A stretch of 64,000 bases of DNA from Microlunatus capsulatus (GTDB lineage Bacteria > Actinomycetota > Actinomycetes > Propionibacteriales > Propionibacteriaceae), in NCBI RefSeq assembly GCF_017876495.1, contig NZ_JAGIOB010000001.1, positions 1,922,001 through 1,986,000 on the forward strand, in the 5' to 3' direction. Shown here in pieces: positions 1 to 64,000 of this stretch. The translations under genes were made by a program, and so were the position numbers. Each line of letters begins with the position of its first letter. Within the stretch, counting starts at the first letter, position 1. The notes beneath the pieces were generated by a model. That model made no database searches, was not told where the DNA came from, and saw only the letters and a list, made by a program, of their open reading frames with translations.

Positions 1-192
1 GAGGTGGGCGTGCGGGTCGGCGGCGGCCGGCAGCAGCAGGTACCCGTCGAGGTCGAGCTCGGCCGCAGCGGGCCCCGCCGTGCCGGCGGGGACGACCGCG
101 GTGACGCGGCCACCGGCCAGCTCGACGTCGACCCGGGAGCCGTCGGCCAGCGTCGCGCTCCTCAGCAGCGACAGCTCCGCAGGACCCGGCAC
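1..192 (-). CDS. Amidohydrolase (cytosine-deaminase-like), N-terminal part, cut by window edge
   Basis: Only the first 64 codons are inside the window. The minus-strand reading starts at a GTG (192-190) about 8 nt after a GGAGGGGG ribosome site. The peptide has the small N-terminal beta-sandwich of amidohydrolases (ATLADGSRVDVELAGGRV) and reaches the first metal-binding motif, ADPHAHL, just before the edge. This is the HxH of the cytosine deaminase/D-aminoacylase side of the superfamily. It is divergent from the flavin/iron-sulphur reductase at 394 and shares a 201-bp upstream region with it. A second amidohydrolase follows at 1505-2824, so the three may form a nitrogen-heterocycle or amide catabolic cluster; that grouping is inference. 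The substrate cannot be told from the fragment. Confidence 0.8.
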   Translation of the reverse strand, partial: MPGPAELSLLRSATLADGSRVDVELAGGRVTAVVPAGTAGPAAAELDLDGYLLLPAAADPHAHL

Positions 193-352
193 CGTGCTCC
201 CCCTCCGCTGCTCGACGTCGGCCACGTCGATGCCCAGGACGGTAGGGATCCCGTGTTCCGGTCGTGTGACAGCCGCATCACCGGGGGGTGAAAGCCGCGC
301 GGCGGACCGCCCCCTGCGGTGCGCGGTCGGGCGTCGCCGGCGGCCGACGACC

Positions 353-358
353 TAGAGT
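353..358 (+). promoter_or_regulatory. Putative -10 element for the VanB-type reductase
   Basis: TAGAGT fits the actinobacterial -10 pattern TANNNT and lies about 36 nt before the chosen GTG start, leaving room for the AGGAGG ribosome site at 384-389. No convincing -35 was found. Confidence 0.4.
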
Positions 359-393
359 CGAGGCCCCAGCAGGACCGAGAGCCAGGAGGCCCC

Positions 394-1374
394 GTGAGCG
401 GCATGTTCAGCGACGTCGAGCGGGACTGCGTCGTCGCCGCCCACCGCCCGGTGGCGCAGGACGTCGTCCTGCTGGAGCTGGTCGCCCGCAACGGCCGCGA
501 CCTGCCCCCGTGGGAGCCGGGCTCGCACGTCGACCTGCTGCTGCCGGGCTCCACCACCGGCGTGCTGGAGCGCCAGTACTCGCTGTGCGGCGACCCCGCC
601 GACCGCTCGCGGTACCGGGTCGCGGTGCTGCGCGAGGTCGACGGCCGGGGCGGCTCGGCGGCCGTGCACACCGACCTCGGCGAGGGCGCCACCCTGCGGG
701 TCCGGGGCCCCCGCAACCACTTCCACTTCGAGCCGCCGCCCGGCGCCCCCGTCGTCCTGGTGGCCGGCGGCATCGGGATCACCCCGCTGCTCTCGATGGC
801 GGCCGCCGCGGACGCCGAGGGCCGCGACCTGACGCTGGTCTACGCCGGCCGGTCGCGGTCGCGGATGGCCTTCGTCGACGAGCTCCTCGCGCGCTACGGC
901 GACCGGGTGCGGGTGCACGTCAGCGACGAGGCGACCCGGCTCGACGTCGCCGCGACCCTCGCCGCCCTGCCCGCCGACGCCCACGTCTACGCCTGCGGGC
1001 CGGTGGGGCTGATCGGCGCCGTCGAGGAGGCCTGGGCGGGACGGCCGTCGGGTCAGCTGCACGTCGAGCACTTCGAGGCCAAGGAGTTCGGCCCGCCGGT
1101 GTGGCCGGAGCCCTTCGAGCTGGAGCTCGCGCTCACCGGCGTCACCGTCGAGGTGCCGCCGGAGAAGTCGGTGCTGGACGTCGTCGAGGAACAGGGCGTC
1201 CTCGTCGTCTCCTCCTGCCGCAAGGGCACCTGCGGCACCTGCGAGACGCCGGTGCTGGAGGGCGAGGTCGAGCACCGCGACTCCGTGCTCACCCCCGACG
1301 AGCAGGCCGGCGCCGACACGATGATGGTCTGCGTCTCCCGCGCCGCCGGTCCGCGGCTGGTCCTGGACCTCTGA
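394..1374 (+). CDS. PDR/VanB-family oxidoreductase (FMN/FAD, NAD(P)H, C-terminal 2Fe-2S)
   Basis: This is the reductase component of a Rieske-type or demethylase oxygenase. It passes electrons from NAD(P)H through flavin to a plant-type 2Fe-2S centre and on to a partner oxygenase. The order of domains is typical: flavin-binding barrel with RQYSLCG (about residue 60), nucleotide-binding domain with GGIGITPL (about 124) and CGPVG (about 201), then the ferredoxin domain with CRKGTCGTC (about 274) and a fourth Cys in MMVCVS. The 326-aa length is normal for VanB/phthalate dioxygenase reductases. The GTG start at 394 follows AGGAGG by 4 nt; an ATG three codons later (403) is an alternative. No oxygenase subunit is visible in the window, so the partner may lie to the left of it or elsewhere. 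Confidence 0.9.
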   Translation: MSGMFSDVERDCVVAAHRPVAQDVVLLELVARNGRDLPPWEPGSHVDLLLPGSTTGVLERQYSLCGDPADRSRYRVAVLREVDGRGGSAAVHTDLGEGATLRVRGPRNHFHFEPPPGAPVVLVAGGIGITPLLSMAAAADAEGRDLTLVYAGRSRSRMAFVDELLARYGDRVRVHVSDEATRLDVAATLAALPADAHVYACGPVGLIGAVEEAWAGRPSGQLHVEHFEAKEFGPPVWPEPFELELALTGVTVEVPPEKSVLDVVEEQGVLVVSSCRKGTCGTCETPVLEGEVEHRDSVLTPDEQAGADTMMVCVSRAAGPRLVLDL

Positions 1375-1393
1375 ACCCGTCGGCCTCCGCTGC

Positions 1394-1426
1394 CTGAGCT
1401 CGTCGAAGGCCCTTCGACAGGCTCAG
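1394..1426 (+). terminator. Hairpin between convergent genes
   Basis: Left arm CTGAGCTCGTCGAAGG (1394-1409) and right arm CCTTCGACAGGCTCAG (1411-1426) pair at 14 of 16 positions with a one-base loop. It lies 20 nt after the reductase stop and faces the end of the convergent deaminase gene. It probably ends transcription in one or both directions; there is no T-tract. Confidence 0.6.
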
Positions 1427-1476
1427 GGCGCGGAGGAGGCCCAGGCTCAGGGCACGGAGGAGACCGAGCTCAGGGC
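1421..1476. repeat. Three short direct repeats (GCTCAGGGC)
   Basis: GCTCAGGGC occurs at 1421, 1445 and 1468, spaced 23-24 bp. The first two copies continue as GCGGAGGAG or ACGGAGGAG. The first copy forms the right arm of the hairpin at 1394-1426. Confidence 0.6.
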
Positions 1477-1504
1477 GCGCAGGTCGAGCGCGGGGGCGCT
1501 GATC

Positions 1505-2824
1505 TCAGCGGCCGACGCGGGCCCGGAGGTCGGCGACGACCGCGCGCTCGTCGGCGCTGACCAGCCGGCCGTCGCGGACCACCACGCGCCCGCCGACGAC
1601 GACGTGCCGGGGGCGGCGGCCGGGCGCGGCCCAGAGCAGGCCGTCGACCGGGTCGGCCACGCCGGCGTCGGCCACGCCCGAGACGTCCCAGACGCAGAGG
1701 TCGGCGGCGGCGCCGGGCCGCAGGTGCCCCAGCTCGGGGCGGCCCAGGCCGGTCGCGGAGCCGGTGGTGGCCATCTCCAGCACGTCGCGCGCGGCCAGCG
1801 ACCCGCCGGCCAGCGGGGCGACCTGCATCGCCAGCCGGGCGTCGGCCAGCAGGTGGCCGGCGTCGTTGCTGCCGCCGCCGCTGGTGCCCAGCCCGACGGG
1901 CACGCCGGCGTCGCGGAGGGCGGCGACGGGGGCGACGCCCCAGCCCATCGGCAGGTCGCAGCCCGGGGCGTGGGTCGCCGTCGCACCGGCGTCGGCGATC
2001 CGCTCGACCTCGGCCGGGGTGACGTCGCAGAGGTGGGCCAGGGTGACGTCGGGGGCCAGCCAGCCCCAGTCGGAGAGCAGCTCCAGCGGCCGGCGGCCGT
2101 AGCGCTCGGCGGCCACGGCGACGTCGACCTGCTCGTTGCTCTGGGTCCGGCGGCGCAACCCGAAGCGGGCGGCCACCTCCCCCAGCAGCCGGAACGTGGC
2201 CTCGCCGTCGCTGTGCACCCCGGCCGGGCCGACGGCCAGCTGGAGCATCCCGTCCGCGCTCACCCCGTCGGGCCGGTCCGGCACCAGGGCCTCGGCGATG
2301 GCGGTGGCCGAGGCGGCCGCGGTCTCGGCGTCGTCGTGGGCGGTGCCGCGGACGAAGACCAGCCGGGCCCCCAGGTCCCGCGCCGCGCCGGCCGTGGCCC
2401 GGGCCATCGCGACGGTGTCGGCGCCGACGGGCCAGGTGAGGTGGTGGTCGGCGACGGTGGTGACCCCGCAGAGCAGCGCCTCGGCCAGCCCGGCGCGGGC
2501 GGCGACGGCGCAGAGCTCGGCGTCCACGCCCGCCGCCGCGTAGGCCGCGGCCATCGTCGGCAGCCAGCTGGCCATCGGCACGCCGCGGGTGCCGGGCAGC
2601 GTCCGGAACGCCGTCTGGAGCAGGTGGTGGTGGGCGTTGACCAGGCCCGCGGTGACGACGCAGCCGCGCGCGTCGAGGACCTCGGCGCCCGGCGCCGGCT
2701 CCAGCGTCACCCGGCCGTCGACCACGTGCACGGGCTCCGTCGTCCGGGTGGCGCCGTCGACGACGACCACCTCGGCCCCGACCACCGCGAGCGCCCCGGC
2801 GCCGGTGGAGTGCGCATCCGTCAT
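1505..2824 (-). CDS. Amidohydrolase, 8-oxoguanine deaminase/chlorohydrolase-like, with altered metal site
   Basis: A 439-aa member of the ATZ/TRZ-type amidohydrolases, closest by eye to 8-oxoguanine deaminase and hydroxydechloroatrazine ethylaminohydrolase. Those enzymes hydrolyse an exocyclic amine from a purine or triazine ring in the cytosol. The N-terminal HxH is present (NAHHHLLQ) and the strand-6 His is in LAHLCD. The usual strand-5 motif HLAET reads TQSNEQ, so the metal-binding His is Gln although the Glu remains. The usual Asp near the end (GxDGxxSND) reads GTSGGGSND, so Asp is Ser. HCPxSN reads HAPGCD. The enzyme may therefore use metal differently, have changed chemistry, or be inactive. 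The ATG start (2824) lacks a Shine-Dalgarno; CAGACT lies 6 nt upstream, suggesting leaderless translation. Confidence 0.85.
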   Translation of the reverse strand: MTDAHSTGAGALAVVGAEVVVVDGATRTTEPVHVVDGRVTLEPAPGAEVLDARGCVVTAGLVNAHHHLLQTAFRTLPGTRGVPMASWLPTMAAAYAAAGVDAELCAVAARAGLAEALLCGVTTVADHHLTWPVGADTVAMARATAGAARDLGARLVFVRGTAHDDAETAAASATAIAEALVPDRPDGVSADGMLQLAVGPAGVHSDGEATFRLLGEVAARFGLRRRTQSNEQVDVAVAAERYGRRPLELLSDWGWLAPDVTLAHLCDVTPAEVERIADAGATATHAPGCDLPMGWGVAPVAALRDAGVPVGLGTSGGGSNDAGHLLADARLAMQVAPLAGGSLAARDVLEMATTGSATGLGRPELGHLRPGAAADLCVWDVSGVADAGVADPVDGLLWAAPGRRPRHVVVGGRVVVRDGRLVSADERAVVADLRARVGR

Positions 2825-2870
2825 GGCGGCAGTCTGGCGGGGACGGCGCCGACGACGGCCGCCGGGGCGG

Positions 2871-3203
2871 TCAGCGCGGCGGCAGCGAGCGGGCGAACGC
2901 CAGGCCGTGGTCGAGCCAGAGGTCGAGGTCGGCCTCCCCGACCGAGCCGTCGACGTCGACGTGCACCCAGCCGGTCATCGGCCGGCCGTGCATGACGAAG
3001 GGCCCGACGCGCGGGTCGCGCTGCAGGGCGTCCTGGTCGCCCGCGTCGCAGCGCACGAGGAGCCCGCCGCGCCCGCTCGCGCTGACGGCCAGGTGGCCGT
3101 CCACCAGGAAGGCGAGCCCGCCGAACATCCGCTTCTCGCGCACGCCCGGCTCGGCGGCCAGGCGTTCCCGCAGCCGTTCGGCCAGGTCGAGGTCGTAGCC
3201 CAT
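2871..3203 (-). CDS. TfoX N-terminal-domain protein
   Basis: A 110-aa stand-alone TfoX-N protein. The family core is clear: KRMFGGLAFLVDGHL near residues 24-38 and LLVRCDAGDQDAL near 48-60, with a GWVHVD strand after them. In gamma-proteobacteria TfoX/Sxy helps switch on competence genes; in actinobacteria the short form has no settled role, so only the fold is assigned. The start is ATG at 3203. No ribosome site precedes it, but GATACT (3215-3210) sits exactly 6 nt upstream, which fits a leaderless mRNA. A longer in-frame open reading runs upstream to 3848 but has no family similarity and was not used. Confidence 0.85.
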   Translation of the reverse strand: MGYDLDLAERLRERLAAEPGVREKRMFGGLAFLVDGHLAVSASGRGGLLVRCDAGDQDALQRDPRVGPFVMHGRPMTGWVHVDVDGSVGEADLDLWLDHGLAFARSLPPR

Positions 3204-3268
3204 GGCGGCAGTATCGCGGCTCGCGGCACCCGCGTCAGCAGCCCCGGGCCGCCGGGATGCGAACGGGC

Positions 3269-3544
3269 TCAGGCGGCGGCCGCCGGGTCGTGGCAGGTGT
3301 CGGCGCCGCTCCCGTGCCGGGGGTGGCGGTGCCGGCGCCCGCCGTAGATGACCGCCCCGCAGGTGCACAGCGACCACCCGCACCGGTCGTCGGGGCAGTG
3401 CGGGGCCAGGGTGTCGAGGTTGGTGCAGTGCGGGCAGGCGCGGTGGCCGGGAGCGCGGACGACCGGTCCGGCCGCACGGGCGCGCGGGCCGCCGAGCTCG
3501 GCCCGCAGGAGGAACAGCCGGGCCCACAGGGGGTGGGCGCTCAT
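3269..3544 (-). CDS. Small cysteine-rich (zinc-ribbon-like) protein
   Basis: A possible 91-aa protein with two cysteine groups, CPHC near residue 37 and CGWSLCTCG near 55, as expected for a small zinc ribbon. GGAGG lies 4 nt before the ATG at 3544. The C-terminal tail is His- and Ala-rich. I do not recognise the family. Support rests on the paired cysteines, the ribosome site and placement in an otherwise empty gap, so it may not be a real gene. Bases 3545-3771 upstream hold no other gene. Confidence 0.5.
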   Translation of the reverse strand: MSAHPLWARLFLLRAELGGPRARAAGPVVRAPGHRACPHCTNLDTLAPHCPDDRCGWSLCTCGAVIYGGRRHRHPRHGSGADTCHDPAAAA

Positions 3545-3771
3545 GACGCCTCCGGGCGGGCGGGACGTCGGGGGGACGGTGGGAGCGAGGTCTGGAGCAC
3601 GGGCGGCACTTCCGGGGAGCGCGGGCGAGGTCGGGCACGCCGCCGTCGCCGTGCCCTGCTGCCCCCGGTCTACCCACCGGGACCTTGGTGCACACGCACC
3701 GACGGGCACCGGGTGCACCGCCCGCCCGTCGGGGCGGCCATCCTGGACGTCCGCCGACGGGGAGGAACCCG

Positions 3772-4803
3772 ATGACCACCGACGCCAGCAGCTGGCGCGC
3801 CACCCACGCGGAGCCGTGGGCGCGGACCGTCCTGCAGGTGCTGCGCACGCCCTACCCCTACGCGTCCCAGCACGTCGTCGAGGGTCCGGACAGCACCGAC
3901 GCCGACCCCCTCCGACGGCACCCGGCCTTCTGGGGCAGCTTCGACTGGCACTCGTCGGTCCACATGCACTGGTCGGCGGTCCGGCTGCTGACGCTGGCGC
4001 CCGAGCACCTCACCGCCGGCACCCGCGAGGCGCTCGTCGCCCTGCTCGACGAGCGCCTGACCGCGGACGCGGTCGGGGCCGAGGCCGCGCACCTGCGCGC
4101 CCGCCCGACCTTCGAGCGGCCGTACGGCTGGGCGTGGGCCGCGACCCTGGCCGCGGCGGCCGCGGACGCCCCGCTGCCCCGGGCCGCGACGTGGGCCCGC
4201 GCGCTCGAGCCGCTGGCCGACGCCGTGGCCGACGCCCTGCTGGCGTGGCTCCCCCGGCTCGCCCACCCGGTCCGGCACGGCGTGCACAGCAACACCGCCT
4301 TCGCGCTGGCCCTGCTGCACGAGGCGTACGGCCGGCTCGGACGCGGCGACGTGGTGGAGGCCGTCGAGGCGTCGGCCCGGCGGTGGTTCGCCGACGACCG
4401 CGACTACCCCGCCCGCTGGGAGCCGAGCGGCAGCGACTTCCTCTCCCCCGCCCTCTGCGAGGCCGACCTCCTGCGGCGGGTGCTGCCGGCCGACGCGTTC
4501 GAGCCCTGGCTCGCCGCCTTCCTGCCCGGCCTCGGCCGGGCCGGGGACCCGCTGCTCGGCGTGCCCGAGGTCCTCGACCGCACCGACGGCCAGGCCGTGC
4601 ACCTCGTCGGCCTGGCGCTGTCCCGGGCCTGGCAGCTGCGGCTGCTCACCCCGCACCTGCCGCCGGGACGTCGTCGTCGGGTGGCCGAGGCGACGGAGCG
4701 GCAGACCGCGGCCGCGGCCGGGGAGACCGTCGACGGCGACTTCATGGCCACCCACTGGCTGGTCTCGTTCGCCCTGCTGGCCGCGACCGCCGAGGAGGCC
4801 TGA
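3772..4803 (+). CDS. DUF2891 family protein
   Basis: A 343-aa protein that matches DUF2891 over its full length. Conserved blocks are HPAFWGSFDWHSSVHMHW (residues 44-61), PYGWAW (about 119), HPVRHGVHSNTAFAL (about 165-180), SDFLSPALCEADLL (about 221) and DFMATHWLVSFALL near the end. The repeated aromatic/His blocks suggest an alpha/alpha toroid like those of some glycosidases, but no activity is known to me and none is claimed. The ATG follows GGGGAGGA by about 6 nt. The gene stands alone, facing repeats on its 3' side. Confidence 0.85.
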   Translation: MTTDASSWRATHAEPWARTVLQVLRTPYPYASQHVVEGPDSTDADPLRRHPAFWGSFDWHSSVHMHWSAVRLLTLAPEHLTAGTREALVALLDERLTADAVGAEAAHLRARPTFERPYGWAWAATLAAAAADAPLPRAATWARALEPLADAVADALLAWLPRLAHPVRHGVHSNTAFALALLHEAYGRLGRGDVVEAVEASARRWFADDRDYPARWEPSGSDFLSPALCEADLLRRVLPADAFEPWLAAFLPGLGRAGDPLLGVPEVLDRTDGQAVHLVGLALSRAWQLRLLTPHLPPGRRRRVAEATERQTAAAAGETVDGDFMATHWLVSFALLAATAEEA

Positions 4804-4890
4804 GCCGCCGGCACCGGTGTGGCCAGGGTCACCCGGCGGCCGGGGAGAGGGCCCGGAATAGCCGCGGGGGTGAGCTGGTTGTGATCACCG

Positions 4891-4972
4891 TGCCGCCCGG
4901 TGCGTGACCCCCGGGCCTCACCCCTTCGCCGCTTCGAGCGGCCACTCGCCGAGAGGCGTCCGCCGGGCGGCA
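4891..4972. repeat. 82-bp palindromic repeat, copy 1
   Basis: The element is bounded by perfect 10-bp inverted ends, TGCCGCCCGG (4891-4900) and CCGGGCGGCA (4963-4972), and contains an inner palindrome GCCGCTTCGAGCGGC. It is about 95% identical to the copy at 5073-5154. A shared GGGCCCGGAAYA lies about 40 bp upstream of each copy (4849 and 5030). It looks like a REP or miniature inverted-repeat element; no protein is encoded. Confidence 0.75.
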
Positions 4973-5072
4973 CGCCAGCTTCCACCAGCGACTCCCCGTC
5001 GCACCCCAGCCCCCCTGGACGTCGGGCACGGGCCCGGAACAATCGGACCCGGTCGCTGGTTGGAGAGAGCAG

Positions 5073-5154
5073 TGCCGTCCGGTGCAAGACCCCCGGGCCT
5101 CACCCCTTCGCCGCTTCGAGCGGCCACTCGCCGAGAGGCGTCTGCCGGGCGGCA
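5073..5154. repeat. 82-bp palindromic repeat, copy 2
   Basis: A direct repeat of 4891-4972 at a distance of 182 bp with about four substitutions. Its left end reads TGCCGTCCGG, one mismatch from the perfect inverted end. The 505-bp gap 4804-5308 holds these two copies and no gene; open frames across it are artefacts of the repeat. Confidence 0.75.
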
Positions 5155-5308
5155 CTCCCACACTTACCTCGCCCGCGTGCCGGACCGCGAGAGCCGAGCT
5201 CGAGCCGGATCCCTGGGAAGTCAGCGCTCGACGAGCTCACGGGGCCTCCGGAGGACTGCGACGCGCATCGAGCGCTGACGTCCCGGGGACGTTCCGGCGA
5301 GCGAGCCG

Positions 5309-6388
5309 CTACAGCGCCACCGCCCGGACCGCCAGCACGTCGGGCAGGTGGGCGGCGACCTGGCTCCAGGAGTCGCCGTCGTCGAGGCTGGCGAAGACCG
5401 AGCCATCCCGGGCCCCGAGGTACAGGCCCGCCTGCTCGGCGTGGTCGGTGGTCATCGCGTCCCGCATGACGGCGGACCAGAAGTCGTCCGGCAGCCCCGT
5501 CCGCGACGGGGCCCAGCTCTGCCCCGCGTCGTCGGAGCGCCACACCCGGGCCCGGCCCTCGGGCGGGATCCGGGCGCCGTCGGCGACCAGCGGGAAGACG
5601 TAGACCGTCTCGGGCCGGTGCGGGTGGACGACGACCGGGAAGCCGAAGTCCGCGGGCAGCCCCTCGGCGATCGACACCCAGCGGTCCCCGCCGTCGTCGG
5701 AGCGGTAGACGCCGTGGTGGTTCTGCGCGAACAGCCGCTGCGGGGCCGACGGGTGCGCGGCCACCTTGTGCACGCACTGGCCGAACTCCGGCCACGGGTC
5801 GGGGAAGAAGTAGGCCTTGATGCCCTGGTTGGCCGGCGCCCAGGTGGCGCCGCCGTCGGCGGTCCGGTACACCCCGCCGGTCGACATCGCCACCGTCACC
5901 TGCTGCGGGTCGTCGGGGTGCGGCACGACGGTGTGGATCGCCTGGCCGCCGAAGCCGGCGCCCCACTCCTCGCGGTGCGGGTGGTCCCACAGCGAGCGGA
6001 CCAGGGTGAAGGACTCGCCGCGGTCCTCGGAGCGGAAGAGCGCCGAGGGCTGGGTGCCGGCCCACACCACGTCGGGCTCGACGGCCGACGGCTGGATCTG
6101 CCAGACCCGCTCGACGCTGCTGCCCAGGTCGGCCGGGAACCGGACGGCCGCGCCGTGGGTCTCGGTCCAGCTCTCGCCCAGGTCGTCGGAGTAGTAGACG
6201 CCGGGTCCCCAGTGCTCGCTGGTCCCGCCGGCGAACAGCCGGGGCACGTCCCCGCGGTCGTCGACGCCGAGGCCGTAGATGCCCTGCATCAAGAACTCCG
6301 GCGGCGACCAGGTCCAGCGGTCCCGGTCCTCCGACCGGCCCACCCACAGCCCCTTGCGCGTCCCCACCAGCAGCACCGCTCCGCCCAT
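5309..6388 (-). CDS. BNR/sialidase-like beta-propeller protein
   Basis: A 359-aa protein built of Asp-box (BNR) repeats: YSDDLGESW, RSEDRGESF, RTADGGATW, RSDDGGDRW, RSDDAGQSW and ASLDDGDSW recur about every 45-55 residues. These close the blades of a propeller as in sialidases and Vps10/YCF48-type proteins. The sialidase arginine triad is not evident and there is no signal peptide, so it is better called a cytosolic WD40/YVTN/BNR-like repeat protein than an enzyme. The ATG at 6388 was preferred over one 21 nt upstream because AGGAG lies about 6 nt before it. Divergent from the Ser/Thr kinase at 6604. Confidence 0.85.
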   Translation of the reverse strand: MGGAVLLVGTRKGLWVGRSEDRDRWTWSPPEFLMQGIYGLGVDDRGDVPRLFAGGTSEHWGPGVYYSDDLGESWTETHGAAVRFPADLGSSVERVWQIQPSAVEPDVVWAGTQPSALFRSEDRGESFTLVRSLWDHPHREEWGAGFGGQAIHTVVPHPDDPQQVTVAMSTGGVYRTADGGATWAPANQGIKAYFFPDPWPEFGQCVHKVAAHPSAPQRLFAQNHHGVYRSDDGGDRWVSIAEGLPADFGFPVVVHPHRPETVYVFPLVADGARIPPEGRARVWRSDDAGQSWAPSRTGLPDDFWSAVMRDAMTTDHAEQAGLYLGARDGSVFASLDDGDSWSQVAAHLPDVLAVRAVAL

Positions 6389-6603
6389 GACCGCTCCTCG
6401 CTCGTGCACCCCCGCGCCCGGGCCCGGTCGCCGGCGGGCGGTCCAGGGTGTCGAGCGTCAGACCCCGGCGGGACGCCGAACTCATCGGGACGTCCCCGCC
6501 ACCGCGTGCGCGGGACCGGCGCTCCCCCCGCCACCCCGGTCGGGCGGACGTCGGGAAGACGGCAGACTGTCCGGGTGCAGCGACGAGGCCGGGGAGCGGA
6601 CGG

Positions 6604-8523
6604 GTGAGCGCGACCCCCGTCGTCGTCGGCGACCGCTACGAGCTCGGCGAGCCGCTGGGCCGGGGTGGCATGGCCACCGTGCACCGGGCCCGGGACCGCC
6701 GGCTGGACCGGCAGGTCGCCGTCAAGCAGCTCAGCCTCCACCTGGCCGCGGACACCACCGCGCAGGCCCGCTTCCGCCGGGAGGCGCAAGCCTCCGCCAG
6801 CCTCAACCACCCCGCCATCGCCTCGGTCTTCGACACCGGCGAGGGCACCGACCCCGCGACCGGCGTCGCGCTGCCCTACATCGTCATGGAGCTGGTCGAG
6901 GGCTCGACCCTGCGCGACGTGCTGGCCGCCGGCCCACTGGCCCCCGACCGGGCGCTGACGGTGGTCCGCAGCGTCCTGGACGCGCTGGCGCACAGCCACG
7001 CGGCGGGCCTGGTGCACCGCGACATCAAACCGGCCAACGTGATGATCACGACCGGTGGCGCCGTCAAGGTCATGGATTTCGGGATCGCCCGGGCGGTCGA
7101 CGAGAGCGCCACGAGCCTCACCGGCACCGCCTCGGTGATCGGGACCGCGCAGTACCTCTCGCCCGAGCAGGCGCTGGGCCGCCCCGTCGACCTGCGCAGC
7201 GACCTGTACTCCGTCGGCTGCCTGCTGTTCGAGCTGGTGACCGGACGGCCGCCCTTCGTCGCCGAGACCTCGCTGGCCATCGCCTACCAGCACGTCCGCG
7301 AGGACCCGGTGCCGCCGAGCAGCCTGGAGCCGTCGCTGGACCCGGCCCTGGACGCCGTCGTCCTCCGGGCGCTGGCCAAGGACCCCGACGAGCGCTACCC
7401 GTCCGCCGCCGCGATGCGCGAGGACGTCGACCGCCTGCTGGCCGGGGCCCCGGTCGCGCCCCCGCCCGCGCCGTCGGAGCCGCCCGGCACCGTGACCGCC
7501 GCCCTGCCCCCGCGGCTGGCCGGCGCCGCCGTCGCCGCCACGCCGCCGGGACCCCCGACGGCGCCGACCGCGCTCGTGGGTGCCGCCGCACCGCCCGCGG
7601 GCGAGGACCCGGCACCGGAGGAGCGCCGGCGGTCCTCCGGGCGCCGCGCCGTGCTGGTCGTCCTGGCGGTGTTCCTCGTGCTGGGGCTCGGCGCCTTCGG
7701 CCTGTCCCGGGTCTTCGGCCCGACGGCCAGCCAGGCGGTGACCGTCCCCGACGTCGGCGGCCAGTCGCGCGCGGCCGCCGAGGCCGCCCTCCGCGACGCC
7801 GACCTCGTCCCGCGCGTCGTCCCCCGGGCCGGCGCCGAGGACGACGCGGTCGGGACGGTCCTCGACCAGGAGCCGGGAGCCGACGCCCGGGTGCCGGCCG
7901 GCAGCACCGTCACCCTCACCGTCGGTGCCGGCGAGGCGACCGCCACCATCCCCGACGGCCTGGTCGGCCGCCCGGTCGCCGAGGCCGAGCGGGCGCTGGA
8001 GAGGCTCGGCTTCACCGACGTCAGCACCGACGCCGTGGACGGGGACGGCGACGCCGAGCCCGGCGACGTCGTCTCGGTCAAGCCCGCGGAAGGGAAGCGT
8101 GTGGCGCTGGACGCGGCGGTCCGGATCCGCTTCGTCCGCGACGCCGCCGCGGCCGACGGCCAGGACGAGAGCGGCGACGACGGGCCCACGGCGGCGGCCC
8201 CCAGCGCGTCGAGCGCCCCGAGCGCCACGGCCGACGAGGACGCCGAGCCGTCGGACGAGCCCACCGACGACGCGACCAGCGAGGCCCCGGACGACGACCC
8301 GACCACCGACGCCCCGACCGAGGAGCCGAGCAGCAGCGCGACCGACGAGCCGGGCCCGAGCGCCTCGGCGTCGGAGGGCACCGGCGGAGGGTCGAGCGAG
8401 AAGCCGGGCAAGCCGGAGAAGCCGGAGCCGACGAAGTCCGGCGGGAACGGCGGCGGCAACGGCAAGGGCGGCGGCAACGGGAACGGGAACGGCAGCCAGG
8501 ACGAGGGCTCCGACCAGGGCTAG
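6604..8523 (+). CDS. PASTA-domain Ser/Thr protein kinase (PknB type)
   Basis: A 639-aa transmembrane receptor kinase. The cytosolic kinase shows LGRGGMA (about 17), the VAIK-type lysine in VAVKQL, HRDIKPANV (about 137), DFGIAR (about 157) and the SPEQA activation-loop end. A Pro/Ala-rich juxtamembrane stretch leads to one membrane helix (about 348-367). Two PASTA repeats follow (about 378-440 and 443-512), which in the family sense muropeptides or lipid II. The rest is a Ser/Thr/Asp/Glu-rich stalk ending in Lys/Pro and Gly/Asn repeats. Two PASTA units are fewer than the four of PknB. The GTG start follows GGGGAG at normal distance. No phosphatase, FHA or penicillin-binding gene is adjacent, so this is not the conserved pknAB locus. 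Confidence 0.93.
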   Translation: MSATPVVVGDRYELGEPLGRGGMATVHRARDRRLDRQVAVKQLSLHLAADTTAQARFRREAQASASLNHPAIASVFDTGEGTDPATGVALPYIVMELVEGSTLRDVLAAGPLAPDRALTVVRSVLDALAHSHAAGLVHRDIKPANVMITTGGAVKVMDFGIARAVDESATSLTGTASVIGTAQYLSPEQALGRPVDLRSDLYSVGCLLFELVTGRPPFVAETSLAIAYQHVREDPVPPSSLEPSLDPALDAVVLRALAKDPDERYPSAAAMREDVDRLLAGAPVAPPPAPSEPPGTVTAALPPRLAGAAVAATPPGPPTAPTALVGAAAPPAGEDPAPEERRRSSGRRAVLVVLAVFLVLGLGAFGLSRVFGPTASQAVTVPDVGGQSRAAAEAALRDADLVPRVVPRAGAEDDAVGTVLDQEPGADARVPAGSTVTLTVGAGEATATIPDGLVGRPVAEAERALERLGFTDVSTDAVDGDGDAEPGDVVSVKPAEGKRVALDAAVRIRFVRDAAAADGQDESGDDGPTAAAPSASSAPSATADEDAEPSDEPTDDATSEAPDDDPTTDAPTEEPSSSATDEPGPSASASEGTGGGSSEKPGKPEKPEPTKSGGNGGGNGKGGGNGNGNGSQDEGSDQG

Positions 8524-8533
8524 CGCCCCTCGC

Positions 8534-10102
8534 TCAGGCGGACAGGCCCCCCGCGGCCAGGTCGCGGCGCAGGCCCTCGAGCAGGACGGTGCGTCCCGAC
8601 GCGCGCCGCTGCTGCTCCGCCCGCGCGTCGGCCAGCCGCTGGCGGGCCTCGGCCACCACGCGGTCGACCGTCGCCAGGTCCCCGGCCTGCTCCGTGGCCG
8701 CGGCCCGGCGGGAGCGAGCGGCCCCGAGGGCGAGCAGCCCCAGGACGACCCCCACCGCGAGGACCAGCAGGACGAGGCCGAGGGGCCAGCCCAGCAGGGC
8801 GCCGACCAGAGCCAGCAGGCCGGCGGCGCCCGCCAGCACCCCCGGGACGACGGGGCTCCAGGTCCCGTCGTGCGGTCGGGCGCTGATGTTGTGCCGCACC
8901 TGTGCGAGCCGCGCCGGGTCGGGGCCGTCCGGGCCGACCACCAGCGGGCCGCCCGGGGTGCGCTGCTCGACCGGCTCGACGGCCGGGAGCGGCGACGCGG
9001 CCGCCGCCTCGACCGCCTGCCGCAGCCCGGGGTGCAGCCAGCCCAGCAGCCGGGCCCGCAGCGCGGGGTCGCGGGTGCCGGCGAACGCCTCGCGGACCAG
9101 GTCCCGGACCCCCGTCCGGACCGGCTCGGCCGGTGCGGTCGGCGGCAGCCCGCCCGGGTCCTCGATCCGCTGCCGCAGCAGGCGTGCGCGCACCAGCAGG
9201 TCGCGCTCCGGCTCCGAGCCCTCGGCGATCATCGCGCCCGCCGTCGCGCGCAGCACCGCCCGCGGGTCCTCGTCGGCGGCCGGCGGCGCCACCGGCTCCT
9301 CGGCCGCGCGGCGGCGGGAGACCTCCCGCCGGCGGGGGGCGGGGGCCACGAGCGGCAGCAGCACCTGGCCGTCCAGCAGGGCGCGGACCCAAGCCAGCTC
9401 GGCGTCGGCGTCCGCGGCGCCGCTCTGCTCGGCCACCCAGTCGCGCCACTCCGCCGCGTCGCCGCCCGCGAGCGTGGGGGCCCAGCGCTCGCCGACAGCG
9501 GCGAGCAGGTCGGGGCCACCACCCGGGTCGTTGTGCACCCCGGCCAGCAGCGCGTGCCAGAGCGCGACCTGCTCGGGGCCGAGGGAGCCGTCGGTGACCA
9601 GCAGGTCGGGCACCCGGTCGGCCACCAGGGCGCCGCGGCCGAGGGCTCCCAGCAGGACGACGACGAAGAGGTCGGCCTGCCGATCCAGGGCCGCGGCGCG
9701 CTCCTCCGCGGCGCGGTCGGGCGCGCCGGCGACCAGCGCCGTCACCGCGTTCATCGCGTGCGGCAGCCAGTAGTCGTCCTCGGGCCCCGGCTCGACGCGC
9801 TCGGCCGGGCGGCCGGCCACCAGCGCCTCGACGGCGGCGAGCACGTCGCGGCGGACGGCCGCCGTGCCGGCGTGCGCGGCCAGCTGCTCGCGGACGTCAC
9901 CGAGCTCCACGTAGGCGTCGAAGGCCTGGGAGAGGGCGTTCAGCCGCGTCTCCAGGGAGCCCTGCAGCTGCGCGAGCTGACTGCTGAGCCGCGAGCTCCG
10001 CGCGTTCGCCGAGGCCGAGGAGGCCGCCAGGTCGTCGACCTGCGAGCGCAGCAGGTTGGTGCGTCCCGCCTCGCTGGTGAAGAACCAGTCCCAGTCCGTC
10101 AT
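8534..10102 (-). CDS. Uncharacterised membrane protein with N-terminal coiled coil
   Basis: A 522-aa protein not recognised as a named family. The first 65 residues look coiled-coil (SRLSSQLAQLQGSLETRLNA). A long, mainly helical middle follows, then two adjacent hydrophobic segments near residues 430-480 (VVPGVLAGAAGLLALVGALL and VLLVLAVGVVLGLLALGA), and a charged C-terminal helix rich in Arg/Ala. This looks like a cytosolic domain anchored by a membrane hairpin. It converges with the kinase gene, 10 nt apart, and is divergent from the DUF309 gene. The second ATG (10102) is preferred because an AGG-containing site lies 9 nt upstream of it, whereas it touches the first ATG (10111). Confidence 0.75.
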   Translation of the reverse strand: MTDWDWFFTSEAGRTNLLRSQVDDLAASSASANARSSRLSSQLAQLQGSLETRLNALSQAFDAYVELGDVREQLAAHAGTAAVRRDVLAAVEALVAGRPAERVEPGPEDDYWLPHAMNAVTALVAGAPDRAAEERAAALDRQADLFVVVLLGALGRGALVADRVPDLLVTDGSLGPEQVALWHALLAGVHNDPGGGPDLLAAVGERWAPTLAGGDAAEWRDWVAEQSGAADADAELAWVRALLDGQVLLPLVAPAPRRREVSRRRAAEEPVAPPAADEDPRAVLRATAGAMIAEGSEPERDLLVRARLLRQRIEDPGGLPPTAPAEPVRTGVRDLVREAFAGTRDPALRARLLGWLHPGLRQAVEAAAASPLPAVEPVEQRTPGGPLVVGPDGPDPARLAQVRHNISARPHDGTWSPVVPGVLAGAAGLLALVGALLGWPLGLVLLVLAVGVVLGLLALGAARSRRAAATEQAGDLATVDRVVAEARQRLADARAEQQRRASGRTVLLEGLRRDLAAGGLSA

Positions 10103-10161
10103 GGCGCTCATCCTGCCCGGACGCCGGGTCGGAGGCGGTGACCACGGGGCAGGATGGGGCC

Positions 10162-10647
10162 GTGGCGGTGGAGCGCGAGCGGGACGAGCAGGGTCGGGCG
10201 CGCAACGCGCGCCCGCGCGACGGGCTGGGCCGGCCGCTGCCGCGCGGCGCCACCGGGGTGCCCCGGGTGCCCGACGACCTGCTGCTGCCGCCCGGGCCCA
10301 CGCTCGTCGAGGCCCAGCGGCTGCTCGACGCCGGGATGCCGTTCCACGCCCACGAGGTGCTGGAGGCCCGCTGGAAGGCAGCGCCGGACGCCGAACGCGA
10401 GCTCTGGCAGGGCCTCGCCCAGCTCGCCGTCGGCTGGACCCACCTGCTGCGCGGCAACCCGGCCGGGGCGACGACGCTGCTGCAGCGCGCCCGTCGGCGG
10501 ATCGCGCCCTACACGTCGGGCCCGCCGCACCAGGTCGACGTCGTCGGGCTGGCCGCCTGGTGCGACACGGCCCTCGACGCCTTGGCCACCGGCGGTGCCG
10601 CGACCGCGGCGGCGCCCCGGCTGCAGCAGGACCCGTCCGCCGGCTGA
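10162..10647 (+). CDS. DUF309 family protein
   Basis: A 161-aa DUF309 protein. The family signature is plain: PFHAHEVLEARWK near residue 59 and LWQGLAQLAVGWTHLLRGN near 78-96, then GATTLLQRARRRI. DUF309 is a small helical bundle of unknown function. The N-terminal 40 residues are Arg-rich. GTG at 10162 was chosen over GTG at 10138, because GGAGG ends only 2 nt before the latter, while CAGGAT sits 6 nt before the former in the leaderless pattern seen elsewhere in this window. Confidence 0.85.
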   Translation: MAVERERDEQGRARNARPRDGLGRPLPRGATGVPRVPDDLLLPPGPTLVEAQRLLDAGMPFHAHEVLEARWKAAPDAERELWQGLAQLAVGWTHLLRGNPAGATTLLQRARRRIAPYTSGPPHQVDVVGLAAWCDTALDALATGGAATAAAPRLQQDPSAG

Positions 10648-10671
10648 GCGGCGACGCGCCGCGGGGACGGG

Positions 10672-11619
10672 TCAGCAGGTCCAGGCGTGCACCCGGACGG
10701 CGGTCCCCCGGACGGTCGAGCGCAGCTGGACGAGGTCGCAGAGCTGGTTGGCGACCCAGAGCGCGTCGTGGTCCTCCCCGCAGGGCGCCCGCCGGCCCAG
10801 CAGCGGGTCGTCCACGCCGACGTCGTCGGCGACCTCGCAGACGACGGCGCCCGGCTGAGCCCAGATCGTCACGGTGCCGCCCCCGGCCCCGCGGTGGAGG
10901 CTGCCGGCCGCCAGCCGCTCGACGACGTGCGCGAGCTCGGCCGCCCGGGCGGCGCTGAGCCCCGCGACGTAGAACTCGAGCCGGGTGTAGGTCAGCAGCC
11001 GGCCGACGTCGGCGGTGGTGAAGTGCGCCCGCCTCACCTGGACGGGCGGCGCGGCGAGGTCACCGGCGAAGAGCGAGTCCACGTGGTCGCGGCCCCGGTA
11101 CCCGGCGCTGCCGCTCCACCCGCCGGCGTCGACCAGCACCGGGTGGCTGCGGAAGGCCTCCTCGAGGACGTCGGCGCCGAGCCCGCCGGTGTCGTAGGGG
11201 CAGATCAGCCAGAACGGGACCTCGGGGTCGACGGCGACGTTGAGCAGCGCCTCGTGCAGCTGGCACTCCAGCAGCTCCTCCGCCCGGCGGCCGGGCCAGA
11301 TCGGCTCGCCGATGCCGCGCACCGGCCGGCCGCCCGCGGCCTCCTCGTCGAGGAACCGCTGCCAGGCGGGGATGATCCGGGCCGGGTTGGCGCCCAGCTG
11401 GTGCATGTCGACGAAGGTGACCTCGGCGGCGCGCTCCCCCAGGCCCTCCTGCAGCCAGCGGGTGTGCTCCGGGCCGACGGCGACCATCACCGGCTCGTCG
11501 GCGTCCAGCCCCTCCCGCAGGAAGGGCACGAGGCCGGCCGTGAAGTCGTCGGCGTCGGCCCAGAGGAACGCCTCGTGGCGGTAGCTCTGGTGCTCCCGCG
11601 CGGGCGAGGACCACGACAT
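10672..11619 (-). CDS. MEDS-domain sensor with RsbW-like ATPase (RsbA-type anti-sigma regulator)
   Basis: A 315-aa two-domain protein. Residues about 10-175 form a MEDS (DcmR-sensor) domain: HEAFLWADADDF, VMVAVGPEHTRWL, FVDMHQLGANPARIIPAW and LICPYDTGGL. The C-terminal 130 residues form a HATPase-like anti-sigma domain (LAHVVERLAAGSLHRGAGG, ALWVANQLCDLVQLRST). In relatives annotated as anti-sigma factor RsbA family regulatory protein this pairing is thought to control a stress sigma factor. The N-box and G1 box of the ATPase are weak, so kinase activity is uncertain. The ATG follows GGGGGAG by about 7 nt. No sigma factor or anti-anti-sigma gene lies beside it. Confidence 0.85.
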   Translation of the reverse strand: MSWSSPAREHQSYRHEAFLWADADDFTAGLVPFLREGLDADEPVMVAVGPEHTRWLQEGLGERAAEVTFVDMHQLGANPARIIPAWQRFLDEEAAGGRPVRGIGEPIWPGRRAEELLECQLHEALLNVAVDPEVPFWLICPYDTGGLGADVLEEAFRSHPVLVDAGGWSGSAGYRGRDHVDSLFAGDLAAPPVQVRRAHFTTADVGRLLTYTRLEFYVAGLSAARAAELAHVVERLAAGSLHRGAGGGTVTIWAQPGAVVCEVADDVGVDDPLLGRRAPCGEDHDALWVANQLCDLVQLRSTVRGTAVRVHAWTC

Positions 11620-11780
11620 GCTGGACTCCCCCGGTCACCGATGCTCTGGAGCGCCGACCGTAGCCCGGCCCGCCGGTGGGCGTCAGGTACCAGAACACCC
11701 ACCCTTCTCGAGCCCACAGCAGGCCCATCCGCGCATCGCGGCCAGGCACCCGGACCGCGCGCCGCCGGAGTGAGGAGGAG

Positions 11781-11807
11781 CCCGTGGACACGCTCTTCGT
11801 CCACGGG
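11781..11807 (-). terminator. Hairpin downstream of the Lsr2-like gene
   Basis: CCCGTGGAC (11781-11789) and GTCCACGGG (11799-11807) form a perfect 9-bp stem with a 9-nt loop. It lies about 70 nt past the minus-strand Lsr2 stop and before the promoter region of the MEDS gene. There is no T-tract, as is common for actinobacterial terminators. Confidence 0.5.
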
Positions 11808-11874
11808 TGACGACGAAGCCGGCGGGTCAGAGCGCGGTCCGCGCCCGAGCGGAGCGAGGGCAGACGACACCGCG

Positions 11875-12264
11875 CTAGCCCGCCGGGGTGTGCAGGGGGC
11901 AGCCCGGGCCGGCGGCGGACGCGTCGTCGGCGTCCTCGGCGGTGGCCCGCTCCTGCTCGCGCGCCCGCCGGTACTGCTCCACCACCTGGCTGGCGAGCCG
12001 GCCCAGCGGGGCGACCTCGATACCCTGCTGCTGGGCCCAGGCCCGCACCTCACGGCCGTCCACCGGCTCCTCCGGCGGCGGCTGGGCCGGCCGTCCGTGG
12101 CTGGTGTAGCGGCTCAGCAGGCGGCGCATCTCCTCGACGTTCTCGGCCCGCAGGTCGATCTCGTAGGCACGGCCCTCGAAGCAGAAGTGGACGGTCCCGC
12201 CGCCCTCGTCGACCTCCTGGCCGTCGAGGTCGTCGTAGCTGCGGTAGGTCATCACCCGCACCAT
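11875..12264 (-). CDS. lsr2: Lsr2-family nucleoid protein, divergent paralogue
   Basis: A 129-aa Lsr2 relative. The N-terminal dimer domain is clear (YDDLDGQEVDEGG, TVHFCFEGRAYEIDL, NVEEMRRLLSRY). The C-terminal DNA-binding helices are VREVRAWAQQQGI-like and VVEQYRRA. In canonical Lsr2 the minor-groove contact is an R-G-R triplet preceding the last helix; here it reads APLGRLAS, so the first Arg is Leu. The basic Arg/Gly linker of M. tuberculosis Lsr2 is replaced by a short Pro/Glu segment. There is an extra acidic tail after residue 108. It may bind AT-rich DNA weakly or act as a dimerisation partner. AGGAGG lies 8 nt before the ATG. Confidence 0.88.
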   Translation of the reverse strand: MVRVMTYRSYDDLDGQEVDEGGGTVHFCFEGRAYEIDLRAENVEEMRRLLSRYTSHGRPAQPPPEEPVDGREVRAWAQQQGIEVAPLGRLASQVVEQYRRAREQERATAEDADDASAAGPGCPLHTPAG

Positions 12265-12373
12265 GCTCTGCGCCTCCTGTCGCTCGTCGGCCCGGTCCGC
12301 ACGGGCCCCACGACAGCCAGGACGCCGTCGTGGGCCGGATCGTCACGCACCTCCCCCGAGGAATCTCGACAGC

Positions 12374-12408
12374 GCCGGCTCCGCCCCGCCGTGCGGGGCG
12401 GGACCGGC
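12374..12408 (-). terminator. Terminator hairpin after the small antitoxin-like gene
   Basis: GCCGGCTCCGCCCC pairs with GGGGCGGGACCGGC (two mismatches) around a 7-nt loop, starting 6 nt beyond the minus-strand stop at 12415. The interval 12265-12373 has no gene. Confidence 0.6.
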
Positions 12409-12414
12409 ACCCGC

Positions 12415-12582
12415 CTACTGGCCGATCTTGTCGTCGGCGGCCTGCTGCGCCGTGTCCACCTGCTCGCCGCCCTTGCCGCCGAGCTTGGCGTCGGCGGCGT
12501 CGCCGGCCTTGTCGAGGCCCGCGTCGCTGGCCTTCTCCACGCCCTCGCCGCTGACCTTGTCCTTGAGCTCGTCCAGACCCAT
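12415..12582 (-). CDS. MT0933-like small antitoxin-family protein
   Basis: A 55-aa acidic/basic helical peptide beginning MGLDELKDKVSGEGVEKASD and ending in DTAQQAADDKIGQ. It matches the pattern of the MT0933/Rv0909-type antitoxin family of actinobacteria. In M. tuberculosis the partner toxin is Rv0910; no such polyketide-cyclase-like gene is adjacent here, so the antitoxin label is only a family name. AGGAGGA lies about 4 nt before the ATG. A perfect 12-bp hairpin (12603-12630) lies about 20 nt upstream, in the leader or promoter. CsbD-like stress proteins look similar in composition and are the main alternative. Confidence 0.7.
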   Translation of the reverse strand: MGLDELKDKVSGEGVEKASDAGLDKAGDAADAKLGGKGGEQVDTAQQAADDKIGQ

Positions 12583-12602
12583 GGGTCCTCCTCGATCGGT
12601 GC

Positions 12603-12630
12603 GCACGGGACGGCGGCTGCCGTCCCGTGC
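12603..12630. promoter_or_regulatory. Perfect 12-bp inverted repeat upstream of the antitoxin-like gene
   Basis: GCACGGGACGGC (12603-12614), loop GGCT, GCCGTCCCGTGC (12619-12630). It lies between the divergent starts at 12582 and 12726. It could be an operator or an RNA hairpin in the leader of the minus-strand gene. Confidence 0.6.
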
Positions 12631-12712
12631 GTGCTGTACCCACCCGCGGCGGGCTGACCCGGTGACCTGTGGCGCCCCTGAGCGGGCCAGGACTCGCCGC
12701 CGAGCGCCCGCC

Positions 12713-12718
12713 TACCAT
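12713..12718 (+). promoter_or_regulatory. -10 element of a leaderless gene (TACCAT)
   Basis: TACCAT ends 7 nt before the GTG start at 12726 and there is no Shine-Dalgarno, so transcription probably begins at the start codon. Confidence 0.55.
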
Positions 12719-12725
12719 CGGGGCC

Positions 12726-13070
12726 GTGTCCGCCACCCTCGTCCGCCTGTTCGTCGTCGTCGCGTCCGTCGAGGCCCTCTCCTGGCTGGGCCTGCTCGTC
12801 GGGATGTACGTGAAGTACTTCACCGGAGCGGGCGAGCTGGGCGTCAAGATCTTCGGGCCCGTGCACGGCGGCGTCTTCGTCGCCTACGTGCTGCTGACGC
12901 TGCTGGTCTCCCGCACGCTGCGCTGGTCGGTCTGGACCACGCTGCTGGCGCTGGCCTGCTCGGTCCCGCCCTTTGCCACCCTGGCCTTCGAGTGGTGGGC
13001 GGTCCGCACCGGCCGGCTGACCTGGCCGGCCCGCCGCGCCGGCCGGAGCGCGGCCGCCGTCGCCGGGTGA
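12726..13070 (+). CDS. DUF3817 integral membrane protein
   Basis: A 114-aa protein with three predicted membrane segments: an N-terminal helix (LVRLFVVVASVEALSWLGLL), a central one (HGGVFVAYVLLTLLVS) and LLALACSVPPFATLAFEWW. The VKIFGPVHGGVFVAY block and the FEWW motif are typical of DUF3817 proteins, which are widespread in actinobacteria. Function is unknown. The GTG start is supported by the leaderless promoter pattern; the earlier in-frame start at 12669 would add an unrelated leader. The LacI-type regulator follows 75 nt later on the same strand. Confidence 0.88.
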   Translation: MSATLVRLFVVVASVEALSWLGLLVGMYVKYFTGAGELGVKIFGPVHGGVFVAYVLLTLLVSRTLRWSVWTTLLALACSVPPFATLAFEWWAVRTGRLTWPARRAGRSAAAVAG

Positions 13071-13145
13071 CCGGGGCCACGGCGGACGCTGACGAGAACA
13101 CCTCCGCGCGGTGAGATGATCGCCGGAGCACCGGAGGGGGCCGCC

Positions 13146-14195
13146 ATGACGTCCGACACGCAGCCGAGCACGCGGGTCACGCTGGCCAGCGTGGCCAGGG
13201 AGGCCGGGGTGTCCCTGCCCACCGTCTCCAAGGTGCTCAACGGCCACCACGACGTCGCCGAGGAGACCCGTCAGCGGGTCCAGCAGGCGATCCGCGACAG
13301 CGGCTACCTCCGGGTGACCCGGCGCGCGGGCAAGCCCACCACCCCCGTCGTCGAGCTGGTCTTCGACGACGTGGTCAGCGCCTACTCGATCGAGATCCTG
13401 CGCGGGGTGACCGACGCCGCCAGCAGCCACGACGTCGACGTCGTCATCGCCAAGTTCGGCCGCTTCGGCGACCGCCGGCCCGACGCGGACCACTGGGCCC
13501 GGCGCTCCCGGCTGGCGGGCCGCTCGGGGATCATCTCGGTGACGACGGAGATGACGGCGGACCACCTCAGCGCCTTCGAGCGCGAACGGCTGCCGCTGGT
13601 CCTCATCGACCCGATCAACCCGCCGCCGCGCCGCGACACCGTCAGCGTCGGGGCCACGAACTGGGCGGGCGGGATGGCGGCGACCGCCCACCTGACCGCG
13701 CTCGGCCACCGGCGGATCGCCTACGTGGGCGGCGAGCCTGGCGCGACCTGCAGCCAGGCCCGGCTCTACGGCTACCACGCCGCGCTCGCCCAGGCGGGCA
13801 TCGCGCAGGACCCGGCGCTGGTGCACGGCGGGGGCTTCGACACCCCGACCGGCTACGCGGCCACCCTCGCGCTGGCGGCGCTGCCCGACCCGCCGACCGC
13901 GGTCTTCGCCGGCTGCGACGCGACCGCCGTCGGCGTCGTCGAGGCGGCGCGGACGCTGGGCCTGCGGGTGCCGGAGGACCTCAGCGTCGTCGGCTTCGAC
14001 AACACCTACCTGGCCGAGCACTGCTTCCCGAAGCTGACGACGATCGCCCAGCCGCTGGAGGAGATGGGCCGGGTGGCGCTGCGGACGCTGCTGCGGCTGG
14101 CGGACGGCGAGACGCTGGAGAGCCACCACGTCGAGCTCGCCACGCAGCTGGTCGAGCGGGCGTCGACCGCCCCGCCGAGCCGCCGCTCGGGCTGA
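13146..14195 (+). CDS. LacI-family transcriptional regulator
   Basis: A 349-aa regulator. The LacI helix-turn-helix is at residues about 12-60 (TLASVAREAGVSLPTVSKVL, then the hinge-side NGHHDVAEETRQRV). The sugar-binding core has VVELVFDDVVSAYSIEIL, GISLVTTE-like ISVTTEM, LIDP, HRRIAYVGG, AVFAGCDATAVGVVEAAR and LSVVGFDNTYLAEHCFPKLT. It would bind an operator as a dimer and sense a sugar. No sugar transporter or glycosidase operon is beside it, so the ligand is unknown. GGAGGGGG lies about 7 nt before the ATG. A palindrome at 14232-14243, 36 nt past the stop, is a possible but untested binding site. Confidence 0.93.
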   Translation: MTSDTQPSTRVTLASVAREAGVSLPTVSKVLNGHHDVAEETRQRVQQAIRDSGYLRVTRRAGKPTTPVVELVFDDVVSAYSIEILRGVTDAASSHDVDVVIAKFGRFGDRRPDADHWARRSRLAGRSGIISVTTEMTADHLSAFERERLPLVLIDPINPPPRRDTVSVGATNWAGGMAATAHLTALGHRRIAYVGGEPGATCSQARLYGYHAALAQAGIAQDPALVHGGGFDTPTGYAATLALAALPDPPTAVFAGCDATAVGVVEAARTLGLRVPEDLSVVGFDNTYLAEHCFPKLTTIAQPLEEMGRVALRTLLRLADGETLESHHVELATQLVERASTAPPSRRSG

Positions 14196-14214
14196 CGCGC
14201 AGCTCTCGTACCGA

Positions 14215-14249
14215 TTGACATTCGATAGATCATGGTCGACCATCGATGC
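14215..14249 (+). promoter_or_regulatory. Promoter and operator of the DUF2975-Xre operon
   Basis: TTGACA (14215-14220), a 17-bp spacer, then GACCAT (14238-14243) and a 6-nt gap to ATG at 14250: a near-consensus promoter for a leaderless mRNA. A perfect 12-bp palindrome ATGGTCGACCAT (14232-14243) overlaps the -10, so a bound repressor would block it. The Xre protein of the operon is the likely regulator; LacI from 13146 is the alternative. Confidence 0.65.
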
Positions 14250-14729
14250 ATGGTGACGGAATCTCGTGCGGTGGCCGCCCTGCGGTTCTTCCTCGTCGTG
14301 CTCTTCGCGGTGCTCGTGCTGTTCCAGGTGATGTCGCTCCCGGGGCAGTTCCGGCACCTGGCCGAGCAGGACCCCGAGATGGCCTACCTCCGGTGGCCGG
14401 CGACGGCGGTGACGGTGTTCTGGGTGCTCTGCGTGCAGGTGGTCGTGGTCTGCACCTGGAAGCTGCTCACCCTGGTGCTGGCCGACGAGATCTTCACCGA
14501 CGGCGCCCTGCGCTGGGTGGACGGGATCGTCTGGGCCGTCGGCGCCGCCTGGGTCGTGCTGGTGGCCGTGCTGCTGTTCGTCGGGTTCAACGCCACCGAC
14601 CCGGGGCTGCCGCTGCTGCTGTTCCTGCTGACGGTCGGGGTCACCGTGCTGGGCCTGCTGATGGTGGTGATGCGGGCGCTGCTGCGCCGCGCCACCACCC
14701 TGCGGACCGATCTGGAGGGGGTGATCTGA
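14250..14729 (+). CDS. DUF2975 membrane protein
   Basis: A 159-aa protein with four predicted membrane helices: ALRFFLVVLFAVLVLFQVM, VTVFWVLCVQVVVVCTWKLL, GIVWAVGAAWVVLVAVLLF and LLLFLLTVGVTVLGLLMVVM. The loop ADEIFTDGALRWVD between helices 2 and 3 is the DUF2975 signature. Such proteins are nearly always encoded just before a small YozG-like Xre regulator, as here (1-nt overlap TGATG). By analogy the pair may act as a membrane protein with its own repressor; the real role is unknown. ATG 14250 is preferred to ATG 14232 because of the leaderless promoter. Confidence 0.88.
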   Translation: MVTESRAVAALRFFLVVLFAVLVLFQVMSLPGQFRHLAEQDPEMAYLRWPATAVTVFWVLCVQVVVVCTWKLLTLVLADEIFTDGALRWVDGIVWAVGAAWVVLVAVLLFVGFNATDPGLPLLLFLLTVGVTVLGLLMVVMRALLRRATTLRTDLEGVI

Positions 14730-14932
14730 TGCCGATCGTCGTGCGGATCGACGTCGAGCTGGCCAGGCGCAAGATGAGCGTCGGGGAGTTCGCCGAGAAG
14801 GTCGGGATCAGCCCGGCCAACGTCGCGGTGCTCAAGAACGGCCGCGCCAAGGCCGTCCGCTTCCAGACCCTCGAGGCGATGTGCCGGGTGCTGGGCTGCC
14901 AGCCGGGCGACCTGCTCGAGTGGGTGGAGTGA
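14729..14932 (+). CDS. YozG-like Xre-family regulator
   Basis: A 67-aa single-domain helix-turn-helix protein: MPIVVRIDVELARRKMSVGE, then FAEKVGISPANVAVLKNGRA (recognition region) and LEAMCRVLGCQPGDLLEW. It is the usual partner of DUF2975 membrane proteins and is translationally coupled to it. It probably represses its own operon through the palindrome at 14232-14243. Confidence 0.92.
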   Translation: MPIVVRIDVELARRKMSVGEFAEKVGISPANVAVLKNGRAKAVRFQTLEAMCRVLGCQPGDLLEWVE

Positions 14933-15135
14933 GCAGGGCTCGGAGCACGGCCGGACGGGTCGCGGCCACCGTGGCGACCCTGCTCGTGGTGGCGGCGGGC
15001 GTCGCGGGCGTCGTGGCCGGGGAGCGGGACGACTCCCCCGGCCTGCAGGCCCTCGGCGCCCTGCTCGTCCTCGCCGCGGTGGTGCTGCACGTCCGGGCCC
15101 GGCGCCACCGCCGGCCGACCCCGCCGCGGGCGTGA
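14929..15135 (+). CDS. Small two-helix membrane protein
   Basis: A 68-aa protein starting at a GTG that overlaps the Xre stop (GTGA), with GAGTGGA just upstream. It has two hydrophobic stretches, VAATVATLLVVAAGVAGVVA and LGALLVLAAVVLHVRA, and a basic C-terminus. It is the third gene of the DUF2975-Xre operon. I do not recognise it; the coupling and membrane topology are the support. Confidence 0.65.
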   Translation: MSRARSTAGRVAATVATLLVVAAGVAGVVAGERDDSPGLQALGALLVLAAVVLHVRARRHRRPTPPRA

Positions 15136-15157
15136 CGGGCGGGCGGCGGCCCCAGCC

Positions 15158-16018
15158 TCAGCCGGCGACGAGGTCGGCCAGCACCGCGCGCGCCGAGCGG
15201 GGCTCCCGGCCGAGGAGGTCGGCGAGCGCGGGGTGGGTGACGGCGAACTCGCCCCGACGGGCCGCCCGGTACATCCCGAGCGTGAAGTCCGCGGCCGCCG
15301 GCGGCATCCCCGACGCGACCGCGCCGGCCTTCCACTCCTCGTCGTCGACCACCACCCGGGTGACCGTCCGGCCGGTGAGCTCGGACAGGACGGCGGCGAC
15401 CGCCTCGAGGTCGAGGGTCTCCGACGCCGTCAGCGGCGGGGTCACGCCGTCCAGGACCGCGTCGTCGACGAGCGCGACGGCGGCCGCCTCGGCCAGGTCG
15501 GCGTGGGCGGTCCACGAGACGGGCCCGTCGGCCGGGGCCACGATCCGGCCCGACTCCCGCGCGCCGGCCGTCAGGAAGCCCAGCGTGCTGGCGTAGAAGC
15601 CGTTGCGCAGCGCGGTGAAGGGCACGCCGAGCCCGGCCAGGTGGTCCTCGGTGACGGCGTGCGTGGCCTGCGGGGCGAACAGCGAGTCCGGCGACGCCGC
15701 CTGGTGGCTGGTGTAGAGGATGCGCCCCGCGCCGGAGGCGCGCGCCGCGTCCAGGGCGGCCAGGTTGGCGGCCACCGCTCCCGGACCCCGGATGGCGGCC
15801 GACACCACCAGGACCCTCGTCGCCCCCGCGAAGGCGTCCGCCAGCGTGGCCGGCTCGGTGAAGTCGCCACGCCGCACGCGCACCCCCCGCGCGGCCAGCC
15901 CCGCGGCGGCCCCGACGTCGCGGACGCTGACCCCGACCTCCGTGGCCGGCACCCGCTCCAGCAGCTGGTCCACGATCTGCGAGCCCAGCTGACCCGTGGC
16001 CCCGGTGACGACGTGCAT
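15158..16018 (-). CDS. NmrA/QorB-like NAD(P)-binding protein
   Basis: A 286-aa atypical short-chain dehydrogenase. The Rossmann start VVTGATGQLGSQIVDQLL is at residues 3-20. Further landmarks are GDFTEPATLADAF, LVVSAAIRGPGAV, ILYTSHQAASPDS, FTALRNGFYASTL and a C-terminal substrate domain. It resembles NAD(P)H:quinone oxidoreductase type 2 (QorB/YtfG) and NmrA proteins. The catalytic YxxxK is absent, as in that group. It is divergent from a TetR regulator at 16104, which probably controls it. The start is ATG 16018 with AGGAG-type sequence upstream (GAGGAGATCGC). Confidence 0.88.
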   Translation of the reverse strand: MHVVTGATGQLGSQIVDQLLERVPATEVGVSVRDVGAAAGLAARGVRVRRGDFTEPATLADAFAGATRVLVVSAAIRGPGAVAANLAALDAARASGAGRILYTSHQAASPDSLFAPQATHAVTEDHLAGLGVPFTALRNGFYASTLGFLTAGARESGRIVAPADGPVSWTAHADLAEAAAVALVDDAVLDGVTPPLTASETLDLEAVAAVLSELTGRTVTRVVVDDEEWKAGAVASGMPPAAADFTLGMYRAARRGEFAVTHPALADLLGREPRSARAVLADLVAG

Positions 16019-16042
16019 GCGATCTCCTCTGTGTGTTTCCGC

Positions 16043-16064
16043 TGATACTGAGAGTACGTTATCA
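16043..16064. promoter_or_regulatory. Possible operator in the NmrA-TetR intergenic region
   Basis: TGATA (16043-16047) and TATCA (16060-16064) form the outer arms of a 22-bp inverted sequence, with a smaller TACT-GAG-AGTA inside. It sits between the divergent starts and is the best candidate site for the TetR protein. Confidence 0.35.
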
Positions 16065-16091
16065 CTGGTAGCACCTGGAGTGGACCGCCGT

Positions 16092-16097
16092 TACGAT
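16092..16097 (+). promoter_or_regulatory. -10 element of leaderless TetR gene (TACGAT)
   Basis: TACGAT lies 6 nt before the GTG at 16104 with no ribosome site between. Confidence 0.5.
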
Positions 16098-16103
16098 CGA
16101 CCG

Positions 16104-16829
16104 GTGACGAAGGCGCAGGAGACGGGCTCGCGGGAGGACCTCCGGTCCGAGATCGTGGCCGAGGCCGCCCGGCTGCTGCGCGAGAAGGGGGCGGACGGGG
16201 TGACCACGCGGGCCGTCGCCCAGGCCGCGGGGGTGCAGGCCCCGACGATCTACCGGCTCTTCGGCGACAAGGACGGGCTGGTCGACGCCGTGGCCGAGCA
16301 CGTGATGGCCAGCTACGTGGCGAGCAAGGCCGAGGACCCGGGGGCGAGTACGACCGATCCGGTCGCCGACCTGCGCGCGGCGTGGGCCCGGCACGTCGAG
16401 TTTGGGCTCGCCAACCCGGAGCTGTTCGCGCTGATGGGGGCACCTGGGCGGAGCGCGCGCTCGCCCGCGACGCTGGCCGGCATCGCCGTCCTCCGCGGGC
16501 GGATCGGGCGGCTGGCCGCCGCCGGCCTGCTGCGGGTCGAGGAGCCGCTCGCCCTGACGATGGTGCACGCCGCCGGCACGGGCACGGTGCTCGCCCTGCT
16601 CGGCACCCCGGAGCCCGAGCGGGACCCCGCCCTGGCCGACGCCATGCTCGACGCCGTGCTGGGGCGCGTGCTGGCCCAGGCGCCCGCGGTGCCGGACACG
16701 ACGACGCGGGCGGTGGCCGTCACCTTCGCCGCGGCCGTCCCGGACCTGCCGGGGCTCAGCGACGCCGAGCGGTCGGTGCTGGGCGAGTGGCTGGACCGGT
16801 CCCTGGCCGCCCTGCGCCCCTCGTCGTGA
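16104..16829 (+). CDS. TetR/AcrR-family regulator
   Basis: A 241-aa regulator. The N-terminal helix-turn-helix is clear (DLRSEIVAEAARLLREKGAD, VTTRAVAQAAGVQAPTIYRL, FGDKDGLVDAVAEH). The C-terminal ligand domain is helical, with FGLANPELFALM and VLRGRIGRLAAAGLL. GTG 16104 was chosen from the leaderless pattern and because it gives the normal short N-terminus; the frame opens 108 nt earlier without family similarity. It likely represses the divergent NmrA-like gene and itself. Confidence 0.9.
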   Translation: MTKAQETGSREDLRSEIVAEAARLLREKGADGVTTRAVAQAAGVQAPTIYRLFGDKDGLVDAVAEHVMASYVASKAEDPGASTTDPVADLRAAWARHVEFGLANPELFALMGAPGRSARSPATLAGIAVLRGRIGRLAAAGLLRVEEPLALTMVHAAGTGTVLALLGTPEPERDPALADAMLDAVLGRVLAQAPAVPDTTTRAVAVTFAAAVPDLPGLSDAERSVLGEWLDRSLAALRPSS

Positions 16830-16883
16830 GGGGGGCCAGGTCGCTACGGTGGCCTCAGCGGGACCACGGCGGAGGAGGACAGC

Positions 16884-17162
16884 GTGCAGCGACCGTTCCG
16901 GGCTGAGGACGACGAGAGCCAGCTGGCCCAGTGGGTCGGGCGGGTGACGGCGCGCTGGGCCGCCCGCCGCGACCTCTCGGCCGCGCAGCGCCGGGCCCTG
17001 TTCAGCAGCCTGCTCGGCGCGCTGGCGCGGGCGCGGACCCGGACCGGGACGACGTCACCGCTCACCGGCTCCGACCCCGGCGCCTACGCCGACACGACCG
17101 CCCAGGAGGCGGTGCTCCGGTTCCGGCGTGAGGCCGGTCCCGGTGCGAGCACGCCGGCCTGA
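16884..17162 (+). CDS. Uncharacterised 92-aa protein
   Basis: A small, basic, helical protein (ESQLAQWVGRVTARWAARRD, AQRRALFSSLLGALARARTR) with a disordered C-terminus. GTG start with GGAGGAGG about 5 nt upstream. It is 54 nt after the TetR stop and could be co-transcribed. I do not recognise the family. Confidence 0.6.
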   Translation: MQRPFRAEDDESQLAQWVGRVTARWAARRDLSAAQRRALFSSLLGALARARTRTGTTSPLTGSDPGAYADTTAQEAVLRFRREAGPGASTPA

Positions 17163-17193
17163 GCCCGTCGCGGGCCGAGTTCCGGTCCAGCGT

Positions 17194-17223
17194 GTCCACT
17201 TGCGGACATGTCCGGAAGTGGAC
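17194..17223. promoter_or_regulatory. 30-bp palindrome upstream of the 6C-like RNA
   Basis: GTCCACTT (17194-17201), a core GGACATGTCC (17204-17213) and AAGTGGAC (17216-17223) are symmetrical about one centre with one mismatched pair. It lies 31 nt after the stop at 17162 and 35 nt before the sRNA -10. It may be a regulator site for the sRNA or a terminator for the gene before it. Confidence 0.55.
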
Positions 17224-17257
17224 GCCCGAAGTGTCACACCCGGCGTTCGGGCTGCCC

Positions 17258-17263
17258 TAAGGT
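17258..17263 (+). promoter_or_regulatory. -10 element of the 6C-like RNA (TAAGGT)
   Basis: TAAGGT is placed 7 nt before the first base of the first stem, as expected for a start near 17270-17271. No clear -35 is present. Confidence 0.5.
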
Positions 17264-17269
17264 AAGGGA

Positions 17270-17370
17270 TGTGTCGGGGGCCATGAACCCCCGAGCTTGG
17301 TCCCCGACACCTCACAGCTGAAGTCCGTGACCACCTGAACCCCCGAGCAGGTGGTCACGGACTTCTCTGT
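17270..17370 (+). ncRNA. 6C-type small RNA (two C-loop hairpins)
   Basis: Two consecutive hairpins each expose the same 13-mer TGAACCCCCGAGC in the loop (17284-17296 and 17336-17348). Hairpin 1 has GTGTCGGGG (17271-17279) pairing with CCCCGACAC (17302-17310). Hairpin 2 has a perfect 18-bp stem, GAAGTCCGTGACCACCTG (17320-17337) with its complement at 17348-17365, followed by TCTGTTTC, so it doubles as the intrinsic terminator. This is the layout of the actinobacterial 6C RNA, whose C-rich loops pair with G-rich ribosome sites of target mRNAs. The C-runs here are five, not six. A -10 TAAGGT lies just upstream. The flanking bases 17371-17564 hold nothing I can identify. Confidence 0.78.
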
Positions 17371-17564
17371 TTCTCCGGCCACCGTCGAGCGGACCTGCGG
17401 GTCGCTCCGGGCTGGGCACCCCGACCGCCGCCGTCCCGGGCGGTACCCGCACTCAGGACCCACCAGAGCGTGCAGCACGCGTGGCTGACCGGCCCGGAAA
17501 CGACGAACCGCCGACCGCCGGTGAGCGCTCCTCGGGCGACAGGGTCGCGGGAGGTGCGGTCACC

Positions 17565-17581
17565 GACGGCCGGCGGCCGTC
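17565..17581 (-). terminator. Hairpin downstream of the cold-shock gene
   Basis: GACGGCCG-G-CGGCCGTC begins 9 nt past the csp stop on the minus strand. Confidence 0.4.
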
Positions 17582-17590
17582 AGCAGGAGC

Positions 17591-17794
17591 TCAGAGGGGA
17601 CGGACGTTGTCCGCCTGCGGGCCCTTCGGGCCCTGCGTGGTGTCGAACTCGACCTTCTGGCCCTCGTCGAGGGAGCGGAAGCCGGAGGAAGCGATCGCGC
17701 TGTAGTGCACGAACACGTCCGCGCCGCCACCGTCGACCTCGATGAAGCCGAAGCCCTTCTCAGCGTTGAACCACTTCACGGTGCCTTGTGCCAT
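17591..17794 (-). CDS. cspA: Cold-shock protein (CspA family)
   Basis: A 67-aa single cold-shock domain that binds single-stranded RNA/DNA as an RNA chaperone. RNP1 reads KGFGFIEV (residues 13-20) and RNP2 VFVHYSAI (26-33); the start [15 protein letters not shown] is near universal. AGGAGA lies about 6 nt before the ATG. The region upstream (17795-17932) has no gene and could be a structured leader, as csp mRNAs often have. Codon choice is strongly biased, as for a highly expressed gene. Confidence 0.97.
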
Positions 17795-17932
17795 GACAAT
17801 CTCCTAGATCTCGAGGCCGCACCTCACGGCCCTCGAATGCTGCGAGGCACCCGAATCGGGGCTCGGCAGATCCTCTCCGCGAAGCACACGCCAGGAGGCG
17901 AGACCTACGTCAGCAAGGCAAGTCTTGCACGC

Positions 17933-18745
17933 CTAGGCCCTGACGCCGAAGCGGCGCCCTCCCCGGCGGGTCCCGGGCCCGTCCGGCACGGGTCGCGAGG
18001 CCCCCCCGGCAGCCCCCGCACGCGGACCCCGGGACCCGGCGACGCCTCCCCCGACCCGCCCCCCGGGAGGGGTCAGCGCCCGCAGCTCCGCGCTCAGCAC
18101 CATCCGGGGCAGGCTGTGGACCAGCACCGCGTCGGGCACGAGACGGTCGACCAGCCCCTCCCAGCGCGTCGCCGTGACGGGGCCCTCGCCCGTCGGGAGC
18201 CGGGACGCGTCCACGCGGCGCCGCGCCCGGGCGAGCGCGGCCACGGTGAGGACCGCCGAGAGCAGCGTGAGCACCAGGAGGACCGCCAGCAGGCGCGCGC
18301 CCGGTCGGGGCGCCGGCCGGGCGACCGCCTCGGCCAGCACCGGCCGGGTGGCGTACAGCGCCGCCGTCGCCAGCAACCCCCAGCACAGCGAGTACTGCAG
18401 GCAGATCCGGCCGCGCAGGTGGCACCACTTGTCGCTGTAGTCCCACGAGACCGTGCCGAACGCCCGGTCGACGACCCAGCCGGAGACGAACTCGACGACG
18501 CTGCAGACGACGGCGCTGAGCACGAAGACGACGACGGGGTGGTCCAGCAGCGGGGTGAGCAGCACCGCGCAGGCCGTGCCGCCGACGCCGTAGAGCGGCC
18601 GCAGCGGCAGGTAGAGCAGGCCCAGCCGCAGCTCCAGCCGCCGGGTGGTGGCCAGGAAGAACACGCCCTCGACCACGACGCCGGCGCACGAGCAGATCAG
18701 GAAGACCCAGCCGACGACGTCGAGCGGGAAGCCGAGCACGGTCAC
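17933..18745 (-). CDS. Putative ABC-transporter permease (CmpB-like) membrane protein
   Basis: A 270-aa protein with about five membrane segments and a basic, Gly/Pro/Arg-rich C-terminal tail. The motifs RPLYGVGGTACAVLLTPLL and DYSDKWCHLRGRICLQYSL, then CWGLLATAAL, are those of the family annotated as putative ABC transporter permease (ABC_trans_CmpB). No ATPase gene is adjacent, and the transport role is only an annotation tradition. GTG 18745 follows GAGGGGGACC. A longer frame to 18865 gives an unlikely His/Pro-rich leader and was not used. Confidence 0.8.
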   Translation of the reverse strand: MTVLGFPLDVVGWVFLICSCAGVVVEGVFFLATTRRLELRLGLLYLPLRPLYGVGGTACAVLLTPLLDHPVVVFVLSAVVCSVVEFVSGWVVDRAFGTVSWDYSDKWCHLRGRICLQYSLCWGLLATAALYATRPVLAEAVARPAPRPGARLLAVLLVLTLLSAVLTVAALARARRRVDASRLPTGEGPVTATRWEGLVDRLVPDAVLVHSLPRMVLSAELRALTPPGGRVGGGVAGSRGPRAGAAGGASRPVPDGPGTRRGGRRFGVRA

Positions 18746-18942
18746 CGGTCCCCCTCGACCCCGGCGGCCGCGCGGCGCGGCGCGGCGGCGGGTGCTCGCC
18801 GGTGGGCGGGCGGGCGGGTGGACGTGCGCGTGGTCATGGCGCCCCTCAGGTGACGGCAGACCCACGGCTCGAATCTGGTCGAGGACCTACCCGGGGGCGG
18901 TGCGGGGCAAACGCGGCCGGGGACGCCCCGAGGCGCGCCGAC

Positions 18943-19854
18943 CTAGCGGTCGGCCCGGGCGGCGGCGGTCGCGATGGCGAGCAGGGCCTCGGCCGGCGGG
19001 CTGAGGCGGCGCGCGGCGGGCCAGACGGCGCGGAGGAGCCGGGTCAGGTCCGCGCCGCGGACCGGCACCGGCAGCAGGCGTCCGTGGTCGAGGTCATCCT
19101 GCACGGCCAGCCGGCTGAGGACGGCGGGGCCGGCACCCGCCGCGGTCGCCGACCGGACGGCGGTCGACGTCGAGAGCTCGAGCAGCGGGGCCGCCAGCGG
19201 GCCGTGCGCGGCGAGCGCGGCCTCCAGGGCGGTGCGGGTGCCGGAGGTCGGCTCCCGGTGCACCAGCCGGGTGGCGGCGAGCTCGGCCGCGTCGACCCCG
19301 CGCCGGCGCGTCCACGGGTGGCCGGGCGCGACGACGACGACCAGCCGGTCGCGCGCCACCACCCGGCTGTCCAGCCCTCCCCCGACGTCGGGGCCCTCGA
19401 CGAAGCCGAGGTCAGCCTCGTCGCCGAGCACCGCCTGCTCGACCCGCGTCGAGTTCATCGCCTGCAGGCTCACCGCGGTCTGGGGGCGGTCGGCGGCCAG
19501 CCGGACCAGCCAGCGGGGCAGGAGGTGCTCGGCGACGGTCATGCTGGCGGCGACCCGCAGGTGCTGGTCCTGGTCCGCGCGTAGGGACGTGATGCCGGCG
19601 TCGAGGACCTCGGCGGCGCTCAGCACCTCGCGCGCCCAGCCGGCGACCAGCACCCCCGCCGCCGTGAGCGAGGAGCCCCGCGGGCTGCGCTCGACCAGCG
19701 GCACCCCGACCAGCGCCTCCATCGTCCGGAGCCGGGCCGAGACCGCCGGCTGGCTCAGCCCGTGCCGCGCCGCCGCCCGGCCGAGGGAGCCGGAGACGGC
19801 GATCTCCAGCAGCAGCGCCAGGCTGTCGAGGTCAGGAACCCGGGGCGAGACCAT
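18943..19854 (-). CDS. LysR-family regulator (YeiE/CysB-like) of yeiH
   Basis: A 303-aa LysR protein: winged helix at residues about 6-65 (LEIAVSGSLGRAAARHGLSQ, PAVSARLRTMEALVGVPLVE), then the periplasmic-binding-like effector domain. It is divergent from the YeiH-family transporter, the same arrangement as yeiE-yeiH in E. coli. The start is leaderless: on the minus strand TAGGGT-GACCTG-ATG, identical to the sequence before the TetR gene at 24453. The likely site is the palindrome CATCAGC-N3-GCTGATG at 19875-19891, which contains a T-N11-A LysR box. Confidence 0.92.
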   Translation of the reverse strand: MVSPRVPDLDSLALLLEIAVSGSLGRAAARHGLSQPAVSARLRTMEALVGVPLVERSPRGSSLTAAGVLVAGWAREVLSAAEVLDAGITSLRADQDQHLRVAASMTVAEHLLPRWLVRLAADRPQTAVSLQAMNSTRVEQAVLGDEADLGFVEGPDVGGGLDSRVVARDRLVVVVAPGHPWTRRRGVDAAELAATRLVHREPTSGTRTALEAALAAHGPLAAPLLELSTSTAVRSATAAGAGPAVLSRLAVQDDLDHGRLLPVPVRGADLTRLLRAVWPAARRLSPPAEALLAIATAAARADR

Positions 19855-19860
19855 CAGGTC

Positions 19861-19891
19861 ACCCTATCGCCGCTCATCAGCAGCGCTGATG
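19861..19891. promoter_or_regulatory. LysR -10 and shared LysR-box palindrome
   Basis: The minus-strand -10 of the LysR gene (TAGGGT, 19866-19861) is next to CATCAGC (19875-19881) and GCTGATG (19885-19891), a 17-bp palindrome in the 93-bp gap between LysR and YeiH. Confidence 0.55.
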
Positions 19892-19947
19892 GGTTGATCC
19901 GGTCGCGACCTCTACCGCGGTCGGCCGGAGCGGACGAGGCTCGAGGC

Positions 19948-21054
19948 GTGACCACCTCCACCCTCCGACCGCCGGCCCGGAGCCGGTGCCGGCCCGGCTG
20001 CGACCTGGCCCCGATGAGCCCGCGGCACCTGCTCGGCCACCACCGGCCGGACGGCGACCCGACGTCGGCGGCGCTCCCCGGCCTGGTCGCCGTGGCCCTG
20101 GCCACCGCGCTCGCGTTCGGGGTCGCGGACCTGGTGCCGGCGGTCCACCCGGCGACGGTCGCGGTCGTGCTGGGCGCCCTCGCGGCGAACCTCCGGCTGC
20201 ACCGGCCCGTCCTGCACGCCGGCACGCACGTGGCCTCGCACCGGCTGCTGCGGATCGCCGTCGTCCTCCTCGGCCTGCAGCTCGGGCTGCCCCAGCTGGT
20301 CGCGCTCGGCCCCGGCGGGCTGGCCGTGGTCGTCGCCACCGTCGCCGTCACCTTCACCGGCACCCGGCTGCTCGGCCGCGCCCTCCGCGTGCCGCGCGCC
20401 CGCGCCCTGCTGGTCGCGACCGGGTTCTCGATCTGCGGCGCCTCCGCCGTCGCCGCGATGTCCGACGTCGCCGACGGCGACGAGGACGACACCGCCGTCG
20501 CGATCGCCCTCGTCACCCTCTGCGGCAGCCTCGCCATCGTCCTGCTGCCGCTGCTGCGCGGCCCGCTGGGTCTGGACCCGGCCGACTTCGGCCGCTGGGT
20601 CGGCGCCAGCGTCCACGACGTCGGCCAGACCGTCGCCACCGCGAACCAGGTCCCCGGCGCCCTGACCACGGCCGTGGTGGTCAAGCTCAGCCGCGTCGTG
20701 CTGCTGGCCCCCCTGGTCGCCGGGGTGGGTCTCGCCGCACGCCGTCGCGCGCGGCGGACGGCTGTCGCCGACCCGGGCCTCGCGACCCGGCGGCCGCCCG
20801 TCGTCCCGCTGTTCGTCGTCGGCTTCCTCGCCGCCATCGTCCTCACCAGCACCCACCTGCTGCCGCCGGCAGTCCTCGCCGTCGCCCAGCAGCTGCAGGA
20901 GGTGCTGCTGGTCGCCGCCCTCGTCGGGCTCGGTACCGGCATCCAGCTCGCCACCCTCCGCCGAACCGGCGGGCGCGCACTGGTCCTCGGCCTCGGCTCC
21001 TGGGTGCTGGTGGCCGGGACGGCCTACCTCGGCGTCCGGCTGCTCGACCTGTGA
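19948..21054 (+). CDS. yeiH: YeiH-family putative sulfate exporter
   Basis: A 368-aa inner-membrane protein of the YeiH/UPF0324 family, with about ten hydrophobic segments. The two half-site motifs are GFSICGASAVAAMSDV (about residue 158) and FGRWVGASVHDVGQTVATAN (about 214). Family members are annotated as putative sulfate exporters, a role that is not well proven. The GTG at 19948 gives the family's usual N-terminus after a short Arg-rich leader; an earlier frame start at 19762 lies inside the LysR gene. Probably under control of the divergent LysR. Confidence 0.88.
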   Translation: MTTSTLRPPARSRCRPGCDLAPMSPRHLLGHHRPDGDPTSAALPGLVAVALATALAFGVADLVPAVHPATVAVVLGALAANLRLHRPVLHAGTHVASHRLLRIAVVLLGLQLGLPQLVALGPGGLAVVVATVAVTFTGTRLLGRALRVPRARALLVATGFSICGASAVAAMSDVADGDEDDTAVAIALVTLCGSLAIVLLPLLRGPLGLDPADFGRWVGASVHDVGQTVATANQVPGALTTAVVVKLSRVVLLAPLVAGVGLAARRRARRTAVADPGLATRRPPVVPLFVVGFLAAIVLTSTHLLPPAVLAVAQQLQEVLLVAALVGLGTGIQLATLRRTGGRALVLGLGSWVLVAGTAYLGVRLLDL

Positions 21055-21140
21055 CCGAGGTGAGCGCGAGGCAGCGGGACGCGCGACCGGCGCTGGCCGG
21101 ACCCGGCGTGGTGGACGGGGTGGACCGGCTGCTGACGGCC

Positions 21141-21146
21141 TAGGGT
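21141..21146 (+). promoter_or_regulatory. -10 element of leaderless gene (TAGGGT)
   Basis: TAGGGT ends 6 nt before the GTG at 21153. Confidence 0.5.
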
Positions 21147-21152
21147 GCCCTC

Positions 21153-21791
21153 GTGACCCGGCTCCGCGCTGTCGTCCTCGTCCGGCTCGTGGCGGCCGCC
21201 CTGTCGCTGGCCGGCGTCGTGGTCCAGTTGTTGGTGGCCCTCGAGACCGGGCTGGGGGCGGTCAGCTTCTTCAGCTACTTCACGACGCTGTCCAACGTGC
21301 TGGGCAGCGTCGTCCTCATCGGCTCCGCGCTCCGCCTGGTCGCCGGCCGGGCACCCTCGCCGCCGGCGGTCGCCGTCCGCGGCGCGTCGGTCGTCTACCT
21401 GGCGTTCGTGGGGCTGGTGTTCAACACCCTGCTGCGCGGTGAGGACCTGGGCGACCTCCGCCCGTGGGTCAACCTCGTCCACCACGTGGTGATGCCGCTC
21501 GTGGTGGTCGTCGACTGGGTCCTGCAACCGTCCCGGGTGCGGATCTCGCTGCGCACCGCCCTGCTGTGGGCGGTGTTCCCGGCGGTCTACGTCGCCTACT
21601 CCCTGGTGCGCGGCTCGGCCACCGGCTTCTACCCCTACCCGTTCTTCAACCCGGGGGCGAACGGCGGCTACGGAGGTGTCGTCGTCTCCTGCCTCGTCCT
21701 GCTGATGGCCTTCGCCGCGCTCGCCCTCCTGGTGCGCTGGGCCGGCAACCGCTCGCCCCGGCAGACGGGGAGCACCGGCCGCACCGCCTGA
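21153..21791 (+). CDS. Pr6Pr-family membrane protein
   Basis: A 212-aa membrane protein with six predicted helices. It matches the Pr6Pr/FAR-17a-like family: FFSYFTTLSNVLGSVVLIGS near residue 40, NLVHHVVMPLVVVVDWVL near 108, and AVYVAYSLVRGSATGFYPYP, FFNP near 148-170. The function is unknown. The start is a leaderless GTG. The C-terminus is short, basic and Thr/Ser-rich. Confidence 0.85.
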   Translation: MTRLRAVVLVRLVAAALSLAGVVVQLLVALETGLGAVSFFSYFTTLSNVLGSVVLIGSALRLVAGRAPSPPAVAVRGASVVYLAFVGLVFNTLLRGEDLGDLRPWVNLVHHVVMPLVVVVDWVLQPSRVRISLRTALLWAVFPAVYVAYSLVRGSATGFYPYPFFNPGANGGYGGVVVSCLVLLMAFAALALLVRWAGNRSPRQTGSTGRTA

Positions 21792-21825
21792 GGGCAGCGC
21801 GGCCGGGTGCGCGAGGCCTCCTGCG

Positions 21826-22851
21826 CTAGGAGGTCCGACGCCGCGCTCCAGGGGTGAGCGCCGGGTTGTCGAAGGAGTTGTCGACCGGGTTGACCGTGGT
21901 GCCGGGGGCGACGATCTGGTCGATCCGGTCCAGCACGTCGGCCTCCAGCACGACGTCGGCGGCCGCGAGCTGGCCCGTGAGCTGGTCCAGGGTCCGCGGG
22001 CCGATGATGGCCGACGTGATCGCGGGGTGGGTGAGCACGAAGGCGATGGCCATCTGGATGAGGGTGAGGCCGGCGTCGTCGGCCAGCTGGGCGAGGTCCT
22101 CGACGGCGTCGAGCTTGCGCTGGTTCGCCGGCTGGGAGAGGTCGAACCGCTCGGGCAGCCGCCCGGCGCGCGAGGAGGCCTGCTGGCCGCTGTCCTTGCG
22201 CCAGCGACCGGACAGCCAGCCGCCCGTCAGGGGGCTGTAGGACAGCACGCCCATCCCGTGCCGCTGGCAGGTGGGCAGGATGTCGTCCTCGACCCGCCGC
22301 ACGAGCATCGAGTAGGCCGGCTGCTCGGTGACGAAGCGCTGCAGGCCGCGCTCCCGGGCCAGCCACTGCGCCTCGACGATCTGGCTGGCGGGGAAGGTCG
22401 AGGCACCGACGTAGCGGACCTTGCCCTGGTGGACGAGGTCGGTGAGGGCGCCGAGGGTCTCCTCGACGTCGGTGTCGGTCCGGGGCCGGTGCACCTGGTA
22501 GAGGTCGATCCAGTCGGTGCCGAGGCGGCGCAGGGAGTCCTCGACGGCGCGGATGATCCACCGCCGCGAGCTCCCCTGACGGTTGGGGTCGTCCCCCATC
22601 GCCCCGTGGAACTTCGTGGCCAGGACGATGTCGTCGCGCCGCCCTTTGATCGCCTTGCCGACGATCTCCTCCGATTCGCCCTGCGCGTAGACGTCGGCGG
22701 TGTCGATGACGTTGATCCCCGCGTCGAGGGCGGTGTGGATGATCCGGACGGACTCGTCGTGGTCGGGGTTGCCCCAGGCGCCGAACATCATGGCGCCGAG
22801 GCAGAGCCGGCTGACGGAGACGCCGGTGCGTCCGAGCAGGTGGTGGTTCAC
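21826..22851 (-). CDS. Aldo/keto reductase
   Basis: A 341-aa NADPH-dependent reductase of the general-stress/YajO type. The catalytic tetrad is visible: Asp in DTADVYAQG (about 52), Tyr in the same block, Lys in LATKFHG (about 83) and His in LYQVHRP (about 122). The NADP-binding end reads SAIIGPRTLDQL. The GTG start is 6-7 nt after AGGAG. It faces away from the MFS gene, 94 nt upstream on the same strand, and may be co-transcribed with it. The substrate is not predictable. Confidence 0.93.
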   Translation of the reverse strand: MNHHLLGRTGVSVSRLCLGAMMFGAWGNPDHDESVRIIHTALDAGINVIDTADVYAQGESEEIVGKAIKGRRDDIVLATKFHGAMGDDPNRQGSSRRWIIRAVEDSLRRLGTDWIDLYQVHRPRTDTDVEETLGALTDLVHQGKVRYVGASTFPASQIVEAQWLARERGLQRFVTEQPAYSMLVRRVEDDILPTCQRHGMGVLSYSPLTGGWLSGRWRKDSGQQASSRAGRLPERFDLSQPANQRKLDAVEDLAQLADDAGLTLIQMAIAFVLTHPAITSAIIGPRTLDQLTGQLAAADVVLEADVLDRIDQIVAPGTTVNPVDNSFDNPALTPGARRRTS

Positions 22852-22945
22852 GGGGTGCTCCTGGTGGTCGTCCGGTCACGCCGGGGCGGCGGTCCGGTGG
22901 TCGGTGGGTGCGCGTGCGCGACCCGCCCGGTGAGCGGGGTGCGGG

Positions 22946-24343
22946 TCAGGTCGAGGGGTCGCGGCGGGGTGGGATGCGGAGGCTGCTGACGGCGGCGAGG
23001 ACGAGGAGCCCGGCCGCGATGCCGAGGCTGAGGCGCAGCCCCGGGACGACCTGGTCCGGGTCGGCGATGAGCGCGCCGAAGACGGCGATCGCCACGGCTC
23101 CGCCGACCTGGCGGAAGGTGTTGAACACCGCGGAGGCCGTCCCGGCCTGCTGGGCGGGCACCCCCTCGAGGACGACGCCCGTGACCGAGGGCATGGCCAG
23201 CGCCCCCCCGGCGCCGACCGGGATGACGCACGCGGCGATCAGGAGGGGGTGGCCCAGCGGGGCGACGAGCAGCATGGCCGTGAGGCCGACCGCCATCGAC
23301 GTCAGGCCGGCGACGACGGGGAGGCGGGCCCCGAGGCGGTTGGTGACCGGACCGGAGGCCAGGTTGGCGACGATCGCGAAGACGGCCGCCGGCAGGAAGA
23401 CCAGGCCGGCGCGCAGCGGCGACAGCCCGAGCTCCTGCTGAAGGAAGAGGCTGACGACGAAGACGTGGCCGTAGTTGCCGACCATGAACGCGAACCCGAC
23501 CGGCAGGGCGAGCCGGACCCCGCGGGCCCGGAACAGGTCCAGCGGCACCATCGGGTGCCGGACCCGGGCCTGCACGAGCACGAAGCCGGCCAGGGCGAGG
23601 ACCGCGACCGTGAGCGCCGCGACGACCGGCGGCGAGCCGAAACCGGCGTGCCCGCCGTCGATCAGCCCGTAGACCAGCGTGGACAGACCGACGACGGCGA
23701 GGACCTGGCCGGCCCAGTCGAACGGGGCGGGCCGGGTGGGCGAGGGGGCGACCGCGCGGAGGAGGACGAGCATGGCGGCGCAGACGGGCAGGTTGATGGT
23801 GAAGACCCACCGCCAGTCGACGGTGGTCAGCAGCCCACCCAGCGGCTGGCCGACCAGGGCGGCGACGGCGCCGCCGACCGCCCAGACCCCGAGGGCGCGT
23901 GCGCGCCGGGCCGGGTCGGGGAACGCCTCGCGGACCAGGGCCATCGAGGCGGGCAGCATGACCGCCGCGGCCGCGCCCTGGGCGCACCGGGCGGCGATGA
24001 GCAGCGCCGCGCTCGGCGCGAAGGCGCAGGCCGCCGACGTCAGGCCGAACAGCGCGATGCCCAGCGCCATCGCCTTCTTCGCCCCGATCCGGTCGGACAG
24101 GTTGCCGGCGAAGAGCAGCAGCGCGGCGAACAGCAGGGTGTAGCCGTCGATGACCCACTGCTGGCCGACGGTGCCGCCCCCCAGCTCGGCCCGGATCTGG
24201 ACCAGCGCCACGTTGACGATGGAGATGTCCAGCGTGATGAGGAAGAACCCCATCGAGGCGACGGCGATCACGACCTGCGCGTGCCGGGCGGCCGGCCGGC
24301 CGACGACCGGAGGGGCCACCCGGCTCCCTGTGCTGACGGGCAT
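22946..24343 (-). CDS. MFS drug exporter (DHA2/EmrB-QacA type)
   Basis: A 465-aa proton-driven exporter with about 14 membrane helices. Motif A is LFAGNLSDRIGAKKAM (about 78-93), the DHA2 motif D region is FFLITLDISIVNVAL (about 32), and motif C-like GGAVAALVGQPLGGLL is near 155. It is transcribed away from the TetR gene at 24453, and two identical-type operators lie between them, so a ligand-induced efflux unit is likely. GGGAGAGAG precedes the ATG by about 7 nt. Confidence 0.92.
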   Translation of the reverse strand: MPVSTGSRVAPPVVGRPAARHAQVVIAVASMGFFLITLDISIVNVALVQIRAELGGGTVGQQWVIDGYTLLFAALLLFAGNLSDRIGAKKAMALGIALFGLTSAACAFAPSAALLIAARCAQGAAAAVMLPASMALVREAFPDPARRARALGVWAVGGAVAALVGQPLGGLLTTVDWRWVFTINLPVCAAMLVLLRAVAPSPTRPAPFDWAGQVLAVVGLSTLVYGLIDGGHAGFGSPPVVAALTVAVLALAGFVLVQARVRHPMVPLDLFRARGVRLALPVGFAFMVGNYGHVFVVSLFLQQELGLSPLRAGLVFLPAAVFAIVANLASGPVTNRLGARLPVVAGLTSMAVGLTAMLLVAPLGHPLLIAACVIPVGAGGALAMPSVTGVVLEGVPAQQAGTASAVFNTFRQVGGAVAIAVFGALIADPDQVVPGLRLSLGIAAGLLVLAAVSSLRIPPRRDPST

Positions 24344-24373
24344 CGACGTCTCTCTCCCTGCCGTGGACGCTAA

Positions 24374-24392
24374 CCGGAGCGGGTATCTCCGG
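24374..24392. promoter_or_regulatory. TetR operator copy 1
   Basis: CCGGAG-CGGGTAT-CTCCGG: perfect 6-bp arms around 7 nt. It is on the MFS side of the 109-bp gap. Confidence 0.7.
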
Positions 24393-24415
24393 ATGCGGCG
24401 ACTCTAGCACGCGAT

Positions 24416-24433
24416 CCGGAGGTTTTCTCTCCG
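24416..24433. promoter_or_regulatory. TetR operator copy 2
   Basis: CCGGAG-GTTTTCT-CTCCG: same arms and same 7-nt spacer as copy 1, exactly 42 bp away (about four helical turns). It sits just upstream of the TetR -10. Confidence 0.7.
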
Positions 24434-24440
24434 CATCGGG

Positions 24441-24446
24441 TAGGGT
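24441..24446 (+). promoter_or_regulatory. -10 element of leaderless TetR gene (TAGGGT)
   Basis: TAGGGT-GACCTG-ATG; the 15-mer is identical to that before the LysR gene at 19854. Confidence 0.6.
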
Positions 24447-24452
24447 GACCTG

Positions 24453-25148
24453 ATGACCGAGACGGCAGCAGCCGGCCCCCCGCGGGCCCTGCGACGCGAC
24501 GCCGCGCAGAACCGCGACCGGTTGCTGGCCGCCGCCCGCGAGCTCTTCGCCGACCGGGGCTTCGACGTCACCCTCGACGACATCGCCCACCACGCCGGCG
24601 TGGGCGTCGGCACCGCCTACCGCCGGTTCGCGAACAAGGCCGCCCTGCTGGACGCGCTGTTCGTCGAGCAGACCGTCGAGCTGGCCGCCGCCGCCGACGC
24701 CGCCCTCGCCGACCCGGATCCCTGGCAGGGGCTGGTGGGCTACCTCGAGCAGTCGCTGGCCCTGCAGCTGCGCGACAAGGGTCTCGCCCAGATCGTCAGC
24801 GGCGACCGGATCAGCGCCGAGCAGCACGACTGGAACCGCGAGGTGATGGCGCCCAAGAACCGGGCCCTCGTCGCCCGCGGCCGCGAGGCGGGGGTGCTGC
24901 GCGACGACGTCACCGGCACCGACCTCACGTTCCTGCAGGTCGGCCTCAACGCCGTCATGACGCGGTCACGCGACGCGCACCCCGACCTGTACCGCCGCTA
25001 CCTCCACCTGGTGCTCGACGGCCTGCGCGCGCAGCCCGGGCGCCCGACGCCACTGCCGGTCGCCGCCCTGACCAGCGACCAGACGCACGCCGTCATGGCC
25101 CCCACCACTACTCGCAAGCCGGCGCGGGGTGACGACGCCGGACGGTGA
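24453..25148 (+). CDS. TetR-family repressor of the divergent MFS exporter
   Basis: A 231-aa regulator: helix-turn-helix RDRLLAAARELFADRGFDVT with LDDIAHHAGVGVGTAYRRFA and NKAALLDALF (residues about 22-68), then a helical ligand domain with a SBP-type end. It is leaderless. It probably binds the paired CCGGAG-N7-CTCCGG operators and blocks both its own and the exporter promoter. Its stop is only 6 nt from the stop of the convergent TetR gene at 25155. Confidence 0.92.
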   Translation: MTETAAAGPPRALRRDAAQNRDRLLAAARELFADRGFDVTLDDIAHHAGVGVGTAYRRFANKAALLDALFVEQTVELAAAADAALADPDPWQGLVGYLEQSLALQLRDKGLAQIVSGDRISAEQHDWNREVMAPKNRALVARGREAGVLRDDVTGTDLTFLQVGLNAVMTRSRDAHPDLYRRYLHLVLDGLRAQPGRPTPLPVAALTSDQTHAVMAPTTTRKPARGDDAGR

Positions 25149-25154
25149 GGGCGG

Positions 25155-25895
25155 CTACGACGTGTCGACGCCGGCCTGCAGACGCAGTCCCGCCAGCAGC
25201 AGGTCGAGCCCGGAGCGGAACACCTCGAGGTCGTCGTGGACGGCGAACTCGTCGGCGATCTGGTGGGCGAACGGGTAGACCTCCGGGTCGAGGGCGCGCC
25301 AGCGGTCGGCGTACATCGCGAGGAACTCCGACGGCGCCAGCCCGCTCTCCAGGAACTCCGGCGGCGGCGGCTGCGCGAGGTCGACCGCGACCCCGACGAC
25401 GTAGCTGATGATCGACGAGACCGCGTGGAAGCGCTGCTTGGGCGTCAGGTCCAACTGCATGACCTGCTGGCCGACCCGGTCGAACATCGCCATCGAGTTC
25501 GGCTGCAGCCCGTTGTTGCGAAGCATGAACTGGCCGAACCACGGCCGGCGGACGAACTCGTCGAACAGGGCCAGGGCGAGGGCGCGCACGTTGGCGACCG
25601 GGTCGGGTCCGTGCGCGAGCGGCTCGGTGTCGGCCAGCACCCGCCCCATCACCTCTTCGGTCACCCGCTCGAGCAGCTCGTCGCGGCTCCCGACGTACCA
25701 GTAGATGCTCGCCACGCCGCCGCCCAGGCGGGCGGCGAGCGCGCGGAAGGTCAGCGCCGGCTCCCCCGACTCGTCGAGGATCGCGATGGCCTCGCCGAGC
25801 ACCGCCTCCAGCGAGTGCGACGCCCGCCGCCGACCGCTCGGGCGAGCAGGGGCGCGACCGGGGCGCTCGGTCTGCGGAGATCGGTCTGCCGTCAT
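25155..25895 (-). CDS. TetR-family repressor (TetR_C-type) of second MFS exporter
   Basis: A 246-aa repressor. The DNA-binding domain is EAIAILDESGEPALTFRALA, ARLGGGVASIYWYVGSRDEL (residues about 35-75), and the C-terminal part is like the TetR_C domain of tetracycline-type repressors. The start ATG 25895 is chosen because TAACAT lies 7 nt upstream (leaderless); an ATG at 25904 lies within that spacing. The nearest GAACGNCGTTC operator begins just upstream of its -10, as for autoregulation. Confidence 0.9.
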   Translation of the reverse strand: MTADRSPQTERPGRAPARPSGRRRASHSLEAVLGEAIAILDESGEPALTFRALAARLGGGVASIYWYVGSRDELLERVTEEVMGRVLADTEPLAHGPDPVANVRALALALFDEFVRRPWFGQFMLRNNGLQPNSMAMFDRVGQQVMQLDLTPKQRFHAVSSIISYVVGVAVDLAQPPPPEFLESGLAPSEFLAMYADRWRALDPEVYPFAHQIADEFAVHDDLEVFRSGLDLLLAGLRLQAGVDTS

Positions 25896-25910
25896 GGGTT
25901 GCATGTTACC

Positions 25911-25959
25911 GAACAGCGTTCTATCGTCTGGAACGCCGTTCGATAGTCGAACGACGTTC
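25911..25959. promoter_or_regulatory. Three operator palindromes GAACGNCGTTC
   Basis: GAACAGCGTTC (25911-25921), GAACGCCGTTC (25931-25941) and GAACGACGTTC (25949-25959), spaced 20 and 18 bp. They fill the region between the divergent TetR and MFS starts. Sites 2 and 3 are perfect 5-bp inverted arms around one base; site 1 has one mismatch. Confidence 0.7.
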
Positions 25960-25978
25960 GATCTTCGAGAGGTCGCCG

Positions 25979-27481
25979 ATGAGCACCGCCACCGTCCTGC
26001 TCCGTCCAGCCCCCACCTACACCTCGTTGCGCGCCGCGGCCGTCCCGCTGGCCGCGCTCTGCCTGGCCTTCTTCGTCGAGATGGTCGACAACACCCTGCT
26101 CTCGGTCGCCCTGCCCACGATCGCCCGAGCGCTCGGCAGCGGCACCACGGGGCTGCAGTGGGTGACGGGTGCGTACTCCCTCACCTTCGGCGGGCTGCTG
26201 CTGACCGCCGGCTCGGCGGCCGATCGGTTCGGGCGGCGGCGCGTGCTGCTCACCGGCCTCGCGGTCTTCGGCCTGGTCAGCGGGGCCGTCGTCCTGGTGA
26301 CCGGGATCGGCCAGCTCATCGTCCTGCGCGCGGCCCTCGGGTGCGCCGCGGCCGCGATGGCGCCCGTCACGATGTCGCTCATCTTCCGGCTCTTCGACGA
26401 CGAGAAGCTCCGCATGCGCTCGATCAGCGTGGTGATGGTCGTCGGCATGTCCGGCTTCGTCCTCGGCCCCCTGCTGGGCGGGACGGTCCTGGCGCACGCC
26501 AGCTGGCAGTGGCTGCTCGTCGTCAACGCACCGATCGCGCTGATCGCCTGGATCGGCGTGCGCGCCGGCGTGCCGGCCGACCGCCGCGAGGACCTGACCA
26601 GCGAGCGCCTCGACCTACCCGGCACCGCTCTGACCGTCGCCGCGATCGGGCTCGGCTGCTACACCCTGACCAGCGGGGTGCAGCACGGCTGGCTCGCACC
26701 GGTCACGCTGGCCTGCGCCGTCGGTGCCGTGGCCGCCGTCGGGGGCTTCGTCCTCCGCGAGCGGCAGGCCGCCTCCCCGATGATCGACCTCGCGATCTTC
26801 CGCACCGGACCCGCCCGGGGCGCGGCGATCACCCAGCTCGGCGCCTCCGTGACGATGGCCAGCGTCATGTTCGGCCTGATCCTGCACTTCCAGTACGCCT
26901 ACGGGTGGAGCCCCGTCCGCGCCGGCCTCGCGAACCTGCCTCTGATCCTCACGATGCTCCTGGCGACGCCGGTCGCCGAGCAGCTGGCGACCCGTCTCGG
27001 TCACCGCCGGGCCTGCCTCGTCGGGACCGGGCTCCTGGTGGGCTCGCTGGTCGGGATGGCGTGGGCGGTCGAGCACGGCTATCTCGCGATCGCCGCCATG
27101 ATGGTCGTGCTGACGACCGGGCTGCGGACGATCATGACCATCTGCGCCGTCGCCCTCGTCGAGGCGATGCCGAGGAACCGCACCTCGATCGGCGCCGCCC
27201 TCAACGACACCTCGCAGGAGGTCGGCACCAGCCTCGGCACCGCCGTCGTCGGCACCCTGATCGCCGCCCTGGTCACCACCACGCTGCCGGACGGCGCGTG
27301 GAGCCCCGACCTCGTCCAGGCCTACTTCGCCGGTGAACGGGTCACCTACCTCGCCGTCGCCGTCCTGGTCGCCGTGATCGCGACCGTCGGCTCGCTCTCA
27401 CTGACCGACTCCCGCACGGCGGAGGAGGTTCGGACGACCAACGAGGAGCAGGTCGCCATCGGCGCGCAGCCTCAGCGCTGA
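25979..27481 (+). CDS. MFS drug exporter (DHA2 type)
   Basis: A 500-aa exporter with about 14 membrane segments. Signatures: LAFFVEMVDNTLLSVALPTI (helix 1 motif), SAADRFGRRRVLLTGLAVFG (motif A), VLGPLLGGTVLAHASWQWLL (motif C/antiporter region). Compared with the exporter at 22946 it is a different subgroup, with a longer C-terminus. GAGAGG precedes the ATG. It is the last chromosomal gene before the island junction; only 14 nt separate its stop from the tRNA remnant. Confidence 0.92.
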   Translation: MSTATVLLRPAPTYTSLRAAAVPLAALCLAFFVEMVDNTLLSVALPTIARALGSGTTGLQWVTGAYSLTFGGLLLTAGSAADRFGRRRVLLTGLAVFGLVSGAVVLVTGIGQLIVLRAALGCAAAAMAPVTMSLIFRLFDDEKLRMRSISVVMVVGMSGFVLGPLLGGTVLAHASWQWLLVVNAPIALIAWIGVRAGVPADRREDLTSERLDLPGTALTVAAIGLGCYTLTSGVQHGWLAPVTLACAVGAVAAVGGFVLRERQAASPMIDLAIFRTGPARGAAITQLGASVTMASVMFGLILHFQYAYGWSPVRAGLANLPLILTMLLATPVAEQLATRLGHRRACLVGTGLLVGSLVGMAWAVEHGYLAIAAMMVVLTTGLRTIMTICAVALVEAMPRNRTSIGAALNDTSQEVGTSLGTAVVGTLIAALVTTTLPDGAWSPDLVQAYFAGERVTYLAVAVLVAVIATVGSLSLTDSRTAEEVRTTNEEQVAIGAQPQR

Positions 27482-27495
27482 CCAGGCCCTCTTCT

Positions 27496-27532
27496 TGTAG
27501 GCCCCGTGGGACTCGAACCCACAACCCGCGGA
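27496..27532 (-). other. tRNA 3'-half fragment: left attachment site of the island
   Basis: Read on the minus strand this is the 3' side of a tRNA: TCCGCGGGTT (anticodon-stem 3' strand and variable loop), T-arm GTGGG-TTCGAGT-CCCAC, then acceptor 3' strand GGGGCCT and ACA. It resembles the 3' half of a tRNA-Lys, by recall only. The 5' half is missing. Composition turns AT-rich directly to its right (27540-27700) and an integrase gene follows. This is the displaced 3' end left when an element enters a tRNA gene, so the rebuilt whole tRNA should be at the element's other end. Confidence 0.75.
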
Positions 27533-27689
27533 ATTGGTCAGGGCCATTTGATACTACCTGTCGATAGCTCCCAATGAGTTGCATAACCCCTAGCGGGAGC
27601 CGTAAATCGCGCTCGACTCGCCTCCAGACCTGTGAACTACAACTAAAATTATGGACTTTTCCTTGTGAGTAATCTGTGGTTCTTGGGGT

Positions 27690-27695
27690 TATTCT
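27690..27695 (+). promoter_or_regulatory. -10 element of the integrase gene (TATTCT)
   Basis: TATTCT lies 6 nt before ATG 27702 in an AT-rich stretch with no ribosome site. Confidence 0.5.
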
Positions 27696-27701
27696 AGGGG
27701 A

Positions 27702-28930
27702 ATGGGACGACCGAGTTTGGACCTTGGCACAGCGGGTGCTGTCCGGGTCTACAAGACCCCGCAGGGCTACCGGGCAATTACCGCAGTACCGCGACTGGGA
27801 CGGCAAGGCCCGACAGATCGAGCGCCACGCAGCCACCAAGGGCGCAGCCACCCGGACCCTCGCGCCCGCGATCCGCGACCGCGCCACCGCATCGAGGGGG
27901 CCCGGCCTCACTGCGGAGACCAAGGTCTCCAAGCTCGCCCAGATCTGGTTCGACCAGGCTCGCGAGAGCGACTTCAGTCCGGGCATGCACCACCTCTACC
28001 GTGACCGCCTCGACCGGCAGATCCTGCCCGCGATGGCCGACCTCCGCGTACGCGAGCTCACCACCGGTCTTGTCGACCGCCACCTCGCCGCCGTCCGGCG
28101 AAAGCACGGACCGGCCCTGGCCAAGACCACGAAGACCGTGCTGTCCAACATGTGCCGCCTCGCGTGCCGACACGACGCCCTGGCCCACAACCCTTGCCGC
28201 GACGTCGCCCGCATCTCCGCCAAGCCCCGCAAGCGGCCCACCGCCCTCACCGTCGAGGAGGTCAGACGGCTGGCCCTCTGGTTGTCACAGGACCCACGCT
28301 CGGTGACCCGGGACCTCCCCCGACCTGGTGTCCTTCCTTCTCGCGACCGGACTGCGGATCGGCGAGGCCCTGGCCGTGCGCTGGTCCGACATCGATCTCG
28401 AGGCCGGCACAGTCGACATACACGGAACCGTCCTTCGGCTCCGGTAGGGCGGGCTCATCATCAAGCCATCAACGAAGTCCGCGGCCGGCCAGCGGATCGT
28501 GGAGCTGACCTCGTGGGCGATCGCGATGTTCCGCCGACGGCATCAGGCAGCAAAGCCGTCGACCGACGCCGAAACCTTCGTCGCGTTCCCAGCACCCGTC
28601 GCCGGCGGGCTCCGGGATCCGGACAACACGCTACAGATGATGCGGGAATCCTTCAGGGCCGCCGGGTTCGACGGTCTCACCAGCCACCAGTTCCGCAAGA
28701 CTGTTGGCACCCTGATGGATGGTGCCGGACTGTCGGCTCGAGCCGCCGCCGACCAGCTCGGGCACTCGAAGACGTCACTGACGGCCGACGTCTACATGGG
28801 GCGCAAGAAGCGGGCCACCGGGGCGGCTGCAGTCCTGGAGAAGCTCTTAGAGGGCCCACGCGCCGAGTTAGCGAAACTTCCCAGTAGTAGAAGGGTCGGC
28901 ACGAGACCTGCGGCACACGGGCAGTCTTGA
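27702..28930 (+). pseudogene. Tyrosine-recombinase integrase, broken by two frameshifts and one stop
   Basis: The reading starts MGRPSLDLGTAGAVRVYKTP, as in actinobacterial element integrases. Near 27785 the frame shifts, and the SAM-like core-binding domain continues (YRDWDGKARQIE, LAQIWFDQARESDFSPGMH). A CCCCC run at 28317-28321 has one base too many and shifts it again, into the catalytic domain. That frame carries TGLRIGEALAVRWSDIDL (first Arg), then an in-frame TAG at 28445-28447, then SHQFRKTVGTLMD (H-x-x-R) and LGHSKTSLTADVYMG (His and the nucleophile Tyr). All catalytic motifs survive, so decay is recent. The region would encode about 409 residues if repaired. The element is probably not self-mobile now. 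Confidence 0.88.
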
Positions 28931-29211
28931 CGCCAGGACGCCCACGGCGTGATCATGCCGCGGAGTCCTCAGTGGCCCTTTGATGACTCGGTCAGCTCCG
29001 CCACCCCTTGGCGCACGCCCGATTCCTTCGAGCTCCCCCGCTACGGCTTCTCATTGCACCGATCTCCAGAGCCGGACGTCGCCACATCGACAGGAATGGC
29101 GCGTTACGGGAACCGCGCGCGAGGTAGCGGCGTGGCCGAGCATGACCCTGAGGAGCAATTGCGGGGTCGAACGACTCGAGTTCTCCGCGGGAGGGTTAGT
29201 TAGTTGGCCAC
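28931..29211. other. Gap without recognisable gene
   Basis: About 280 bp between the broken integrase and the UDG-like gene. Two overlapping open frames of about 100 codons have no ribosome site, no motif and no consistent codon bias. Nothing else was identified. Confidence 0.5.
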
Positions 29212-30420
29212 TCACAGCGTCGCGGGTTCCACCAGAGGCTTCCGTAGGTAGACATACCAGCCGGCGGCTGCGGCGGGTTCGTCGCTAAAGATCACCTTGT
29301 TGACGTTGCCGCGTGTGTTGGCCACTACCCGCCAGGGCGCGTCGACGCCGTTGGTTCTCGCGTGCTCGAGGTAGGCGGCTACAGCGCTGCGCTTGGTGTC
29401 CACGTTGAGGACAGCCGTTTTGTCGCCGAGGTCGATGGCGATGGCGATGGCTGGGCGGCCACCGAAGAGGCCGACGTCTCCGACGGTTGCAGCGTCACTC
29501 TCGTCGTACCAGCGGCGCAGTGCTTCTGTGAGCTGCTCTTTGCCCACTACTCTAAGGACGCGCGGCAGGTGGCCTGAAGCATCGACTTCAAGTCGGCCGT
29601 CGCTCGTTCCCGGCTCAAGGTCGCGCACCACGACGGGCGCGGCGAGGGGCGCGATGGCTGCGGCCAAACGCTCCTTGAACTCGTTCGACACCCCCCGCCC
29701 CGCCTGGAGGTTGGTCGACCAGCCAACATATCTGAGGCTGTCATCACCTTGACTCTGCAGGAGGGTGCAGGTGCCGAGGCCGAGCGGGAGCCTGCCGATC
29801 TCTTGCCAGCGCACGATTCCTATCCGCTGCAACTGGTCGACTACGGCCCTGCCGTTAGCGAGGATCAGGCGGACGTTCGACCTGGCAAGCAGCAGTTCGA
29901 GGTGGGGGCGGCCCTCCCGGAGCAGAGCTTCCTTGTCTGCCCTGTTCGCCAACTTGCCCCAGACGGGATCGGTCGCCCACTGCACCAGGTCCAGATGGCA
30001 TGCGGTCCCGTCCCCGTAGCCACCACCGATCGCAGCAGCCAGAAGCTTGTCGAGCGGACCGAACCACTTGTGGTAGTGATTTCGGTCGTGGTCAAAGTAG
30101 CGGTTGCAGTCCTCGACGGCCTGGCGTGCCTGTTCCTGGGTCAGCTCCTGCCCGGGAGCCGCTCCAAGAGAGTCGAGCGTGGCGAGCCGCCGCTTCGACC
30201 CTCGGAGCCAACCGCCGTCGTCGAACTCGCGTCGACTCGGGTTGATCCCGATGGTCGCTACCTCCGCGGTCAGCGGGTCACCGAACGAGATCACGGGCGT
30301 GGAGCCCTGCACGAACGTGTCGACGGACGGCGGCGTTCGCTTGGCCATGTCGACCTGCCACTGCTCGATGCGCATCAGGCGGTCCACCTGATGCTTGTGC
30401 CGGAGCGTCGCCCGACCCAC
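29212..30420 (-). CDS. Uracil-DNA-glycosylase-fold-like protein with C-terminal extension
   Basis: A 402-aa protein. Residues about 45-230 look like a UDG-superfamily fold: EVATIGINPSRREF resembles motif A (GINP in MUG/TDG types), HLDLVQWATDPVW follows, and VRLILANGRAVVDQL resembles the strand before motif B. The usual motif B (H-x-S or NPSG) is not seen, so glycosylase activity is uncertain. The last 130 residues form a separate domain (FGGRPAIAIAIDLGDKTAVL, WYVYLRKP) of unknown role. The GTG start follows GGGGA. It is the last gene of the minus-strand group starting at 32802. UDG-fold proteins occur in anti-phage islands (for example Brig1), which fits the setting, but the link is inference. 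Confidence 0.6.
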   Translation of the reverse strand: MGRATLRHKHQVDRLMRIEQWQVDMAKRTPPSVDTFVQGSTPVISFGDPLTAEVATIGINPSRREFDDGGWLRGSKRRLATLDSLGAAPGQELTQEQARQAVEDCNRYFDHDRNHYHKWFGPLDKLLAAAIGGGYGDGTACHLDLVQWATDPVWGKLANRADKEALLREGRPHLELLLARSNVRLILANGRAVVDQLQRIGIVRWQEIGRLPLGLGTCTLLQSQGDDSLRYVGWSTNLQAGRGVSNEFKERLAAAIAPLAAPVVVRDLEPGTSDGRLEVDASGHLPRVLRVVGKEQLTEALRRWYDESDAATVGDVGLFGGRPAIAIAIDLGDKTAVLNVDTKRSAVAAYLEHARTNGVDAPWRVVANTRGNVNKVIFSDEPAAAAGWYVYLRKPLVEPATL

Positions 30421-30567
30421 GGTTCATTCCCCATCATGTGAAGCATCTCTACCTCGTTCTAAGTGTGTGGCGGCACAAAGGCCTGATTCCAGAAGAACAC
30501 CCGCCAGCTGGTGTGGCGTTCGCCCAGCCGGGCGGCCGTGGCCGCCCCCGTCAGGGCTCCGCGTCCC

Positions 30568-30927
30568 TCAGCAGTTGAGGTAGGTGACGGGGTTGGCGGC
30601 GCCTCTGGTGAACAGGTGGGAGACGTCGCGGCCGATGAGGTGCTGGAGCTCGGGGGCGGGTGCGCCATCGAATCCCCACTTGGGCTTGCCCGGAAGGTCG
30701 TCCTGCCAGTCACGGTCGCCTTCTTGTCGTGGCCCCCAACTGTGGATCTGGTAGACGCCTCGGACGGTGCCGCGGGCGACGGCGATGGCGTACTCGCACT
30801 GCTCCCGTTTCGGCCCGATCACCCACCATCCGCGGACGGTGTCGTAAACCTCGTCCGCGTCCATGCCGGGGCGCCACTTCTTGCCGATCCGCAGAACGAC
30901 GGCTGGACGGTCAGTCAGGTCAGTCAT
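30568..30927 (-). CDS. Small conserved protein of unknown function
   Basis: A 119-aa protein with a pattern I have seen often in actinobacteria, as a stand-alone protein or fused to nucleases: VVLRIGKKWRPGMDADEVYD, TRGWWVIGPKREQCEYAIAV, RGVYQIHSW and a closing IGRDVSHLF, NPVTYLNC. The alternating strands suggest a small beta-rich, perhaps PUA/EVE-like, fold; that is a guess. GGGAGG precedes the ATG by 5 nt. It lies 66 nt after the broken phosphatase gene on the same strand and 147 nt before the UDG-like gene. The gap 30421-30567 has no gene. Confidence 0.65.
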   Translation of the reverse strand: MTDLTDRPAVVLRIGKKWRPGMDADEVYDTVRGWWVIGPKREQCEYAIAVARGTVRGVYQIHSWGPRQEGDRDWQDDLPGKPKWGFDGAPAPELQHLIGRDVSHLFTRGAANPVTYLNC

Positions 30928-30993
30928 GGGTGCCTCCCACGGAGTAGGGGGGAATCGGGTGCGGCTGTGGTCGCAGGCTAGGGAGCGGCACGC

Positions 30994-31537
30994 TCAGGAC
31001 GCAAGAAGACGGTGCTTCAGCAGTACGCCTGCTCCGTGCAGGAGCCAGTCGAGGAAGTCGTCGTTGCACAACGCCCAGGGCGACCGGCGCAGGCGGATCA
31101 ACCGAACCGCGTCCTGCGGGTCGTGGCCGTCGAGCATGAGGACCAGGGCGGTCACCACGCCGCAGCGATTGAGCCTGGCTTGGCAGCGGATCAGGACCCG
31201 GTCGCCGGTGTACCAGCGTTGCCAGGCCCACTCCGCGGCACGGACGACCCGATCCAGGTCGACGCGGGTGAGGTTGCCGTCGCCGAAGCCGTAGCGCAGC
31301 TCCTCCACCTCCCAGTCCACCGGCTGCGCCCAGGCGTAGAGGGTGACCACCGCGTCGTACGGTCTCGGCTCGCCGGGCCGGTACCGCCGCAGCGCGGGAA
31401 CGGAGATGACGGCGTCGTCGGCGGTGTCGCCCATGAACAGCCGCGGCAGGATCTCCTAAAACGACCCACTGCGGCAGCTCGTCGGCCTCGACCCAGCGCG
31501 GGGCCGCCAGACCGGCAGGCATCGAAGGGCCGTTCAC
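30994..31537 (-). pseudogene. Dual-specificity/tyrosine phosphatase-like gene with frameshift
   Basis: Two frames join at an AAAA run near 31458-31461. The first reads from a GTG at 31537 (NGPSMPAGLAAPRWVEADEL, PQWVV). The second reads EILPRLFMGDTADDAVISVP and ends at 30994 with the phosphatase core VLIRCQARLNRCGVVTALVL. This contains the C-x5-R signature loop (CQARLNR), with Arg where Gly is usual and Cys where Ser follows the Arg. The span is 544 nt, one base too long for an intact frame. The start overlaps the stop of the VWA gene (GTGA), so the two were translationally coupled. A shorter product from ATG 31434 would keep the active site but lose the first strand. Confidence 0.7.
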
Positions 31538-32802
31538 GCGGAGGGCCGGGTGCGGCCGCGGGTGCGGGACTTGTAGGAGGCGTCGGCCGAGCTCAGCTTG
31601 GCGGCGTGGGCCAGGTCACCGGAAGCGGCCTGCTGCTGCAGCTCCGTCAGCACCGCGAGCTCGTCCTGCAGCTCCGCGGCCATTGCCGCTGGTGCGGCGG
31701 CGCAGGCGTCCTGTAGCGCCGACCGGGCGGCGCGCAGCGACCGGCGCGCCGACTTGGAGTCCCCGGCGGACAGGGCGGTGGACGCCTCCCGCTTCGCCCG
31801 CTGCGCCTGCTGGAACGCCAGCTCGGTCCGCACCACCGGGTCCGGGATGCGGCCGGCGGCCTGGTCACCGGGTATTACGTTGACGTGCAACGGCACGGTC
31901 ACCGTGTGCTGCTCGAGGGCGGGCAGCGCCACGTAGGTGAACTCCAGGGTGGCAATCTCGGCCAGCCCCAGCGCGGGGATTCCCGGGACGTCGAAGGTGA
32001 GAACCAGTTTGCGGGACTCCCCGGAGTAGAAGGAGCCGAGCTCGACCAGCACCCCTTCCGGCACCGCCACCGACGGCAGCTCGTTGACCACGCGCACACC
32101 GCGGACGTGCGGCGACGTGCGCACCAGCAGGGCCCCGGCCTGCGCGGCCAGCGACAGCAGACCGTCAACCTCGCCGGCGACGAGCGTGACCGCGTCGTCG
32201 GCGTTCCGAGCGAAGTGCTCGTTGCCCGCTCCCCCGGCCGCGACCGCCGACAGCAGCCGCTCGTCGAACCCCAACCCCAACCCCAGCGTGGTCGTGGTGA
32301 TCCCGTCCGCGTGGGCCTTCCGGGCGACGTCGCCGAGCTGAGTCGGATCGCACACCCCCGCGTTGGCGTGACCGTCACTGACCAGCAGCAACGTCGCACC
32401 GTTGCGGCCCGCGACCCGGCGCGCCTCCTGCAAACCGCGGAAGTACCCAGCCGCCAAGTCGGTGGAACCGCCATCGTCGATGGCTGCGATTGCCTGCTTC
32501 ACCACCAGCTTGTCGGTCAGCGGCCCGGCCGGCACCACCACCTGAACCTGGTCATCGAAGGCCACCAGGCCGAACCGGTCCCGCGGGTCCAGCCGGTCGA
32601 CCAGCGCCAGCAGCCCCGTCTTCGCGGCCTCGATCCGGTCACCGGCCATCGATCCGCTGCGGTCCAGGACCACCACCAAGGTGGCTGGAGACCGGGTGAC
32701 ATCGGTGGGCAGCTGGGGTGCGGTGAGCTCTACCAGCACCGAGACGTGGTCCTCGGTCTCGTGCGCGAGAACGTCCAGATCAAGATGTGTGTTCAGATGC
32801 AT
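31534..32802 (-). CDS. von Willebrand factor A-domain protein
   Basis: A 422-aa cytosolic VWA protein. The MIDAS metal site is complete: DRSGSMAGDR (about residue 58), a Thr-bearing GGSTDLAAG (about 118) and LLLVSDGHANAG (about 143). A beta-rich domain follows (about 230-345) and a helical tail, rich in Ala/Arg (ELAFQQAQRAKREASTALSA), ending in basic residues. It has no signal peptide or membrane segment. It is divergent from an Xre regulator and couples to a tyrosine phosphatase gene. VWA proteins often act with AAA ATPases or in stress/defence loci; the partner is unknown. ATG 32802 follows GAAGGGA by 8 nt; an upstream frame extension to 33012 overlaps the Xre gene and was rejected. Confidence 0.87.
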   Translation of the reverse strand: MHLNTHLDLDVLAHETEDHVSVLVELTAPQLPTDVTRSPATLVVVLDRSGSMAGDRIEAAKTGLLALVDRLDPRDRFGLVAFDDQVQVVVPAGPLTDKLVVKQAIAAIDDGGSTDLAAGYFRGLQEARRVAGRNGATLLLVSDGHANAGVCDPTQLGDVARKAHADGITTTTLGLGLGFDERLLSAVAAGGAGNEHFARNADDAVTLVAGEVDGLLSLAAQAGALLVRTSPHVRGVRVVNELPSVAVPEGVLVELGSFYSGESRKLVLTFDVPGIPALGLAEIATLEFTYVALPALEQHTVTVPLHVNVIPGDQAAGRIPDPVVRTELAFQQAQRAKREASTALSAGDSKSARRSLRAARSALQDACAAAPAAMAAELQDELAVLTELQQQAASGDLAHAAKLSSADASYKSRTRGRTRPSA

Positions 32803-32857
32803 CGGTTTAGTCCCTTCCTCGTCGGAGAGCTTTCTGCCGCTCCGTGCTACGCTCAGA

Positions 32858-32880
32858 GCATAACGCCAGCAGCATAATGC
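32858..32880. promoter_or_regulatory. Tandem GCATAAYGC repeat between VWA and Xre genes
   Basis: GCATAACGC (32858-32866) and GCATAATGC (32872-32880), 14 bp apart, the second almost palindromic. It lies in the 97-bp divergent gap and is a likely Xre operator. Confidence 0.5.
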
Positions 32881-32899
32881 CACAAGCAAAAGGAGAGAG

Positions 32900-33448
32900 A
32901 TGGTGTCCTCAGCACCAAGGAGCGGCAAGACCGGTAGCACGGTCCTGGCCCAGCTCATCCGGAACCGCCGCCAACAGCTCGGAATGAGCCGCCAGGACCT
33001 GGCTGACGTCACCGGCGTCCCGTACTCGACCGTCGCGCAGATCGAGACCGCCTACCGCGGCCTCTCCCCCGGCCGCCTTGGCGTCATCGCCCGCGCCCTC
33101 CAACTCGACCCCGCCGACCTGTACGACGTCCTCGCCAGCGAACCCTCACCGACCTCTACCAGAGCCGAGGGAACCCGGCCGAGCCAAGCAGCCGGCAGAG
33201 ACGACGACTCCTGGTACACCAACCCGGCTTACCTGGCAGCCACCAGAGCACCTGAAGCTGCAGCCCCGTCCGGCCCCCCTGCAGTCCCGGCCCTGCCAGA
33301 ATCTGACATCGTCAGCCGCGCGGTCGAATTGCTGTCACAGCTACCTGCCGGGCGACGGCTCGAGGCACTCGGGAAGGTCCAAGCTCGGCTGCTGTCAGAC
33401 CTCGTTCAACACGAAGCGCAGCGGATCACGCATCCGGACTACCAGTAG
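32900..33448 (+). CDS. Xre-family regulator with C-terminal extension
   Basis: A 182-aa regulator. The helix-turn-helix occupies residues about 15-75: LAQLIRNRRQQLGMSRQDLA, DVTGVPYSTVAQIETAYRGL, RLGVIARALQLDPADLYDVL. A Pro/Ala/Ser-rich linker follows, then a C-terminal helical segment (DIVSRAVELLSQLPAGRRLE) that may mediate dimerisation. AGGAGAGAG is directly before the ATG. It probably controls itself and the divergent VWA operon through the GCATAAYGC sites. Confidence 0.88.
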   Translation: MVSSAPRSGKTGSTVLAQLIRNRRQQLGMSRQDLADVTGVPYSTVAQIETAYRGLSPGRLGVIARALQLDPADLYDVLASEPSPTSTRAEGTRPSQAAGRDDDSWYTNPAYLAATRAPEAAAPSGPPAVPALPESDIVSRAVELLSQLPAGRRLEALGKVQARLLSDLVQHEAQRITHPDYQ

Positions 33449-33628
33449 GAATCGTCAAGGACGGTACAGCCGGATGAGCAGCTGGGGCGGCCGATCACTG
33501 GCCGTCATGGCCGTGGCGGGATGGCGCCCGTACGACGGTGAGATGTCACCCACTATCAGCCGGTGCGGACCCCCCGCGATCGGGCGAGCCGTCCGAGTCG
33601 GCGGACGCTCTAGGCGAGGATGTAGCGC

Positions 33629-35197
33629 ATGCCTGGCCACCTTTTCGTCCTCCGCGGCGACCTCACCCGCCTCGCCTGCGACGCAGTCGTCCTCTCCTGC
33701 GATGACCGCCTCAACATCAACCCGGTCTGGAAGCCCCTGCTGCCGGAGGGCCTCGCGCCCGGCGATCTGGATTGGCTGCGCCTCGACAACGACCGCATTG
33801 GCGACAATGTCATCCGACTTCCCCAGGTTGACAAACGCCGCATCTACGCAACCATCACGACGCCCACCAACTCAGACGCCACCCCAGGGACGGTGGCGCA
33901 GCGGATCGTTGACGGCATCCAAACTGCAGCGAGCGGCCTCCAGGCTCAAGACGGTCGGCACCTGCCGCTCATCGCCGTACCGCTCGTTGGTACCGGCACC
34001 GGCGGCCTGCGGGAGAGGCGTGGCGAGGTAATCGAGGCGCTGCTCCCCGCGCTCCGGAGAGCCGCCCAGGGCTTCGACATTGCGCTCGTGCTCTGGAATC
34101 GACCTGATCTCGCAGCAGTTCAGCACCGCCGCACCGACGGCGCCGACTGGACCGAACTCTCCCCACCTCTGAGGCTAGCCGCCGATCGCCTGGGTGAGCG
34201 GGCGGCACATGGGCAGCTGTCACTGTTCATCGGGGCGGGGGTATCCAGGCCGGTTGGTCTACCGGACTGGTGGAGCTTGCTCAAGGACCTGGCGCGTGAA
34301 GCCAACCTGGCGGTGGACTGGGCCGCGTCGGCCGACCCGGTGGAGGTCGCCACTCCGATTGTCGCCGAGCTCGGCGACCGCTTCCACGACGCGATTCGCG
34401 AACGGCTCGGAAGTTCCAAGCATGGGATCGGGCATGGTTTGCTAGCCGGACTCGCGGTCCGACAAATGGTGACCACCAACTTCGACCCGTGCATGGAGCT
34501 CGCCCTGGACGCCGAGTCCAGCGGCAAGTATCGGGTGCTCACCCGCCACATCTCGGACGCCAGCATGCCGTGGTTGCTGAAGCTCCACGGCGATATCAAC
34601 CGGCCTGGGTCCCTCGTCCTCGATGGCGCGCAGTACCAGACACATGCCGAGGAGTACGCAGCTCTGCACGGCGTCGTGCAGAGCCTCCTGCTGACTAGCC
34701 ACCTCCTGTTCGTCGGCTTCAGCATGACGGACCGAAACTTCCTAAAGATGGCCGCTGCAGTCGCCCGGGTACGGCGCGACGCCGTGGTCGAGGACGGGTC
34801 ACCCCTCCCACCGGCCGGGACCGCGCTCGCCCTCACTCAGCGCGACAGGCAGAACAACGACCTGAACTCCGAACTGGAGCTCCTCAACATGACCGACGAG
34901 GCCGATCCTGGGGCGGCCGCACGCATCCTGGAGATCTTCTTGGATCGGCTCGCCTGGACAGCCGCGAGGAATCGCAACCTATCCGCGGAGTACCTCCTGG
35001 ACGAGAGGTACGCCACCGGGCTGAACGCGGACGACCGCGCACTGCGTGCCGCGCTGCAAGCGTTCGAGGCTGGAGCCACAATGTCCGCGCGGCAGAGTGC
35101 TGGATGGGCGCGGGTCGAGGAAACATTGCTAGCTCTTGGCGGCACAGGTACCGCCACGTCTGGTCCCCATCCCGGCACGACCCGAGACCAGCACTAA
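33629..35197 (+). CDS. Macro-domain-like plus SIR2-domain protein (defence-type NADase)
   Basis: A 522-aa two-domain protein. Residues about 5-165 resemble a macro (ADP-ribose-binding) domain: FVLRGDLTRLACDAVVLSCD and PLVGTGTGGLRERRGEVIEA. Residues about 190-400 are a SIR2 fold: LSLFIGAGVSRPVGLPDWWS, MVTTNFDPCMELA (catalytic Asn), LLKLHGDINRPGSL (catalytic His) and LLFVGFSMTDRNFLKMAAAV. A helical C-terminus follows. SIR2 domains of this type in Thoeris ThsA, DSR1/2 and SIR2-pAgo systems deplete NAD on infection. The macro domain may sense a nucleotide signal, as SLOG/macro parts do in some relatives. It stands alone; there is no TIR gene nearby. The gap 33449-33628 has no gene. Confidence 0.85.
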   Translation: MPGHLFVLRGDLTRLACDAVVLSCDDRLNINPVWKPLLPEGLAPGDLDWLRLDNDRIGDNVIRLPQVDKRRIYATITTPTNSDATPGTVAQRIVDGIQTAASGLQAQDGRHLPLIAVPLVGTGTGGLRERRGEVIEALLPALRRAAQGFDIALVLWNRPDLAAVQHRRTDGADWTELSPPLRLAADRLGERAAHGQLSLFIGAGVSRPVGLPDWWSLLKDLAREANLAVDWAASADPVEVATPIVAELGDRFHDAIRERLGSSKHGIGHGLLAGLAVRQMVTTNFDPCMELALDAESSGKYRVLTRHISDASMPWLLKLHGDINRPGSLVLDGAQYQTHAEEYAALHGVVQSLLLTSHLLFVGFSMTDRNFLKMAAAVARVRRDAVVEDGSPLPPAGTALALTQRDRQNNDLNSELELLNMTDEADPGAAARILEIFLDRLAWTAARNRNLSAEYLLDERYATGLNADDRALRAALQAFEAGATMSARQSAGWARVEETLLALGGTGTATSGPHPGTTRDQH

Positions 35198-35399
35198 TCG
35201 ACAGCTGCGCCGCTCTATCGCTGAAGGAAGTGAGCAGACACCGACCCTTTCGGCAAGAACCGAGGACCGTCAGCGGTGCTCGGTGAGGAGCGCTGACTGC
35301 GGCCAGGCGGTGGGCCCGTCGACCGGATGGTGGCTTACGCGGCTCTTCACAGATCAAGGTGTAGTGGTGGCCAGCGCATCGTTTGGCGAGGTTGGAGTT

Positions 35400-35448
35400 G
35401 AGGTCTTCCCATGATGCCAGTCCTCACACAACCCACCAGGAAGACCTC
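35400..35448 (+). promoter_or_regulatory. Inverted repeat before the transposase remnant
   Basis: GAGGTCTTCC (35400-35409) and GGAAGACCTC (35439-35448) are perfect 10-bp arms just before the GTG start, a possible attenuator of transposase expression. Confidence 0.45.
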
Positions 35449-35451
35449 GAC

Positions 35452-35710
35452 GTGGTTGACGCTACCTTTGCTTGTCCTGACCTGACCACCTTCTGCCGGC
35501 TGGACGAGATCGGCTTGGAGGCTGCCGCGCAACGACTGGAGCCCCGCCCGGGCGGTGCTGGCTTGCCGAGTGGCGACGTTTGAAGAGTGGTGCCGCAGGT
35601 GCGGATGACAGGGCAGAGCGCCAGACACCGTAATGCGCCGGCTTGCGCACGCGCCATTCGACCTGGACTGGCTGAGCCGGGGTACGGGCAACTGCGCCGA
35701 GCAACCTGTC
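35452..35710 (+). pseudogene. ISL3 transposase N-terminus, frameshifted fragment
   Basis: From a GTG at 35452 the frame reads ATFACPDLTTFCRLDEIGLE and AAAQRLEP. After a shift near 35545 it continues RAVLACRVATFEEWCRRCG, and after another near 35607 RAPDTVMRRLAHAPF. These are the consecutive blocks of the ISL3 transposase N-terminal zinc region, with the Cys pair C-R-R-C. At least two frameshifts and loss of the catalytic domain make it dead. Confidence 0.7.
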
Positions 35711-35716
35711 ACAGGG

Positions 35717-38700
35717 CTAATCATCCCTCATATAGGTGCGTCGCGCCTGGGGATGGTCAGGAGTTGCCACATAGGCCGCGCCAACGTTCAATTTCTCGAT
35801 CTCGACACTTAGGTCCAGTCCGCTTCGCCCGCGCAGGTACCCGGAAACGGCGCGGGAGGCGGGGTGGTTGGTCCGGAAGACGATCTTAGTGCCGGCGTTG
35901 CCCAGGACGTCCTTGTGGAAGTCGTCGGCGCTCTGGCTGGCCACGATGACGCTGATCCCGTACTTTCGGCCCTCTTTCATGAGTTTCGGTAGCGTCACGT
36001 CACGTGCCATCCGATGTGCCTCGTCGAGTACGACTGCCAGCTTCAGCGTGTGGTCCTGCGGCCAGTTGAACATCTCACGGTAGATCTTGCGTAAGATGAA
36101 GGAGGCCGCGAAAAGCTGCACTTCTTCAAGCCCTAGCTGGCTCAAGTCCACGACGACGCCACCGCGATAAGCGTTGAGGAGGTCGAACGCCGTATCCGCA
36201 TCGTCGCGGAAAAGGCCAAAGTCGGTCATCGGCCGAAGCCTCTGCCGCGCGTTGCGGCCGCGAGCGTTGGCCTCGGCGATCTCCACCGCATCGCCAAATT
36301 CGCTGATGACCGGAACGCTGTCCCCCCGATTGACGCCCTGCCACCCGCGAGCCGAGTACATCGCTTGAAGAGCGTCGTAAACATGGTTGCGCTGAATCTC
36401 ACCGAGCTTGGTGACGTACGCGACGATCTCTGATATTTCCCAGGCGGTCGTGTTGATAGGTCGCCCCACACGGACATCCGCCTCGAAAGGACTGAAGGGC
36501 AAGCCCTCAGCGGCGTTCAGCACCGTGGAGCCGGACGGCGGATCCGCGGCCATGTCACCATGGAAGTCAAATACTAGCGACGGCAGGCCTTGGTCGGCGA
36601 AGCTTCGAATGATGTGCCGGGTCGTCACCGACTTGCCCTGTCCCGGGATACCGATGATGAATGCGTGAGGGCTGCCCTGGGTGCTGACGCGCCACAGCAC
36701 GTCAGAGGAGCTCGCATCAACACCCAGGACGGTCTCGACCTCGCGGGGATTCTTCGGATCGATCGGCTTTCCCGTCCCTGGACCTTCACCTCCTTCGGAA
36801 CCCGAGGGCGCAGGCGTCGCAGCCGGGAGCTCGTTCCTCGGGGCGCTCGTCCACCGCGCTCTTCGGCGCGAGTCCGGGCTAGCGCCGTCCGAGTCCGAAC
36901 CGGCGGACTGCTCGCCCTCCGTCGGCGACCTTGGATCATCCTTGGCTGCAGCTTGACTCTCGAGTTTCCAAAGGGGATCGGGCTGCTGCGTCGCATGCGC
37001 GGGCGCGGGCTGGGGTTCCGGGCGGGATGCGGGCGTCGGCGAGGCCGGATTCCCGGCGCGCCGCTGAGCCGGGAGCCCGGGTGACATCGGCGCGTCGGGT
37101 TCGGAGCGCGCGGAGGGCATCGGCAGCACGGTGGTGAAGCCGAGGTTGCCCAAGTCGTTGGCCGTTAAGACGTTTAGGGGGACCTCCCCGTACTTCTTCT
37201 TAAAACCCTCACCGCCGGCCAGACTGATGACGTACCCGCGCAGGGAGATCTCCGGGACCACCTGGCCCTCGATTACCCGATCGATGTGACGGTGAACCTC
37301 GGCAGCCCTTTCCTCCGCGATAAGGCCATGTCGGGCAGATCGGTCGGCGTAGTAATGAAGGATGCTCGCCAACCGCGCGAGCTGCAGCTTGACGTCGATG
37401 CGAGGAGGATCGTTGGCGAAAAATCGCGATTGCAGCACACGCTTGGTGTCCTGCAACTGGTCGACGATGTGGTCGGCAAGCATCTGCGGCAGGCGCGCCT
37501 CCTTGCGGGACTTCACCTCGATGCATTCGATCTTGAAGGATCGCTGACTGACGCGCACGAGCAACAGGTCACACCGATGCCCTGCTCCCTCATCGCGCGC
37601 CGCGACGCCGAAGATCTCCGGGTGGGCGTCGACAGGCACCACGATCAGCCCCTCCAGGTCCCCCCGTTCGCGAAGGTGGGCGATCACTGCTGCCAGAGCG
37701 ACCGCCTCGCGGGCATGGTTTGTGTTCTCGAGTAACCGCAGCGCCAGCCGCCCGGAGACAACGGCTAGCGTCGACAGCACCCCGCCCACGCTGTCCTGAA
37801 CCTCGGCGAGGCCGAGATCGCGCATCGCCTCCTCCAGGAGGAGTTCCACCTCGCGACGGTTCGCCGTAGTCACGGTGAGGCGCTCACCAATGCCCTCGAC
37901 GAAGTCCGGCGCGTAGTCGAGGATGTACGACTTGCCAATCGCCCCGGTGGCGCCCGACTCGAACAGGTCGACGCCGATGAACCGGTCGATGCCGATCACC
38001 CAGTCCGACCGGCCATGGGCAGCGCCGATGCGGGCCTGGTGCTCGCCATCCAGCACCACTCTCACGGCTGGGACAGTGCCGTCCGGTCCTGAGGCAAGGC
38101 GTGCCACTGCTCGTTGATGAGTTCGGTGCACGACTGGTAGTTCGCCGTCGCTGCCCCCGGCCGCGGGGCCGGTCGCCGGGACACTCTCCCAAACGAGGTC
38201 GCCGGCCGCACTGAACGATCGAGTCACAATAGGCACGAGGAGGTCCTCGAACGCCGGCCGGCGCTCGGGGTCCGCGCCGAACTCAACTTTAGGGGCGCCG
38301 ATGTCCTGAATGACGGTCAGGTGGGCGTCCTGCAGATCCGTCTTGAGTTGGTCTACAGGCCGCACGGACAGAGACAGCGGCGGCGTCAGGTGGGTGGTCT
38401 TGCGGGCGAGTTCGCGCCGCCGCAGGGATTGCTGCAGGCCTGAGAGAGCGGCAACGGGGTGGGTGTAGGACGGGCTGTCAGAGTAGGCCAAGATCTCCAA
38501 CCGCCGCGGGTCCTCCTCGTCCTCCTCCTCGCTAACCTGTACGGGTTCGCGAAGAGCGCCAGCGAGCAGCTCACCGGAACCTGGGTTCACCGCGAGCACC
38601 CGCAGCGTGCCGCCGGGGTTGTGCGCGGCCTCGTAAGCCTGGATCCGCTCCGCCACCATCTGCGACGACGCGCGCATGGTGGAACCGGCCCGCTGAAGCT

Positions 38701-40741
38701 CGAGCACCGAGGCCACGGACTCGGCAGCCGCTTCGCTGTCGACGTTGCTAGGGACCAAGTAAAGGCCGGAGCCGAAAGTCAGCTCTTCGGTATACACCGC
38801 GAGCGCGCCGTCAACCGGAACGGTGAACGGCAGGTTGGCGGGTACGACCTGCGTCACGAGGCCGGCGTCGACCATGTGCGCGCGCGCGCCGCGCGGTGTC
38901 AGCTCGGTCAGCTGGTGGGCCCAGTCCCGCAGGACGCGGTCATGAGTCGCCGCCCACACCGCACGCAGCGGGTGCGTTGGGAGGACGACGACCGCACGAA
39001 TGACCGTGTTGCTACGCAGGACATCGATTGAGACGGTGTCCATACGCAGCAGGTCGTCAAGTTGTTGGCCGGGGAGTTCCAGCGCGCGCTTGTAGGTCGC
39101 GCCGTACGCCACGGCGAGGTCGCGCAGCACATCATCCCAGGCGGCCGACTCGACCGTGTCGCGGTGCGGCGTCCCCGCCAGAGCGGACAGGAACTCAGCG
39201 CGCGCTCGCCGGAGCGCGGTGGGGAGCGGCAGTTCGACCTGTTGAACCCGGTCAAGGTCGAGCGGGGTGCCGTGGGATCCGCTAGCGCGTAAGTGGACAG
39301 GCCGATCGGGCCGGGCAGTAGCCGCTCGCTGCCAGCTGATCAGCGGGGCACAGATCCGGACTTGGACCGCGCGCTTGTTGCCCAACCGCAGGGAGAAGAC
39401 CTGCCCGTCCAGGTCCCAGGAGACCAGATCCTCGGATAGGTCATCGAGACCGTCGAGAGCGGCGCGGACCACGGCCTCGGGGACACTCGCGGCTGCGGTC
39501 CGTCGGGTCTTCGTCTCACCCACCTGAGCGCCGACGATCTGGAACTCCTGGCTGTCCGCGGCCGCGAGCTCGCCTGAGGTGAGGTTGACTGACTCCCCGT
39601 GCTCCCCGATCGCACGGACGCTCACTACGAAGCGGGTGCCGTCGGTCAGGGAGTCCTCATCGAGGGCAACCTTCACAGTGCCCTGGCGGCGAGCGCCAGC
39701 GATCACGGTCAAGGCGAGTGGCTCGGTGTCATCGGTGCGCAGATCGTTCGGTGGCACCACGGACAACTCCCACGAGGCGACTACGGCCACGTTGGCGGGT
39801 GCCGTCCTCCACTTGACTGTGACCGACCCGACGCCACCCTCGGGGACCTCTAGGACCAACTGGCCGTCAGCTCCCTGCTTGAGCTTGCTCCATTTCTCGA
39901 CCGTGCCGGCCGCCCTCGTGAAGGGGACGACCTCGAGCTCGTCGATGTCCTCGGCGATGTCTTCAGCTAGGACCCACTTGTCGAAGGTGAGCTCGGGGAA
40001 GTGCTCGGCAATTGCTTGAGTCCAAAGACGCGGGTTGGCAAGCTGAGCTCCGCGCTGCTCGCAGAACCGGCGCAGAGGGCCCCGCCACGGCCCATCCTGA
40101 AGTCCCGCGACGGTGAACCGCTCGTCCATCGCAGCCGAGGGACGAGTCGGGCGGCTGATCGCCTGCACCGCCAGCCGGTTCCGCTCGACGCGGTCGCCCG
40201 GGTGTTCGGCGTGGTCGGGCACCAGCCCGACCATCCACAGGTGCCGCCCGAAAGTGGCCTCACTGGGCTCGACGCAGAGCTGGGCCAAGAATTCCGTCCA
40301 GGCCTCTTGACGCTGAGCACGGAGCCAGCGGCGGTTACGGGTAGCCAGCTCGCGGACGCCCTGGTCGCCGATGCGGTTAAGCAGCAGTCGCTCGACATGG
40401 TGGTAAGCGGCCAGGACAGGGATGCGTCGGAAGGAGTTATCGAGGGAGCTGGCGGCGTGGCCCTCTCCTGCTGGCACCACCAGGACGCACGGTTGTCGCT
40501 TGCGATTACGGATCTCGATCGCACGCTCTGCGGCGATGTCCAGGTTCCCTTGAGGCCTGGCCCGGAGCACGTGAATGGCGGCCGCCGGCAGCTTCTGAGA
40601 GAGGGCAGATGCAAGGTCGGGCGCTAGCGCCGTGTTCACATCGTCGACGCGCACGCAGTGTCCCGCCTCGGCCTGGTCGAGTATCGAAGCGATGTACTCA
40701 GCGAGGGTGGACGTGAGCACCCCATTGGCGGACGCCGTCAC
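35717..40741 (-). CDS. Large DptH-like protein: PD-(D/E)XK plus HerA/FtsK-type ATPase
   Basis: A 1674-aa protein, last gene of cassette A; its ATG overlaps the previous stop by 4 nt. The N-terminal half recalls DptH/BrxC-like proteins (AIEIRNRKRQPCVLVVPAGE). Near residues 1045-1080 there is a PD-(D/E)XK-like site: HRCDLLLVRVSQRSFKIECI and EVKSRKE, with Asp, Glu and Lys placed normally. A disordered Pro/Ser linker (about 1190-1320) leads to a HerA-type ATPase: Walker A IIGIPGQGKSVTTRH (about 1365), DFHGDMA, Walker B LAVVLDEAHR (about 1570), and VIVASQSADDF sensor. Length and domain order match DptH, the ATPase of phosphorothioate-dependent restriction, but no modification genes are present. 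A role as DNA-translocating nuclease is inferred. Confidence 0.75.
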   Translation of the reverse strand: MTASANGVLTSTLAEYIASILDQAEAGHCVRVDDVNTALAPDLASALSQKLPAAAIHVLRARPQGNLDIAAERAIEIRNRKRQPCVLVVPAGEGHAASSLDNSFRRIPVLAAYHHVERLLLNRIGDQGVRELATRNRRWLRAQRQEAWTEFLAQLCVEPSEATFGRHLWMVGLVPDHAEHPGDRVERNRLAVQAISRPTRPSAAMDERFTVAGLQDGPWRGPLRRFCEQRGAQLANPRLWTQAIAEHFPELTFDKWVLAEDIAEDIDELEVVPFTRAAGTVEKWSKLKQGADGQLVLEVPEGGVGSVTVKWRTAPANVAVVASWELSVVPPNDLRTDDTEPLALTVIAGARRQGTVKVALDEDSLTDGTRFVVSVRAIGEHGESVNLTSGELAAADSQEFQIVGAQVGETKTRRTAAASVPEAVVRAALDGLDDLSEDLVSWDLDGQVFSLRLGNKRAVQVRICAPLISWQRAATARPDRPVHLRASGSHGTPLDLDRVQQVELPLPTALRRARAEFLSALAGTPHRDTVESAAWDDVLRDLAVAYGATYKRALELPGQQLDDLLRMDTVSIDVLRSNTVIRAVVVLPTHPLRAVWAATHDRVLRDWAHQLTELTPRGARAHMVDAGLVTQVVPANLPFTVPVDGALAVYTEELTFGSGLYLVPSNVDSEAAAESVASVLELQRAGSTMRASSQMVAERIQAYEAAHNPGGTLRVLAVNPGSGELLAGALREPVQVSEEEDEEDPRRLEILAYSDSPSYTHPVAALSGLQQSLRRRELARKTTHLTPPLSLSVRPVDQLKTDLQDAHLTVIQDIGAPKVEFGADPERRPAFEDLLVPIVTRSFSAAGDLVWESVPATGPAAGGSDGELPVVHRTHQRAVARLASGPDGTVPAVRVVLDGEHQARIGAAHGRSDWVIGIDRFIGVDLFESGATGAIGKSYILDYAPDFVEGIGERLTVTTANRREVELLLEEAMRDLGLAEVQDSVGGVLSTLAVVSGRLALRLLENTNHAREAVALAAVIAHLRERGDLEGLIVVPVDAHPEIFGVAARDEGAGHRCDLLLVRVSQRSFKIECIEVKSRKEARLPQMLADHIVDQLQDTKRVLQSRFFANDPPRIDVKLQLARLASILHYYADRSARHGLIAEERAAEVHRHIDRVIEGQVVPEISLRGYVISLAGGEGFKKKYGEVPLNVLTANDLGNLGFTTVLPMPSARSEPDAPMSPGLPAQRRAGNPASPTPASRPEPQPAPAHATQQPDPLWKLESQAAAKDDPRSPTEGEQSAGSDSDGASPDSRRRARWTSAPRNELPAATPAPSGSEGGEGPGTGKPIDPKNPREVETVLGVDASSSDVLWRVSTQGSPHAFIIGIPGQGKSVTTRHIIRSFADQGLPSLVFDFHGDMAADPPSGSTVLNAAEGLPFSPFEADVRVGRPINTTAWEISEIVAYVTKLGEIQRNHVYDALQAMYSARGWQGVNRGDSVPVISEFGDAVEIAEANARGRNARQRLRPMTDFGLFRDDADTAFDLLNAYRGGVVVDLSQLGLEEVQLFAASFILRKIYREMFNWPQDHTLKLAVVLDEAHRMARDVTLPKLMKEGRKYGISVIVASQSADDFHKDVLGNAGTKIVFRTNHPASRAVSGYLRGRSGLDLSVEIEKLNVGAAYVATPDHPQARRTYMRDD

Positions 40742-42351
40742 TTGACCGACTCCCTGGGTCGGGTCACGAACTGGGCATTGAAGTCGTCGGAGAGTCCTTC
40801 GAAACAGCCAAGCAGCTTCATGCGCTGGGTAAAGGCGGACAAATTCGCCGCCGCGCCGACACGGGCGTCGGCGGAGTCGAGGTCCGCCGGGGGTGAGGCG
40901 ATGAGGATGCCGAAGCGTCGCTCAAGTCGGGCCAGAACCTCTCGGATGGGCAGTCTGGTCGTCGTTCGCTGTCCGCTAGCGTCGACGAAGATGATGCATA
41001 GGAGCGCGACCAGCGCCTCGTCGGACAGCGAGTAGCGCCAGCTTCCGCGGGAACGCAGGTCGCCCTTGAGGACCCCGTACGGCTTCTTGATACCTCCGGT
41101 GGAGTGGAACCACTTGACCTGGTTTTCCAGACCGCGCCTGCGGAGCCCCTCGACAAGGATCGCGGTGAGTTGATCGGCGGCGGTGAGGCCCCCGGACGCC
41201 CTCACCTCTGCGATGTAAGCGCGGCCCTCGTCCTCCGGCGCGAGCGCGGCCTCGACCGCGCTGACCTGCATTTGTAGGGCCATCTGCATCATGCCGTCGT
41301 CCCTCAAGGCGGCAAGCGCGGCGAGCCGGGACGCCGCAGTCTCACCCAGATCCGGCTTGGTCGGTAGTAGCACGACGGCTTCTTGTAGCGAGCGAAGCAG
41401 CAGTCGGTCGCCGAAGAACGTGCGCATTACCTCGAGGTCACGCTGGACTGACATGCGGGATAACTCGTCGGAAGGGTGACCGCGCAGGCGCACGAAATCG
41501 AAGTACTGCGCACAGGGGTTTTCGGATGCAGGCAGCTCGGCCCCGCTGGCGAGCAGGGACCGCACGGCGTGCGCAGTAACCAGAGGTAGCTGAAACAGGC
41601 GCAGGCTCAGCAGGGTTGAGAGGTGCATATACGCCTCGGCAACCGGCAGCTTCGGGCCGTAAAACGTGAGGAATTCGAGGAGGTCCCGGCTCAGGGGATC
41701 GACGGCGAGAGGTACGGGCGGGTCGAGCGGCTCAAGGTCCCGGTTATGCGCCTCGTTGCCCTCAAACTGCTCGATGAACCGGAGGGCGAGAAGAGTGTCG
41801 ATGTCCACCTCGGACCCGTCGTAGGTCGGATTCGTCGACGGAAACGGCCCTAGCTCGACGCCTCGGCCGAAGGTGCGCAGGAATAGGCCCTGGATCACGG
41901 CGGACTCGTTGTCGTCCCCACGAGCCTTGAGGGTACGCGCCATTGCCTTGTAGGCGAGGGCGTCCGCCCGACGGTTGCGGGACTGGCTCCGCGGTAGTCC
42001 GCTGCGATAGGCCGCAATGGTAAGTGGGCGGAGGTAGCCCATCTGAACAATGTCGCGTCGCAGCCCTGCCGTCTCCTGAACCAAGACGGAGGCGCGAATC
42101 CACCCGTCGAGGACTTCGAGCCCCCGGTCGCTTTCAACCCCGATGAGGTGCGGGGACCGCTGCAACTTCGCGAGGTAGCCGTCATAGTCCTTCGTGTCCA
42201 CCCGCGAACCGGACACTCGGCCCCGCTTGACGGCCCGCTCGAGGATCTTGGTCATCATCCGGTCGATGTCGGTGTCGTTGAGTTCGACGTTGATGACGTT
42301 CTCGGTTACAAGCGAGTTCTGCGTAAGTCCCTTGGGGATCGCGAAGGTCAC
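40738..42351 (-). CDS. Uncharacterised 537-aa protein of cassette A (DptG position)
   Basis: A soluble, mostly helical protein with no motif I recognise. It begins MTFAIPKGLTQNSLVTENVI and has conserved-looking stretches GYLRPLTIAAYRSGLPRSQS, FLTFYGPKLPVAEAYMHL and LVALLCIIFVDASGQRTTTR. It overlaps both neighbours by 4 nt (ATGA), so it must be made in ratio with them. It sits between an ATPase of DptF type and one of DptH type, the place of dptG in dptFGH; size is also similar. That is the only basis for a DptG-like label. Confidence 0.6.
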   Translation of the reverse strand: MTFAIPKGLTQNSLVTENVINVELNDTDIDRMMTKILERAVKRGRVSGSRVDTKDYDGYLAKLQRSPHLIGVESDRGLEVLDGWIRASVLVQETAGLRRDIVQMGYLRPLTIAAYRSGLPRSQSRNRRADALAYKAMARTLKARGDDNESAVIQGLFLRTFGRGVELGPFPSTNPTYDGSEVDIDTLLALRFIEQFEGNEAHNRDLEPLDPPVPLAVDPLSRDLLEFLTFYGPKLPVAEAYMHLSTLLSLRLFQLPLVTAHAVRSLLASGAELPASENPCAQYFDFVRLRGHPSDELSRMSVQRDLEVMRTFFGDRLLLRSLQEAVVLLPTKPDLGETAASRLAALAALRDDGMMQMALQMQVSAVEAALAPEDEGRAYIAEVRASGGLTAADQLTAILVEGLRRRGLENQVKWFHSTGGIKKPYGVLKGDLRSRGSWRYSLSDEALVALLCIIFVDASGQRTTTRLPIREVLARLERRFGILIASPPADLDSADARVGAAANLSAFTQRMKLLGCFEGLSDDFNAQFVTRPRESVK

Positions 42352-45300
42352 GAGCGCTCGCCTCGGTCGACCGCGAACGCGATCTCGACGCCTCGCCTGG
42401 TCGCTGTGGTCACGGAGCCCGACGAGTCCACTATGTGTGCAGCTTTTGCTGGGTGGCGGCTCAACTGTCCGACGAAGGCATCGATTTCCTGGCGGATAGC
42501 GTCGGACGCAGAATCATCGACAAGCTCGCCGTCGGCGGCGCGCAGGATCATCTCGGCCGTATCGAGATTGAGCCTCAGCGTGTGCGCACCGGATTTGTGG
42601 CGCAGCTCGAGTAGGTCTGCCATCGTCTCCACGTAGGGATGAGTTGGGTCGGCGACATGCACGGTGAAGGCCTCGCTCTCGATCGCGTGGAGGATCGCCC
42701 AGCTGGAGTCGCCGGCACCGACACCAAAGGCCAGCCCGGAGGAGCGGTAGCCCGGCGCCCCGAGGAGCCTGCTGATGCCGAGCAGGAGACGATCACGCGT
42801 GGCGATCGCATCCCCCCCGTTGAGCATCCCGGTGAACTCGGTCAAGTGGCGGTACACCCTGACATCGCTGCGCGTGATGTCGTCGTCGACGTGGTGGCCG
42901 AAGTAAACCGAGCGGGCGGCGCTCTCCGTGCTGCGCAGGAACGCCATCCCCTCGGCCGTGTTGGACTGCCGCCGCGCACGGTCCACGCTCGGACTCGAGA
43001 CGAGCGCGGGATCGAGGTCGCTCCACTCGTCGATTAGGTAGTCGTTGCTGTCCGTCGCGAAGGCCAGGTCATGTGCAAGGGCGTCAGACATCAGGCTGGC
43101 GTTCCTTCCCTCCAGGATCAGCTGGTGGACGTCGACGCAGTCACGATCGCCGGTGACGACCCAGGCGGCCGCGGACCGGACGTCGCGGAAAGTTGCCCGG
43201 CGCCGGCGCCGCAGGTGGCTGACTAGCATTAGCTCACTGAAGCCACCCGCGCCCGGCCCATTCATGCTCTCCCGGTTGGCGAGAATCGGGCAAGCTGTCC
43301 GCGCTGCGCAGGAAGAGCAGACGCCCCAGAGCTCGGGTCGGAGCAGTGAGGCGAGCGCTTGATCGGCCAGACCGGACTCGTCCGTCGACGCGAGCGAGCG
43401 GCGTTTGAGGTCAACGAGCACCACCCGCGATTTACCCGGGCCCTTCCCCGCGATCTGGTCCTGGATCTCAAACCACCAGTCCTCGTAGCGCTCACTGTTG
43501 TCTTCGAAAAACTGGTGCAAGCGCCCGTCATTGACCGCGATGAGCGCCGTGGCCGGCCCTGCTGTCCCGTTGCGGACTGGCTCGAGCGCCTGCTTGACAA
43601 GCTCGTCAGAGGTCAGCAAGCCGTGTGCCTCGCTGGCATCGAAAACCGCGTGGAAGGTGCGATCAGCCAGCTTTAGGCTCCATCCCGCCTCGTCCTCGTG
43701 AAGCGTCTCCGCGCCACGCTCTCTCAGCCTCTGGCCGAGCTGCACTAGCAGTGACGTCTTTCCGTCGCCCGGGTTGCCACTGAGGAGGACCACATCGAGG
43801 TCGCCGTCTTCCACTCTCGGAAGCAGGTTCTGATCAAGGCGCGTGGGGACGTACGTCGCGAGGGCAAACGCGTCGTCGAGCCCGCGATTGCCAGCGTTGC
43901 CGATCGAGCTCGCGCGGTACAAGCGCCTGATCTTCGCGACGTAGGGGTTCACGCGAAACTCGTCCTCGCCGTCACGTGGCGTGTCGGGCTCCGGGGTGAT
44001 GCGTGTGCTCCGCACGAGCTCAAGGAGGGCTGCTGCCGACGGTGGACGCTCGACCGGGGCCGGTCTGGCCGCCGCCAGGAAGCTGTCCAGGAGCCGCGAA
44101 CCCCCTGGCCCCCAGGCCTCCTTCTCCGCGTCGGTCGGGGGAACCAGCTCGAAGCTGCCGGACGCCATTGAGCTGATCTGGCGCCCCAGCATGGCGTAGG
44201 CCATGGTCGCGGCGAAGCCGAACAGGTCGCTGGCCACAGTTGCGGGCTGCCCTGCGCTGAGCTCAGGCGCCGCGAACCGGGGCGTTTGACCTGCCGGCCG
44301 CTGGCCGGCACGTACCGTCAGCCCGAAGTCAATCAGCTTCGCGCTGCTGCCGTCCGGGGCTGCAATCACATTCGAGGGCGTGACGTCGCCGTGCACCCGG
44401 TCGTGGCTGTGGATGTAATCCAAAGCCTTGAGAACGCAGACGGCGATTTCAAGCAGCTGCTCAACCGAAAAGGCTTGCCCCTCCTCAGCGAGGCTCTCGC
44501 CGTCGACATACTCCGAGACAAGGTAGTGGGGCGTCTCGTTGACGTGAATGTCGTGGACGCTTCCGCAGTAGTCATAATGCAGCCCGTGTGCCGACTGAAA
44601 CTCGGTGCGCACGTTGTCCGGCAGGTCTTGGTGGAACTGCTTAAGCACCATCGGCAGCTCGCGCTGCCGGTCGTAAACCCTCCACGACGTCGCAAACCCT
44701 CCGCGCCCGAGCTTGCGGACGATCTCGTAGCGGTCTGCGATGAGTCCGCCCACCTCGAACACCCCCAAGGGGGTGGGTACCGGTTCCGCCACTGGCGCGG
44801 CCGGCAACAGCTTGTCAGCCAGTTCTCCGGCGTGAGGTCGGTCCTGAGAGGCGCCGGACAAGGCTCGAAGCATTGGCTGCACCCACGGATACGCGGTGAT
44901 TAAACGCTCGCCGATCTCCTCCCGCGTTTGCTCTATGATGTCCCTGCCAAGCAGCCAGTAGCCGAGGCACAGCGCCAGACTGAAAACGTCCGACGCTCGG
45001 TTGGCTAGCGCCAGACTGCTCGCGCATTCGGGGGCCCGGTAGTCCTCGCTGATGTCGCCGTCATCAGCCCAGAGTGCGATCGACTCGTCACCCTCCACTC
45101 GAGCGAGGTTGAGATCGCTAAACATGACTCGACGCTTCTGGTGCAGCCAGACCCGTTTGGGGTGGAGCGCCCGGTGCACAAGTCCGGCGTCGTGAATGTC
45201 TTGGAGCGCGCGAAAGGCGTCGATGGTGACTGCGCGTGCGATCTGGTCGTCCAGTCGCCCACCCGGGCGTTGCGGAACCTCCTCCTGCACGGAAGCATGC

Positions 45301-46133
45301 AGCGTCGTACCGCCCCTAGGGGGCACAACCGGCACGACGAAGAGGCTGCCGGAATCATCCTTGAAGGGCGGGAACGCACGCCAAGTCCGGCCGAGGTCCG
45401 CAACCCGGTTAACGGCAACGTACTCGCGCCGGAGGAACTCTCCGGGATCACCGTGAGCGCCGAACGCGGCCGAGGGATAGCACTTCAGCACCAGCCGCTC
45501 GCCGGTCGAGTCCGTCGCGGACCACGCCTGTTCCTGTCCAGCGCTGGCTAGTCGAGACTCCAGGGTGTAGCCACCAAGGGTCGGCTTGCCGTAGGGCTTG
45601 GGCAGGTCGTCTAGATAGGTGATCACTGGGCGACGGGCGACGCCCAGACCCGACCCAGGGAACTGCTCGTCGAGGGCCACGAGCGCGTCCGCGGCCTCCG
45701 TGAGCGCCCAGATGTGCTCCCGCTCATCGTGATTGCGCCCACGTAGGATCTGCAGCCTCGGATGGCTCAGGATCACCGCTGGTACAACGCGGCGGGCGGA
45801 ACCCAGGTTCTTGTAGCCGTCGGCTCGCTGCTTGAGGGTGCCGGCCACGATCCGGGCCACCTGACCCACGCGGTTGAGCGGATTCGGTCTGGCGTCCGAG
45901 CCGACATACCAGTTGTTGTCATCGACGACGACTGTGGGTCCCCAGGCCTTCTCCTCGATGACAAAGACAAGAGACTTGCCGACCACCACGAGGTCGGCAT
46001 CGTCACGGTTCGGGCCCGGCAACTTACGGCCGGCGAAGATGACCCAGTCGCTCGGAAGAGTTGCAGCGAGGTGCTCCGCCGTCCGCTGCTCACCGGGCCC
46101 GACGTATTCGCCCTTCACTCGTAGATCAGCCAT
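42348..46133 (-). CDS. NERD - pseudokinase - Ser/Thr kinase - P-loop ATPase fusion
   Basis: A 1261-aa multidomain protein. (1) NERD-type domain, residues about 5-115: GEQRTAEHLAATLPSDWVIF, DADLVVVGKSLVFVIEEKAW. (2) Kinase-like domain about 180-420 without catalytic residues: HRALHPKRV in place of HRDLKPxN and SDLNLAR in place of DFG. (3) Second kinase about 465-680, apparently active: LGRGGFATSW, VLKQF, VHGDVTPSNV, IDFGL, APEL. (4) ATPase about 780-1261: LLSGNPGDGKTSLLVQL, a Cys cluster CSSCAARTACPI (about 944). Part 4 resembles DptF in motif and context; parts 1-3 resemble PglW of BREX type 2. ATG 46133 overlaps the helicase stop (TGATG). The frame opens to 46280, but that lies inside the helicase gene. 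Confidence 0.8.
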   Translation of the reverse strand: MADLRVKGEYVGPGEQRTAEHLAATLPSDWVIFAGRKLPGPNRDDADLVVVGKSLVFVIEEKAWGPTVVVDDNNWYVGSDARPNPLNRVGQVARIVAGTLKQRADGYKNLGSARRVVPAVILSHPRLQILRGRNHDEREHIWALTEAADALVALDEQFPGSGLGVARRPVITYLDDLPKPYGKPTLGGYTLESRLASAGQEQAWSATDSTGERLVLKCYPSAAFGAHGDPGEFLRREYVAVNRVADLGRTWRAFPPFKDDSGSLFVVPVVPPRGGTTLHASVQEEVPQRPGGRLDDQIARAVTIDAFRALQDIHDAGLVHRALHPKRVWLHQKRRVMFSDLNLARVEGDESIALWADDGDISEDYRAPECASSLALANRASDVFSLALCLGYWLLGRDIIEQTREEIGERLITAYPWVQPMLRALSGASQDRPHAGELADKLLPAAPVAEPVPTPLGVFEVGGLIADRYEIVRKLGRGGFATSWRVYDRQRELPMVLKQFHQDLPDNVRTEFQSAHGLHYDYCGSVHDIHVNETPHYLVSEYVDGESLAEEGQAFSVEQLLEIAVCVLKALDYIHSHDRVHGDVTPSNVIAAPDGSSAKLIDFGLTVRAGQRPAGQTPRFAAPELSAGQPATVASDLFGFAATMAYAMLGRQISSMASGSFELVPPTDAEKEAWGPGGSRLLDSFLAAARPAPVERPPSAAALLELVRSTRITPEPDTPRDGEDEFRVNPYVAKIRRLYRASSIGNAGNRGLDDAFALATYVPTRLDQNLLPRVEDGDLDVVLLSGNPGDGKTSLLVQLGQRLRERGAETLHEDEAGWSLKLADRTFHAVFDASEAHGLLTSDELVKQALEPVRNGTAGPATALIAVNDGRLHQFFEDNSERYEDWWFEIQDQIAGKGPGKSRVVLVDLKRRSLASTDESGLADQALASLLRPELWGVCSSCAARTACPILANRESMNGPGAGGFSELMLVSHLRRRRRATFRDVRSAAAWVVTGDRDCVDVHQLILEGRNASLMSDALAHDLAFATDSNDYLIDEWSDLDPALVSSPSVDRARRQSNTAEGMAFLRSTESAARSVYFGHHVDDDITRSDVRVYRHLTEFTGMLNGGDAIATRDRLLLGISRLLGAPGYRSSGLAFGVGAGDSSWAILHAIESEAFTVHVADPTHPYVETMADLLELRHKSGAHTLRLNLDTAEMILRAADGELVDDSASDAIRQEIDAFVGQLSRHPAKAAHIVDSSGSVTTATRRGVEIAFAVDRGERS

Positions 46134-47695
46134 CAATGCACCTCGGGGTAGTCGTCCGGCCAGACCCACGGCTGGACCAAACTGTCTGGCAGCGAACGAA
46201 TCCGGTCGAGATAGACGTTCTCGCGTGAGTAGGTGAGGACAAGCTGGTCTTTGGCCCGCGTCGATCCGACGTAGCCGCACCGACCCTCGCGACCGGCGCG
46301 ATCGCTCCCGTCGGGATCTGCGAGGTGTTCCATGCCAACGAGGAAGACGACGTCAAACTCGTAGCCCTTGGACGAGTGCACGGTCATTACCTTGACCGAC
46401 GACTCCGACAAGTCGAATTCCTCGGCGTGGTTCGGGTACACCGCCCTGACCGGGATCCCTGCCTTCTTGAGGGGGTACATGACCTTGCCAATGTCCCACT
46501 TGCGTGTCACGAGCACCGCGATGTCCTGCGGATGGCGCTCCTCCTCGGCAAGCAGCAGCTCGATGTCCCGAGCTACGGCTGCTCCGAGCTCCGACACGTT
46601 CTCGGCCCACACGAGGTCCACGGGCCGACCCTCGGCAGCGTCCGCCCTGCCATCCACGTTCATGGACTGGTCCAGCGCAGAGGTCACCTCGAGGATCTGC
46701 CTCGTCGACCGATAGGGCCGATGCAGCGCGGCCTCCTCCACATTGTGCCCAGCGAGAGCGATGTAGCTATGAGCGTCGCGGTAGAGCGCCTGCTTAGGGT
46801 CACCCGCGACGGTCAGCCCACCCCGCCCAGGCCGAACAGTCGCAAGGACCAGGCGGGTCCATGGGTCCATGAAATCTTGCCATTCGTCGACTAGGACTGC
46901 GTCATACACCGGCTTCACGTGCGCCAACGCCTGCGCCACGTTCTGCTCAGCCCACTCCTCATTGTCTAGGGAGACGCGGACTCTGAGCCGACTGGTCAGC
47001 TGCCCGAATGTGCAGACGGTGATGTTGGCGTGGCCCCAGACCAACGCCTCGAGGTAGGGGACGAGCAGGCGGTTGTAGCAGAGCAGCACGATGCGCCAAT
47101 TAGGATCCTGGGCCGCTAGCCACTTGGCCCGGGCGGCCAGGACCAGGGTCTTGCCGCTGCCCGGGGGGCCCGTGATGTGCAAGACGTCGTCCACATGCCT
47201 GCAGGCGATGTCGCTCTGGGCTGCGTCCAACACCAGCCGCTCCACGGCCCGCGCCGCCGCGCCCTCGTCTGACATTGGATGCCGCCGCGGAACGTCAACG
47301 CTCAAACGAGGCGCAAGATAGGCCGCCACCGCCTTGACGGCCCCGTCATCCATGCCGTTGGGCGAGAGCTGTCTGACGAACACACCCGCAGCCGCGTCCT
47401 CTGGGGTTGAGATTACATCGCTCGAGGCGCCAGCGTCAGGGGCCACAATGATTCGTTGGGCGCGGACCCGCGCGACTTGCGGAACGTCGTTGCGCAACCT
47501 CGCGAGCTTTCGGTTGAGCTCGACCAGGGCGCCATCCTCGTGATCGACGAGGTCGAGCACCAAGAGTCCCAAACCACCACCCGCGGCGACCACGGTCGGC
47601 AGATCTTCGGACTTCGGCCAGAAGACATCGAAGCCGGCTTCGGTCAGGTGCGTCGTGAGCGCGCCTTCGAGTTCCGACGCCCCAGCATTGGGCAT
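46133..47695 (-). CDS. SF1 (UvrD/Rep-like) helicase, first gene of cassette A
   Basis: A 520-aa superfamily-1 DNA helicase. Motif I is ITGPPGSGKTLVLAAR (about 177), motif II AVLVDEWQDF (about 272), motif III AGDPKQALYR, motif IV region HRPYRSTRQI, motif V MTVHSSKGYEFDVVFLVG and motif VI YVGSTRAKDQLVLTY (about 480). The N-terminal 160 residues (LTTHLTEAGFDVFWPKSEDL) look like a degenerate restriction-endonuclease-type fold but lack clear catalytic residues. GGAGGAG lies 6 nt before ATG 47695; a start 30 nt upstream has no ribosome site. It leads the four-gene operon and overlaps the next gene by 1 nt. Confidence 0.88.
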   Translation of the reverse strand: MPNAGASELEGALTTHLTEAGFDVFWPKSEDLPTVVAAGGGLGLLVLDLVDHEDGALVELNRKLARLRNDVPQVARVRAQRIIVAPDAGASSDVISTPEDAAAGVFVRQLSPNGMDDGAVKAVAAYLAPRLSVDVPRRHPMSDEGAAARAVERLVLDAAQSDIACRHVDDVLHITGPPGSGKTLVLAARAKWLAAQDPNWRIVLLCYNRLLVPYLEALVWGHANITVCTFGQLTSRLRVRVSLDNEEWAEQNVAQALAHVKPVYDAVLVDEWQDFMDPWTRLVLATVRPGRGGLTVAGDPKQALYRDAHSYIALAGHNVEEAALHRPYRSTRQILEVTSALDQSMNVDGRADAAEGRPVDLVWAENVSELGAAVARDIELLLAEEERHPQDIAVLVTRKWDIGKVMYPLKKAGIPVRAVYPNHAEEFDLSESSVKVMTVHSSKGYEFDVVFLVGMEHLADPDGSDRAGREGRCGYVGSTRAKDQLVLTYSRENVYLDRIRSLPDSLVQPWVWPDDYPEVH

Positions 47696-48219
47696 GGCCT
47701 GCTCCTCCAAACCGTCTCTGAGCACTCAGTCCAACGATGAGCAAAGATCCTTCGCGGGAGATCTTGCCATCAGGCGGGCAGGCGCGCGTGCCTTGTATAC
47801 ATTCCGGTGGACTTTCTCGCACCTCAGCGGGCCGTCGACGGACCTCAGGGAGATCGCTCCCCAGGCCCCCGTTGCGGCAGGGGGAGCAGCAGGCCAGCTC
47901 GTGACCCGGCGCGATGTCGGCCAGCAAGGGGCCGGGCGTCAGGCAGTCGTCGCGGGCGAATCGCGAGCGCGGGGAAGCCGCACCTGGCGCCCGACCCGAT
48001 GCGCCTCGGCGGGAAGTCGGACGACGGCGCCCGTCGTGACAGGAAGGTCCGGCCCAGCGTCCGCAGGGCTCTAGAGCCGCTCCGTCGTTTCCTCAGAACT
48101 GCCCATGGAGAACCAAGTACCGAGCAACTTTCCGGACGAACTTCGTGGAACGTGCCCCAATCGACCCGGGTTTGGTTAGTCTTCCTCAGCACGGCCTGAC
48201 CCCACCCCCGAGGAGGTCG
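47696..48219. promoter_or_regulatory. Divergent promoter region of cassettes A and B
   Basis: The 524-bp gap has no gene; its open frames lack starts with ribosome sites. On the minus strand TATACA, within the palindrome TGTATACA (47794-47801), could be the -10 for cassette A, about 100 nt before its start. On the plus strand TAGTCT (48177-48182) could be the -10 for cassette B, 38 nt before its ATG. No -35 is convincing and no regulator gene is adjacent. Confidence 0.4.
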
Positions 48220-49413
48220 ATGTCTTTCGTCGCCTGGCTGGACCACTCAACTGAGGACGAGCGCCGTGTGCGCGAGATGATTCGGTCGTTCGACCAGCCA
48301 GAGACCCAGGACGCTCTCGGCTTCGGTCAGGTCCGCGACGCGTATGGCGACCTCCTCTTCCCGGGAACCTCCACACTGCACACCCGGGCAAAGTACTTGC
48401 TTTTCATCCCTTGGTGCTCGATCGCAGCAGCCGGACGCGGATACACCGGGGAACGCCTGGAACGAGCCAGCCGCGACAACGAACGTCGACTAATCCAGAC
48501 TCTGAGCTCGATACCCGGCGTCCATGGCCTGATCGGCGGTCGACGAGGGTGGACTGTTCGCAATCTGCCCTCGGGGACCTACCGCACCGCCCTCGAGCGC
48601 TGGCACATTCAAGGCGATAACGACCAGGACATTCCGTCGCCTGACGACGGCGAGTTGGTCGTCGCCACCCACGGCTGGCACCGCCGGCTTCCGGCGCCAC
48701 CGCTCGACTTCCCCGAACGGGCTCCTGGGGCCTTCGCGCTCACCTACGGCGAGGCCGAATATCTCCAGGGCCGGCTGCTGAGCATCGACGGTCCGCCGTC
48801 GCTCTTCGCCTACCTCGCCGACCACTGCGGCCGCGCGTTGGAGGCGCCACGCCTCTGGAAAGAACCAATTGTCGAACAAGCGCCGCCTCACATCAGGGAC
48901 GATGTCCAATTGGCTGAGACGTTCTCCACGATCGCCCACGGCGCCAACCTGCTCTACAACTACCTCGTCGCGCGGAAGTACGAGCAGGACGGCTGGACGA
49001 CAGTCGAGAACCCGGTCGAACGCTACGAGGCGCGGCTCGACGACTGGGCGGTCAAACTCCGGGAGCTGGGACCGTCCTGGCCGTCATGGAGAGACATCCG
49101 GACGAGAGCGGCCGACGAGAACGGCAATGTCCTGCGCAACGTGAGTCTAAACGCCTTCGCCGAGGCTTGGTTCTCGCTCGTGGCGCAGGAGGAACCGCAC
49201 GACCTCTGGCGCTCAGATGCCGCGCAGACGCTCGTACGAAGCCGGGAGGTCTCGATCAAGAGACTCCAATCTCGCTTCACCAACCCGACCATGCTGTCTC
49301 GGTGGGGCGGTTCGAGCGGTGCCGGAGCCTTCGAGTTCCGCTGGAGTCAGGCCCGGCAGCTGCTGAACGACGTCATCGCCGGCTTGAGGAGCGATGACGT
49401 TGCTGTCGCCTGA
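48220..49413 (+). CDS. DUF6361 family protein, first gene of cassette B
   Basis: A 397-aa protein matching DUF6361: MSFVAWLDHSTEDERRVREM, then FGQVRDAYGDLLFPGTSTLH and TRAKYLLFIPWCSIAAAG. The rest is helical, with LFAYLADHCGRALEAP and LLYNYLVARKY. DUF6361 genes commonly sit next to phospholipase-D-like and helicase genes, as here. No catalytic residues can be named. GAGGAGG lies about 3-4 nt before the ATG at 48220; a frame start 75 nt upstream is unsupported. The next gene starts 20 nt before its stop. Confidence 0.85.
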   Translation: MSFVAWLDHSTEDERRVREMIRSFDQPETQDALGFGQVRDAYGDLLFPGTSTLHTRAKYLLFIPWCSIAAAGRGYTGERLERASRDNERRLIQTLSSIPGVHGLIGGRRGWTVRNLPSGTYRTALERWHIQGDNDQDIPSPDDGELVVATHGWHRRLPAPPLDFPERAPGAFALTYGEAEYLQGRLLSIDGPPSLFAYLADHCGRALEAPRLWKEPIVEQAPPHIRDDVQLAETFSTIAHGANLLYNYLVARKYEQDGWTTVENPVERYEARLDDWAVKLRELGPSWPSWRDIRTRAADENGNVLRNVSLNAFAEAWFSLVAQEEPHDLWRSDAAQTLVRSREVSIKRLQSRFTNPTMLSRWGGSSGAGAFEFRWSQARQLLNDVIAGLRSDDVAVA

Positions 49414-51136
49414 CGACCGATCGGCGTTGATCAGCGCACTCCGGCCTCCGCTGGGGATGGTGCTGGGCCAAGCCGTGGCCACGACCTTCACGCTCGACCT
49501 CGAGACGGCGATGAGCATTCCGATCGCATTTGCCCGCGGTCGGAGCCAGGACCTGAACGACCCGATCTCCGTGATGGAGGCGCTGCGCGACTGCCGGGAC
49601 CGGATTGACATCTTCTGCCAAGCGGGAGCCATCAGGCCACCGACGACCCAGTCGACGCTGTTCGCGTTCTTGGAGCCGATGATCACCCAGGTCTGGCAGC
49701 GGTCGAGGTTGTTCCACCCCAAGATTTGGCTCCTGCGGTACGACGGTCCGCTGGGCTCCCGCATGCGACTGCTGGTGCTCACGCGCAACCTGACGGCCGA
49801 CCGTGCATGGGACCTCGCGGTGTCCCTCGACGGGGAGGTTGACCCGAAGCAGCGCCGCGACCGTTCTCTCCCGGAGCTGGTGAAGTGGGCGCTCAGCCAC
49901 ACGAAGGGCCCGGCACTCGGCCCACGGCGGCAGGAGAGGCTGCAGGGTCTCTTGGGCGACGCGGCTCGCACGGCTTGGGAGAAGCCGGCCGACGCGTGGG
50001 AGGTCACCCTGCACGCCCTCGGCGTCGGGCTGCCGAACACACTCAAGTTGGCTGGGACTCGGGCCCTCGTGGTCTCGCCGTTCATCCAGGCCGACGGTCT
50101 CGACCTGATCAAGGCGCGCACCCACGTCGTCGTGTCCCGACCCGAGGAGCTTGACCGGCTCGACGACGCGGCCCTGAGCCGGATCGATGCCCGAGTGCTC
50201 AACGAGGCCGCCTGGCTGTCCGAGGGCGGAGAAGACAACCAGCTGACCGGCCTCCACGCGAAGGCCTACGTGATCGAGTACGACCGACGAGCATGGAACA
50301 TCCTGGGTTCGCCGAACGCCACACGCCCGGGCCTGGTCGGCGACCGGCGAGCGAACATCGAGTTCGCCGTGACCCTCGAAGGGTCCAAGAGGGATTTCGG
50401 CCTCGACCGCTGGCTGAGCGACGACAGCCTGGGGCACCTCCTGGTGGACTACGACAGACAGTCGCCGAGTGCTCTCGACGAGACGTCCGAGGCGCTGGAG
50501 AGCACGCTTAGCAGTTTGGCGGGCGTCTCCTTCAGCGCTCGAGCGGCTGCCGACGGAGACGCCTGGTCGGAGCTCGTTTGGCCCGAGGAGTCGCTGCTCT
50601 ACCCGTCGACGCAGCAGGTAGGAGTCGAGCTCCTGACCACCAGGGGGCGCCGACAAGCCTTGTCGAACGGTTCCGTCGATGCTGTCTGCTTCGCGTCCCT
50701 CACGATTCCCGAGGTGACCCCGTTCCTGATTCTCACAGTGGAGCAGGACGGGCAGTCGGCATCAGCCTGCCTGCGCGCGACGCTCCTGGACGACGTACCA
50801 GAGCGGCTCGACCACGTCCTGATGGGCCAGGTCGACACCGCCGAGAAGTTCCTGCGCTGGCTCCTGATGCTGCTCGCCGAAGATCCCGGGGCCGGCTTTC
50901 TCGTGCCCTTGGACGAGGAGCGTTCGGGCGGCTCATGGCTCGTCCAGGCACAGCAGCGCGGCCTGTTCGAGGCCATGGTCACGGGTCTCGCCGACCACCC
51001 GGAGCAGCTTCATTTGATCGAGCGCTTCGTCGACAAGGTCCTCAGCTCCCCGGACAACCGCCAGGTCCTGCCCGAGGGCTTCGTCGAGCTGTGGCAGGTC
51101 GTGCGCACTGCCCTTGCGCGAGGCACGGCAGCATGA
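49394..51136 (+). CDS. Phospholipase D-like nuclease-family protein
   Basis: A 580-aa protein with two PLD half-sites: LFHPKIWLLRY with LVLTRNLT (His/Lys about residue 108), and GLHAKAYVIEY with NILGSPNAT (about 287-306). These are HxK...N versions of the HKD motif used by PLD nucleases and helicase-linked PLDs such as DISARM DrmC. The C-terminal 200 residues are beta-rich then helical with no motif. It overlaps DUF6361 by 20 nt and the helicase by 4 nt. It probably acts with the SNF2-like helicase next to it, as PLD-helicase pairs do elsewhere. Confidence 0.88.
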   Translation: MTLLSPDDRSALISALRPPLGMVLGQAVATTFTLDLETAMSIPIAFARGRSQDLNDPISVMEALRDCRDRIDIFCQAGAIRPPTTQSTLFAFLEPMITQVWQRSRLFHPKIWLLRYDGPLGSRMRLLVLTRNLTADRAWDLAVSLDGEVDPKQRRDRSLPELVKWALSHTKGPALGPRRQERLQGLLGDAARTAWEKPADAWEVTLHALGVGLPNTLKLAGTRALVVSPFIQADGLDLIKARTHVVVSRPEELDRLDDAALSRIDARVLNEAAWLSEGGEDNQLTGLHAKAYVIEYDRRAWNILGSPNATRPGLVGDRRANIEFAVTLEGSKRDFGLDRWLSDDSLGHLLVDYDRQSPSALDETSEALESTLSSLAGVSFSARAAADGDAWSELVWPEESLLYPSTQQVGVELLTTRGRRQALSNGSVDAVCFASLTIPEVTPFLILTVEQDGQSASACLRATLLDDVPERLDHVLMGQVDTAEKFLRWLLMLLAEDPGAGFLVPLDEERSGGSWLVQAQQRGLFEAMVTGLADHPEQLHLIERFVDKVLSSPDNRQVLPEGFVELWQVVRTALARGTAA

Positions 51137-54100
51137 CGCACTTCGACGCTGCGCCTATCCTCGACGGGCTGAAGGACTTCCAGCGCGCCACTGTCGAGCA
51201 CGTCGTTGACCGCTTCTACGGCGACTTCCCGACGAAGCGCTTTCTCGTTGCCGACGAGACGGGCCTCGGCAAGTCTGTCGTGGCCCGTGGAGTGGTCGCA
51301 CGGGTCATCGAGCGACTGCAGGACGATTCTTCCGTCGACCGGATCGACATCGTGTACGTCTGTTCAAACTTCGACATCGCCCGCCAGAACCTGAAGCGGC
51401 TGGACGTCACTGGGGGGTCAGCAACGGTTTCGACCACGCGGCTCACGCTGCTGGCGCGCGACGCAAGGACCTTCCAAGGTGCCGCAGATGTGGCGGCGAC
51501 GCCGGTCAACGTCATCGCGTTCACGCCCGGCACTTCGTTCAGCAGCGGGTGGGCGACTGGTCACGCGGAAGAACGAGCACTGCTGTACGTCATGCTCGCG
51601 GAAGCCTGTCGGCTCGGGCAGCAGCAGAAGAACTACGCGGTCACCCTCCTCCGGGCGACAGCCACCAGGAAAGGGTTCGAAGGGGCCATAGCCAACACCC
51701 GACGCGCACTCGACGGTCCGCCCGACGAGGGCATCTCCAACGCGTTCTGGAGCGAGGTGCAGCGACGCGGCCTGGACGTGCGCTTCCTTGACCTGCTCCA
51801 GCTCTTGATCGACAAGCGCGCGAAGGACGTGTCCAACGCACTGTGGCCTGAGGTGCGCCGGCTGATCAGCGATCTGCGGCAGTGCCTCGCTCGCGCGTCG
51901 GTCGAACGACTTGAACCCGATTTGGTGATATTCGATGAGTTCCAGCGGTTCCGGCACCTGATGGATCCTGAGCAGGGCGGGGAGAGCGCCGAGCTTGCGG
52001 AGGCCCTATACGACCATCGCGACACTCGCCTACTGCTGCTGTCGGCGACGCCGTACAAGCCCTTCACCAGCGTCGAAGAGAGCTCAGCCGGCGAGGATCA
52101 CTACAAGGACTTCCGTCAGACGCTGGGCTTCCTGGCGCAGGACGAGGACTGGGATCGCGAGGTCGACCGCGCCTTGGCCGACTACCGCCGTTCGCTGCTG
52201 ACGGGCGATGACGCTGATGGGCCTCCAGCCCGGGAGCGCGTGCGTCGGCTGCTCCTCCAGGTGATGAGCCGTACGGAGCGGCCGACGCTGGGTGAGGTGG
52301 GCGAGGCTACTGGCGTCCCTCGGCACGACGGCATGCTGAGAGAGCACATGGTGGCGGCCGAGGACCTCTTGGCTGACGACCTCGTCTCTTACGTGGCCAT
52401 GCGTCAGCTTGCCACGACCATCGATGCCCACATGTCGCTCGACTACTGGAAGTCCGCGCCCTACTTTCTGAACTTCGCCGAGAGCTACCAGATCGGGCAG
52501 CGCATCAAGGAGCGGCTGAAGCAACGCGATGTCGGCGAGCTGCTTTCTAGTCTGAGCCTGATCGATCGGCATGCCGTCGGACGATTTGACGACATCGGAC
52601 TCGGCAACGCACGCCTGCGGGCCGTTGCTGCCCAAACCGTTGACGCGGGCTGGTGGAAGCTGCTCTGGATGCCGCCCTCGATGCCATACGTCCAACTCGA
52701 GGAGCCGTTCGGTGCCCTGCGTGAGTCGGGCATCACCAAGCGGCTCGTGTTCTCCGGGTGGAACGCCACCCCGGCCGCTGTGGCTTCGTTGATCAGCTAC
52801 GAGGTCGAACGGCATCTGATGGGTGGACGTGGGCTTGAAAACGATCCGCTAGCGATCCGCAACGCCACCCGCCGTCTCGCCCTACGGTTCGACCAACCCC
52901 GGCCCAACCAGACGGCGATCGCGTTGTTCTGGCCGCAGCCGGAGCTCGCCGAGCTCTGCGACCCGCTCGTGTTGGCACGATCCAGCCCGGGGTTCCTCTC
53001 GAGCACCGCGGCGACCGCATACGCCGAGTCACTGATCGCAGAGAGGGTCAAGGGGAACGATGGAGAGGCGGGTGCATCGGCAGCCGAGCTCGCTCTGCGT
53101 TGGCCACTCCGTCGACAGCCCGACGCAGGCAGCCTGCCCGGAGGCGACGATTCCGTGGATGACGATACCGACCTCCGCGGCTGGGACCGAGCCATGGAGG
53201 AGACGTTCCAGCTTGAACGACGGCCCGCGTCTGCGGCGGACGTAGAGCGCGAAAGTCGCGACCTGGCGGCGTTGGCGCTCTTCGCCCCGGGCAACGCTGC
53301 TTGGCGGGCGGTCAGCCGGCTCCTCGGTGAAAGCGACTCCGTCACCCTCGAAGGCAGGTGGCGAGCTGCGCTGACGATCGCGACGGGGCTCCGGACACTC
53401 TTTCAGCGTCCCGAGTCCGTCCTAGTCATCGAGCAGGGCGTCGGGGAGAACGACGCTGGAGACAGCTACTGGCGCCAGGTGCTCGCTTACTGCGCAGCCG
53501 GCGATCTGCAGGCTGTCCTCGACGAGTACCTGCACCACCTCAGGAGCGAGAAGCCGAGCGGACCGCTCGACGACGAGACGCTCCTCCAGCTGGCGACGTC
53601 GGCCTCAGACGTCCTGTCGCTTCGGGCTGTAACTCTCCGCGCCTTCGACCCGCACGCCCCGGCGGACCCGATCACGCTGCGCTGCCGGTTCGCTCTGCGC
53701 TACGGCGCCCGCGAGGGAACCGGGACGGACCAGGTGCGGGCGAGCGAGGTGCGTGCCGCATTCAACAGCCCCTTCTGGCCCTTCGTCATGGCTACGACCA
53801 GCGCTGGCCAGGAAGGTATTGACTTTCACTGGTGGTGCTCGGCCGTCATCCACTGGAATACCCCGAGCAACCCCGTCGACTTCGAGCAGCGCGAAGGCCG
53901 AGTGCACCGCTTCGGTGGCCACGCGGTCCGACGAAACGTGGCCGCCGCGCATCGCCACGACGTTCTGGCGTCGAGTGACGCTGACCCGTGGCGCGCCGCC
54001 TACGACGCGGCGCTGGCAGCCTCCGGGGACCTGGGAGAGTTCTCGCCTTACTGGGTTTTCCCGGGCGCGGCCAAGATCGAACGCCACGTGCTCCCGTATC

Positions 54101-54309
54101 CCTTGAGCCGCGACTTGAGCCGCTATGAACAACTGAAGGTCGACCTGGCCACGTACCGTCTGGCCTTCGGGCAGCCTCGGCAGGAAGACATGTTGGAGTT
54201 GATGAAGAGGCGCGGGACGACGCAGGCCACGGAGCCGCTGGACCTACGTCCACCGCCAGGAGCCGCTGAGCGAGACAACCGAGCAGAACCACCGGAGGAA
54301 ATGCGATGA
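51133..54309 (+). CDS. Large SNF2/DEAD-type helicase
   Basis: A 1058-aa superfamily-2 helicase. Motif I is VADETGLGKSVVARGV (about 40), motif II LVIFDEFQRF (about 268), motif III LLLLSATPYKPF (about 304), and the second core domain has MATTSAGQEGIDFHWWCSAV (about 890) and DFEQREGRVHRFGGHAV (about 918). The 550-residue insertion between the cores is unusually long and largely helical. Such proteins remodel or translocate on DNA with partner nucleases. The ATG overlaps the PLD stop (ATGA); the frame is open far upstream, but that part is the PLD gene out of frame. Confidence 0.9.
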   Translation: MTHFDAAPILDGLKDFQRATVEHVVDRFYGDFPTKRFLVADETGLGKSVVARGVVARVIERLQDDSSVDRIDIVYVCSNFDIARQNLKRLDVTGGSATVSTTRLTLLARDARTFQGAADVAATPVNVIAFTPGTSFSSGWATGHAEERALLYVMLAEACRLGQQQKNYAVTLLRATATRKGFEGAIANTRRALDGPPDEGISNAFWSEVQRRGLDVRFLDLLQLLIDKRAKDVSNALWPEVRRLISDLRQCLARASVERLEPDLVIFDEFQRFRHLMDPEQGGESAELAEALYDHRDTRLLLLSATPYKPFTSVEESSAGEDHYKDFRQTLGFLAQDEDWDREVDRALADYRRSLLTGDDADGPPARERVRRLLLQVMSRTERPTLGEVGEATGVPRHDGMLREHMVAAEDLLADDLVSYVAMRQLATTIDAHMSLDYWKSAPYFLNFAESYQIGQRIKERLKQRDVGELLSSLSLIDRHAVGRFDDIGLGNARLRAVAAQTVDAGWWKLLWMPPSMPYVQLEEPFGALRESGITKRLVFSGWNATPAAVASLISYEVERHLMGGRGLENDPLAIRNATRRLALRFDQPRPNQTAIALFWPQPELAELCDPLVLARSSPGFLSSTAATAYAESLIAERVKGNDGEAGASAAELALRWPLRRQPDAGSLPGGDDSVDDDTDLRGWDRAMEETFQLERRPASAADVERESRDLAALALFAPGNAAWRAVSRLLGESDSVTLEGRWRAALTIATGLRTLFQRPESVLVIEQGVGENDAGDSYWRQVLAYCAAGDLQAVLDEYLHHLRSEKPSGPLDDETLLQLATSASDVLSLRAVTLRAFDPHAPADPITLRCRFALRYGAREGTGTDQVRASEVRAAFNSPFWPFVMATTSAGQEGIDFHWWCSAVIHWNTPSNPVDFEQREGRVHRFGGHAVRRNVAAAHRHDVLASSDADPWRAAYDAALAASGDLGEFSPYWVFPGAAKIERHVLPYPLSRDLSRYEQLKVDLATYRLAFGQPRQEDMLELMKRRGTTQATEPLDLRPPPGAAERDNRAEPPEEMR

Positions 54310-55838
54310 CGGAGAACGAACCACAGGACACGCAGCCTTCCGCAGAGCTGATGCTCGTCCAGGTCAGTGAGGACGCAGCACTGGTCTTCGGCGCTGACTC
54401 ACCCTCGTGGCTTGAGGTGCAGCCATTCCTTGGGGCGAGTTCGGCCGACCGTGCTCATCTCCACGAAGCTGCTGCGCTGGCGGTCGGCGGCCTGAACGTT
54501 GCTCTGCAGATCAGTCCTGCCCTCATGGCTGCCCAGGGCATCGTGCAGCTGTCCCCGACGACGATGGCTGCCCTACGGACGTTGGAGCCGATCGTCGGAG
54601 CCAACGGCTGGAACCTCGGAACGCTGCGAGCGGCGGGCAAGTTCGCGCACAGCGTTCAATGGGCGCCGGCGAGTGGGGCTGCTGGCCTTCAGTTCGCCAC
54701 GAACATGGGTCCAGCGATGACTCTGGTGGCGATTCAGTTGCAGCTGAAGGACATCAGCCGGAAGCTCGACCAGAACATCGACCTGACCAAGGAGGTTCTG
54801 ACGGAGCTCGGCTGGGCCAACGACGCCGAACTGGTCTCCCTCGTTCGCGATGTGCACCGGGCGTATTCTGAGGCGTTGCACGTCGGCGCGGTGACCCCGC
54901 AGATCTACGGCGAGATCCGGGGCAAGGAAGACCGCATCGATAAGGCTCGCACCCTCCTGCTCACCAGGGTCTCCGCCTACGTCACTGAGCTCGAGCAGGC
55001 GGACAACCCTGAATCCCGACGCAAGTGGCTCTCGGACCGCGCAGAGCGCAGCTTGAACGACCTCCGCTCGCTCGTTCAGGTGCAGCAGGCGTGGTTCGTC
55101 TTCCAGGCGCTCCGGGCCGCCAACGTCGCTGAGTCGGACACCAGCGAGCGGGGGATCAAGCTCACGGCACGGATCAGGGAGACTGCGCAGGAGCAGAACC
55201 GCATCACGGCCGACCTGGTCATCGCCCTGGCTGACCGTCTTCAGCGGATGCTGGGTCTGCTGCAGGAATCGGGCGACCGTCGGCTCGGCCGCTTCAAGAG
55301 TGCGGCCGAGGCACGGCAGGTGGCGCAAGCCCTGCGCGCCAAGGTCCTCGACGCGCTGCCCGCTGTTGATCGAGCCCTAGGGACACCCGAGGTCTTCCTC
55401 GGGCGCTCATCCAAGCTCGAGCGCGCGAGCCGGATGCTGCCTCTGGTCCTAGAGCAGGAGCGACCCCAGACGCTGGCGGCCAGTTGCGAGCTCGGCGCCT
55501 TCAACAGCAGTGCGTTCCTCTTCGTGCTGCCCGGCGAGCTGGTCCTCACGCGCGAGAAGGCCCTGTTCAACGACCACGCCCTCGACCACCAGGTGCCCTC
55601 CCATTCGATCCGCTACGTCCGTACCGACGCGAAGAAGCGGACCGTCGAGCTCGTCGCCGTCGAACGGACGTTCAAGCTGGAGTGGCCGTCGGATGCCTCG
55701 GACGTGGATGTCACCTACGCCAACGACCTGCTGAAGTCGCTGATGAGCCTGCCGCCGGAGGAAATCCCTCAACGGCCGCGATCGACGGCTGCCCTTCTGG
55801 CCAGCGTGGCGGCACTCGCCGGAGAACTTGATAGTTAG
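54306..55838 (+). CDS. Uncharacterised 510-aa protein, possible effector of cassette B
   Basis: No known family recognised. An acidic N-terminus is followed by two amphipathic-hydrophobic stretches (AALAVGGLNVALQISPALMA near 57-76; NMGPAMTLVAIQLQLKDISR near 131-150), then long heptad-like helices (about 150-380). The C-terminal 110 residues are beta-rich and resemble a bacterial PH-like domain (LFVLPGELVLTREKALFN, SIRYVRTDAKKRTVELVAVE). Hydrophobic helices plus coiled coil plus a lipid-binding-like domain would suit a membrane-acting protein, but this is inference. It starts within the helicase stop (4-nt overlap). Confidence 0.6.
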   Translation: MTENEPQDTQPSAELMLVQVSEDAALVFGADSPSWLEVQPFLGASSADRAHLHEAAALAVGGLNVALQISPALMAAQGIVQLSPTTMAALRTLEPIVGANGWNLGTLRAAGKFAHSVQWAPASGAAGLQFATNMGPAMTLVAIQLQLKDISRKLDQNIDLTKEVLTELGWANDAELVSLVRDVHRAYSEALHVGAVTPQIYGEIRGKEDRIDKARTLLLTRVSAYVTELEQADNPESRRKWLSDRAERSLNDLRSLVQVQQAWFVFQALRAANVAESDTSERGIKLTARIRETAQEQNRITADLVIALADRLQRMLGLLQESGDRRLGRFKSAAEARQVAQALRAKVLDALPAVDRALGTPEVFLGRSSKLERASRMLPLVLEQERPQTLAASCELGAFNSSAFLFVLPGELVLTREKALFNDHALDHQVPSHSIRYVRTDAKKRTVELVAVERTFKLEWPSDASDVDVTYANDLLKSLMSLPPEEIPQRPRSTAALLASVAALAGELDS

Positions 55839-55877
55839 GTGCTAGAAGTCAACACACGGTCAATCGAAAGGAGCGAG

Positions 55878-58613
55878 GTGTCGGGCAAAGCCCTCGGAGG
55901 TGGCTCCAGCGCTGTCGCCGCATCAGCGCATGCGGCCTGTGCCCGATTCCGTGGCACCGATCCGCTGATCACCGGCGTAACCCGGCGCGCCTTGGCGACC
56001 GCTCTCAACTTCCCCGACGACTCGGGCCGCATCCCTGAGGCACGGTGGATGCGGGCGATGACGTTCGAGCGGCTAGTCCGAGACGTCAGATTCGCCAGTG
56101 AGGTGGCCACGACGACGGCGGGGCGACTCGGTCTCGATCGGCCGACCGAGGTGGTCACTGTCAACGCGCACCTCAGCGTCGACACCACGGCCAAACTCCT
56201 GGGCGACGCGCACGTGCGCGCCGTCTCCCAGCGGGCGGCGACGCTCATCCACGGGCTGGCTGTGCCGTTCGCCGGATTCGAGAAGACCAGAGCCACTGAT
56301 GTCCGACCTGACTTCGCCGTGGTGGCACCGCAGGTCGGCGAACATAGTCAGGGCAGCTGGCTGGTGATGGGCGACGCCAAGGACTACGAGCGGGTGCGGT
56401 CGCGTATCGACGACGGCCGGTTGCTCAAGGGGTTCCTGCAGGTCGCGCTGGGCGCCGAGTCTGCGGATCGATGGTCACACCTACCCGCGGACATGACGGT
56501 CCACGGCCACGGCGTGCTCGCCGTCCCGCGCAACGCCTTCCTCCAGCCGGAGGCACTGGTGGAGCTCCTCGACGACCACCGTGCCGAGGTACGTATGCGC
56601 CTCGCCGAACGGCGCCGCGAGGCCGCCCGGGAGCCGTACGACGAGAGGGACGAGCTGCCGACGTTCGTCGGCCACCTGCAGGCCACCTTCGACCCGGTGT
56701 CCTGCACTACGTGCACGTTGTTCTCCTACTGCCGGAACGAGTTGCGACACTCTGACGACCCCACCGAACTGCTGGTCGAGCTGGGCGTCGCCTCCGACGC
56801 CCGACCGCACGTCGTCGGGATGGTTGACGGCTCCGGCGTCATCGGCAGGGCGTCAGCGTCGCTCGTCGCCAATGTAGAGGCCACCCTCACCGGCGTCGGG
56901 CGACGGACCGGTCAGTTGCGCACCGATCAAGCCGACCAACCGGGAACGATCAACGTCGTGATCGCCAAGTCCGACGCCGCTGCGCTCGGCGTCCATGGCG
57001 TCGCGACCCAACAGGTCACCGCCAGTGGCCGGCAGCCGTGGGAGATCACCGTTGTCGACGACCCGCAGTCGGCCGACACTCGGCGTGCGGTGATGAGGCT
57101 GCTGGGCAAGCAGCTCACCCAGGCGATGACCGCTCAGCGAAAGGCGAATCGCGAGGCGCCCAGTCCGGTGCACCTCGTCGTTCCCGACCAGCCCACTGCG
57201 GACGTGCTGGTTTCCATCGCCGACAACCTGGCCGGTGTAGAGCTGAGCCGCCTTCGGTGGGAGCGCGACAAGCAGATGGGCCGCGAGGCACTCACCTTCA
57301 ACGGCGAACCCGCCACCATCCCGCCCAAGCTGCCCGAATCCGACCGCACCGCGGTGTCGTTCCTGCTGGAGGAGGACCGAGCCCGTGCGCTCACGCTGCG
57401 CTCACCGATCGTCGACGTCCGTCAGGCTCTGGCTCGGCACGTCGTCGCAGGCGGTCCTGCAGTCAACTCGCTCCGTCTCGACTACCTCGTCGAGTGGGCA
57501 AAAGCCCACCCCGACGACCCGCTCGAGCATCGCGAAGTCGCCGACCTGGTCGAGCAGTCCGAGCACACCCCAGGTGCCCGCCTCACCGGGATACGCTCCG
57601 ACGCGATCCACACCGCCCTCACTGGCTCCGGCTCACACGGGCAGAACCCGAAGCAGAGGCCGGTCGACCCGGTGACGTACGACGCACTCGTACGCGAGGA
57701 GCTCGCCTACAAGTGCCAGACGCTGGAGCGCGCGCTCGACGCGCTGGGCTCGTTCCCTGACTCGACGGTGCGCGAGATCCGTCGGGCGATCGAGGGCGAC
57801 GCGCAGGCGGTGTGGCGACGGCGGCTCTCGCTGCACGCCTCCGACCTCGTCAGGTTCGGCCGCACCTACCGCTTCTGGCGCAACCGCCTGGTCGAGGTGA
57901 TCGAGCGTGACGGCACGTGTCGAGAGCAGCTGCTCGTCCTGGCCAACCGTCAGGCCGCCGAGGACCTGGCGATCGACGCCGGCACCCGACAGATCGCCGC
58001 CGCCACTGTGGCGTCCACGACACCGCTCGTGCTCGACGTCGAATCGCGCCGGATAGGCGATGGTTCACGCGTTGTCCTCCTTCATGCTGGCGATCAGACG
58101 TGCGTCGACGACCCGCAGGTCGAGATCAAGCACCAGAAGGGCAGCTTCCGAATCGCCGGGTTGTCCATCGGACCACTCGCCGCGACGGACGACCAGAACC
58201 CACATCGCTTCAGCTGGGCACCGTCCATCGCCCCGAGCCTTGAGCAGGGCGATCGGCTGGTCATCGGCGACTTCGAATGGTTCTCCGCGAATAAGGGCAA
58301 CACCTTCCTCAACGTCACCCGACCCGGCGCCGACGACCAAGCCGCGCCGAAGCCCACCTGTGACCCGCATTCCTACGACGACGACCCCGACGCTCATCAG
58401 TACTGCTGCAAGCCGCACGAGATCGCTGAGGCGGACTTCTCCGACGAGCTCGCACGACGCCGGGCGCGGGGCGAACTCAACCCTCAGGTATGGCCTCCTG
58501 TTGTCGACGGTGACGCCTTCGAGGTCGTGGCTGCCGGGTCTGCTGTAGGAGACCCGCTGGCGGTGCCCGCCACACCAGTTCCGGACGACGTGACAATGGA
58601 CGACCTGGAGTGA
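55878..58613 (+). CDS. RecB/Cas4-like nuclease-domain protein with Cys cluster
   Basis: A 911-aa protein. A PD-(D/E)XK-like site is visible: DVRPDFAVVAP (Asp about residue 145) and WLVMGDAKDYERV (Asp-x-Lys about 164), followed by LLKGFLQVALG, a helix with the RecB-type Gln. Downstream CTTCTLFSYC (about 276) gives C-x2-C-x5-C, as in the 4Fe-4S loops of Cas4 and AddB; the fourth cysteine is not obvious. The rest is helical with a beta-rich region, LVIGDFEWFSANKG, and a Cys/His patch, YCCKPHE. GTG 55878 follows AAAGGAG by 4 nt; an earlier GTG (55839) is possible. It overlaps the next gene by 4 nt. Confidence 0.72.
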   Translation: MSGKALGGGSSAVAASAHAACARFRGTDPLITGVTRRALATALNFPDDSGRIPEARWMRAMTFERLVRDVRFASEVATTTAGRLGLDRPTEVVTVNAHLSVDTTAKLLGDAHVRAVSQRAATLIHGLAVPFAGFEKTRATDVRPDFAVVAPQVGEHSQGSWLVMGDAKDYERVRSRIDDGRLLKGFLQVALGAESADRWSHLPADMTVHGHGVLAVPRNAFLQPEALVELLDDHRAEVRMRLAERRREAAREPYDERDELPTFVGHLQATFDPVSCTTCTLFSYCRNELRHSDDPTELLVELGVASDARPHVVGMVDGSGVIGRASASLVANVEATLTGVGRRTGQLRTDQADQPGTINVVIAKSDAAALGVHGVATQQVTASGRQPWEITVVDDPQSADTRRAVMRLLGKQLTQAMTAQRKANREAPSPVHLVVPDQPTADVLVSIADNLAGVELSRLRWERDKQMGREALTFNGEPATIPPKLPESDRTAVSFLLEEDRARALTLRSPIVDVRQALARHVVAGGPAVNSLRLDYLVEWAKAHPDDPLEHREVADLVEQSEHTPGARLTGIRSDAIHTALTGSGSHGQNPKQRPVDPVTYDALVREELAYKCQTLERALDALGSFPDSTVREIRRAIEGDAQAVWRRRLSLHASDLVRFGRTYRFWRNRLVEVIERDGTCREQLLVLANRQAAEDLAIDAGTRQIAAATVASTTPLVLDVESRRIGDGSRVVLLHAGDQTCVDDPQVEIKHQKGSFRIAGLSIGPLAATDDQNPHRFSWAPSIAPSLEQGDRLVIGDFEWFSANKGNTFLNVTRPGADDQAAPKPTCDPHSYDDDPDAHQYCCKPHEIAEADFSDELARRRARGELNPQVWPPVVDGDAFEVVAAGSAVGDPLAVPATPVPDDVTMDDLE

Positions 58614-60115
58614 CCGTCGTATTCACTCCCCCACCCCTCGCTGTCACCGGCGACCGGGTACACCACGCTCAGGCCGCGATGCGCAACTCCGCAGTCGCGG
58701 ACCACGCGAGCGGCGTGCTCCTCGACGCGCTCTCCGGCGACGTCGAGGTCAACCGGATCCTGCTGAAGGCAGCCGCAGGCGCGGGAAAGTCCTACGTACT
58801 GCGCCGTCTAGTAGCCGACGCGGTCGCTCATCCGCGGTGCCGTCGCGTAGCGCTGATCGCGTTCCAGAACCGTCAAGTCTGGCCGCTGGCCATTGCGGTT
58901 GGGCGGGAGTTGGGCCGCGACCGCGTGTGCCTGTTCGTCGCCAAGGACATGCAGCCGCAGGTCCCGGACGAGGTGCACCAACACGCCGTCGTGGTCTCGG
59001 CGACGGCCGCCGTCCCGACCGACGTGGAGGTGCTGATCGCCACCTCCCACAAGCTCGGTGCCTTCACCACGCTGACGCAGCTGCTCGCTCGATTCGGTCC
59101 GGCCGCCAACGGTGCGGCGGCGTTCGACGTCCTGTTCGTCGACGAGGCCTGGCAGCTGCCGCACCACCTTTTCGACAGGGTCTCGGGGGCGGCGCCTATC
59201 CATCTGGGCGTCGGTGACGTCGGGCAGCTGCCGCCGCTCGAGGTGGGTCAGAACCCGTGGCGTGGCGATCCGCGTCACAACCCGTTCCGCGCGTGGCCGA
59301 CCGAGTACGACGAGGACGCTCGTACCGTTCCGCTCGAGCTACCAGCGGTCTGGCGACCGGCCGCCGGTCAGCTGAACCTTTGGCGCGCGTTCTACCCCGA
59401 GTGGGGGGAGCTGCACTGCGTCGCGGCCCCCGAGGACCGGCGTCTCGTCGTCCAAGGGTTGTCTGGGGTCTCCACCGACGTGTGGACACAGGTCGGCACC
59501 GGCGTCCCGACACTGCTCGAGGTCGACGGACTTCCCGACCCGGAGGCGGCCGACGTCGACCTCCCCCTGATGCAGTACGTCGAGTCCCTGCTCGACGAGT
59601 TGTTCACAGCCGGGTTCGCGCTCGAGCAGGCGACGTACGCCGACGGCACCGGCACCCCAACCGGCGAGACGATCACGACCGCACCGGGTGCCGGCTCGGG
59701 AGACCCCCTGGTGGCGATCCTGGCCACCCGCAACCAAGCCGTGGACGACGCCACCGACGTGGTAGAGCGGCTGCGAGAGCGGCACGGGCTGACTGAGACC
59801 GAAATCCTCGCCTCCACGGTAGACCGGTGGCAGGGCCAAACCAACGGAATCACCATCGCGGTGCACCCCCTCACCGGCGCGTCGAAGCTGGACGAGTTCA
59901 ACTCGGCCTTCGGCCGGTTGGCGGTCGCCTGCACACGCGCGACGCACGGTTTGCTGATGGTCACCCGACCCGGGCTTGACCAGCTGCTGGGTGAAGCGCC
60001 GGCTCGGCCCGGGACGCCCTTCGGCGAGCCGGGAAACCGACACTTGCCGCGTCAGACCCACCAACGCATCCTGGCGACGTTCGCTCGTGGAAAGGTGACT
60101 GCGTGTCCCGACTGA
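58610..60115 (+). CDS. SF1 helicase (Upf1/Dna2-like)
   Basis: A 501-aa helicase: motif I LLKAAAGAGKSYVLRR (about 53), motif II VLFVDEAWQLP (about 176), motif III GVGDVGQLPPLE (about 202), motif V STVDRWQGQTNGITIAV (about 404) and motif VI FGRLAVACTRATHGLLMV (about 437). With the nuclease-like protein encoded just before it (4-nt overlap), it resembles a split helicase-nuclease of Dna2 or AddAB type. It overlaps the methyltransferase by 13 nt. Confidence 0.87.
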   Translation: MTVVFTPPPLAVTGDRVHHAQAAMRNSAVADHASGVLLDALSGDVEVNRILLKAAAGAGKSYVLRRLVADAVAHPRCRRVALIAFQNRQVWPLAIAVGRELGRDRVCLFVAKDMQPQVPDEVHQHAVVVSATAAVPTDVEVLIATSHKLGAFTTLTQLLARFGPAANGAAAFDVLFVDEAWQLPHHLFDRVSGAAPIHLGVGDVGQLPPLEVGQNPWRGDPRHNPFRAWPTEYDEDARTVPLELPAVWRPAAGQLNLWRAFYPEWGELHCVAAPEDRRLVVQGLSGVSTDVWTQVGTGVPTLLEVDGLPDPEAADVDLPLMQYVESLLDELFTAGFALEQATYADGTGTPTGETITTAPGAGSGDPLVAILATRNQAVDDATDVVERLRERHGLTETEILASTVDRWQGQTNGITIAVHPLTGASKLDEFNSAFGRLAVACTRATHGLLMVTRPGLDQLLGEAPARPGTPFGEPGNRHLPRQTHQRILATFARGKVTACPD

Positions 60116-62160
60116 ACGACCTCCTCCGTCAGCTCCGGCTCAAGGACCCTGCCCTGGCAGCAGATCTGCAGCGCGAGGTGGACGCACTTGTCGACCGCCG
60201 CGCCTTCGGTTTGAACTTCGAGCGCCACGTCCCCGAGGCGGTCGAACTGCCCGGTCGTAAGGTCCGCCGCGGCGACAAGGTCCGCATCCTGCCGCTGCGC
60301 GGCAGCATGCCGACGACAGCGGATCGGCGGCTGTGGCGGGTCGGTAGACTCTCGTCGGGAAAAGCGTCCCTCGAGGCGATGGACGGCGAGGACCCGCGGG
60401 ACACCGCTATGTCGTCAGTTGACGACTTGGTCGTGGTCGCCGAGTTCCGCGACCCGATCTACCCCGGCCTGATTTCAAACGGCAAGGTCGAGCGCGGCGG
60501 CGACGAGCCCTTTCACATAGTCATCAACGCCGAAAATTACCACGCGTTACAAACGCTATTATTCACTCATCGCGGCAAAATTGACTGTATATATATTGAT
60601 CCACCTTATAACACGGGAAATGAGGGCTGGATCTACAACGACCGTTACGTCGCTGACGACGACCACTACAAGCACAGCAAGTGGCTCGCATTTATGGAGC
60701 GCCGGCTGCTGCTTGCGCGTGAACTGCTCAAGGACACCGGGGTGCTGATCGTCGCAATTGGCGACGACGAGCACCACCGGTTGAGGTCGCTGCTCGACCA
60801 GATCTTCGGCACGAGCAACTTTCTTGCAAATGTGGCCTGGGAAGGCGTGCGCAAAAATGACTCTAGATACGTTTCCTCCTCGATCGACTACATGCTCATG
60901 TACGCAAAATCAGCGGACGGTCTCACCGCCCACAATGTTCGATGGCGCGAGCCTAAACCCGGAGTTTCGGAGGTTGTAAGACAAGGAGGACTAGCGTGGC
61001 AAGCTGCTATAGATCTGGGCAAAGTTGGACCAGAAGCGAGCGCGATAGCACAGAATCAACTTCGCCGCTGGTGGAAATCTATTCCGAGCGATCACCCAGC
61101 GAAGTCCAACCCTGGGCTAGCAATTTATGATCGCGTCGAGCATCTTCCCGGCCGGGAGGGGTGGGTTTACCGCACGCTGCCGCTAAGCTCGCCAAATCCG
61201 CGCGCCAATCTAATGTATGAAGTTATGCATCCGTCGGGCTCGCCTTGCAAGATGCCTCCGAATGGCTGGCGCTGGAGCCGGGACGTCATGTCCGAGCGGA
61301 TTGCCTCTGGCGATGTCCTATTCGGCGCAACTTCCGAATCGGGCGTCCAATATAAGAGATACCTTACTAGCGACGATTCGCAAGCTGTCAGCCCCGTCTT
61401 CAACCAGGACCGCGCGGCGGCTTCGAGCCGCCTGACGTCAATTCTAGGTGAGAGACGATTTCCCTACCCGAAGGATCACACGGTGCTGATGCGATGGTTC
61501 AACATCGTCGCGCCGCAGGATGCCCTCATCCTCGACTTCTTCGGCGGCTCCGGCAGCACTTCGGAGGCCGTCATACGGCTCAATGCGGAGGACGGGGGCG
61601 CACGTCAGTGTCTTCTAGTCACTAACAATGAGATTCCCTCGACGGACGCGAAGACCCTTGCAAAGGCGGGATACCGGGAGGGAGACCAGGAGTGGGAGAA
61701 GTTGGGCGTCCACGACTATGTGGCCAAGCCTCGAATCATTGCGGTGGTAGACGGCGAGCGGCCAGACGGATCGAAGTACCAAGACACTGTTGCGGCAAAT
61801 ATTGAGTTCTTCACCCTCACGTACGAGGCGCCGCTGCGCGTGGCTAGCCACCGTGAGTTCGAGCGGATCGCGCCGCTGCTGTGGTTGCGTGCGGGTTCCG
61901 TGGGTCGGCGGATCAACGACATCAAGGCCGGCTGGGACGTGGCCGAGACCTACGGCGTGCTGGCCAACCTCGACCAGGTCGAAGCGTTTCTGCATGCGCT
62001 GAAGGAGCAGGAGGCCGCAACTCTGGTCTTCGTGGTGACAGACGAAAACCGGCTCTTCGAGTCGGTGTGTCGCGATCTTCCGGACCACGTGGAGCCGGTG
62101 CGGCTCTACGAGTCGTACCTCCGTAACTTCGAGATTGAGTCTGGACGGGGAGCCCGGTGA
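60103..62160 (+). CDS. Type III-like DNA adenine methyltransferase (Mod)
   Basis: A 685-aa beta-class N6-adenine methyltransferase. The catalytic motif IV, IDPPYNTGNEGW, is at about residue 165 and the SAM-binding motif I, LDFFGGSGSTSEAV, at about 476, so the order is IV-TRD-I as in Mod proteins. The region between (about 240-450) is the target-recognition domain. The N-terminal 110 residues are an extra helical/beta segment. Base composition is uneven: 60510-60620 and 60830-61480 are clearly AT-richer than the rest of the cassette, with non-preferred codons. The start is a GTG inside the SF1 helicase gene. It would modify host DNA; the Res-like protein is encoded next. Confidence 0.9.
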   Translation: MSRLNDLLRQLRLKDPALAADLQREVDALVDRRAFGLNFERHVPEAVELPGRKVRRGDKVRILPLRGSMPTTADRRLWRVGRLSSGKASLEAMDGEDPRDTAMSSVDDLVVVAEFRDPIYPGLISNGKVERGGDEPFHIVINAENYHALQTLLFTHRGKIDCIYIDPPYNTGNEGWIYNDRYVADDDHYKHSKWLAFMERRLLLARELLKDTGVLIVAIGDDEHHRLRSLLDQIFGTSNFLANVAWEGVRKNDSRYVSSSIDYMLMYAKSADGLTAHNVRWREPKPGVSEVVRQGGLAWQAAIDLGKVGPEASAIAQNQLRRWWKSIPSDHPAKSNPGLAIYDRVEHLPGREGWVYRTLPLSSPNPRANLMYEVMHPSGSPCKMPPNGWRWSRDVMSERIASGDVLFGATSESGVQYKRYLTSDDSQAVSPVFNQDRAAASSRLTSILGERRFPYPKDHTVLMRWFNIVAPQDALILDFFGGSGSTSEAVIRLNAEDGGARQCLLVTNNEIPSTDAKTLAKAGYREGDQEWEKLGVHDYVAKPRIIAVVDGERPDGSKYQDTVAANIEFFTLTYEAPLRVASHREFERIAPLLWLRAGSVGRRINDIKAGWDVAETYGVLANLDQVEAFLHALKEQEAATLVFVVTDENRLFESVCRDLPDHVEPVRLYESYLRNFEIESGRGAR

Positions 62161-64000
62161 AGTTCCGGCTGCATGATTACCAGGCCGAGGCCGTCGCTGA
62201 CGTTCTTGAGCGACTCGAGGAAGCCAAGACAATCTACGAACGCGACGACACGGTGTCGTCGTTCTCGCTGACCGCGAGCACCGGCGCGGGCAAGACGGTC
62301 ATGGCGGCTGCGGTAATCGAGGCGCTGTTCTACGGCAACAGCGACCTCGACTTCGAGCCGGACCCCGGCGCGGTGGTGATCTGGTTCTCCGACGACCCCA
62401 ACCTCAACGACCAGACCCGTGGTCGGCTGATGGAGGCCGCGGATAAACTGCTGCACTCCGACCTGGTCACGGTCGCGCCACCCTTTGCCAAGCCCCGGCT
62501 CGACCCGGGCAAGGTCTACTTCCTCAACACTCAGCGGCTCGGTCGCAACTCGCTGCTCACCCGTGGGCATGACGCGGACGAGGGTGAGTCGCTCCCGGGC
62601 CTCGCTCGCGACGCCCATCCGGACCTGCAGGGTTGGACGATCTGGGAGACGATCGCCAACACCATCCACGCCGAGGACACAACCGTCTACCTGGTTCTCG
62701 ATGAGGCACACCGCGGGTTCAACACGAAGGCCAAGTCCGAAAAGCCCACGATCATCAAGCGACTGGTCGACGGGCACGCCGGGTACCCACCGATCCCGGT
62801 GGTCTGGGGGATCTCGGCCACCATCGAGCGGTTCGAGGTGGCGATGCACGCGGTCAGCCGGACGCGACGCCAGCTCCCCATGGTCACCGTCAACGGCTTC
62901 CGCGTGCAGGAGTCCGGCCTCGTGAAGGACACGATCGTCCTCGAGATCCCGGCCGAGGCGGGCGCCTTCGACTCCGTCCTCGTTCGGCGTGCGGCGCGCA
63001 AGCTGCGCGAGTCCTCGGAACGGTGGGGCCGGTACGCGGACTCGCAGAGCCTGCCCACCGTCGTGCGACCGTTGCTCGTGCTGCAGTCGCCGGCCGCTCC
63101 CGATCCCGACGACATCGCTCGCGCTCTGGACACCATTTTCGCCGAACTGCCCGAGTTGGACGAGGCTTCGGTGCGGCACGTGCTCGGTGAGCACACAGTG
63201 CAGAGGTTCGGGACTTGGGAGGTGGAGTACATCGAGCCACAGCGGGTGGAGGACACGACGCGGGTGCGGGTTCTGATCGCCAAGGACGCGATCTCAACCG
63301 GGTGGGACTGCCCGCGGGCCGAGGTGCTGGTGTCGTTCCGTCCGGCGAAGGACCACACCCACATCACCCAGCTGCTCGGGCGGATGGTCCGCAACCCGCT
63401 CGCGCGGCGGATCCCCGGCGACGAGAAGCTCAACTCGGTCGAGTGCATTCTGCCCTTCTTCGACCGCACCACCGCGGGGAAGGTCGTCAAGTTCCTCACC
63501 GGAGCAACCGAGGGCGTCGACCTCGCCGGCAAGAAGGTCATTCATGAGGAGTGCTCCCTCAAGCCGAACCCTGACGTTTCGGACGAGATCTGGTCGTGCT
63601 GGGACGCCTTGCCCAGCGAGACCGTGCCCAAGCGTGGGGCGTCGCCGGTTCGGCGGCTCACGTCGCTGGCGCTGGCGCTGTCTCAAGACGGGCTACGCCC
63701 TGGGGCGATCGCCGACGCCGAGACGCGGATGCACGTGCTGCTCGACGAGGCGGGGGCGACGCATGCCGACCAGGCGGAACGCGCCGTGGCCGAGGTGTGG
63801 GCCGTCCGCGGCCAGTCGATCGCGGGGCGGATCGGCAAGCCGGGAGCGCAGTTGACGTACGCAGACTTCGTCGAACGGGCGGACGACCGCGCGATCCGGG
63901 TGGCCTTCGAGGACGCACGTAAGGCATTCGGCCCGGACGTCGCGACGTCGTACGTCAACCACCTGGCGGGCGACGACGACTCCGGCGACGACAGCCTGCG
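62157..64000 (+). CDS. Type III restriction Res-like DEAH helicase, cut by window edge
   Basis: The GTG start overlaps the Mod stop (GTGA) and the frame stays open to the edge, at least 614 residues. Motif I is TASTGAGKTVMAAAV (about 41), motif II VLDEAHRGF (about 181), motif III WGISATIERF (about 220), motif V AISTGWDCPRAEVL and motif VI LLGRMVRNPLARR (about 405). These belong to the Res subunit of type III restriction enzymes. The C-terminal PD-(D/E)XK endonuclease, if present, lies beyond the window, so nuclease activity cannot be confirmed here. Confidence 0.9.
   Translation, partial: MKFRLHDYQAEAVADVLERLEEAKTIYERDDTVSSFSLTASTGAGKTVMAAAVIEALFYGNSDLDFEPDPGAVVIWFSDDPNLNDQTRGRLMEAADKLLHSDLVTVAPPFAKPRLDPGKVYFLNTQRLGRNSLLTRGHDADEGESLPGLARDAHPDLQGWTIWETIANTIHAEDTTVYLVLDEAHRGFNTKAKSEKPTIIKRLVDGHAGYPPIPVVWGISATIERFEVAMHAVSRTRRQLPMVTVNGFRVQESGLVKDTIVLEIPAEAGAFDSVLVRRAARKLRESSERWGRYADSQSLPTVVRPLLVLQSPAAPDPDDIARALDTIFAELPELDEASVRHVLGEHTVQRFGTWEVEYIEPQRVEDTTRVRVLIAKDAISTGWDCPRAEVLVSFRPAKDHTHITQLLGRMVRNPLARRIPGDEKLNSVECILPFFDRTTAGKVVKFLTGATEGVDLAGKKVIHEECSLKPNPDVSDEIWSCWDALPSETVPKRGASPVRRLTSLALALSQDGLRPGAIADAETRMHVLLDEAGATHADQAERAVAEVWAVRGQSIAGRIGKPGAQLTYADFVERADDRAIRVAFEDARKAFGPDVATSYVNHLAGDDDSGDDSL

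Follow-up and report, generated by a model that had tools for sequence, protein, structure and literature searches.

MADS, the methylation-associated defence system, was reportedly described by Maestri et al. in 2024. In the accessible text of PMC12904381 it is listed among the systems that restrict by unknown mechanisms. DndFGH is covered by Rakesh, Aravind and Krishnan 2024 (PMC10853773), the accessible part of which states that DndF may carry a NERD domain plus tandem inactive and active kinases, assigns a dead methyltransferase to DndH and models DndFGH as standalone. The same part counts some 1,800 taxa with DndFGH (1798 in one place, 1728 in another) and 316 with the full set of eight dnd genes. 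Two of these authors returned to the subject in 2026 (PMC12839542); as far as the accessible sections go, the N-terminal arrangement of PglW, a protein of BREX type 2, is that of a subset of DndF. In the literature covered, with subscription papers and preprints falling mostly outside it, no statement was found of Mad6-8 as DndFGH homologues, and no SF1 helicase was found linked to kinase-fused DndFGH.

The locus considered here lies in the window, i.e. the whole stretch of 64,000 nucleotides of Microlunatus capsulatus that was analysed. It consists of four minus-strand genes (47695-35717), designated helD, F, G and H, each overlapping the next (TGATG at the helD/F junction, GTGA at F/G and again at G/H). 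The helD frame (46133-47725, ATG at 47695) encodes a UvrD-like SF1 helicase of ~520 amino acids, and the F frame (42348-46280, likely start ATG 46133) a multidomain protein of 1261 amino acids resembling Mad6 and DndF. G (40738-42351) encodes a Mad7/DndG-like protein of 537 amino acids and H (35717-40741) a Mad8/DndH-like protein of 1674 amino acids. The initial annotation had placed four coupled genes here, and its domain assignments (helicase, NERD, two kinase stretches, ATPase, PD-(D/E)XK motif and HerA) agree with those obtained below. Since the F-G-H order is seen in loci of several phyla, the arrangement is not a product of chance.

Sequence comparison shows F, G and H to be homologues of Mad6-7-8 and more remote ones of DndF-G-H. 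The likeness to MADS lies in three matching proteins with identical gene order (a kinase-ATPase F, G and an H that ends in HerA), and homologues of mad6, mad7 and mad8 stand in that order in the operon; none of mad1 to mad5 (HTH, methyltransferase, ATPase, small protein and specificity genes) is found among its four genes. In contrast to MADS, the helD operon has an extra helicase and its F core belongs to a separate clade. A complete MADS locus is present on a plasmid of Piscinibacter gummiphilus, where eight genes match the PADLOC models mad1 to mad8 one-to-one. Searched by tblastn against this locus, F and H of the window match Mad6 and Mad8 with 215 and 172 bits (~25 % identity), the alignment of H covering residues 6-1158, and G gives no match. 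With DndFGH, DptFGH and SspFGH the operon shares the F-G-H order and, in F, a P-loop core with an ND motif, and H resembles DndH in its methyltransferase-like part, its nuclease motif and its HerA domain. Homologues of the DndF core, of DndG and of DndH with HerA are present, the link of G being C-terminal only and the PADLOC DndH models matching only the C-terminus of H; the differences from DndFGH and DptFGH are the added helD and the lack of any dndC or dndD match in the genome. Finally, F displays the PglW order of NERD, dead kinase and active kinase, whereas its C-terminal half looks like a DndF-type core (SspF match) rather than the triple-wHTH/iSTAND part given for PglW in the accessible sections of PMC12839542. 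The likeness to DptFGH claimed initially is borne out, in that SspF/DndF are relatives of the F core, SspG/DndG of the G C-terminus and DndH of H, and so is the resemblance of the F N-terminus to PglW. Among known three-gene sets, however, the one nearest to F-G-H is Mad6-7-8, from MADS, a system absent from that annotation. The notion of a new Dpt/BREX hybrid is not supported, since DndF with NERD and tandem kinases and standalone DndFGH are already published in what is accessible of PMC10853773 and PMC12839542.

Pfam assigns NERD, kinase and AAA domains to F. Among the PADLOC models, those with kinases come first (PD-T4-6, 5.1e-39; mad6, 3.9e-36), followed by PglW (3.3e-21) and SspF (1.9e-16). 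The NERD nuclease domain (45768..46094, minus strand; Pfam NERD 1.5e-10) bears an EEK motif, of which the K is kept in 16/16 helD-linked rows of the alignment, with E or D two positions earlier in all of them. It precedes an inactive kinase copy (44766..45569, minus strand, approximate boundaries drawn from Pfam, PADLOC and motifs), in which HRA replaces HRD; this first copy is without the HRD aspartate in all 16 helD-linked rows, window included. The second copy (44169..44729, minus strand; Pkinase 5.7e-35) looks like an active Ser/Thr kinase with K547, HGD and DFG, and its K, D, N and D residues are retained throughout the same 16 rows. Among the rows not linked to helD, 15/54 lack the HGD and DFG aspartates; two of these 15 (L114 and L128) come from Bacillota. 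The remainder of F is the DndF-type core (42351..43958, minus strand), defined by the core alignment and the SspF match (residues 822-1055) and containing a GNPGDGKT P-loop, an NDGR motif and a Cys cluster. The best stretches of two PglW models end upstream of it, at residues 454 and 656. A profile of eight close F cores reaches the annotated DptF of Priestia weakly (E 1.6e-4).

No Pfam family was found for G, and its PADLOC matches are modest (mad7 9.6e-6, weak; SspG 5.4e-4). Profile comparison by hhalign is more informative: set against Mad7-type G (26 versus 8 sequences), G aligns over nearly its full length (E 2.6e-39), and against DptG-type G (dptG of Priestia plus seven others) in the C-terminal part only (E 1.6e-7 and probability 93.9 over 108 columns). 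AlphaFold models G with confidence (pLDDT 91.2); a Foldseek search of this model against the PDB gave no match at E 0.001, and so no confirmation of the triple wHTH reported for DndG.

H is a HerA/DUF87 ATPase by Pfam. The DndH and mad8 models of PADLOC (3.5e-24 and 9.3e-21) are both confined to its C-terminus, where the HerA/FtsK-type ATPase domain (35759..36757, minus strand; Pfam, PADLOC and motifs) has Walker A, Walker B and ASQ motifs. Compared with structures, H has as its top three matches of eight 8wiv (1e-7), HerA 4d2i (1.9e-5) and DptH 7es4 (3.3e-5), the match to DptH taking third place after two other HerA proteins. The middle of the protein (residues 530-1200; 37142..39154, minus strand) combines a methyltransferase-like fold with a following PD-(D/E)XK-type motif, as judged from AlphaFold, Foldseek and motifs. 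The motif reads CDLLLV...EVK (residues 1057-1077), and its ExK is retained in the window and in 31/32 aligned relatives. The model of this part (pLDDT 83.7) yields eight SAM methyltransferase matches at E <=0.001, with low TM-scores (<=0.37 by target length), and a motif scan found the catalytic motif [DNS]PP[YFW] absent from H. The fold matches together with the missing motif fit, within the bounds of such low TM-scores, the dead methyltransferase that the accessible part of PMC10853773 reports in DndH.

The helicase is of the UvrD-type SF1 family by Pfam, with intact GSGKT and DEWQD motifs; no family among the matches listed covers its ~150 N-terminal residues. The SF1 core of helD is what it shares with GajB and the NERD-UvrD defence helicases of PADLOC. 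Unlike Gaj, the helD operon has no GajA-type partner among its four genes, and the N-terminal part of the C3a187 model (NERD+UvrD) falls outside the helD match.

A scan of genome contigs yielded 74 related loci, in 73 of which the F frame is readable (the other, L113, is a fragment in which no F frame was found). A helD gene lies at most 500 bases upstream of F and on the same strand in 15 of the 73 (L063-L072, L075, L082, L090, L109 and L087, the last cut at a contig end). Fourteen of these loci belong to Actinomycetota and L087 to a member of the Planctomycetaceae; near copies occur among them (L064/L065 and L082/L090). In several further loci the sequence starts at F or shortly before it, so that genes upstream of F are not visible there. 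When the neighbours in 54 loci (five plasmid loci plus 49 of the 74) were clustered, helD emerged as the only widely shared gene beyond F, G and H; the next largest clusters, of four loci each, are restricted to the single genus Thermogemmatispora or consist of a DrmD-like helicase and a MADS-type methyltransferase. These counts are a lower bound, since the ORF caller missed genes, such as a helicase homologue in L074 detected by tblastn. In a class-wide sample with two candidates scored per genome, 14/393 genomes (the window's included) had matches reaching the F core, and tblastn of the fetched stretches found helD in 2 of the 13 others. A viral collection contained three loci, all of a distant Bacillota type by F similarity.

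The F-core tree (77 rows remaining from 96 once 19 duplicates or fragments were removed, and rooted by midpoint only) groups the window with Nocardioides caldifontis (100/100). Both support values are also 100 for an actinobacterial clade of 23 rows, of which 13 have helD and ten (nine Pseudonocardiaceae and one Micromonosporaceae) do not. The MADS-type rows form a separate clade of nine (100/96); a specificity-gene match accompanies seven of them, and four of those seven have a mad2 match as well.

The operon contains no mark-making gene among its four members, and DndC (TIGR03183) and DndD (TIGR03185) have no match in the genome, a single contig of 4,409,943 bases; with the 14 controls, these models gave matches below the cut-off only (5/14 and 9/14). 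The initial statement that modification genes are missing stands for the operon and, after the genome search for dnd genes, for dndC and dndD, and is inexact for the surroundings, where a neighbour cluster holds a type III Mod (60103-62160, plus strand). Missing dnd genes are in any case not odd, given the published counts of taxa with DndFGH and with all eight dnd genes. PglZ (PF08665) is without match in the genome (2/14 controls match). PF13182, which we take to be the SspB family, has none either, but none in the controls as well. A generic mad2 profile hits 50 places in the genome and all 14 controls, and thus says nothing on mad2. One full-length DndH model returned no genome match, missing even H, which the same model matches at 2.8e-5. 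No DndC match was obtained in the 14 genomes of the actinobacterial helD loci, in a search where the model reached 660 bits in one other genome. Across 24 genomes with F-G-H, L080 (Pseudonocardia) exceeded the DndC cut-off and L099 remained below it; L080 has F-G-H without an adjacent helD, yet DndC in its genome.

The matches of ten neighbouring ORFs that were scanned include Zac, type III Mod, SIR2 and HTH. On the plus strand and outside the operon are ZacA, ZacB and ZacC (48145..54309; PADLOC 1.4e-101, 5.4e-142 and 0), then the divergent cluster of U924, a helicase and the type III Mod (55839..62160), and an intact Res frame (864 amino acids) that starts at 62157 and runs past the window end. 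The literature search returned nothing relevant on ZacA, ZacB or ZacC, nor on mad2, mad6 or mad8 with phage. The homologues viewed of the U924-helicase pair come from five further genomes and a Rhodococcus plasmid; Mod and Res follow the pair in two of the five genomes and in the plasmid, Zac matches are near in three of the five, and no F match occurs beside it in any of the six (fetched stretches of 17 to 43 kb). The type III Mod was accordingly rejected as the operon's own mark maker, for it is paired with a Res of its own, and Mod and Res are found elsewhere with no F match beside them in the fetched stretches. The arrangement in L074, where helicase and U924 homologues are found beside F-G-H, keeps a loose link between the two clusters open. 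Using a panel of 12 methyltransferases, some of them from these same loci, members were found in the fetched flanks (~8 kb upstream of F and 3 kb downstream of H) of 4/15 helD loci and 5/34 others; the four comprise type IIG enzymes in L063 and L064, a BREX PglX in L065 and a mad2-like enzyme in L082. With a methyltransferase near these four loci and in the window, a borrowed mark is possible.

The explanation we favour, with moderate confidence, is that helD-F-G-H would be an autonomous restriction operon directed against invaders, of the type in which DndFGH carries a fused kinase, with Mad6-7-8 as a relative and an SF1 helicase as regular fourth subunit. Its sequence-level basis is the coupling of the four genes, their domains, the intact active-site motifs and the conservation of the set, and we infer every step of the action from the parts and their conservation. 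DNA may be bound by G and by the methyltransferase-like part of H; HerA would move along this DNA or pump it, the PD-(D/E)XK domain of H would cut, and helD could then unwind, open, clear or process the cut product. In F, the P-loop core may sense a nucleotide or an invader signal and the kinase would gate the complex, and NERD plus kinase might constitute a suicidal back-up. Since no mark-making gene is found in the operon, self DNA is probably spared by an activation gate and not by a dedicated methyl or phosphorothioate mark. A bolder version, offered tentatively, is that the operon needs no self mark at all: the kinase and the nucleotide-sensing P-loop would decide when the translocating nuclease cuts, and the helicase would supply or read a DNA state found only in invaders (e.g. 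single-stranded or replicating).

An alternative that seems unlikely, though it is the most probable of those considered, is a split restriction-modification pair in which the operon would supply restriction and take as its self mark the methylation of a neighbour, here the type III Mod. The Mod shares the island, U924 and helicase homologues adjoin F-G-H in L074, the F-G-H set of MADS is accompanied by a methyltransferase and a specificity gene, and some helD loci have a methyltransferase nearby. However, the Mod has a Res partner of its own; two other genomes and the Rhodococcus plasmid carry U924, helicase, Mod and Res as a set, with no F match in the 34 to 43 kb covered; the nearby methyltransferases differ in kind (IIG, BREX PglX, mad2-like, type III); and 11/15 helD loci have no panel methyltransferase in the fetched flank. 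Chance residence of the helicase and F-G-H as separate genes in one defence island is an explanation to which we give little credence: many F-G-H loci do without helD, including the 11 Pseudonocardiaceae loci covered, but 15 loci from several families have helD next to F in the same orientation, the two genes overlap in the window, and the helD label on the tree requires 4 changes versus 13.1 when shuffled. Least probable of all is that the operon is the remnant of a MADS in decay, deprived of mad1 to mad5 and left with an idle effector. The homology to Mad6-7-8 would be expected from such a history; however, the helD clade (within the actinobacterial clade, 100/100) and the MADS-type clade (100/96) are separate, under midpoint rooting only, and the active-site residues are kept, so that the operon is not a recent wreck.

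The fusion of kinases to DndF is not new in kind, and helD as a regular member was not found in the literature covered. Common parts link the MADS effector Mad6-7-8 with kinase-fused DndFGH and PglW, which ties three literatures together. This effector is accompanied by a methylation module in MADS and has none in the operons of the helD clade, so that these two groups offer a natural comparison for the discrimination of self and foreign DNA by DndFGH-type complexes, and the helicase is worth including when such systems are cloned.

A relative of the SfsA-domain proteins of the loci L114 and L127 goes with F-G-H, either downstream or upstream, in Bacillota loci (including L114, L118 and L128) and also in L127. 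In the tree of the F core, 12 rows with such a companion make up a single clade, and L127, where F consists of the core only, falls outside it. The N-terminal parts of F in L114 and L128 are long, yet devoid of the kinase residues.

Another type of neighbourhood is seen in the related locus L047, where next to F-G-H there are genes for DruE-like and DrmD-like proteins, a type IIG enzyme, a helicase and a kinase, an array that resembles both DISARM and Druantia. Homologues of these genes lie near F-G-H in L045, and those of the DruE-like and helicase genes in L037. On a Bacteroides plasmid (L034), a gene for a PP2C phosphatase (27592-28257) follows a MADS-like kinase operon, and this phosphatase is possibly the counterpart of the operon's kinase.

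In the window, a SIR2-domain gene matched by PADLOC as ThsA (33629-35197, plus strand) lies immediately downstream of H on the opposite strand, and is adjoined by an HTH gene. Farther along, U924 (924 aa; 55839-58613), for which neither Pfam nor PADLOC gave a match at E 0.1, and an SF1 helicase precede type III Mod-Res, and together they possibly form an extended type III system. The arrangement recurs with relatives of U924 in the stretches L156, L158 and L164, and Zac matches lie near its relatives in three of five other genomes (ZacC only in one of the three).

G+C content decreases from ∼0.76 to ∼0.66 across positions ∼26000 to ∼65000 in window numbering (the latter being ∼4000 of the fetched stretch L165) and climbs back beyond the window end. 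With a gene matching the phage integrase central domain (27676-28887) within it, this stretch of ∼40 kb looks like an acquired defence island.
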